In this document: piece after piece, positions 1-33,157 of the stretch
Position numbering within the stretch: position 1 is the first letter of the stretch
Layout of the letters: every line of letters begins with the position of its first letter
Assembly (NCBI GenBank): GCA_937919825.1
Contig: CALFPA010000087.1
Coordinates: 1-33,157 of the forward strand
From: an uncultured Spartobacteria bacterium
GTDB taxonomy: Bacteria > Verrucomicrobiota > Verrucomicrobiia > Chthoniobacterales > Terrimicrobiaceae
Direction of reading: 5' to 3'
DNA: 33,157 bases
Position numbers and translations under genes: made by a program
Notes under the pieces: generated by a model
Databases searched by the model: none
The model's input: the letters and a program-made list of their open reading frames with translations, nothing else
Told to the model about the DNA's origin: nothing

Positions 1-182
1 TCGTGCTGTTTGCCGCAGCCGATGAAGCCCACATTGATCATGTTCGACGGGGCCTCAGCACCGCCGACCGCTTTGAGAATCGAGGGCGCGCCGAGCACGA
101 GTCCCGCACCAGCGAGGGCACTTTTATGCAAGAAGCTTCGCCGGGTCATGCCAGCGGTATCCAAGGAGGTCAGATTTTCCAT
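1..182 (-). CDS. Gfo/Idh/MocA-type oxidoreductase, Tat-exported (partial, 5' end only)
   Basis: Only the first 60 codons lie in the window and the gene runs off the left edge. The reading gives a twin-arginine leader (TRRSFLHKSALAGAGLVLGA) followed by a Rossmann start (INVGFIGCGKQH), the usual opening of exported NAD(P)-dependent Gfo/Idh/MocA oxidoreductases that are abundant in planctomycetes and verrucomicrobia. The substrate cannot be told. An ATG at 180-182 overlaps the end of the upstream DoxX-like gene by 13 bases; the ATG at 147-149, directly before the two arginines, is an alternative start. The overlap suggests translation from the same transcript as the DoxX-like gene. The family call rests on the N-terminus alone. 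Confidence 0.7.
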   Translation of the reverse strand, partial: MENLTSLDTAGMTRRSFLHKSALAGAGLVLGAPSILKAVGGAEAPSNMINVGFIGCGKQH

Positions 183-700
183 CGGCCAGTGAGTTCGAGT
201 TTATTGTGTTTCGCTTGAAAAAGCATGAGGGCGATCAGGGCGATGTGGATCGCGAGCCAGGCCACACCGGAGTTCTCGTTGATGAGAATCAGGCCGACGG
301 TGAGGCTGGTGTAGAGCAGGCCCATGGCGAAGAGGGTGAAGCGTGTCGCGAATCCGAACAGGAGAGCGATACCGAGCGCAATAAGGGCTGGACCGAGAAT
401 CTGGTCGTAGATTTTAAGCCCCCACTCGGGGATGAGCGGCTCGGCGAGGAATTTGTCATAAAGCGGCTTCGGCACGCCATGGTAGTTGGCAAAAGAATAA
501 AATTTCTCACTGGTGGCGTCGGTGAGACCGTAGGAATTCACAGCGCCGTCGATCATGACCGGCGAGGTGGATGTGGATGTTCCAGCGTATTTTTCCAGCC
601 CTGTAAGAATCGCCCTGACTGCGAGCCAGAGTCTGAGGACGAGAACACCGAGGGTGGCGCCGAGATCGAATATGTGTTGGGACTGGGATTCTTGACTCAT
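170..700 (-). CDS. DoxX-like family membrane protein
   Basis: A 176-residue polytopic membrane protein. Hydrophobic segments lie near residues 12-34, 98-118, 120-140 and 147-165, the four-helix layout of DoxX/DoxD-like proteins. Between helices 1 and 2 is a long soluble stretch containing YHGVPKPLYDKFL. DoxX-like proteins are linked to quinone-dependent or thiol redox processes in some organisms, but the role here is unknown. It lies upstream of and overlaps a Tat-exported oxidoreductase gene, so a membrane electron-transfer partner is a reasonable guess and nothing more. It is divergent from a PAS-AraC regulator, which may control it. Confidence 0.7.
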   Translation of the reverse strand: MSQESQSQHIFDLGATLGVLVLRLWLAVRAILTGLEKYAGTSTSTSPVMIDGAVNSYGLTDATSEKFYSFANYHGVPKPLYDKFLAEPLIPEWGLKIYDQILGPALIALGIALLFGFATRFTLFAMGLLYTSLTVGLILINENSGVAWLAIHIALIALMLFQAKHNKLELTGRWKI

Positions 701-745
701 GGAATTTGCGAGATCGGAGGATGGTTGAGGTTTGAACTACCGATT

Positions 746-760
746 ATTGAATATTACAAT
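746..760. promoter_or_regulatory. Possible operator between divergent DoxX-like and AraC genes
   Basis: In the 110-bp divergent gap an AT-rich imperfect dyad, ATTG-7 nt-CAAT, stands out from the GC-rich surroundings. AraC proteins often bind in such gaps, but their sites are usually direct repeats, so this is a weak candidate based on position and composition only. Confidence 0.22.
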
Positions 761-810
761 TCCAGAGTCGGTCTTGTAAAGTTTCGGAAATTTTTGGTAT
801 TTTTTCAAAT

Positions 811-1566
811 GTGAAATCCACCGCTTCCACGGAGCTCGTGACTTTGACAGCACTTGTCGCAGAGACGTTCAAGTATGTTCCGGAAATTGGATTTTTTGTG
901 AAAAACCTGGAAGGGCGTTTTGTGAGAGCCAACAGCAATTTCATTAAGCTTTGCTGGCAAAAAAAAGAGGAGGAGGTGCTGGGCCGTAACGATCTGGATT
1001 TTTTCGACCCCAAATGCGCCGCTATTTACACGGACGATGACCGCAAGGTCCTCTCCACCGGAACCTCCATTGAAAACCATTGCGAACCGATGCCCTACGG
1101 AAAATCTGGAGGCGTTCCAGGGGGCTTTGTTTTGACCACCAAAATTCCTGTCAAAGATGGGCAAGGGAGGGTCCTGGGATTGATGGGGATCGTTCGGAAC
1201 ATTGGGGAGGTCTCCCAGCACTTCGAGGCTATCCAGTCCTTCGGCCCAGTGATTGATTATCTCGATCGCCTGAAGGACGAGTCGGTCGAAATCCCGAAAC
1301 TCGCCGCGATGGTTGGCATGTCGGTCAGCGGTTTTGGGAGGGAGTTTAAAAAGGTTTTTGGGATGACTCCCTCAGCGTATGGCAATCAGCTCCGCCTCCG
1401 CCGCGCCCGCGGCCAGGTCATCTCCTCCCGGTTAACCTTGGGCGAGATTGCGCTGGAGAATGGCTTCTACGACCAGAGTCATTTCACCAAACGGTTCAGC
1501 GCCATGTTCGGCATCACCCCAAAGAAGCTGCGTGCCGCCTCGATGGCGAGCCGCAAGTTTTCCTAA
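811..1566 (+). CDS. AraC-family regulator with N-terminal PAS domain
   Basis: A 251-residue transcription factor starting at GTG; the nearby ATG at 809 is out of frame and stops at once. Residues about 15-140 form a PAS fold: VPEIGFFVKNLEGRFVRANS, then the GRNDLDFF turn, and a final KDGQGRVLGLMGIVRNI strand typical of PAS/PAC. Residues about 150-245 are a double helix-turn-helix AraC DNA-binding region with LGEIALENGFYDQSHFTKRF and GITPKKLR. AraC proteins more often carry a cupin sensor, so this one probably senses a small ligand or cofactor through PAS. It is divergent from the DoxX-like/oxidoreductase pair, the most likely target. It converges on apbE with a 6-bp gap. Confidence 0.9.
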   Translation: MKSTASTELVTLTALVAETFKYVPEIGFFVKNLEGRFVRANSNFIKLCWQKKEEEVLGRNDLDFFDPKCAAIYTDDDRKVLSTGTSIENHCEPMPYGKSGGVPGGFVLTTKIPVKDGQGRVLGLMGIVRNIGEVSQHFEAIQSFGPVIDYLDRLKDESVEIPKLAAMVGMSVSGFGREFKKVFGMTPSAYGNQLRLRRARGQVISSRLTLGEIALENGFYDQSHFTKRFSAMFGITPKKLRAASMASRKFS

Positions 1567-1572
1567 AGGCTA

Positions 1573-2406
1573 TCAAAAGTCCGGGTCGCTGAGGACTTGG
1601 CAACCCGGCGGCAAACTCTTCGTAAATTTCCGGATCTCTTCGGGGGGCATGACGAAGCAGGCGGTGGAAAAGGCATCGGCGAACGACGCCCTCGGATGAA
1701 CCACCCAGACACTCTGAAAATGCCGCGCCGGGGATCCATCACGTGGATCCACAATGTGAGTGCCCTGCTGGGAGGAACCCGAGGCCCCGAGCGCGGCTTG
1801 GCGCAGCATCAGTCGTCGTGAGCCGCCGGAATGAGTGATGTCGATTGGCCAATCGATTGGCCCCATCGCCAGGATCGTGCTCGCCCCAGAGGCGAGTAGC
1901 GCCTTTTCGATCCCATGCTCCGAAAGAATCGAGGCCATGCACTCCAAGGCATATCCTTTGCCGATGGCCCCCAAATCGAAAATGCGTCCCTCCTCGATAC
2001 AGGAAACCATCGGACGGCAGGGATCCAACGAGACGATGCCACGCACCTCCCCTCCCCCGCCGGTTCGCCATTTCACGGCATCGATGAGGGTTCCGATGCA
2101 AGGGTCGAAGCGTCCGCTTGTGGCCGCCGAGGCTTCGATTGCGAGGCGAAGGCACTGGTCGCAATCATTGCTAAGAAATAATGACTCGCCGGCCTTCATG
2201 GCATTGATCCGGCTGATGTCACTTCCCGGCACATAGCGACTGAGAAGACTTTCGAGGTCCTCCAATTTTTGAAATGCCTCCGAGACCGCCGAATCGACAC
2301 GGGAGCGGTCCCCGCCGGAAACAAAGATCCGGAAGGTCGTCTTCATCGCATCATGCGAATACCTCGCCAACGAGGGATCCGAAAAAACCGGCAGGGTTTC
2401 ATTCAT
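1573..2406 (-). CDS. apbE: FAD:protein FMN transferase (ApbE family)
   Basis: ApbE proteins attach FMN covalently to threonine of target flavoproteins such as RnfG/NqrC or extracytoplasmic reductases, using FAD and magnesium. The 277-residue product has the family landmarks: RYVPGSDISRINAM near the N-terminus, SGRFDPCIGTLIDAV, the flavin-binding DLGAIGKGYALE, GTHIVDPRDG, and the metal-binding ADAFSTACFVM. No obvious signal peptide is present, so it may act in the cytoplasm or have lost its leader. Its ATG overlaps the stop of the upstream membrane glycosyltransferase gene by 4 bases (ATGA), so the two are translationally coupled. No flavoprotein substrate gene with a D(G/A)xSGAT motif was noticed nearby. 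Confidence 0.92.
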   Translation of the reverse strand: MNETLPVFSDPSLARYSHDAMKTTFRIFVSGGDRSRVDSAVSEAFQKLEDLESLLSRYVPGSDISRINAMKAGESLFLSNDCDQCLRLAIEASAATSGRFDPCIGTLIDAVKWRTGGGGEVRGIVSLDPCRPMVSCIEEGRIFDLGAIGKGYALECMASILSEHGIEKALLASGASTILAMGPIDWPIDITHSGGSRRLMLRQAALGASGSSQQGTHIVDPRDGSPARHFQSVWVVHPRASFADAFSTACFVMPPEEIRKFTKSLPPGCQVLSDPDF

Positions 2407-3866
2407 GGGATCGAAACCTCCTCGGCGCGGACATCTCGCCGCACAAAGACCGTGAGGGGAACCTCACTACGGAGCCCGTGGTAAAAAATCTCGTAGGTTC
2501 CCGAAAGCCGATCGGAGGCTTCCAGGGCGGCTTCAGGCAGAGCGATCACCACCGGGTAGTTTTCAAGATCCGAAGGTGGCGTATCAAAATATCCAGCCTG
2601 AGAGGTGCCCCGCAGATACCAAGGCAGTGGCCAGTAGCCCTTGCCAAGCACCGCAATCCGCCCAGCACGAAACGCGGGAGATTTCCGGTGCAAGGCGCGC
2701 ATCCGCTCCCCGAGCAGGACGATATCCCGCGATGTCGGGGAGTAGGCCATCGGGTTCCGCGGGTCATTGGAAAAACGAAACACGGCGGCTCCCGTTTGCC
2801 AGACTTGAAAAAGAAGAATCACGGAAAGCGCAGCAACGGCTGCCGACAAACGGACCACTCCAGCCCCAGCCAAAAGAGCTGCAGCACCGGCCCCGGCGAG
2901 AAGGCATAATTGGATCCAAGGAACCATCGCAAGCCACGGCGTCTTGTAGGATATCGCGGAGAGAATCGCGAATTGCACCGCAGTGGAAACCGCCAGCCAT
3001 TGGAGAAAGGGGTTCTTGGCGCGCCATGCGGTCCATGCCCCCGCCACTGCCAGCAACACGACACCGGCTTCGGTCCACCACTGGGGCGCGTGGTGTTTAG
3101 GAACCAAAAGCAGATGCCAGTAGTAGTCCCACGGTTTGTGGTGGCCGGGATCGGTGGAATACACGAAGTAGGTTTTGAAAAAATCCCACGGGCTCCCGTA
3201 GGCGATGATCAAAACAGCCAGAAAGGCGATGCCTGAGGAGATCGCGGCAACTCCCGCTTTCCGGACCCGCAACGCGCTCCCACAGGCGGTCAGGCCCACC
3301 AGCCACGAAATAGCCATGATGCCGAAAGTCTCCTTGGTGGCCGCCATCAACCCCAGTGTCAAACCACCGCATAGCGCCGCAGGAAGCCCGCCTCCCGCAA
3401 GCCACCAGGCCAAGCCCGCAATGGCTCCAGCGGAGAAAACCGAGAGCACCGGCTCATGGATGAAAACCCGCGAGAATTGGCACAAGAGCGGCGATGTCGC
3501 GAGGAGCGCGCCTGCCAAAAGCGATCCGGCATCACCCAGCCATTTTCGGAGAAGTAACGGGAGAAGGACGACAAGCATTCCGCAAACCACCGAGACAATC
3601 CGAAGGGAATAAACATCCAGCTCCAAAAAAGATCTTTGGCCCGCGAAGAGGGCCGCCCTCGAGGCCAGCCAAGTGAGGGAGGGGCCGTGATAGTGCGAAG
3701 GATCGAAATGATATTTGCCGCTTTCCAGGCGATCACCCGTGATCCGGGCCCCGACCGCCTCATCGGCGTGCAATGGAGCCTCGGTCAGATCAAAGAACCG
3801 GAAAGCACCCGCGACCAAGAAAACAAAAATCCAAAGACAGACCGCAACACGAGGGGCGAGTGACAT
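2403..3866 (-). CDS. TIGR03663-like polytopic membrane glycosyltransferase-type protein (copy 1)
   Basis: A 487-residue membrane protein with about ten hydrophobic segments. Near the N-terminus it has the Asp-Glu pair in APLHADEAVGA (DE at residues 35-36) and HYHGP (HGP at 60-62). As I recall, DE and HGP are invariant in TIGR03663 (Agl23-like), a relative of the PMT/GT39 lipid-linked-sugar transferases. The C-terminal tail is soluble and probably periplasmic. I start it at the ATG ending at 3866; a TTG 12 bases upstream also fits. It lies 57 bp downstream of carB and overlaps apbE. The substrate is unknown; a polyprenyl-phosphate sugar donor is inferred from the fold. A paralogue lies at 13087-14622. 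Confidence 0.8.
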   Translation of the reverse strand: MSLAPRVAVCLWIFVFLVAGAFRFFDLTEAPLHADEAVGARITGDRLESGKYHFDPSHYHGPSLTWLASRAALFAGQRSFLELDVYSLRIVSVVCGMLVVLLPLLLRKWLGDAGSLLAGALLATSPLLCQFSRVFIHEPVLSVFSAGAIAGLAWWLAGGGLPAALCGGLTLGLMAATKETFGIMAISWLVGLTACGSALRVRKAGVAAISSGIAFLAVLIIAYGSPWDFFKTYFVYSTDPGHHKPWDYYWHLLLVPKHHAPQWWTEAGVVLLAVAGAWTAWRAKNPFLQWLAVSTAVQFAILSAISYKTPWLAMVPWIQLCLLAGAGAAALLAGAGVVRLSAAVAALSVILLFQVWQTGAAVFRFSNDPRNPMAYSPTSRDIVLLGERMRALHRKSPAFRAGRIAVLGKGYWPLPWYLRGTSQAGYFDTPPSDLENYPVVIALPEAALEASDRLSGTYEIFYHGLRSEVPLTVFVRRDVRAEEVSIP

Positions 3867-3923
3867 CGTTAGAAACAAATCTCACCAAAACCTCCCACGA
3901 AGCAAGCCGTCCCCCGTGGCGTG

Positions 3924-6900
3924 CTACGCGTGGAATTCCTGAAGGCTCTTCACGCCGTATCCGTGCTGGTTCATCGCTTGGATGGCTTTCGTGCTGGCGC
4001 GGGCACCACGGAGAGTCGTCATCACGGGCACACGAGCCGCAACCGCAGCACTGCGGATCGCCACCTCATCCTCGCGGGGAGCCTGGCCAGTGGGCGTGTT
4101 CAGGATAAATTTCACATCGCCGTTTTTGATGAAGTCCACGACATTCGGGCGGCCTTCGCGGATTTTCAGCATCACAGGAACCGTGAGGCCATTTTCAGCG
4201 AAATATTTTGCCGTGCCGGTGGAGGCATGGACCTCGAAGCTGAGCGCCTGGAGTTCGCGGGCGACTTCCAAGGCCGCCGGTTTATCGGAATCCTTCACGC
4301 TGATGAAAACCTTGCCGGAGAGAGGCAGCGCCGGTTGGGCGCTCATCTGGCTTTTCGCATAGGCGATGCCGAGGTCGGGATCGATACCCATCACCTCGCC
4401 AGTGGACCGCATTTCGGGGCCAAGAATGATGTCGATGCCGGGGAATTTGATGAACGGGAAGACAGCTTCTTTTACCGAGTAGTAGGGCGGGATCACCTCT
4501 TCCGTGAAACCGAGTTCGCGGAGAGTTTTTCCAGCCATGACTTTTGCCGCGAGCTTGGCCAGCGGAACGCCGGTGGCCTTGCTGACAAAGGGCGCGGTGC
4601 GGGAAGCGCGAGGATTGACCTCGAGGATGTAAACGACTTCGTCCTTCACAGCGAATTGCACATTCATCAGACCGCGGACCTCGAGTTCGATCGCCATGGC
4701 CTTGGTGGCTTTCTTGATCGTTTCGAGGACTTGGGTTGAAAGCGAAAAACTTGGAATCACACAGGCGCTGTCTCCGGAGTGGATGCCGGCTTGTTCGATG
4801 TGTTCCATCACGCCGCCAATCACGCAGAGTTCGCCGTCGGAGATGCAATCGACATCGACCTCGGTGGCATCCTCCAAAAAGCGGTCCACCAAAACGGGAC
4901 GCTCCGGACTGGCTTCCACGGCCGTTCGGATGTAGCGGCGAAGGTCGGCTTCGTCATGGACGATTTCCATCGCGCGTCCGCCGAGAACAAAGGAGGGGCG
5001 GACGAGCACGGGGTAGCCGATGCGCGAGGCAACAGCGACAGCTTCCTGCTCGTTCGTGGCTGTGCCGCCTTGGGTTTGGCGCAGCCCGAGCTTGTCGAGC
5101 ATGGCAGAGAAATGTTTCCGATCCTCGGCCATTTCGATACTGCGCGGCTGGGTGCCAATGATGGTGCAGCCGTTCGCCGCAAGGCCAGCGGCGAGGTTCA
5201 GCGGCGTCTGGCCACCGAATTGCACGATCACAGCATCGGCTTTCTCTCGCTCGTAGATATTAAGAACATCCTCGAGCGTGAGAGGCTCGAAGTAGAGTTT
5301 GTCGCTGGTGTCGTAGTCGGTCGAAACGGTCTCAGGGTTGGAGTTGACCATGATGGTCTCCCAACCGAGTTCCTTGAGGGCGAAGGCGGCGTGGACGCAG
5401 CAGTAGTCGAACTCGATACCCTGGCCGATGCGGTTCGGGCCGCCGCCGAGGATGAGAACCTTCTTTTTGGTGCCGCCACGGGTTTCGTCCTCATCGCCGT
5501 AGGTGGAATAGTAATATGGCGTGAACGCCTCGAACTCGGCAGCGCAGGTGTCCACAAGGCGATAAGTGGGAATGATGCCAGCGGCCTTGCGGGCCTTGCG
5601 AACTTCAGGCTCGGAGGATTTAAGAAGATGACCGAGTTGACGGTCGGAAAACCCGAAGCGCTTGGCGCGGCGGAAGTCGGCGGCAGGAAGCGGGAGAGCC
5701 AGTGAGGCGATGCGTTTTTCCTCTTCGATAATCAGTCGGATGTGTTCAAGGAACCAAGGGTCGATCGAAGAAAGTTCGTGAATGTCCTCCACCGTAAGCC
5801 CGGCAAGGAAGCCGTAGCGGATGAAGAAAATTCGTTCCGCGCAAGGGACGCGGAGCTTTTGGCGAATCGTGTCGAGGTCAGGCGTGAGATCCTTCCCGTC
5901 CGCGCCGAGACCGAAACGACCGATTTCCAGCGAGCGGAGGGCTTTTTGGAGGGATTCCTTGAAAGTGCGGCCGATGGCCATCGCCTCGCCGACGCTCTTC
6001 ATTTGCGTGGTCAGCGTGGGGTCGGCTTTCGGGAATTTCTCGAAAGTGAAGCGCGGGATTTTTGTGACAACATAATCAATCGATGGCTCGAAACAGGCGG
6101 GCGTCTCGCGAGTGATGTCGTTCCGCAGTTCGTCGAGCGTGTAGCCGACGGCGAGCTTGGCGGCGATTTTGGCGATGGGGAACCCCGTGGCTTTCGATGC
6201 CAGGGCGGAACTGCGCGAGACGCGCGGGTTCATTTCGATGACGACCATGCGGCCGTTGGCGGGATTGACGGCAAATTGGATATTCGATCCTCCGGTCTCG
6301 ACGCCGATCGCGCGGATGACGGCGAAACTTGCGTCGCGCATCGCTTGATATTCCTTGTCGGTGAGCGTCTGGATCGGCGCCACGGTGATCGAGTCGCCGG
6401 TGTGGACGCCCATCGGGTCGAGGTTTTCGATTGAGCAGATGACCACGCAGTTGTCGGCACGGTCACGCATGACCTCCATCTCGAATTCCTTCCATCCGAG
6501 GAGCGATTCCTCCACCAAAACCTCGCTCACAGGTGAGAGATCGAGGCCGCGTTTACAGATTTCATCCAATTCCTCGCGGTTGTAGGCAATTCCGCCACCC
6601 GCGCCGCCGAGCGTGAAGGCGGGACGAATGATAAGCGGGAAGGTGCCAATTTCGGCCCCAACCTGGCGCGCCTCCTCGAGCGTGTGGGCGACTCCGGACC
6701 GGGCGCAGTCGAGCCCGATTTCGATCATGATATTTTTGAAAATCAACCGGTCCTCGCCGCGCTTGATCGCCTCGGCGTTGGCCCCAATGAGGTGGGCGCC
6801 GTGACGCTCCAGAGCACCATTTTCGACGAGCGACATCGCGGCGTTCAGTGCCGTTTGGCCGCCGAGCGTCGGAAGAACAGCGTCGGGCTTTTCGCGTTCG

Positions 6901-7133
6901 AGGATTTTTTCGATTGTCTCGGGCGTGATCGGCTCGACATAGGTCCGCATGGCAAACTCGGGATCAGTCATGATCGTCGCGGGATTCGAGTTCACCAGAA
7001 CAACCTCATAGCCCTCCTCGCGGAGCGCTTTGCAGGCCTGAACTCCCGAATAGTCGAATTCGCAACCCTGTCCGATCACAATGGGACCGGAACCGATGAG
7101 AAGGATTTTTTTGATCGAGGTATCTTTCGGCAT
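3924..7133 (-). CDS. carB: Carbamoyl-phosphate synthase large subunit
   Basis: CarB makes carbamoyl phosphate from bicarbonate, two ATP and ammonia delivered by CarA, feeding pyrimidine and arginine synthesis. The 1069-residue length matches the family. The N-terminal half opens with [20 protein letters not shown], a duplicated motif that recurs in the second half as [18 protein letters not shown], the classic internal repeat of two ATP-grasp units. Further ATP-grasp motifs include [12 protein letters not shown] and [14 protein letters not shown], and [20 protein letters not shown] and [20 protein letters not shown]. The last ~130 residues are the MGS-like allosteric domain. carA is not in this window. 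The gene appears to head the carB-TIGR03663-apbE row on the minus strand. Confidence 0.98.
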
Positions 7134-7259
7134 GGCGCGGGAGACTATTCAAACCCTCTCGCAGCGGCAACGAAATGGTTGGACTAAAAATTACCGAGGA
7201 ACGAAAAAACGCTTGTGGAACCTCGCAAATATAGCACCGGCACGAAGGGACGATTGAAA

Positions 7260-7616
7260 ATGCATTCCGACCAATGTCGGGAATTCATTCACGCGAACTC
7301 CCCCGATTTTCATCTCGCTACGGAATTTATCCAAACCCTCGACCCCGATCGCGAAGACCGGAATTGGCAAAAATTCCAATCCCCCGAGGACACGCTGCCA
7401 TTTTTACAGGCCTGGCTCGCCGGGGACGAAATGCCGAGCGAACGAAAGGCCCCCGAACCGCGCCTCGTTCCTGCCAAGAATCTCAAACCCCCGCAAAATC
7501 TCGATGCGGCTCTAAAAATGACCCGCGAGTGGGTGGAGGAAAACCGCTCTCGTTTGGCTACTCTGCCGGCGATGGACGCGGTGGAGGAAGTCCTGAATCG
7601 CCTCTCGCACCCTTAG
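7260..7616 (+). CDS. Hypothetical protein, 118 residues
   Basis: A small hydrophilic protein of unknown function. No signal peptide, membrane segment or cysteine motif is visible. The N-terminal half includes DFHLATEFIQTLDPDREDRNW, the middle is proline- and lysine-rich, and the C-terminus looks helical (ALKMTREWVEENRSRLATLP). I chose the ATG at 7260 because AGGGA lies 13 bases upstream; a GTG at 7215 would add 15 residues. It is divergent from carB, and its stop overlaps the stop of the convergent 6-phosphogluconolactonase gene by 4 bases. I do not recognise a family. Confidence 0.6.
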   Translation: MHSDQCREFIHANSPDFHLATEFIQTLDPDREDRNWQKFQSPEDTLPFLQAWLAGDEMPSERKAPEPRLVPAKNLKPPQNLDAALKMTREWVEENRSRLATLPAMDAVEEVLNRLSHP

Positions 7617-8308
7617 CCCGAAATCCCGGCAGCAGCCGGGGCATCGAGTAGAAGGATCGCTTTTTTCTGTGCGATAGGTCCGGCGGGAATTTGCGGGTCG
7701 CTGGCTAGGAGACGCGGAACCATCGGCGCTTTTTCCGCTCCAGTGACGACCCAGAGAATGGTGCGACTGCGATTGATCGCCGGATAGGTGAGCGTCATGC
7801 GGCGGCGGTTTTGATAAAGGCCCGTCAGAGCGACTTCGCGGTCGTGGACTTGGCAAACGGCATCGCCGGGAATCAGCGACGCGGTGTGACCATCCGGTCC
7901 GAGCCCGAGGTGAACGAGATCGATGACAGGAGGATTTCCACACAGGGAATTCAAGACGCCGGTGTAATCGAGGCAGGCTTTTTCCGGATCGGCGGCCTCG
8001 ACGGGCATGGCGTGAATTTGCTCGGGCGGAATCGGAGCATGGGAAAGCAGACTCTCGCGAAGATGGGTGAGATTGCGGTCGGGATCACCCGCCGGGGCGA
8101 TCCGTTCGTCCACTTGAACGATATGAAAAGAGGCCCAAGGCACCTCCTCATGGGCCAACTCCCGGAGCATTTGCCAAGGGGTCTTGCCTCCGCTGACCGC
8201 CATAATAAATCGGCCCCGGGCGGCAACGGCTTGGCGGGCTTCCGAAGCAATGAGTAGCGCGGCGGCTTTCGCGACAGCGTTGGAATCGGGAAAAATTTGC
8301 GGGATCAT
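7613..8308 (-). CDS. pgl: 6-phosphogluconolactonase
   Basis: Hydrolyses 6-phospho-gluconolactone to 6-phosphogluconate in the oxidative pentose phosphate pathway, in the cytoplasm. The 231-residue product belongs to the DevB/SOL branch related to glucosamine-6-phosphate isomerase. Visible motifs are the sugar-phosphate loop AVSGGKTP near residue 40, VDERIAPAGDPDRN (the D-E-R-x-V-P region), and the signature HLGLGPDGHTASLIPGD. The length is typical. No zwf or gnd neighbour is present. It lies 9 bp downstream of the zinc-ribbon gene on the same strand and is probably cotranscribed with it. Confidence 0.95.
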   Translation of the reverse strand: MIPQIFPDSNAVAKAAALLIASEARQAVAARGRFIMAVSGGKTPWQMLRELAHEEVPWASFHIVQVDERIAPAGDPDRNLTHLRESLLSHAPIPPEQIHAMPVEAADPEKACLDYTGVLNSLCGNPPVIDLVHLGLGPDGHTASLIPGDAVCQVHDREVALTGLYQNRRRMTLTYPAINRSRTILWVVTGAEKAPMVPRLLASDPQIPAGPIAQKKAILLLDAPAAAGISG

Positions 8309-8317
8309 TTAAAAAAC

Positions 8318-9022
8318 TCAGAGCGGCAGGTGAAGAAGCCGTCCGCATTGCGGGCAAGACACAATCGACTTGTCGGAGCGGAGGGCGAGACTGGTTTGCG
8401 CGGTAACCTTCATGTGGCAACCGGTGCAGACATCATGCTCCACAGGCACCACGACTCGGGCATTTTTGGTCTCAAAGAGCCGCTCGTAGCGTTCGATCAA
8501 ATCCTCGTCGAGTCCCTCGAGGAGTGCTGCCCGGCCGGCCGCCATCTCGTCGATGCGGCTTTTTAGATTCCCTTCTTTTTCGCGAATCGTGGTGATTTGC
8601 GCATCGTATTTCGCCTTGTCCTCGGCGTGGGCTTTATCGGCCGCGGCGAGTTGAGGGGCGAGACCCTCGGCTTCTTCCATGAGGACCAGTTCTTTGTCCT
8701 CGATCGCTGAAATGGCGCGCTCGGCGGTGGCGATTTCGTGGGAGAGCGCCGAGTATTCTTCGTTTTTCCGAGTCTGGAGTTGCTGATTTTTGTAGCGGGA
8801 AATTTGATCACGCTTGGCGGCGATTTCACCCTCGAGTGCCTTTTTTTCCACCTCGATCGCCATGGAGCGGGAGCGGGCGGTTTGGAGGCGGCTCGCGGCG
8901 TCTTCCACGAGCTTTTGCTTGGAGGCGATCTCGAGGGGGATCGATTGAAGTTCGAGACGGAGGGTTCGGAGGCGCTGGTCGCGGTCTTGGAGCGCGAGAA
9001 GTTTTTCAATGGCTTCGAGCAT
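8318..9022 (-). CDS. Zinc-ribbon coiled-coil protein (COG1579/CT398-like)
   Basis: A 234-residue protein with a long helical coiled coil (about residues 5-180, heptad-rich and full of Lys, Glu and Ala) followed by a C4 zinc ribbon, with CTGCH and CPQCG as the two knuckles about 20 residues apart. This is the layout of the COG1579 family, whose chlamydial member CT398 has been linked to sigma-54 and secretion components. The exact role in other bacteria is unsettled. The ATG ending at 9022 begins MLEAIEKLLALQ, as expected for the family; an upstream TTG at 9061 is less likely. It is divergent from the cobA-hemD fusion across 86 bp. Confidence 0.85.
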   Translation of the reverse strand: MLEAIEKLLALQDRDQRLRTLRLELQSIPLEIASKQKLVEDAASRLQTARSRSMAIEVEKKALEGEIAAKRDQISRYKNQQLQTRKNEEYSALSHEIATAERAISAIEDKELVLMEEAEGLAPQLAAADKAHAEDKAKYDAQITTIREKEGNLKSRIDEMAAGRAALLEGLDEDLIERYERLFETKNARVVVPVEHDVCTGCHMKVTAQTSLALRSDKSIVSCPQCGRLLHLPL

Positions 9023-9108
9023 GCGCGGAGCTTGAATCGGGCCGGGAATTTTATCCAGCAATCAAAAGGATTTCTTTGGGGCGGCCCGGATGCCACGATG
9101 AGTCATTC

Positions 9109-10614
9109 ATGCTGGAAGGAATTTGCTATCTCGTCGGCGCGGGTCCTGGCGACCCGTTGCTACTCACGCTCAAGGGCCGCCACTGCTTGGAACGCGCGGA
9201 TGTCGTGGTCTATGACTACCTCTGCAATCCCGAGCTTTTAAAATGGGCGCCCGTTGACGCCGAAAAACTCTACGTCGGCAAAAAAGCCGGTGCCCACACG
9301 ATGCGCCAAGAGGACATCGATGCGCTTCTGATTTCCAAAACCCAGGCCGGAAAAACAGTCGCCCGGCTCAAGGGCGGCGATCCATTTGTTTTTGGGCGGG
9401 GTGGTGAGGAGGCCGAGGCTTTGGCCGCCGCAGGATGCCGCTTCGAGATCGTGCCAGGTGTTAGTTCCGCCATCGCAGGACCGGCCTACGCCGGAATCCC
9501 GGTGACCCACCGCAAGCACACCTCGATGTTCACGATTTTCACAGGTCACGAGGATCCCACAAAACCCGACGCCTCGCTGGACTACAAAGCCCTCGCGACC
9601 TCTCCCGGCACAAAAGTCATGCTCATGGGCATCGAGCGTTTGCGCTCCATCACCGCCCGACTCCGCGAGGAGGGAATGCCGGCGGAAACACCCGTCGCCC
9701 TCGTGCGCTGGGCGAGCACGGGATACCAAAAAACCCTCGTCGGCACGGTTACGAATATCGCCGAAAAGGCGGAGGCGGTTTCTTTTGAGGCTCCGGCTGT
9801 CGCGATTTTTGGCGAGGTGGTGAACCTCCGTGAACCCCTGAACTGGTTTGAAAGCCTCCCGCTTTTTGGCAAACGCATCGCCGTCACTCGCACGCAGTCT
9901 CAGGCCGGGGAACTCGTTGCCAGCTTGCGAGAGCTGGGAGCCGACGCCTACGAGATGCCAACGATCCGAATCGAGCCCGCTCCAGATAAACGGGAATTCT
10001 ACGAATTGGTCGCCTACGCCCACACCTACGAATGGTTGATCTTTACGAGCCCGAACGGTGTGGATGCTTTCTTCAAGGCCTTCTACGAACTCTACAAGGA
10101 CGCCCGAAGCCTCGGGGGAGTTCGTATCGCGGTGATCGGCCCCGCCACGGCCGAGCGCGTTCGTTCCAACCGGCTCGAGGTCGATCTCATCCCTGAAAAA
10201 CATATCGCCGGCGAGATCGTTCCAGCCCTCCAGAAAGAAACCACCATTGATAATCTGAAAATCCTGCTCGTTCGCGGTGAGAAGGCCCGCGACGAGCTCC
10301 CCAAGGAACTTTCCCGCCTTGGCGCGATCACGGACGAGGCTCTGGCCTACCGCACCCTTCCCGAGTCTGCCGACTCCTTGGGCATCGCACGCTATCGACG
10401 GGAGGGCGCCGACATGGTGACTTTTACGAGTGCTTCGACGGCGGAGAATTTCCATGCCCTCGAATTACCAACCGACAAAAATGTGAGCTTCGCAAGCATT
10501 GGGCCGATTACCTCCAAGGCGATGCGATCCTTGGAAATGCCTGTTGCACTAGAGGCAAAAAGTCATGACATTCCGGGCTTGATTCAAGCGATCGTCGGTT
10601 TTTATAAAAAATAA
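9109..10614 (+). CDS. cobA-hemD: Fused uroporphyrinogen-III C-methyltransferase / uroporphyrinogen-III synthase
   Basis: A 501-residue bifunctional enzyme. Residues 1 to about 245 are a SAM-dependent uroporphyrinogen-III methyltransferase with YLVGAGPGDP (8-16), RLKGGDPFVFGRG (86-98) and VPGVSSA (115-121), making precorrin-2 for siroheme or cobalamin. Residues about 250-501 are uroporphyrinogen-III synthase, with IAVTRTQSQAGELVASLREL at its start and FTSPNGVDAFF and TFTSASTAENF as its repeated half-domain motifs. The fusion closes the tetrapyrrole ring and then methylates it. The frame is open upstream to 8836, but that part is the antisense of the coiled-coil gene; the ATG at 9109 gives the canonical N-terminus. 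No hemA or hemC is nearby. Confidence 0.95.
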   Translation: MLEGICYLVGAGPGDPLLLTLKGRHCLERADVVVYDYLCNPELLKWAPVDAEKLYVGKKAGAHTMRQEDIDALLISKTQAGKTVARLKGGDPFVFGRGGEEAEALAAAGCRFEIVPGVSSAIAGPAYAGIPVTHRKHTSMFTIFTGHEDPTKPDASLDYKALATSPGTKVMLMGIERLRSITARLREEGMPAETPVALVRWASTGYQKTLVGTVTNIAEKAEAVSFEAPAVAIFGEVVNLREPLNWFESLPLFGKRIAVTRTQSQAGELVASLRELGADAYEMPTIRIEPAPDKREFYELVAYAHTYEWLIFTSPNGVDAFFKAFYELYKDARSLGGVRIAVIGPATAERVRSNRLEVDLIPEKHIAGEIVPALQKETTIDNLKILLVRGEKARDELPKELSRLGAITDEALAYRTLPESADSLGIARYRREGADMVTFTSASTAENFHALELPTDKNVSFASIGPITSKAMRSLEMPVALEAKSHDIPGLIQAIVGFYKK

Positions 10615-10678
10615 ACGACCACTTCCCTGCATCCCTATGGATACCGACTGCGTAATCACTTAATATGCCGTTAAGTAA

Positions 10679-11098
10679 ATGATCGCCGACTTGTCAGAAA
10701 TCTCTATCTCGCGGGTTCCCGAAGGTCTTTCGGACAGAAAAACGCAAACGCTTTTCAAAAAAATAACCCGCCGGATTTCCTCGGAGCCCGCCCGATTGCA
10801 AACGGACGCCAAGGGCCTCATCACCTCGGTGAATCCTGCTTTTACCCGGCTTTGTGGCCACACTTTCGAGGAAATGAAAGGGCGCAAGCCCGGGGCTATG
10901 CTTCAAGGTCCAGAGTCCTCCCGCGAGAGCATTGAAATCCTGCGCCACGCGATTCGGAATGGAGTTCCCTGCGTGACCGAGTTGGTCAACTACCACAAAA
11001 ACAATATCCCCTATCGCGTGAGGATCGATCTTCGTCCCATGCTCTCCGATTCTGGAAAAGTCATCGGGTTTGAAGCCGAGGAGTATCTGTTGGACTAA
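10679..11098 (+). CDS. Single-domain PAS protein (LOV-like fold without the flavin cysteine)
   Basis: A 139-residue protein that is essentially one PAS domain: LQTDAKGLITSVNPAFTRLC, then the KGRKPGAMLQGPES loop, and a closing strand pair ending SGKVIGFEAEEYLLD. The order resembles LOV domains, but where photoactive LOV has the GRNCRFLQ cysteine this protein reads GRKPGAMLQ, so no cysteinyl-flavin adduct can form. There is no output domain, so it may act by protein-protein contact. The last 38 bases overlap the 3' end of bioF on the opposite strand. It starts 64 bp after the cobA-hemD fusion. What it senses is unknown. Confidence 0.8.
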   Translation: MIADLSEISISRVPEGLSDRKTQTLFKKITRRISSEPARLQTDAKGLITSVNPAFTRLCGHTFEEMKGRKPGAMLQGPESSRESIEILRHAIRNGVPCVTELVNYHKNNIPYRVRIDLRPMLSDSGKVIGFEAEEYLLD

Positions 11099-12254
11099 TC
11101 TTCGCCAACTCGGCGGCGAGTGTTTGGATATTCTCCGGCGAGTGTTTGGCGGTCAGGGCGACTCGCAATCTCGCGGAGCCTTTGGCCACGGTCGGGTAGC
11201 GAATCGCCGGAACCAACAATCCGGCATCGAGTAATTGAGCAGACACATCCATCGCTTCCGATTCGCCGCCGATTATGCAAGGGATGATCGCGGCCGGAGA
11301 TTCTTCCAACCCCAATTGCTCTCCTGCATACGCGAGGTTTTGGCGGAGCGAGGCCCGCAGGGCATCACCCTCGCTCGAGCGGCAAATCCTCAGAGCCTCC
11401 CGAGCCGCAGCCGCCGCCGGAGCAGGCTGGGCTGTGGAAAAAATAAAGCTCCGCGCGCTGTTGATCAGAAATTCCCGCAAGGCCTCGCTCCCGGCAATGT
11501 AGGCCCCGTGCGCGCCAAGGGCCTTGCCGAGAGTTCCCATCTGGATCTCGATCCGATCAGAAACTCCCTCGCGATCGGCCAGTCCCCTTCCCTCTTCGCC
11601 GAGAACCCCGACCGCATGGGCCTCATCAAGCAAAAGCCAAGCCCCGAAGCGCTCTTTCAGCGCGACCAATTCGGCCACAGGAGCTAGATCGCCATCCATG
11701 CTGTAAACGGACTCAGCGACCACCAGCACGCGGGCATGCGGGTATTTTTCCCTGGCCCACCGGAGATGACTTTCCAACTTCCCGAGATCGTTGTGGTGAA
11801 AAACCCGGATCGTCGCGCGGCTCAATCGAGCGCCATCCACCAGACAGGCATGCGAGAGTTTGTCTAAAATCACAACATCCCCAGCACCACACAGCGCGGG
11901 GATCGTTCCCAGTGCCGCCGCATAACCACTCGAAAAACTCAACGCCGCGGGCGTCCGCTTGAAGTCGGCAATCGCTGCTTCCAATTCCTCGTGCGCAGAA
12001 AGCGTGCCGCAGACGAGTCGTGACGCCCCGGACCCAAATCCTCCCCTCTCCCACTCCGCCATCGCGGCATCGCGCAAGGCGGGATGGTTCGCCAAGCCGA
12101 GATAATCGTTGGAGGAAAAATTCAGCAGCTCCCGACCATCGCGCCGAACCTTAATTCCCTGAGGTCCCTCGATCGATAGAAGATGCCGACGCAAGGAACA
12201 GCGGCTGATTTCCTCCAACTTTTCCGCAAGAAAATCCTCGAGTGCGTGATCCAT
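11061..12254 (-). CDS. bioF: 8-amino-7-oxononanoate synthase
   Basis: A PLP enzyme that joins pimeloyl-ACP (or CoA) and alanine to give 8-amino-7-oxononanoate, the first step of the conserved biotin ring pathway. The 397-residue product has NFSSNDYLGLA (45-55), FHHNDLGKLE (152-161), DEAHAVGVLGEEGRG (210-224) and the PLP lysine in TLGKALGAHG (Lys 244). Related alpha-oxoamine synthases (Kbl, HemA, Spt) share the fold; the HNDLGKLE and the 397-residue length favour BioF. The ATG follows the pdxJ stop with no gap. No bioA, bioB or bioD is in the window. The 3' end overlaps the convergent PAS gene by 38 bp. Confidence 0.9.
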   Translation of the reverse strand: MDHALEDFLAEKLEEISRCSLRRHLLSIEGPQGIKVRRDGRELLNFSSNDYLGLANHPALRDAAMAEWERGGFGSGASRLVCGTLSAHEELEAAIADFKRTPAALSFSSGYAAALGTIPALCGAGDVVILDKLSHACLVDGARLSRATIRVFHHNDLGKLESHLRWAREKYPHARVLVVAESVYSMDGDLAPVAELVALKERFGAWLLLDEAHAVGVLGEEGRGLADREGVSDRIEIQMGTLGKALGAHGAYIAGSEALREFLINSARSFIFSTAQPAPAAAAAREALRICRSSEGDALRASLRQNLAYAGEQLGLEESPAAIIPCIIGGESEAMDVSAQLLDAGLLVPAIRYPTVAKGSARLRVALTAKHSPENIQTLAAELAKISPTDTPRLQTR

Positions 12255-12992
12255 TTATTCTTTGCAAACCAACCGGCGCATTTCGGCAACCGCTTGATGA
12301 AGGCCCACGGAGACCGCCCGCGAAATGATCGAGTGGCCAATATTTAATTCCTCCAACCCGGGCAGAGCCAGGATCGCGGCGGTATTTTCGTAGTTAAGTC
12401 CATGGCCCGCATTGACGCGGAGACGAAGGTCGAGGGCGAGTTGCGCACCTTGGTGGAGTTTTTCCAACTCGCGGTCGCGAGCCGCTCCCAACGCATTCGC
12501 GTAGGCGCCGGTGTGGAGTTCCACAAATTCCGCGCGCAGCTCAGCCGCGGCTCGAATTTGATGTTCCTCGGGATCGATGAAGAGGCTCACACGCGCCCCG
12601 GCGTCCTGGAGTTGGGTGACGACCACCCGCAAACGCCCGATCTGCCCCGCGCAATCCAACCCGCCTTCGGTCGTCACCTCCTGGCGTTTTTCGGGAACCA
12701 GACAAACATCGTGTGGCTTCACCCGAAGGGCGATTTGGACGATGTCGTCGGAGAGTCCCATTTCGAGGTTGAGCTTGGTGGTGATCCGTTCGCGGAGCTC
12801 GAAAATGTCCCGATCTTGGATGTGGCGACGATCCTCCCTCAAATGCGCCGTGATCCCGACAGCACCGGCTTTTTCAGCGACCAGCGCAGCAGTCACCGGA
12901 TCGGGTTCTGCATTCGGGCTCTGTGGCGTTTCGCGGTAGCGGGCCTGCCGCAAGGTGGCGACATGGTCGATATTAACTCCAAGACTAGGCAT
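12255..12992 (-). CDS. pdxJ: Pyridoxine 5'-phosphate synthase
   Basis: PdxJ condenses 1-deoxyxylulose 5-phosphate with 3-amino-1-hydroxyacetone 1-phosphate to pyridoxine phosphate, in the DXP-dependent vitamin B6 route. The 245-residue TIM-barrel protein begins [20 protein letters not shown] and contains [44 protein letters not shown] and [13 protein letters not shown], all characteristic. I use the ATG ending at 12992; an ATG four codons upstream (13004) is possible, and further extension upstream is not supported by the family. Its stop codon abuts the bioF start. The two are probably one transcript, with bioF consuming the PLP pathway product as cofactor. Confidence 0.95.
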
Positions 12993-13086
12993 ACCCCTGA
13001 TCATTCCGTTGAGGAGTTCCCGGGGCAAGACCGGCGTCGAGGGGCGATGCCTCGGGCTTGATTGCAGACGGCCCCGCACTTATCCC

Positions 13087-14622
13087 ATGCGGGTGAATTT
13101 CAAGGCCCTCAAAGCCCACCTTCCCGAGATTGCCATCCTGCTCGTTGCAATTTTTCTGCGCGTGTGGCTGATCGAGATCAAGCCCGCCCACTTCGATGAG
13201 GGGATCAATGGCTGGTTCGCCGACCAAATGCGGGCCACGGGTTACCACAAATATGACCCCACGAATTACCACGGCCCGCTCCACTTCTACGCCGTGTTTC
13301 TTTCCCAAACCCTCTTCGGCCGCGAGCTCTGGGCCCTGCGGCTCCCGGCGATTCTGGCGAGCATCCTGAGCATTCTCGCCCTCTTCCGATTCCGGGATTA
13401 TTTCGGCCAACCCACAGCGCGATTTGCCGCTCTCGCGATGGCCCTGTCGCCCGCATATGTCTTCTACGGCCGCTATTCGATCCACGAATCTTGGCAGGTT
13501 CTCTTCTCGATTTTACTCCTCCATGCGGTCCTCGGCCTTTGGCAGACCGGCGCACGCAAGCACCTATTCCTTCTCGCCACGTCCATCACCGGAATGATCC
13601 TCACCAAGGAAACCTATGTCCTCCACATCGGTTGCCTCGTTCTTGCTGTCCCCGTGCTTTTGATTTGGAAATTCCCCTCGCCTCCCAGCCCAGGCTGGCC
13701 GCTCGCGAAGCCGGATTGGACGCGCGATGATGTCGTCACAGCCTTTGGCGTTTCCGCGATCGTGCTTGTCTTTTTCTACTCGGGAACCTTTCTCGACTTC
13801 CGCGCCGTCAGCGGACTTTGGGAAACCCACGCGGCTTGGTTCAAAACGGGCATGGAGGCCGGCGGACACGAAAAAACCGCCTACGATCTCGTTGGTCCGC
13901 TCAATTACTACTGGCTCGCCTTGATGGCGCGTTGCTTCGAGTGGCCGGCCCTTCTGGGGGTCATCGCGGGGCTTCGATTCATCATGCCCTCCGATTCGCG
14001 ATACCGCTATGTGGCCATCACCGCCGCCGGCACCCTGCTCGCCTACTCGATTGTCTCTTACAAAACGCCCTGGTGCATCATTTCGATGCTCTGGCCGTTC
14101 TACCTCCTCCTCGGTGCGGTAATTCAGGAGGCTGTTTCAAAAACCCACCGCCGCACTCTTTGGTGGCTCATTGTGCCGCTGCTCGCCGGGTCGCTCTACT
14201 ACGGCGTGCGCTTGAATTTCTTTATCTTCACCGATGACAGCGAACCCTATGTCTATGTGCAGACCTACGAGGACATCAACGGACTCACCAAACCCGTCCT
14301 CCAAGCCGCCAAACTCGACCCCGATGGATATCAGATGGAAGGCGCCATCATGCTCGACAGCTACTACCCGCTGCCTTGGATTTTCGGGGACTTCACCCGC
14401 ATCGGGTATTTTAACAAAGACCACCAGCCCTCCAGCTGGAACCACGACTTTATCGTCATCGACTCCGCGCAGGAATCCGAGATCGAACCCAAACTCTCCC
14501 GGGCCTATCTGAAAATCCCATTTCGCCTGCGCAGCGGCCAGGAACCCTGCACCGCCTACCTGGCCGCCGAGAAATTCGAACAAGTCGTGGGACGAAAACC
14601 CGACATCGTGCCGACGCCGTGA
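13087..14622 (+). CDS. TIGR03663-like polytopic membrane glycosyltransferase-type protein (copy 2)
   Basis: A 511-residue membrane protein homologous to the one at 2403-3866. It shares the acidic pair in PAHFDEGINGWF (DE at 37-38) and TNYHGPLHFY (HGP at 62-64), then FYGRYSIHESW, ILTKETY and SYKTPWCI, which match TKETFGI and SYKTPWLAM in copy 1. About ten hydrophobic segments are followed by a soluble tail containing YYPLPWIFGD, also mirrored in copy 1 as GYWPLPWYLRG. It is likely a GT-C type transferase using a lipid-linked sugar; the acceptor is unknown. The next gene overlaps its stop, indicating coupling with a second membrane protein. Confidence 0.8.
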   Translation: MRVNFKALKAHLPEIAILLVAIFLRVWLIEIKPAHFDEGINGWFADQMRATGYHKYDPTNYHGPLHFYAVFLSQTLFGRELWALRLPAILASILSILALFRFRDYFGQPTARFAALAMALSPAYVFYGRYSIHESWQVLFSILLLHAVLGLWQTGARKHLFLLATSITGMILTKETYVLHIGCLVLAVPVLLIWKFPSPPSPGWPLAKPDWTRDDVVTAFGVSAIVLVFFYSGTFLDFRAVSGLWETHAAWFKTGMEAGGHEKTAYDLVGPLNYYWLALMARCFEWPALLGVIAGLRFIMPSDSRYRYVAITAAGTLLAYSIVSYKTPWCIISMLWPFYLLLGAVIQEAVSKTHRRTLWWLIVPLLAGSLYYGVRLNFFIFTDDSEPYVYVQTYEDINGLTKPVLQAAKLDPDGYQMEGAIMLDSYYPLPWIFGDFTRIGYFNKDHQPSSWNHDFIVIDSAQESEIEPKLSRAYLKIPFRLRSGQEPCTAYLAAEKFEQVVGRKPDIVPTP

Positions 14623-16256
14623 TGCCTGCAGGCCCCTCCTCACCTAGGGAAATCCTCTCCCGTGCCGCCACCGGGTTGCTCGTTGCCGCTTCGATTGCGG
14701 TGATGACGGGAATCGCCTGCGCTTTTTCCACAAAAGGAATCACCCAGCCCGGCGCCATTTTTTCGCTGGGAAGCGGGGTGATGGCAGGCTTCCTCGCCTT
14801 TCTTCTCAGCCGGGATCCTAATCAACCCACGCCAAGCGCTTGGGATATCCTGATGCTTGCGATCTTCGGCATCGCCTCGTTCCGCGCCTTCGCGTGGCTG
14901 CTTTACGCCGTTGGAAATTCCTGGCGAATCCTTTCACCGAACAATCTCGGCGACCTCTCACTGCACATTCAATTTATCCGCTACTTTGCCGAAGGGGCCC
15001 CGTTCTGGCCGGAGAGCCCGATCCTCTCCGGAGTTCCCCTCACCTACCCGATCGGAGCCGATTTTTTTAATAGCCTCCTTTGTCTCGCAGGAATGCCACT
15101 CGAGCGCGGCTTGATCTGGACTGGTTTGGCGGGCGCGGCCCTGTCCGCTTGGGCGCTCTGGCGATGGGGCGGCGCGTTTGCCCTTGCGGCGTTGCTCTTC
15201 AACGGTGGACTTCTCGGATTCGCCGTATTCCAGACCGGCCAAATCGAGGACTATCAAACCGGCGCTGCCTGGAAAAATTTCTTCCTCACAATGATGGTTC
15301 CTCAACGCGGGATGCTGTTCGCCCTGCCGGCAGGGTTGCTCCTGCTTCGTTGCTGGCGGGAGGATTTTTTTGGAAATGGCTCGGGCGTCCCGCGCCTCTT
15401 GCAATTTCTCCTCTATGTCTCGATGCCCCTATTCAGCGTTCACAGCTTCCTCTTCCTGAGCCTCACGCTTGCCTCCATTTTCGTGTTCCAGCCCTCCTCG
15501 AGATGGAGGCTTCTGGGATTTGTTGCCTTGGCAATTCCTCCTGCCACTCTCGGAGTGTGGTTCGTTACGGGAGGATTCTCTGCGGCCTCCGGTGTGCGGT
15601 GGCTGCCCGGTTGGATGCAGGGCGATGACGGTTGGAAGTTTTGGGCTCTCAATTTCGGAATCCTTCTCGTCATGGCTCCCTTCTTTTTCTGGAAAGCAAT
15701 TGTTCGTGGAAACCCAGAGTCTCGGGCCTTTGGAGGGGTCTCGATGGGTGTCTTCATCCTGTGCTTTCTCGTCGCGTTTGCCCCCTGGGAGTGGGACAAC
15801 ACGAAGCTCCTCATCTGGGCCTGGCTCGTAGCAGCTCCCATGATCTGGAGCTTAGTCATCAAGCCACTCCCCTCGATTCAAAGAGCCACCCTTTGCGTGT
15901 TGTTGTTTTTCTCCGGTGCCGTGTCCCTCGTCGGTGGACTGGACCGGCGCCATGGCTACGACTTGGCCTCGCGAGAGGAATTAGCGGCGACCCGCATCGC
16001 GTTCCAGGATGTTCCCGCGCTGGACCGGATTGCTATTGAACCCAGATTCAACCATCCCGTCATTCTCCTGGGGCGTCCGGTGGTTTGCGGCTACGAGGGG
16101 CATTTGTGGAGTCACGGACTCGACTACCGGGAAAAGCTCGCGAAACTCCGCAAAGTCCTCGCTCTCGAAGCTGGCTGGATCGAGGCTGCCAAAGAAATCG
16201 GAGCGAAATGGGTGCTGCCAACCGGCCAGTCCAAACCGGTCAAAGTGCCCGAGTGA
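14619..16256 (+). CDS. Polytopic membrane protein, 545 residues
   Basis: A large integral membrane protein with roughly twelve hydrophobic segments and a soluble C-terminal region (about 460-545). No catalytic motif is certain. An early loop carries SPNNLGDLSLHIQFIRYFAE, then SGVPLTYPIGADFFN, which resembles the extracytoplasmic loop of GT-C membrane glycosyltransferases, with an acidic residue near the first loop. Later AFAPWEWDNTKLLIWAW and the tail GLDYREKLAKLRKVL are recognisable but unassigned. A GTG at 14619 overlaps the upstream stop by 4 bases and an ATG at 14622 by one; either may be the start. It probably works with the upstream TIGR03663-like protein in surface glycan or glycoprotein assembly, which is inference. 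Confidence 0.75.
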   Translation: MMPAGPSSPREILSRAATGLLVAASIAVMTGIACAFSTKGITQPGAIFSLGSGVMAGFLAFLLSRDPNQPTPSAWDILMLAIFGIASFRAFAWLLYAVGNSWRILSPNNLGDLSLHIQFIRYFAEGAPFWPESPILSGVPLTYPIGADFFNSLLCLAGMPLERGLIWTGLAGAALSAWALWRWGGAFALAALLFNGGLLGFAVFQTGQIEDYQTGAAWKNFFLTMMVPQRGMLFALPAGLLLLRCWREDFFGNGSGVPRLLQFLLYVSMPLFSVHSFLFLSLTLASIFVFQPSSRWRLLGFVALAIPPATLGVWFVTGGFSAASGVRWLPGWMQGDDGWKFWALNFGILLVMAPFFFWKAIVRGNPESRAFGGVSMGVFILCFLVAFAPWEWDNTKLLIWAWLVAAPMIWSLVIKPLPSIQRATLCVLLFFSGAVSLVGGLDRRHGYDLASREELAATRIAFQDVPALDRIAIEPRFNHPVILLGRPVVCGYEGHLWSHGLDYREKLAKLRKVLALEAGWIEAAKEIGAKWVLPTGQSKPVKVPE

Positions 16257-16598
16257 TCAGGACGGAATCGCCCGCCAAAGCATCACCAAAATGGTGAGAA
16301 GAATCAGGCAAAGAGCGAGGAATTTAACCCGGGCCGCGTTGAGATCCTTGCTCAGACGGGTCTTGCCGCGACGCATCGGCTGAGCGCTCCGCGAAACCCT
16401 CGCTCCACCCAGCGAAATCGAGGGAGCCGTGAGCTCCGCCTTGAGGGTCGTCTTTTTCTCTTTCTCGATCTGCTTGGGAATTTTCACCAGCAATCGGTTC
16501 AGCTCGACCTCACGCTTTTTGAGATCGAGTTGCGCTTTGTCCAATTGACGCTGGGCGTCGGTGACTTTTGTGGATGAGGAAAATTTTTTTAGAGACAT
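16257..16598 (-). CDS. Small coiled-coil protein with C-terminal membrane anchor
   Basis: A 113-residue protein of unknown function. Residues about 10-55 are a charged coiled coil (DAQRQLDKAQLDLKKREVEL, then KQIEKEKKTTLK), a basic linker follows (QPMRRGKTRLSKDL), and residues about 90-110 are one hydrophobic helix (FLALCLILLTILVMLWRAI), giving a tail-anchored topology with the coiled coil in the cytoplasm. It starts 3 bp after the stop of another coiled-coil, tail-anchored protein, so the two probably form a complex. The stop abuts the stop of the convergent membrane-protein gene with no spacer. Confidence 0.7.
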   Translation of the reverse strand: MSLKKFSSSTKVTDAQRQLDKAQLDLKKREVELNRLLVKIPKQIEKEKKTTLKAELTAPSISLGGARVSRSAQPMRRGKTRLSKDLNAARVKFLALCLILLTILVMLWRAIPS

Positions 16599-16601
16599 GT
16601 C

Positions 16602-17219
16602 TTAGCGACCGGATGTGACAGACCAGATGTAAACAAGGAGGGCCACCAAGGCGATAGCCTGAATCGGCAGGGTGAAAGCGAATCCGCTCTTCAGCCAATA
16701 GATAAATCCACGCTCCTCTTCAGCGAGTTGGTAGTCCATTTCCTGCATCGGCAAAGAAACCTCCCCGGAGGTGTCCACGGAGAGTTTGGCTTGAGCCTTG
16801 ATGTATTCCGAGCGGGCGTCTTCGACAGAACTGAGCGCCTTGCTGAGCTCGCGGGGGAGATCTTGGGGCAACCAACCGCGGGAATTGATCGAATCAATTT
16901 GGTGAAGGTGCTGGGTGAAGGAATTGTAAATCGTGTGCATCTGCTCCACGCGTTTCTGCGACTCTTCGATTTCGCGTTGAACGACCACCAGAGCCCGCGT
17001 GAGCTTATCGAGCATTTCGGTGCGCCCCTGCTCGAGCGAGTCTTGGCGACGCTTCAACTCTTCCAGACGCGCCTTCTCGCGTTCGATCTCTTCTTGTTTT
17101 TGCTTGAGGCTTTCCAGCTCCGCGCGGACTTGCTGCACCTTGTCTCCGAGTTCGCCGGAGGTTTCTGCATCAAGATTGAGGAGGGATTCGGAGAGGGGGG
17201 CGCGCGGGTCGGATGACAT
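16602..17219 (-). CDS. Coiled-coil protein with C-terminal membrane anchor, 205 residues
   Basis: Unknown function. Residues about 20-100 form a long coiled coil (ELGDKVQQVRAELESLKQKQ, EEIEREKARLEELKRRQDSL), a middle region follows (INSRGWLPQDLPRELSKALS), and residues about 180-200 are a single membrane helix (FTLPIQAIALVALLVYIWSV) ending almost at the C-terminus. There is no signal peptide, so most of the protein should be cytoplasmic. It is in a minus-strand row with a secreted protein upstream (55 bp) and a second tail-anchored coiled-coil protein downstream (3 bp). The paired layout suggests a membrane-tethered hetero-oligomer. Confidence 0.75.
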   Translation of the reverse strand: MSSDPRAPLSESLLNLDAETSGELGDKVQQVRAELESLKQKQEEIEREKARLEELKRRQDSLEQGRTEMLDKLTRALVVVQREIEESQKRVEQMHTIYNSFTQHLHQIDSINSRGWLPQDLPRELSKALSSVEDARSEYIKAQAKLSVDTSGEVSLPMQEMDYQLAEEERGFIYWLKSGFAFTLPIQAIALVALLVYIWSVTSGR

Positions 17220-17274
17220 GATGCTCGGTAGGCTTATCCACGCTCACAAGAAACCTCCAGAAAAAATCCGGAGA

Positions 17275-18180
17275 CTATTTGTTTTGATTGTATGTCAGCG
17301 GACGAAACTGCCCCTGGGCATCCCGGAAAAATCCACGCACCAAGGCTGTCGCTTGATGAGCCGCTCCGGAGGGACGCAGTGTGAGATTCAAATCCTCGAT
17401 CGACCAAGCATCGCGCTTCACGCGTCCACTGGAATCAACGATACGGCCAAAAGGTCTCGTGAGCTTCGCGTAGGCGGCGTCATCGAGCCGGGCGCCTTCG
17501 AGTTTTTTCGGGTTGTAGAGGCTGATCCACCACCCGCCAAAGGCATCGGGTGCACTGGCTGGGGTGATTTTGATGCAAAAGTCTTCGAGGCATTCCTGCC
17601 CGCCGGTGAAGGGAATCGCATAGATCGCCTGGACTTCCTTGCGGCTCGAGAGGAAGCCCACAAGAAAACTGCGAAGAACTCGGCGGGTCTTGTCATGCGA
17701 TGCCAGTCGCCCGTAAACCCCAAACTCCACCGCCACCGGATCGTCAGGATCGCCGTAGATATTCATCTCCGCGAGTTCGTTGATGCGGAAGGAGAGATAC
17801 GGGATGTTTTGTAAATACCCGTTGTCGATGTGCGTGGCGGGGATTTGCTCGAGGGACTTGATGGCGTCGTTGTTGCGGAGGTCATTCACCATCACACGCC
17901 ACGCGGGCAGGTCGCCGGGAGTATTCGCTTTGGTAAACTCGAGACCGATATCCGCCTGGTCGCGGATGCGAACGATCTCGGACTTTGGAAATTGCTGGAT
18001 CGAATAGCGGTTTTGCAACCAGACCTCCTTCGAGGTGTTACGAACGATGACTCCTTTGTGGCTCGATCCGTCCTTGAGAAGCACCGTATCCGGCTCTGCA
18101 AAACCCTCCGTCGCGGCATGCGCGGCAACCGAGAAAAGACAGACAGCGGGCAGAACCCATTTCGACATTGAAGGCAACAT
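17275..18180 (-). CDS. Secreted hypothetical protein with N-terminal SH3/LSm-like motif
   Basis: A 301-residue protein with a Sec signal peptide (SKWVLPAVCLFSVAAHAA) that should leave a mature protein of about 275 residues. The mature N-terminus, DTVLLKDGSSHKGVIVRNTS through PKSEIVRIRDQ, looks like a small beta-barrel of LSm/SH3 type that is frequent in exported proteins of planctomycetes and verrucomicrobia. The rest, with GVYGRLASHDKTRRVLRSFL, GGQECLEDFCIKI (two cysteines that may pair) and WWISLYNPKKL, matches nothing I recognise. The start is ATG at 18180 or the internal ATG at 18168. It is divergent from the GH1 lipoprotein across 25 bp, so the promoters must overlap coding sequence or each other. 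Confidence 0.75.
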   Translation of the reverse strand: MLPSMSKWVLPAVCLFSVAAHAATEGFAEPDTVLLKDGSSHKGVIVRNTSKEVWLQNRYSIQQFPKSEIVRIRDQADIGLEFTKANTPGDLPAWRVMVNDLRNNDAIKSLEQIPATHIDNGYLQNIPYLSFRINELAEMNIYGDPDDPVAVEFGVYGRLASHDKTRRVLRSFLVGFLSSRKEVQAIYAIPFTGGQECLEDFCIKITPASAPDAFGGWWISLYNPKKLEGARLDDAAYAKLTRPFGRIVDSSGRVKRDAWSIEDLNLTLRPSGAAHQATALVRGFFRDAQGQFRPLTYNQNK

Positions 18181-18205
18181 TGGGCGAAACTATAAGCCTC
18201 GCCCA

Positions 18206-19534
18206 ATGATGCTCAATCCGATTTCCCGTCTCGCGGTGCTTGCCTTGGTCGCCGCGCTCGCAGGGTGCGTGATGCCTCCGAAGCCCTACCAAAAACCCTC
18301 CGCCACGACCTCTCGTCCGATTAAGACCGGCAAATTCTGGTGGGGCACCTCGACCGCGAGCTACCAAAACGAGGACCGCGGACTCCCGAAAGACTCGCCA
18401 TTTTATTTCAAGACAGACTGGGACATTTTCGCTGAAGAAGGTCACATCCCGCCGCGCGGCGAGGACGCCACTTTCTCGTGGAGCCGGTTCGATAAAGACA
18501 TCGCCGCTTTGAAAAAAATCGGTGTGAACCACTACCGCTTCGGCATCGAATGGGGCCGAGTGGAGCCCCAGCCCGGTGTCTTCAATGAGGCCGCGATACG
18601 GCAATATGCCACGATGGCACGCAAGCTGAAGGCCGCCGGAATCGAACCGATCGTGACACTCTGGCATTTCACCTTCCCATCCTGGCTCTACGACACCAAA
18701 AACAAATCCCGCTCGAATTTCCTGCACCCAGATGTCGAAACGCGCTGGAAGGAATATGTCACCAAAATGGTGGACGCCCTCTCACCAGATGTGAGGATTT
18801 GGGTGCCGCAAAACGAACCCAATGGCGCCCTCTACATCGGATATTTCGGCGGCCACTGGCCTCCCGGCTTGCTGATCACTCCCGGCGCACTCAAGAAGGC
18901 GACCACGGTCTCCGTTCGCATGTTCCGCGAAGCCTCCCGCATCATTCATGAAAAAGAGCCCGGCGCGCTCGTGATGGGCATTTACTCGCTTCCAAACTGG
19001 CAACGCAGCCACCTGCAAGACCCGACCGGCTTTGTTTACAACATGATGCAAAGGCAGAATTTCGACCACCTTGACCGCTCGGCCGATGCGATGGACCTCA
19101 TTGGCGTGAATTACTACTACTCGCAAGTCGCCTCCGCCCGCCGCTTCATCCTCCGGCCCCAAGGCGAGCTCAGCTCGAACTACACGCAGAACGGCTGGCT
19201 CATCGACCCCGAGGGCCTGCACTCCGTGCTCACGACCGTTTCCAAACGCTACGGCAAACCGATTGTGATTTCCGAAAACGGCATCGGCACCCAGAGCGAA
19301 CAGAAAAAAATCCGCTACTTCCGCGAGCATGTGAACCAGATGCGCCGCGCGATGAATGACGGCGTCGACATTCGCGGCTACTTTCCCTGGACGCTGATCG
19401 ACAACTACGAGTGGGCGGAAGGCTACGCCGCAAATTTCGGCCTCACCCATCTCGACAAAAAATCCATGAGCCTCCAAATCGAACCCGCTGGCCAATGGTT
19501 CCGCAATTTCATCAAATCCAACCCCGAGCCCTAA
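18206..19534 (+). CDS. Glycoside hydrolase family 1 beta-glycosidase, lipoprotein
   Basis: A 442-residue GH1 enzyme, a retaining beta-glycosidase that probably cuts beta-glucosides or beta-galactosides. Residue landmarks are FWWGTSTASYQNE (45-56), HYRFGIEWGRVEP (109-121), the acid/base glutamate in PQNEP (Glu 204), NYYY (302-305) and the nucleophile in ISENGIG (Glu 357), plus YEWAEGY near the end. A signal peptide ends in a lipobox (ALAGC, Cys 21), so the mature enzyme is likely tethered to a membrane on the periplasmic or outer side. Most GH1 enzymes are cytoplasmic, so export is notable. ATGs at 18206 and 18209 are adjacent. purC follows after 21 bp. Confidence 0.93.
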   Translation: MMLNPISRLAVLALVAALAGCVMPPKPYQKPSATTSRPIKTGKFWWGTSTASYQNEDRGLPKDSPFYFKTDWDIFAEEGHIPPRGEDATFSWSRFDKDIAALKKIGVNHYRFGIEWGRVEPQPGVFNEAAIRQYATMARKLKAAGIEPIVTLWHFTFPSWLYDTKNKSRSNFLHPDVETRWKEYVTKMVDALSPDVRIWVPQNEPNGALYIGYFGGHWPPGLLITPGALKKATTVSVRMFREASRIIHEKEPGALVMGIYSLPNWQRSHLQDPTGFVYNMMQRQNFDHLDRSADAMDLIGVNYYYSQVASARRFILRPQGELSSNYTQNGWLIDPEGLHSVLTTVSKRYGKPIVISENGIGTQSEQKKIRYFREHVNQMRRAMNDGVDIRGYFPWTLIDNYEWAEGYAANFGLTHLDKKSMSLQIEPAGQWFRNFIKSNPEP

Positions 19535-19555
19535 GCCGGAATTGATTTTCTTCCT

Positions 19556-20437
19556 ATGACCCTTCTTGAATGCAACCTCCCCGGCATCCCGAAACTCCGA
19601 AGCGGAAAAGTGCGCGAGGTTTTCGACCTCGGCGATTCCCTATTGATCGTCGCGACGGACCGCATCTCGGCGTTTGACTGCATCCTGCCGACCGGTATCC
19701 CGCGCAAAGGCGAAGTCCTCACCCAGATGACCGCCTTCTGGTATGGCGTGCTGGATTTTGTGCCGAACCATTTCCTCACCGCGCGATTCGAAGCCTTCCC
19801 CTCCGTGCTCCACCCCTTCGAAGCGCAACTCCGCAACCGCTCAATGATCGTGCGAAAAGCGAATCCGCTTCCGGTCGAATGCGTCGCGCGTGGCTACATC
19901 GCCGGCTCAGGTTGGAAGGAATACCAGACCTCCGGCACCGCCGGTGGCCATGAGGTTCCCGCCGGCCTCCTGCAATCCGCCAAGCTCCCCTCGCCACTCT
20001 TCACCCCCTCCACAAAAGCCGAGAGCGGACATGACGAAAACATCACCTGGAAGGAATGCCGCCGGATCCTCGGCGACGAACTCGCCGTCCAAGTCCGAGA
20101 CCTCACGATCGACCTCTACGAGCACGGTTGCGCCCACGCCTCGCGAGCCGGAATCCTCATCGCCGACACCAAATTCGAATTCGGCCTAGCCGATGGCGAG
20201 TTGATCCTGATCGATGAATGCCTCACACCCGATTCGTCACGCTTCTGGCCCGCCAACTCCTGGAATCCCGGCTCGAATCCCCCGAGCTACGACAAGCAAT
20301 TCGTGCGCGATTATCTTGAGACATTGGACTGGGACAAAACCCCGCCCGCGCCCGAGCTTCCTGCCGATGTCGCTGAAAAAACCTCCGCCAAATACATCGA
20401 AGCCTTCGAACAACTCACCGGCCTGAAACTCCCCTGA
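19556..20437 (+). CDS. purC: Phosphoribosylaminoimidazole-succinocarboxamide synthase
   Basis: PurC (SAICAR synthetase) joins aspartate to CAIR with ATP in purine synthesis. The 293-residue product is of the longer yeast-Ade1-like form rather than the ~237-residue E. coli form. It has GKVREVFDLGDSLLIVATDR, the ATP-site start; PVECVARGYIAGSGWKEY; AESGHDENITW; GILIADTKFEFG; and DECLTPDSSRFWP, all standard for the family. Other purine genes are absent. It is on the same strand 21 bp after the GH1 gene, and its stop codon lies inside a hairpin shared with the convergent gene. Confidence 0.97.
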   Translation: MTLLECNLPGIPKLRSGKVREVFDLGDSLLIVATDRISAFDCILPTGIPRKGEVLTQMTAFWYGVLDFVPNHFLTARFEAFPSVLHPFEAQLRNRSMIVRKANPLPVECVARGYIAGSGWKEYQTSGTAGGHEVPAGLLQSAKLPSPLFTPSTKAESGHDENITWKECRRILGDELAVQVRDLTIDLYEHGCAHASRAGILIADTKFEFGLADGELILIDECLTPDSSRFWPANSWNPGSNPPSYDKQFVRDYLETLDWDKTPPAPELPADVAEKTSAKYIEAFEQLTGLKLP

Positions 20438-20454
20438 TTCCACCACCGGAATCA
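20435..20454. terminator. Bidirectional hairpin containing both convergent stop codons
   Basis: A perfect 7-bp inverted repeat (TGATTCC / GGAATCA, 6-nt loop) occupies the 14-bp gap between purC and the methyltransferase-like gene. The TGA of purC is the first three bases of one arm and the TGA of the opposite gene is the first three of the other arm. No T-tract follows on either side, so it is not a textbook intrinsic terminator, but it is well placed to end or protect both transcripts. Confidence 0.5.
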
Positions 20455-21126
20455 ACCCGCCACTTTGCCGACATAGATGCGGTGAGCGGCTCGTTTCGCC
20501 CGTTCGTGGGATTTGGCTTCGAATGCCTCCGCTCTGAATCCCGCTCGCGAGAGGCTTTCCAGAAATAAGGGCTCCGGCTCGGCGGACCAGAACGCGACGC
20601 GACCACCAGGCCTCAGCGAACGGCGAATCATGGTGAGCCCCTTGCCGCTATAAAGGCGCGAATTTTTCTCCTGAACAAAGGAAGTCGGGCCATTATCCAC
20701 ATCCAGAAGAATGGAATCGTAGCGGCCCGGTCCATTTTTAATGCACTCGAAAACATCTCGAGTCAGGACCTCCACACGAGGATCATCGAGCAACTTGCCA
20801 TTGAGTTCTTGGAGAAACTCGCGATTCCAGGCGACCACATCAGGAAGCAATTCCGAAACCTGTGCGAGGGCTTTGGGCCCCGATATTTCGAGAACTCGCC
20901 GCAGGCTGAATCCCAGTCCCAGCCCACCAATAAGGATCGTGGGTCGTTCGACGGTGCTGTGGAATTTGCAAGCGAGGTCGGCCAAAAGAAGCTCCGAAAC
21001 CGTCGAGTTCGAGCCCATGAGTTGGCGTCCATTCAGTTTAAGAAAATACTCCCCGTCATGCTCATGAAGGGAAAATCGGGAGCCGTCGGGCGTTCGAGTC
21101 TCGGCAAGATTTCGAAATGGAATCAT
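20452..21126 (-). CDS. Spermidine synthase-like SAM-binding protein
   Basis: A 224-residue Rossmann-fold protein related to spermidine synthases. It has the nucleotide-binding loop TILIGGLGLGFSLRRVLE, the acidic strand end VSELLPDVVAWNREF, DPRVEVLTRDVFECI and the strand YDSILLDVDNGP, all in the order seen in aminopropyltransferases. The N-terminal beta domain is reduced (LHEHDGEYFLKLNGRQLMGS). Many such proteins are annotated spermidine synthase without proof. The aspartate that carries out aminopropyl transfer (D-x-x-D-P) is replaced here by DVDNGPTSF, so polyamine synthesis is doubtful and a methyltransferase role is equally possible. Confidence 0.75.
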   Translation of the reverse strand: MIPFRNLAETRTPDGSRFSLHEHDGEYFLKLNGRQLMGSNSTVSELLLADLACKFHSTVERPTILIGGLGLGFSLRRVLEISGPKALAQVSELLPDVVAWNREFLQELNGKLLDDPRVEVLTRDVFECIKNGPGRYDSILLDVDNGPTSFVQEKNSRLYSGKGLTMIRRSLRPGGRVAFWSAEPEPLFLESLSRAGFRAEAFEAKSHERAKRAAHRIYVGKVAG

Positions 21127-21197
21127 GCGGCCAACCTAGCCGCGTCCTTCCCTTCGGCGAGGAGATTCCTACCTCACACGGGTTCGCTGCGGGAGGC

Positions 21198-22319
21198 TCA
21201 GTAGATCTCCACAGGCGAGCGATTGCCGTCTTCAGGGCTCCGGTGTTTGGCCTGCTCCTCGCCGAGCACGGCTTCGCGGAGGGTGTAAATCTCGGCATCG
21301 ATCGCTTCGAAGGCTTCCACCGAAAAGGGCGTGGGCGGTGAGAGTTTCGCCTTGCAGCGGGCGACAGACTCCAGCGCTTGGTCGAGTTTTTTGCCCATGG
21401 GATCGATGGCTTTTTGCGCGGCGGCCGCCATCTCCACGCGGTGGCAAATCATCAACAGGTCGTTCCCAGCCTCGATGCCGAGCCGCATCGTTTCGTCGAA
21501 ACCGTAGTGGTTCAGGATCGCCCCCATGTCGAGGTCATCGGTCATAACCAACCCCTCGAAGCCCATGTCGCGGCGCAGGAGGTCGCGGATGATCACGGGA
21601 GAAAGCGAGGCAGGACGGTTGATGGCGTCGAGCCCGGAGACGGCGATGTGGCCGATCATCATGCTGTCGACGGATAGCGCGAAATGCCGGAAGACGGCGA
21701 GCTCATGGGCTTCCATGAGATCGCGCGAACGCTCGATGCGGGGAAGCTCGTGGTGGGGATCGAGCCCCGCGCTGGCATAGCCGGGAAAGTGTTTCCCGCA
21801 ACTGAGCACGCCAGCGCCGCGGAGCCCGTCGTTGAAGGCACCGGCTTTTTCATTCACTTCCGCGACGCTGCGCCCGTAGCAACGGCCCCGAAGCGAGTTG
21901 TCGGCTTCGTCGTCGAAGGAAATGTCGAGCACGGGACAGAGGTCGAGGTTGAATCCAAAAAGGCGAAGCACGCGCCCGGTGATGTCGCCATGGCGGCGGA
22001 TCAGCTCGAGATCCCCCTTGTCGCGGAGTTGCTGGGCATTTGGCGGTTCGCTGCCGATGAGCTTCAGGCGGGAAACGCGTCCCCCCTCCTGGTCGATCGT
22101 GATAATCGGCTCCACATCGCTCAGGTCGCGGAGGTCATCGATGAGTTTGCGAAGCTGCACGGGAGTCTGGATATTTCGACCGAAAAGAATGAACCCGCCG
22201 GGCTGGATTTTTCGGAAGAGTCGGGCGGAATCGAGATCGAGTTCGGCGCCCGGAACGCCGACGAGAATGAGTTGGCCGGGATTTTGGGATGGCATGTGCA
22301 GGGGAAAACCAGATTTCAT
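21198..22319 (-). CDS. nagZ: Beta-N-acetylhexosaminidase, GH3 (NagZ-like)
   Basis: A 373-residue GH3 enzyme of the NagZ type, which removes N-acetylglucosamine from anhydro-muropeptides during wall recycling. Landmarks are GGFILFGRNIQ, PIITIDQEGGRVSRL, LGFNLDLCPVLD-like (FGFNLDLCPVLDIS), the substrate loop KHFPGYASAGLDPHHELP with the catalytic histidine region, and MTDDLDMGAI containing the nucleophilic aspartate. No signal peptide is seen, consistent with a cytoplasmic enzyme. I start at the ATG ending at 22319; ATG at 22295, eight codons in, is equally close to the family start, and the longer frame upstream is antisense to nadD. It is divergent from nadD. Confidence 0.92.
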   Translation of the reverse strand: MKSGFPLHMPSQNPGQLILVGVPGAELDLDSARLFRKIQPGGFILFGRNIQTPVQLRKLIDDLRDLSDVEPIITIDQEGGRVSRLKLIGSEPPNAQQLRDKGDLELIRRHGDITGRVLRLFGFNLDLCPVLDISFDDEADNSLRGRCYGRSVAEVNEKAGAFNDGLRGAGVLSCGKHFPGYASAGLDPHHELPRIERSRDLMEAHELAVFRHFALSVDSMMIGHIAVSGLDAINRPASLSPVIIRDLLRRDMGFEGLVMTDDLDMGAILNHYGFDETMRLGIEAGNDLLMICHRVEMAAAAQKAIDPMGKKLDQALESVARCKAKLSPPTPFSVEAFEAIDAEIYTLREAVLGEEQAKHRSPEDGNRSPVEIY

Positions 22320-22344
22320 GGCGCCTGTCGAAATGAATCCGCGC

Positions 22345-22911
22345 ATGAAAATCGGCCTCTTCGGGGGCAGCTTCGACCCGATCCACCACGGGCACCTCAT
22401 CCTGGCGCGCGATGCGATGGAACAGCTCGGCCTCGAGAAGGTCATTTTTATCCCAGCGAATGTCTCCCCGCACAAACTCGATCACCCCCCCGCCCCTGCC
22501 CATGCGCGCTGCGAGATGGTTGCAGCCGCCATCGCGGGCGAGCCGGGGCTCGAAATGGATTCCTGTGAAGTGGATCGTGAGGGCGTTTCCTTCGCAGTCG
22601 ATACGGTGCGCTTGATGATCCAACGCCACCCCGCGACGGATTTTTTCTACTTCATCGGCGAGGACAATCTCAACGCCCTGCCCACTTGGAAGGACATCGA
22701 GGAATTGCGCCGACTCGCGCCATTTGTGGTGCTGGCCCGTGGCGGGACGCCGGCCAATCATGGGTTCCCAGTCGTCACCCGACACATCGACATTTCCTCG
22801 ACGGATATCAGGAAACGCATTGCCCGAGGACTCTCTGTGCGGTATTTGCTCCCCGACAAAACATGCGAAATCATCCAGCGACTCGGGCTCTACCGGAATG
22901 AGCGACTCTGA
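22345..22911 (+). CDS. nadD: Nicotinate-nucleotide adenylyltransferase
   Basis: NadD adenylates nicotinate mononucleotide to deamido-NAD in NAD synthesis. The 188-residue product opens MKIGLFGGSFDPIHHGHL, with the HxGH nucleotidyltransferase motif, then IFIPANVSPHK, FYFIGEDNLNALPTW and the C-terminal ISSTDIRKRI signature (near residue 150), all canonical. The ATG at 22345 gives the exact family start; ATG 22333 would add four residues. The end overlaps rsfS by 14 bases, the common nadD-rsfS arrangement. The gene is divergent from nagZ, with starts 25 bp apart. Confidence 0.97.
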   Translation: MKIGLFGGSFDPIHHGHLILARDAMEQLGLEKVIFIPANVSPHKLDHPPAPAHARCEMVAAAIAGEPGLEMDSCEVDREGVSFAVDTVRLMIQRHPATDFFYFIGEDNLNALPTWKDIEELRRLAPFVVLARGGTPANHGFPVVTRHIDISSTDIRKRIARGLSVRYLLPDKTCEIIQRLGLYRNERL

Positions 22912-23248
22912 AAAAACAGCCCACCTCTGCGCCTCCGCAGCGGCAGACAAAAAGGCGGGAGACATCGTTCTTCTGGACATGCGGGGAGTCTCGGATTTCA
23001 CCGACTTCTTTCTGATCTGCTCCGGTTCCTCCGAGCCACAGCTCAAAGCCATCTCCTCGGCCATCCGTGAAAAAACCCGCGATGAAATCGACCGCCGCCC
23101 CGCTGCGGCCGATGGCTTCCCCGCGAGCCAGTGGATCGTGATCGATTACGGCGATGTCATTTGCCACATCTTCCTCGAATCCCGACGCGGCTTCTACGAC
23201 CTCGAGGGTCTGTGGAGCGACGCGAAACAGGTGAAAATCGATTCTTAA
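22898..23248 (+). CDS. rsfS: Ribosomal silencing factor
   Basis: RsfS (formerly Iojap/YbeB) binds large-subunit protein uL14 and blocks joining of ribosomal subunits when nutrients run low. The 116-residue product shows ADKKAGDIVLLDMRGVSDFT, DFFLICSGSSEPQLKAISSA and WIVIDYGDVICHIFLESRRG, then FYDLEGLWSDAK, matching the family end to end. It starts inside the last codons of nadD, so translation is coupled. A CPXCG protein gene follows after 6 bp. Confidence 0.95.
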   Translation: MSDSEKTAHLCASAAADKKAGDIVLLDMRGVSDFTDFFLICSGSSEPQLKAISSAIREKTRDEIDRRPAAADGFPASQWIVIDYGDVICHIFLESRRGFYDLEGLWSDAKQVKIDS

Positions 23249-23254
23249 ACCGCT

Positions 23255-23440
23255 ATGGATGGCGTCGATGATGTCGAGGTCGAGTGCCCTCACTGCGGGG
23301 AACTTTTCGGCATCCTGGTTGATACCGGATTCGGCTCCGTTGAGATGATCGAGGACTGCTCGGTTTGCTGTCACCCGATCCAACTCACACTCCGATTTGA
23401 AGGCGGAGAATTGATTTCGATCGACGCCCGGGCCGCCTAA
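23255..23440 (+). CDS. CPXCG-motif cysteine-rich small protein
   Basis: A 61-residue protein with two cysteine pairs, CPHCG at residues 11-15 and CSVCC at 35-39, followed by a beta-rich tail. It fits the CPXCG cysteine-rich family (about 60 residues), which probably binds one zinc. The function is unknown. It sits between rsfS and an ABC permease, 6 bp from each, and so is likely part of the same transcript. Confidence 0.85.
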   Translation: MDGVDDVEVECPHCGELFGILVDTGFGSVEMIEDCSVCCHPIQLTLRFEGGELISIDARAA

Positions 23441-23446
23441 ATTCCG

Positions 23447-24223
23447 ATGACTGCGGACTTTCTTTTCGACCGCCCAAGGAAACCTGCGGGGTTATTCGGC
23501 AAATCATTTTCCATCGCCCTGCTCCTCGCGGGCTACTCGGCTCTCTGCTGGCTGGCTTTTTCGGAATCGCTCCGGAATTGGGAAAAGGTCTGGGGTTACC
23601 GTGAAACATTCTGGAACGGCTGGCTGACCACTGTGCAAATTTCCGCCGCCGCCCTCATTCTCAGCAGCCTCATCGGTGGCGCCACCGCACTGGCGCGCCG
23701 CTCGAGTTTCCTTCCTCTCCGCTACACAGCCATCGCCTATGTCGAGACCGTGAGAGGTCTGCCGCTGATGGTGCTGGTGCTTTTTGGTTTCTACGGTGTG
23801 GCCAACGCGCTCGGATGGCAGGATCGCGTTTCGGCGGGCATCGTCATCCTCTCGCTCTTCAGCGGAGCCTACATCGCCGAAATGATCCGCTCAGGCATCG
23901 AGAGTGTGGGCCGCTCTCAATGGGACTCTGCCCGCGCTATCGGCCTCACGCCCACGCAGACCTACCGGTTCGTGGTATTTCCACAGGTCCTTCGCCAAAC
24001 CCTCCCCCCGCTCGCAGGCCAATTTTCCTCGCTCATCAAAGATTCCTCCCTGCTTTACATCATTGGAATCCCCGAGCTGACCTTCGCAGCGAATCAGGTG
24101 AATTCCGCCACCTACAGCACATTCGAGAGTTTCGTTCCGCTCGGCATCTGCTACCTTTTGCTCACTCTTCCCGTATCGCTTTGGACCAAGCGCCTCGAAA
24201 AGAAAACCCGATATGAAACCTGA
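23447..24223 (+). CDS. Polar amino acid-type ABC transporter permease
   Basis: A 258-residue inner-membrane permease of the HisM/GlnP family. The first helix (residues about 20-40) is followed by FWNGWLTTVQISAAALILSS, ETVRGLPLMVLVLFGFY, GAYIAEMIRSGIESV and the EAA-type coupling loop SARAIGLTPTQTYRFVVFPQ, which contacts the ATPase, then QFSSLIKDSSLLYIIGIPEL, a hallmark of amino-acid permeases. A single permease gene suggests a homodimer. Its partner ATPase lies at 24596-25327, separated by a small lipoprotein whose start overlaps this gene by 11 bases. No periplasmic substrate-binding protein gene is nearby, so the substrate cannot be assigned. Confidence 0.92.
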   Translation: MTADFLFDRPRKPAGLFGKSFSIALLLAGYSALCWLAFSESLRNWEKVWGYRETFWNGWLTTVQISAAALILSSLIGGATALARRSSFLPLRYTAIAYVETVRGLPLMVLVLFGFYGVANALGWQDRVSAGIVILSLFSGAYIAEMIRSGIESVGRSQWDSARAIGLTPTQTYRFVVFPQVLRQTLPPLAGQFSSLIKDSSLLYIIGIPELTFAANQVNSATYSTFESFVPLGICYLLLTLPVSLWTKRLEKKTRYET

Positions 24224-24595
24224 GCTTCTCCCGATTCTCGCGGCTATCGTTCTGGCGGGTTGCCAATCGGTGGAGACCTTCAATCAGGAAACACCTCCGG
24301 AATACATGACTGCCACGCGGGCTGATTTCTTTGCTCGAGGCCCGGCCCAATCAACTCCTGCGGAAAAAATCGAGAAGGATACTTTCGTCAAAGTCCTAAA
24401 AAAAGACTCCGGCTATGCGGTGGTGAAACTGCTCGATGGCCGGACGGGTTACATTCCCTATTTCGAATTGAAACCCGCCCCGCCCGAGGCCCCGGAGATT
24501 CCTTTCGATCCCGCCATCGTTGAGGAAATCATCGAAGTCCCCCTCCCCGACTTCGCCGAAATACCCGACGAGGTGCCCGAAAAACTCCGCAAGCG

Positions 24596-24599
<4 letters not shown>
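24213..24599 (+). CDS. SH3-like lipoprotein between ABC permease and ATPase
   Basis: A 128-residue protein with a lipoprotein signal peptide (LLPILAAIVLAGCQS; lipobox cysteine at residue 17). Residues about 48-87 resemble a bacterial SH3 domain (KDTFVKVLKKDSGYAVVKLL then GRTGYIPYFELKPAPP). The C-terminal third is acidic and proline-rich (IPFDPAIVEEIIEVPLPDFA). It overlaps the permease gene upstream by 11 bases and the ATPase gene downstream by 4, so all three are translated together. A substrate-receptor or anchoring role in the transporter is inference; SH3b lipoproteins elsewhere tend to bind cell wall. Confidence 0.75.
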
Positions 24600-25327
<728 letters not shown>

Positions 25328-25395
25328 GCGCCGATTTCTCGCTTTTCCTCACACCCACCTGCATCTAGCTTCCGCCGCTAAAACATCCCACGCGC

Positions 25396-26124
25396 ATGCC
25401 AAAGGAAAGACTCCACCTCGACGCCCTCGATCAGTCGAAATCCATCACCCAAGACGAATACAAAACCAAGTTGCGAACCCTCCAGCTCGAGTTGCTCTCG
25501 ATGCAACTTCAGCTCCTCGAGAAAAAAATCCCCGTCATTTTCCTGATGGAAGGCCCCGACGCCGCCGGCAAGGGAGGCACGATCAAACGCGTTTTCGAGC
25601 GCCTCGACCCGCGCCTCCTATCTGTCCACTCCATCAATAAACCCACCGAGGAGGAATTTGCCCGCCACTACATGTGGAGATTCTGGACGAAAATCCCGGC
25701 CCGCGGCCACATCGCCGTGCTGGACCGCTCCTGGTATGGACGCGTGCTCGTCGAGCGCGTCGAGGGATTCTGCTCCACCGACGCCTGGAAGCGCGCCTAC
25801 GAGGAGATCAATCAGTTTGAGAAAATGCTCATCGATGACGGCACTGTTCTCATCAAGGTCTGGCTTCACATTACCAAAGACGAGCAGCTCGACCGCTTCA
25901 AACGCCGCGAAGCCGATCCCTACAAACACTGGAAAATCGGCGATGAGGATTGGCGCAACCGCAAGAGCTGGGATGAACACATCGCGTCCGCTGAAGACAT
26001 GTTCGAAAAAACCAGCACCGACCTCGCGCCCTGGACCGTCATTCCCGCAAACTACAAGTGGTATGCCCGGGTCAAGACCCTCAAAACAGTCTGCCGCGAA
26101 GTCGCCAAGGCCCTCGGCAAATAG
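25396..26124 (+). CDS. Polyphosphate kinase 2 family protein
   Basis: PPK2 enzymes transfer phosphate from polyphosphate to nucleoside mono- or diphosphates. The 242-residue product is one P-loop kinase domain. It has the Walker A GPDAAGKGG (53-61), the lid-side DRSWYGRVLVERVEG (110-124) and HITKDEQLDRFKRREADPYK, all diagnostic of the family. Class (ADP, AMP or both as acceptor) cannot be told from sight. The N-terminal ~45 residues form a helical stretch (LRTLQLELLSMQLQLLEKK). It lies 68 bp after the ABC ATPase and converges on a nucleotidyltransferase gene with a 3-bp gap. Confidence 0.93.
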   Translation: MPKERLHLDALDQSKSITQDEYKTKLRTLQLELLSMQLQLLEKKIPVIFLMEGPDAAGKGGTIKRVFERLDPRLLSVHSINKPTEEEFARHYMWRFWTKIPARGHIAVLDRSWYGRVLVERVEGFCSTDAWKRAYEEINQFEKMLIDDGTVLIKVWLHITKDEQLDRFKRREADPYKHWKIGDEDWRNRKSWDEHIASAEDMFEKTSTDLAPWTVIPANYKWYARVKTLKTVCREVAKALGK

Positions 26125-26127
26125 ACC

Positions 26128-27021
26128 CTACCAGACCGGCGTGGGATACTCCCCGGAAGCCGCCAGCTTCGCCAGCGACTCCGCCACAAACGGCCTATCC
26201 TCACGGTAGGTCACACCAAACCACGGACTCTCCACCGGCAAAACTCGCACCGTCGCCGAACCCGAATCAATCATCTCCGCCACCGCGCTCGGAATGTAAA
26301 ATTCGGATTTGTCCTCGCCTGCGTGGGCCTGCAAAAAGCGATGCAGCCCCGCTTCCAACAGAGGGAAAACCGCCGGAGTCAATCCCCAGCAATTCATCGA
26401 GACCCGCTCCGAGCCTTGAAACTCCGACCCGTCCGCCGCATCGACGACACGCCCGCCCACACGCTCGAGCTTCGTGTGCTCTCGCACCGAAACCAGCAAG
26501 CCATCGGCATCCTTCTGGCAAACCCCGCGCGACACACTGCCATTCTCGGAAAGTGTGGCTTCTAACCGGAAGCCCGCCATGCAAAACCGCGTGCTGTTTT
26601 CATCCAACCCACCCAAATACTCCCCCACCGCCGCAATCGCGGGGCGCCCATAAAAATCATCCGCATTGATCGCTAGAAACGGCGTATCCACCGCCTCGCG
26701 AGCGCACCACACCGCATGCCCCGTCCCCCATGGCTTTACTCGCCCCTCGGGAACCGAAAAATCCTCCGGCAGGTCATTGAGTTGTTGAAAAGCGTAGCCC
26801 ACATCGATCCGGTCCTCAAACCGCCTCCCCACCCGCTCTCGAAATTCCACCTCAAAATCCCGTCGAATCACAAAAACCACCCTCGAAAACCCCGAGCGCA
26901 CGGCATCGAAGACCGAGTAATCCAGCAGCGTCTCGCCATTCGGCCCCACGCCATCCATTTGTTTGAGGCCACCATACCGGCTCCCCATCCCAGCAGCTAA
27001 AACAACAAGAGTCGTATTCAT
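26128..27021 (-). CDS. Sugar nucleotidyltransferase
   Basis: A 297-residue GT-A fold nucleotidyltransferase. The N-terminus has LAAGMGSRYGGLKQMDGVGP, the nucleotide-triphosphate loop (G-x-G-x-R) with the downstream lysine, then WGTGHAVWCAREAV, the base-binding region, and AINADDFYGR, the metal-binding DD. These resemble UTP- or dTTP-dependent sugar-1-phosphate transferases. The sugar cannot be named. It is the last ordinary chromosomal gene before the tRNA and the mobile region, and its ATG lies 18 bp from the tRNA 3' end on the same strand. Confidence 0.88.
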   Translation of the reverse strand: MNTTLVVLAAGMGSRYGGLKQMDGVGPNGETLLDYSVFDAVRSGFSRVVFVIRRDFEVEFRERVGRRFEDRIDVGYAFQQLNDLPEDFSVPEGRVKPWGTGHAVWCAREAVDTPFLAINADDFYGRPAIAAVGEYLGGLDENSTRFCMAGFRLEATLSENGSVSRGVCQKDADGLLVSVREHTKLERVGGRVVDAADGSEFQGSERVSMNCWGLTPAVFPLLEAGLHRFLQAHAGEDKSEFYIPSAVAEMIDSGSATVRVLPVESPWFGVTYREDRPFVAESLAKLAASGEYPTPVW

Positions 27022-27030
27022 GAAAGAGTA

Positions 27031-27039
27031 GAAAAAAGC
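27031..27039 (-). terminator. T-tract after tRNA-Pro
   Basis: Directly after the tRNA on the minus strand comes GCTTTTTTC, a six-T run. With the paired acceptor and T arms as the stem it may act as the tRNA transcript terminator. This is suggestive only. Confidence 0.3.
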
Positions 27040-27113
27040 TCGGGCCGGCGAGATTCGAACTCGCGACCTCCTCGTCCCGAACGAGGCGCTCTACCAAGCT
27101 GAGCCACGGCCCG
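27040..27113 (-). tRNA. tRNA-Pro (anticodon CGG)
   Basis: The minus strand folds as a complete tRNA of 74 nt. The acceptor arms CGGGCCG / CGGCCCG pair over 7 bp, the D arm is GCTC / GAGC, the anticodon stem CCTCG / CGAGG encloses the loop TTCGGGA (anticodon CGG, reading CCG), the variable loop is 5 nt, and the T arm GCGAG / CTCGC carries TTCGAAT. The discriminator is A and CCA is not encoded (the following bases are GCT). An integrase-like gene starts 90 bp from its 5' end on the other strand. Confidence 0.96.
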
Positions 27114-27160
27114 ATAAAATTGATTGTGTGATATTTATAAAAGTGAAAAAATCCCCGAAA
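27114..27160 (-). promoter_or_regulatory. AT-rich promoter region for tRNA-Pro
   Basis: The stretch upstream of the tRNA 5' end is very AT-rich against a GC-rich background and includes TTTTATAAATATCACAC on the minus strand, with TATAAA about 24 nt from the tRNA. A -10 element is plausible; no convincing -35 is visible. The integrase may use the same AT-rich region in the other direction. Confidence 0.3.
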
Positions 27161-27167
27161 AAAGCAC

Positions 27168-27190
27168 TTGTAACCTGATTTTGTAACCTG
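27168..27190 (+). repeat. Tandem 10-bp direct repeat upstream of integrase
   Basis: TTGTAACCTG occurs twice, at 27168-27177 and 27181-27190, with a 3-bp spacer (13-bp period), and ends 13 bp before the integrase ATG. Two exact 10-bp copies this close are unlikely by chance. They could be recombinase or regulator binding sites. See the corresponding finding. Confidence 0.7.
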
Positions 27191-27203
27191 CTATTTTTTG
27201 GGC

Positions 27204-28304
27204 ATGAGCAAGCACAAGAAAACGCAGGAAACAGAGTCGGATTGGTCAAAGATTGGTCCATGTCTTTATCGGTATCGGAAAGCCAACTACTACGCTTTGG
27301 TTCGCTTCAAGGGCAAACAGATTCGCCAGTCTCTCGACACGGACGACTTAGAGTTGGCGCGGCGCAAGTTGAAGAAATTCCGCTCCGATCTGGAGACAAC
27401 CAAGCCCAGCGAATCCCGCCGCACCATCGCCATGCAGTCTGAGACTTTTCTGGCCGGTCTTGTCGGCGAACCCACCACCAAGGACAACGCCACCCGCTCC
27501 ATCAAGAACCTCGTTGAGCATTTCGGTGGCGACACACTTATCAAGAAGGTGACCCCCTCCGATTGTCGCGCATGGATCGCCACTTTTGAATTGTCGGCGG
27601 ACGCAAAAAACAAACGCATCCAACATGGTCGCCAATTTTTTCAAGCCGCCGTTGATGATCAAGTCATCCCCTCGAACCCCATGGAGGGGATGAAATACTT
27701 TGTCCGAGCCAAGCGGACCAGCATTACACCCTCCGACGAGCAGTTTCTCGCCATCGTCGCTGACCTCCGCGCCCAGGTGTGGAATGGACATAGCCGAAAC
27801 GATTCCGCCGACTTCGTAGAACTTGCCGGTCGCCTTGGTCTTGGTCAGGCCGAACTCGCCGGCATCCAGCGCCAGCACATAAATCTGGAGGCCGACGAGA
27901 TCGTTGTTTTTCGCAAGAAGATGAAACAAGGATTCACGATCCCGATTTATCCCGAGGCGAGGCCGATCATCGAGCGCCGGTTGGAAGCCATGACCGAGGG
28001 GCCGGAGCAAAGACTACTGCCGCAGGACGACTGCAAGAAGGGACTCGCCGCCGCCTGCAAGCGCCTTGGTTTTCCGAACTTTGAGCCGCGCTCCCTCCGC
28101 CGCTATTTCATCACCAAGGCACTCCGCCTCGGCGTGGATGTCCCGACCATCGCCCGCTGGCAAGGCCACAGGGATGGCGGCGTCCTGATCATGTCTGTCT
28201 ATGGCGACATCGTTCGCATGGATCACTCGCAGAAAATGGCGAAACTCCTCGCGCCCAAGCCGACCGGCGACAACATCGCGCAATTCATGGCAGCAACCGC
28301 CTAG
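27204..28304 (+). CDS. Tyrosine recombinase-like integrase with altered catalytic boxes
   Basis: A 366-residue phage-integrase-family protein. Residues about 10-60 are an arm-binding-like segment (LYRYRKANYYALVRFKGKQI), about 75-165 the helical core-binding domain (FLAGLVGEP ... HGRQFFQAAV), and about 175-345 the catalytic domain. In the catalytic domain K241 or a neighbour, R299/R300 (RSLRRYFITK), H322 (RWQGHRDGG) and the nucleophile Y333 (SVYGDI) can be placed. Box I reads GRLGLGQAELAG where the first catalytic arginine is expected, and the box II histidine (HxLR) is an arginine. I use the ATG at 27204; a TTG two codons earlier also fits. It is adjacent to a tRNA-Pro on the other strand. 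Confidence 0.88.
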   Translation: MSKHKKTQETESDWSKIGPCLYRYRKANYYALVRFKGKQIRQSLDTDDLELARRKLKKFRSDLETTKPSESRRTIAMQSETFLAGLVGEPTTKDNATRSIKNLVEHFGGDTLIKKVTPSDCRAWIATFELSADAKNKRIQHGRQFFQAAVDDQVIPSNPMEGMKYFVRAKRTSITPSDEQFLAIVADLRAQVWNGHSRNDSADFVELAGRLGLGQAELAGIQRQHINLEADEIVVFRKKMKQGFTIPIYPEARPIIERRLEAMTEGPEQRLLPQDDCKKGLAAACKRLGFPNFEPRSLRRYFITKALRLGVDVPTIARWQGHRDGGVLIMSVYGDIVRMDHSQKMAKLLAPKPTGDNIAQFMAATA

Positions 28305-28319
28305 TCGCGGTCGCGGTTG
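28294..28319 (+). terminator. Possible hairpin after integrase
   Basis: CAACCGC (28294-28300) and GCGGTTG (28313-28319) can pair over 7 bp around the integrase stop codon (TAG at 28302-28304). No T-run follows, so termination is uncertain. Confidence 0.3.
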
Positions 28320-28345
28320 AACCCCGAGGACATCAGCGCCACCGC

Positions 28346-28915
28346 TTAATCGACGCGATGCAGGAGCAAGCGGGCGAGCTTCTTCACTAAGCTCCCCTCC
28401 TCCGCGCTGACGCACTCGCCACTCGCGGCCTTCTCCAAGGCTCGGATTTCGCCCCCTGTCGCGTAGTCCATCACACCAGGAGAATCTAAAACCTCACCGG
28501 CAAGATTCGCCAGACTCTCGGTCTCTGAAAAATCCGATGCAGAACTCGCAAGTCTCGCGTTTGCGCGTGCGCTCCACCCGACCCAGCAAGGCAATTCTGG
28601 ACGAAAAAAACCGAGGATTTCGGCTTTTAGCACCACCTGCTCGTCATCAGACAGGAGATCGATTTTTCGTCGTATTTCGGCGACTCTTTTTTGAAATGAT
28701 GGCACCGCCCCAAGGCCGGACAATTTGACCGGAAAAAACCTCCGCACCCCCAGAGGAAACCCGCGACCTTCGCGCCCTTTGCTTCTTTCAATCACCTCTC
28801 GAAGGGCAACGGCATCAATCAGCCCTTTCTCTATTTCAAGAGACGGATTTTTCTTAACATACCGAGATATTGTTGAGCGATTTACTCCGTAAATTCGAGC
28901 GGCATTCGCACGATC
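28346..28915 (-). pseudogene. 5'-truncated gene for helix-turn-helix protein
   Basis: An open frame of 189 codons that begins directly after an in-frame stop (TGA, 28916-28918) with no start codon near its beginning. The first residues read DRANAARIYGVNRSTISRYV, a helix-turn-helix of Hin/homeodomain type, followed by KKNPSLEIEKGLIDAVALRE. A GTG at 28795 could start a 149-residue product but would drop the DNA-binding part. The C-terminal region (FSETESLANLAGEVLDSPGV, VSAEEGSLVKKLARLLLH) is unrecognised. It converges on the integrase across 41 bp. The 5' end runs into the GH2 gene fragment on the other strand, so it was probably cut by the rearrangement. It may have been an element-borne regulator or terminase-like protein. 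Confidence 0.65.
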
Positions 28916-30934
28916 TCATTCACCGCCGATGACGGCTTTCACCTCAATGGCCGCCGGGTGCAGTTGAAGGGAGTGAATCTGCACCATGATCAGGGGCCCT
29001 TGGGCGCGGCGTTTTTTCCCCGCGCCATGGAGCGGCAGCTTCAGATCATGAAGGAGATGGGAGTCAATGCGATCCGCACCTCCCACAACCCGTCCGCGCC
29101 CGAGTTGCTGGAACTTTGCGACCGCATGGGGTTCGTGGTTTGGAACGAATTGTTTGACAAATATGGACCCACCGCCGGTGTGCAATGCGGGATCGACGAG
29201 TTCGTCAAAACCTACGCCGAACGGGAAGCGAAGAATTTCATTTTGCGCGACCGCAATCACCCGTGCGTGGTCGTGTGGTCGATTGGCAATGAGATAGCCG
29301 ATCTGAAGAAAGAACACGTTGATGCCATGGTTGGCTATTTCAAAAAGTATGACACCACCCGACAGAACACACTCGGCAGCCACATCCCCGCCCAAGCCTC
29401 GAACAGAATCATCGATGCCTTGGACACCTGTGGATGGAACTATGGCCGAAAGTATATGATCGCGCGCAAAGCCTATCCGAAAACGCCAATCATCTACAGC
29501 GAATCGGCTTCAGCCTTCTCAACTCGCGGTGCCTACAAGTTGACGCTGCCAAAAAATAAGACGGATTGGGGCAACGATGCGGAGTTGACATCCTACTCAT
29601 TGACCTCGGCTAAGTGGTCGGATATCCCGGAGATCGAGTTTGAAGGCATGCGCAAGGATACCTTTGTCGCCGGTGAGTTTGTCTGGACCGGTTTCGATTA
29701 TCTCGGGGAGCCCACACCCTTCGACCAGGCCCGCAGCAGCTACTTTGGCATCGTGGACTTGGCCGGACTCCCCAAGGACAGTTATTACCTTTATCGCAGC
29801 CATTGGATGCCTGAGTCACCCACCGTCCATCTCTCACCGCATTGGAATTGGCAAGGGCATGAGGGCAAGCCGGTGCCGGTCTTTGTTTACACCAACGGCG
29901 ACGAGGCCGAACTCTTCCTCAATGGAAAAAGCTTGGGTCGTAAAAAGAAGGCAAGCGGGGATCTACTGGATGTCGCCAACTTGGCCTATGGCAAAGTCAC
30001 ATCGGCCAGCAGTGATGAGTTGAAACAGGATACGCTGGGCAATGTTCAAGAGGAAAATCTATCAGGCAAAGCGATTGATGGGAATCCCTCGACGCGGTGG
30101 TGCGTCAGCAGTAGCAGCTACCCGCAACACTGGCAGGTAGACTTGGGCGAAGTCCGGGAAATCTCCAAAGCGAATATCACTTGGGAAGCGAATAAGGGGC
30201 GGTATGACTTTGACCTCTTGGTTTCCATGGATGGCGTGAAATGGGACAAGGTCGATGCCAAGGTGAGCAGGCCGAGTGGTCTCTCCGAAGTGGACTTTGA
30301 AAAGCTCAAGACGCGCTGGGTGCGCATCGAGATCAAGGGCGGTCCGGGCTCGGCGAGCATTCGTGAAGTCGAAGTTCTTGAACGCGATATGAAGACGGAA
30401 GACCCGTATTTTAAAATCGTCGATAGCTACCGCCTCCGTTGGCTCGAGGTGCCCTATGAAGCGGGCGAAATCAAGGCCGTCGCCTATCAAGCCGGAAAAA
30501 AACTCGGTGAGGCCGTTGTCAAGACCGCCGGTGCAGGCGCAAAACTGAAACTCACCGCCGACCGCAGCCAACTCAAAGCCGACGGCATGGATCTGTGCTA
30601 CGTCACCGTCGAAATGACCGATCAAGAGGGGAATTTGTGCCCGTTGGCCATGGACAAACTGACCTTTGCCGTCGAGGGTGCCGCCCGCCTGAGCGGGGTG
30701 GACAATGGCAATCAGATGGGCCACGACTCCTTCACCGACTCAACCCACCCGCTGTTTTACGGGAAAGCCGTCGCAGTCCTGCGCAGCATTCCGGGGAAAT
30801 CCGGAGAGGCCGGCGACCAGAGAAAGACCCCGGAGTTTCCCCCAAAGCGGTTGTGGCGCCACTCGAATTCGAGCTCAAAGTTGGTCAGAACCTTTCGGGA
30901 CTTCAGCCCTCCATGGGGAACCCCCGTGCAATGA
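28901..30934 (+). CDS. GH2 beta-galactosidase-type enzyme, truncated at both ends
   Basis: The homologous sequence begins at 28901 (GIRTISFTADDGFHLNGRRV) without a start codon; the first usable start is GTG 28958 (658 residues). From there, residues about 1-290 are the GH2 catalytic barrel, with the acid/base in SIGNE (Glu 112) and the probable nucleophile in YSESASAFSTRG (Glu 182). Residues 305-330 open a DUF4982 domain (VYTNGDEAELFLNGKSLG), about 338-475 are an F5/8C discoidin domain (NPSTRWCVSSSSYPQHWQVD), DUF4982 resumes at 490 (YRLRWLEVPYEAGEI), and a C-terminal beta domain follows to about 615. The sugar-binding N-terminal domains and signal peptide are missing. After residue 615 the reading is antisense to a DUF1080 gene. 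Confidence 0.85.
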   Translation, partial: GIRTISFTADDGFHLNGRRVQLKGVNLHHDQGPLGAAFFPRAMERQLQIMKEMGVNAIRTSHNPSAPELLELCDRMGFVVWNELFDKYGPTAGVQCGIDEFVKTYAEREAKNFILRDRNHPCVVVWSIGNEIADLKKEHVDAMVGYFKKYDTTRQNTLGSHIPAQASNRIIDALDTCGWNYGRKYMIARKAYPKTPIIYSESASAFSTRGAYKLTLPKNKTDWGNDAELTSYSLTSAKWSDIPEIEFEGMRKDTFVAGEFVWTGFDYLGEPTPFDQARSSYFGIVDLAGLPKDSYYLYRSHWMPESPTVHLSPHWNWQGHEGKPVPVFVYTNGDEAELFLNGKSLGRKKKASGDLLDVANLAYGKVTSASSDELKQDTLGNVQEENLSGKAIDGNPSTRWCVSSSSYPQHWQVDLGEVREISKANITWEANKGRYDFDLLVSMDGVKWDKVDAKVSRPSGLSEVDFEKLKTRWVRIEIKGGPGSASIREVEVLERDMKTEDPYFKIVDSYRLRWLEVPYEAGEIKAVAYQAGKKLGEAVVKTAGAGAKLKLTADRSQLKADGMDLCYVTVEMTDQEGNLCPLAMDKLTFAVEGAARLSGVDNGNQMGHDSFTDSTHPLFYGKAVAVLRSIPGKSGEAGDQRKTPEFPPKRLWRHSNSSSKLVRTFRDFSPPWGTPVQ

Positions 30935-31098
30935 AGTGATCCAGGCTCCTTACCAAATTGAAAGGTCTCCGGATCACAATTTACCGCCGCAAAATCAGCC
31001 TCTCCTAGCACCTTCCACTCGGAGGCCGAAAGCACTTGGAGCGACGAAAAAACAGCCAGCACCACTCCAGACAGGAACGCAGATCGATAGGGCATCAT
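30757..31098 (-). CDS. DUF1080 (3-keto-disaccharide hydrolase-like) protein, C-terminally truncated
   Basis: A 113-residue remnant. A signal peptide (SAFLSGVVLAVFSSLQVLSA) is followed by the start of a DUF1080 beta-sandwich: PETFQFGKEPGSLHCTGVPH, then GLKSRKVLTNFELEFEWRHN and GGNSGVFLWSPAS. Full-length proteins of this family are about 200-260 residues, so roughly half the domain is missing; the last ~13 residues (PDFPGMLRRTATAFP) are read antisense through the GH2 fragment. It begins 18 bp after the stop of the sulfatase gene on the same strand, so the original operon was sulfatase then DUF1080. DUF1080 proteins are frequent in polysaccharide-degrading verrucomicrobia. Confidence 0.8.
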   Translation of the reverse strand: MMPYRSAFLSGVVLAVFSSLQVLSASEWKVLGEADFAAVNCDPETFQFGKEPGSLHCTGVPHGGLKSRKVLTNFELEFEWRHNRFGGNSGVFLWSPASPDFPGMLRRTATAFP

Positions 31099-31116
31099 CG
31101 GAGGATCAGTATCTCG

Positions 31117-33157
31117 CTAAAACTTGGGATCAAACACAAACCTGTTCACAAACTCATTCCGGGATTGCGGAGCGTCTTGTTGAGTGCGAATCGCCGCCCG
31201 AAGCGCGCGAATTGCATCGGCGTGGTCCATGTCACCGGCCTTCGGATCGGCGTGGATTTTCTTGGCTTCAGCCAGTGCGTTCTTGAGCGCAGTGGTGCCG
31301 CCTGTTGCTGAGCCGGCGGCTTCATCGCCGAGCTTGATCAATGCACTCAATCCGGGTTTCCACGGGAAGGCATTTTTCAGCGTTTCCGAAGTGATTTTTG
31401 GCGATTCGTTTTTGGGGCGGGACATGACAGGGAGGATGGGTTCCGAGGTGACGCAAAAGCGGTTCTCATCAAGCAGCAGAAAGATCGCGTGCGTGGCACC
31501 GGGCGGCATCTCTGCTTCCACCCGCCCGTCGGAAATTCGCGCCGGTTTTTCAAACCATTCCTCGCGATGCCCTCGCGTGGTGTCGAATGGCGCTGGATTC
31601 AACGTGTAAAGGAGCTTCGCTTCGCGGATGGCTGATTTTCCCTCACCCGATTCCAATGTCGCCCACACGAAGTCTTCCTTGGATCCAGTCTCCAGGACTG
31701 CGGGCACGGCTTTGCGCTCCGAGGCGGAATACACCATCGACTCTCTGTTTTTGTAGGGGAGCGGCGCACCGGATTTTTCCACGAAGGCATTTAACTCGGA
31801 GAGCATGGCATCGCGCCGCGCTGGCTCCTGGGCAGCGAGATCGGTTTTTTCGCCGATGTCATTAGGTGAACCATCCTCATTGTAGAGCCGGAAGAGCTCG
31901 ACCTTGGGTTCACTATTCGCTCCCCCCTTCACACCGAAATTTCGGACCAATTTCCAATCCCCCTTCCGGATCGCCATCGACATGTGGGCGGGAAATGGAA
32001 AAAACCAATACAGCGACTCGCGAGGGGTGGAATCCGCCAGGAGCACGGGACCATCCCCTCCGTGAAACTGAGGCAGGAGACTCCTTCCATCCAGAGCCAG
32101 CGAGGGGTCTGGCTTCATCCCGGCGATCTCCATGAAGGTCGGAAAAAGATCCACGAGAGTGATCGGGGTCTCACAGGTTGTGCCGGCTGGCACATGCGGC
32201 CCGGCGACCAAAAATGGAATTCGGATGCCTCCCTCATAGGTGTTTTGTTTTCCACCAGTGAGAGGGAAGTTGTCGGTGTAGGGCAGGACACCGCCGTTGT
32301 CGGAATCCAGAATGACATAGGTGTTGTCGATCAGCTTGTGCCCGGGATTCCGTGGGTCGTCGGTGGTTTCGAGGAAATCCAAGAGCTTCCCAACCATCCA
32401 ATCGAAAGAATCAACCATGCTCGCGTAGTAGGGATTCGTGTGTCCCCCCTTGCCCTTGTTCAACTCCGCATCCGGATCGGTGGGGAATTCATACCCCATC
32501 TTTTTCAAGTAGAGCTCGAAGCGCTCACGGTCTCGCGTCTGGATCGGACCATGCACAAGAAATGTCGCGAAATTCAGGAAAAATGGCTCGTCCTTGTGTT
32601 TGTCCATGAAGCCAATCGCCATGTCGGTTAACTTGTCGTAGGGACGTCCGTCGGCATCCGCTTGAAAGGGATCGTCCGCTTTGTCGGTGGCGAAGTCCGA
32701 GAGCCGGTCTGGCTTCATTTTTGACCAGATGCCAAAAAAGGCGTTCTTTTTTCCATCCCTCGGATTCCAGAGTTCCTCGTCATTGTAATACTTCTCGAGG
32801 TTTTTGTTGCGCTCGCTGAACCCAAAGTCGAAGCCTTGGTCAGTCGGGAAAGGGTAGCCTTCGGATTTGCCGCCCGAGTGCCACTTGCCGATGTGGGCGG
32901 ATACATATCCCGCCTTTTTCAGCGTATCCGGCAGCGTCGGCTCACGATCGGCCAAACCATACGAATAAAACGGCTGGATAGTGGGATTCTCCACCCGATG
33001 CGGCGCAGGAATCATGCCTCCATCGACATGGTAAACCCCGGTATTCACTGGGTGCTGGCCCCGCAAGAACGCAACCCGCGAGGGGGCGCATGAGGCAGAG
33101 GGAGAGTATGCCTGCGTGAACCGGCGAGACATCTTCGTCAATCGGTCGAGATTGGGC
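31117..33157 (-). CDS. Formylglycine-dependent sulfatase (partial, N-terminus beyond window)
   Basis: The first codons lie beyond the right edge; 679 codons are visible. The sequence enters at PNLDRLTKMSRRFTQAYS and gives the active-site consensus CAPSRVAFLRG; its cysteine (codon 33088-33090) becomes formylglycine in this family (CxPSR). Next come AHIGKWHSGGK (active-site Lys and His), VHGPIQTRDRERFELYL, a metal-site DSDNGG and a DUF4976-like C-terminal part (IRKGDWKLVRN). An unusual ~170-residue tail (about residues 500-674) with a coiled end (ALKNALAEAKKIHADPK) has no match I know. It likely removes sulfate esters from polysaccharides. The signal peptide and the DDxG metal site lie outside the window. 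Confidence 0.92.
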   Translation of the reverse strand, partial: PNLDRLTKMSRRFTQAYSPSASCAPSRVAFLRGQHPVNTGVYHVDGGMIPAPHRVENPTIQPFYSYGLADREPTLPDTLKKAGYVSAHIGKWHSGGKSEGYPFPTDQGFDFGFSERNKNLEKYYNDEELWNPRDGKKNAFFGIWSKMKPDRLSDFATDKADDPFQADADGRPYDKLTDMAIGFMDKHKDEPFFLNFATFLVHGPIQTRDRERFELYLKKMGYEFPTDPDAELNKGKGGHTNPYYASMVDSFDWMVGKLLDFLETTDDPRNPGHKLIDNTYVILDSDNGGVLPYTDNFPLTGGKQNTYEGGIRIPFLVAGPHVPAGTTCETPITLVDLFPTFMEIAGMKPDPSLALDGRSLLPQFHGGDGPVLLADSTPRESLYWFFPFPAHMSMAIRKGDWKLVRNFGVKGGANSEPKVELFRLYNEDGSPNDIGEKTDLAAQEPARRDAMLSELNAFVEKSGAPLPYKNRESMVYSASERKAVPAVLETGSKEDFVWATLESGEGKSAIREAKLLYTLNPAPFDTTRGHREEWFEKPARISDGRVEAEMPPGATHAIFLLLDENRFCVTSEPILPVMSRPKNESPKITSETLKNAFPWKPGLSALIKLGDEAAGSATGGTTALKNALAEAKKIHADPKAGDMDHADAIRALRAAIRTQQDAPQSRNEFVNRFVFDPKF

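Follow-up and report, generated by a model that had tools for sequence, protein, structure and literature searches.

A probable GH2 gene remnant between two cut genes at the integrase-proximal edge of a putative tRNA-Pro(CGG) island in a Spartobacteria genome

We propose, with a probability of about 0.75, that a genomic island in an uncultured Spartobacteria bacterium has a gene remnant at its integrase-proximal edge, where a foreign piece of a GH2 gene was joined between two cut genes. The window, i.e., the whole stretch of DNA analysed, is the entire 33157-bp contig C87 of the host genome (2.7 Mb in 143 contigs, 99% complete), and the GH2 junctions are known from this one MAG and one strain. 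The remnant is ordinary genome debris, showing just that genes for carbohydrate degradation are mobile among these Verrucomicrobiota and decay at the borders of tRNA islands, and the integrase family beside it may matter more. The features concerned are the following:

27038-27114, minus strand: tRNA-Pro(CGG), putative island target (ARAGORN)
27198-28304, plus strand: tyrosine integrase, 368 aa (Pfam Phage_integrase, E 2e-8; PHROG phrog_1, E 1.3e-36)
28346-28915, minus strand: HTH gene without a start, 5' end apparently cut at about 28900 (Pfam HTH_psq, E 4e-5; open frame)
28900-30812, plus strand: fragment of a predicted GalB-like GH2 beta-galactosidase, residues 289-927 of 946 (93.8% to G008:C332:3485-5403; Pfam)
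30805-31098, minus strand: DUF1080 / 3-keto-disaccharide hydrolase gene, N-terminal 98 residues only (Pfam 3keto-disac_hyd, positions 28-75 of 187; 41% to G005:C89)
31117-33156, minus strand: sulfatase, on the same strand as DUF1080 (Pfam Sulfatase, E 4.3e-40)

The GH2 fragment and the genes beside it

A single alignment joins window positions 28900-30812 to positions 3485-5403 of contig C332 in G008, a genome of the same genus, at 93.8% DNA identity, and the gene on that contig is an intact GH2 gene of 946 aa, the kind of counterpart that the earlier note had proposed to look for in related genomes. Per-base identity to this gene rises from 20-25% left of 28900 to at least 90% right of it, and is 95-100% up to 30812, after which it falls to background. 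From the letters alone, the GH2 frame had been described as starting mid-domain at 28901, without a start or N-terminal domains, and as ending at about 30800-30813; both limits agree with the homology, which begins at residue 289 and stops at 30812. The fragment lacks 288 N-terminal and 19 C-terminal residues of the G008 protein, and signal peptide, start, N-terminal and sugar-binding domains are all absent. A search of the rest of the host genome found neither missing end at a similarity of this level, nor a second copy of the block. In G008 the gene is flanked by GH95-like and GH78-like genes, named by sequence reading and not by profile search.

The Pfam domains present in the fragment are the GH2 TIM barrel, DUF4982, F5/8 type C, and GH2 C5, and the fragment begins at the entry of the TIM barrel (PF02836, Glyco_hydro_2_C, E 8.7e-32, profile positions 5-212 of 302). 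The NCBIfam GalB model (NF041463) is matched from position 349 of its 869 positions onwards, with a score of 541.7 bits, which falls below the cut-off of 900 bits set for a full-length match; solved GH2 chains are matched from about residue 290. The fragment resembles GalB and PDB 5t98 in the TIM barrel and the region that follows it (about 350 residues), and differs from them in the absence of the N-terminal 288 and last 19 residues and in an F5/8 type C domain placed after the start of the DUF4982 region.

Left of the tRNA, core genes are 96% identical to G003, the closest relative, and about 70% identical to G008 (measured on core genes at 22.5-26 kb). The GH2 piece, at 94% to G008, is absent at that level from G003, a distribution which argues that it is horizontally acquired, directly or via a third lineage, and that its source is another, related Verrucomicrobiota lineage. 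A further relative, 88% identical at the protein level, is found in the uncultured bin Loc090907-8m_bin-482. From a GTG at 28958 the frame runs on for 658 open codons. It contains no stops, the dN/dS against the G008 gene is 0.22, and polarised changes are about equal on the two branches (20 synonymous and 12 non-synonymous versus 24 and 12); for these reasons the gene was probably cut recently. The 3' end of the frame reads into antisense DUF1080. Having no start, signal peptide, or sugar-binding domain, the fragment is presumably non-functional.

On the right, the DUF1080 frame has 98 residues of its own, running leftwards from 31098, and then continues into antisense GH2, its last codons overlapping the junction. 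The nearest relative in the family (G005:C89, 41%) has 261 aa and the alignment ends at about its residue 127, in keeping with the claim that the 3' half of this gene had been lost; the missing half was not found elsewhere in the host genome. The sulfatase next to it is 70-71% identical in DNA to intact sulfatases on two contigs (G000:C141 and G005:C148), and its 5' end is missing solely through the contig end. On the left, the HTH frame is bounded by a stop at 28916-28918 and the first ATG, GTG, or TTG is found at codon 41, after the HTH, so that the gene indeed has no start codon before this domain, as had been noticed. Searches of 26 genomes of the family, 387 of the phylum, and IMG/VR detected no relative of it and hence no intact form, and we regard the gene as probably 5'-truncated from its missing start codon. 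The earlier picture of three genes broken at two points with no spacer therefore holds for the assembled sequence in all its truncations.

The two junctions and how they may have formed

The possible overlap is limited to CGGCATTCGCACG at the left junction and to GGAGAGGCCG at the right, i.e., block and flanks have no more than 13 and 10 bp in common; the real overlaps are likely to be smaller than these maxima, and intact flank genes would be needed to fix them. No direct or inverted repeats, target-site duplication, or transposase frame was found at the block edges (28900 and 30812), and no Ku gene in the host genome or in the 15 other genomes of the genus searched. Because the overlaps are short and signs of a transposon and Ku are lacking, illegitimate recombination with little homology is the most likely mode of joining. 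We envisage insertion of an element with a tyrosine integrase into tRNA-Pro(CGG), at its anticodon loop of 7 nt, giving an island that carries a sulfatase and probably more genes for polysaccharide degradation. A 1.9-kb internal piece of the GH2 gene would then have been joined between the 3'-truncated DUF1080 and 5'-truncated HTH genes, in opposite orientation to both, through illegitimate end-joining, either by capture of a fragment in a single event or by acquisition of a longer piece that two deletions later shortened; both routes fit the data, which do not tell them apart. A literature search for similar gene remnants returned nothing specific.

The earlier note had offered three readings, namely a block moved beside an integrase, two deletions, and a false join in the assembly. 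The first two in combination fit best, with a foreign 94% block in an integrase island at tRNA-Pro and sequence lost on both sides, and the third is disfavoured. An assembly or binning chimera, in which the assembler would have joined separate molecules carrying the GH2 block, the HTH side, and the DUF1080 side, is conceivable in a MAG of 143 contigs whose junctions are seen in one assembly only (the junction words were found solely in loci from C87), but we regard it as unlikely. Usual assembler word lengths exceed overlaps of 10-13 bp, and the chimera is less likely because the common sequence at the junctions is this short; moreover, no other contig carries the missing halves of the genes, neither junction recurs in the genome, and the 6 kb compared left of the tRNA are colinear with G003. 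It is very improbable that the shortened frames work as genes in their own right, one encoding a GH2 catalytic module without a leader and the other a short DUF1080 protein: the 658 open codons, the dN/dS of 0.22, and the retained TIM barrel region would suit such a view, but the GH2 fragment has neither the signal peptide nor the N-terminal domains that its relatives possess, continues into antisense DUF1080, and scores far under the GalB cut-off, and a low dN/dS is also expected after recent loss. Movement of the block by a transposon or integron-like mechanism in place of illegitimate recombination is hardly credible either, for although the block lies within the island and close to the integrase, its edges show neither a transposase frame nor terminal inverted repeats nor a target-site duplication, and attachment-type repeats are seen at the tRNA only.

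The tRNA-Pro(CGG) island and its presumed other end

The remnant preferred above, i.e., a foreign piece joined illegitimately between two cut genes, has a setting that the earlier note, which named the integrase, did not recognise: together with the adjacent tRNA-Pro, the tyrosine integrase would mark the edge of a genomic island, and the GH2 block lies 0.6 kb behind this integrase. The integrase starts 84 bp from the tRNA 5' end, and synteny with G003 (96%) breaks at 27076, inside the anticodon loop TTCGGGA (7 nt). Intact tRNA-Pro(CGG) genes with the same gene on the 3' side were found in three loci (L056, L057, L059). On the synteny with G003, the 3' half of the tRNA gene would be core sequence and the 5' half beyond the anticodon loop would be supplied by the island. 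The tRNA-Pro(CGG) of the closest relative is also cut at the same anticodon loop (L048, G003:C13, 6090-6969); unrelated DNA with a transposase-like frame, recognised by eye, follows the cut tRNA, and no intact copy of tRNA-Pro(CGG) is present in that stretch.

A displaced tRNA-Pro 5' half was found on another contig of the host genome (G000:C136:854-901), identical at 46 of 48 positions to window positions 27071-27118 and ending at the same loop. There is also a 24-bp match near each end, located about 120 bp further in on C136 and in the DNA just before the integrase start in the window. The link between C87 and C136, which are separate contigs in the assembly, consists of this tRNA half and the 24-bp repeat, and the simplest reading is that both contigs belong to a single island whose two edges each hold gene fragments. 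When C136:1-853 was compared with the tRNA-Pro 5' flanks of three relatives, just short, repeat-like, or insignificant matches were obtained. Near the displaced tRNA half, the start of an anaerobic sulfatase maturase gene is fused to unrelated sequence (C136, L049, 1078-1467), the maturase remnant itself (C136:1275-1467) corresponding to roughly the initial 60 positions of a model of 363. Further in, L049 carries genes for an AraC-type regulator, GH92, a ROK kinase, an MFS transporter, an esterase, and several sulfatases (3131-20000), a cluster that is probably island cargo for a sulfated glycan.

Compared with the tDNA islands compiled in Islander (PMC4383910), the present putative island is alike in having a tyrosine integrase by a restored tRNA, a displaced tRNA fragment, and a crossover in the anticodon loop. 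It is unlike them in that the 5' half is the one restored and displaced and that the two presumed ends are on different contigs; tRNA and displaced fragment share one contig in six relatives, described below. The integrase lies inside the putative island (27198-28304). A 5' fragment is present in 159 of the 3919 Islander islands (PMC4383910).

The integrase family in the order

Of 197 genomes from the order, 89 contain matches to the integrase, and the tRNA is head-to-head with the integrase in 22 of the 24 loci examined. Longer stretches were fetched for 20 loci, and a displaced tRNA piece lies downstream on the same contig in six (L133, L134, L135, L136, L146, and L147); in every one of the six it is the 5' part, which spans nt 1 to nt 37-41, stops at the anticodon loop, keeps the orientation of the tRNA, and is 100% identical to it. 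These six islands measure about 2.2 to 8.7 kb and are inserted in tRNA-Val, Met, and Arg genes. In a seventh stretch (L140) the piece found is a 3' one, on the side of the tRNA away from the integrase, and the other loci of the survey are short contigs or have no detectable fragment. A pattern search for the integrase in IMG/VR gave no match.

The family looks like a consistent case of the rare 5'-displacing type. We propose tentatively, at slightly under even odds, that its integrases consistently cut the tRNA gene in the anticodon loop and restore the 5' half, in which case DNA of the element would drive, and hence control, expression of the host tRNA. According to a review that describes the pTN3-like archaeal integrases (PMC8371274), it is rare in bacteria for a restored tRNA to be expressed from the side of the element; the integrase here differs from these in being bacterial. 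If consistent, this lineage of 5'-restoring anticodon-loop integrases (tRNA-Val, Met, Arg, and Pro) would lend itself well to studies of how a mobile element comes to supply a host tRNA promoter. Three of the small islands (L135, L136, and L146) contain genes that look by eye like replication or packaging genes, with a terminase-like frame in L136, and on such by-eye gene calls the family may include phage satellites.
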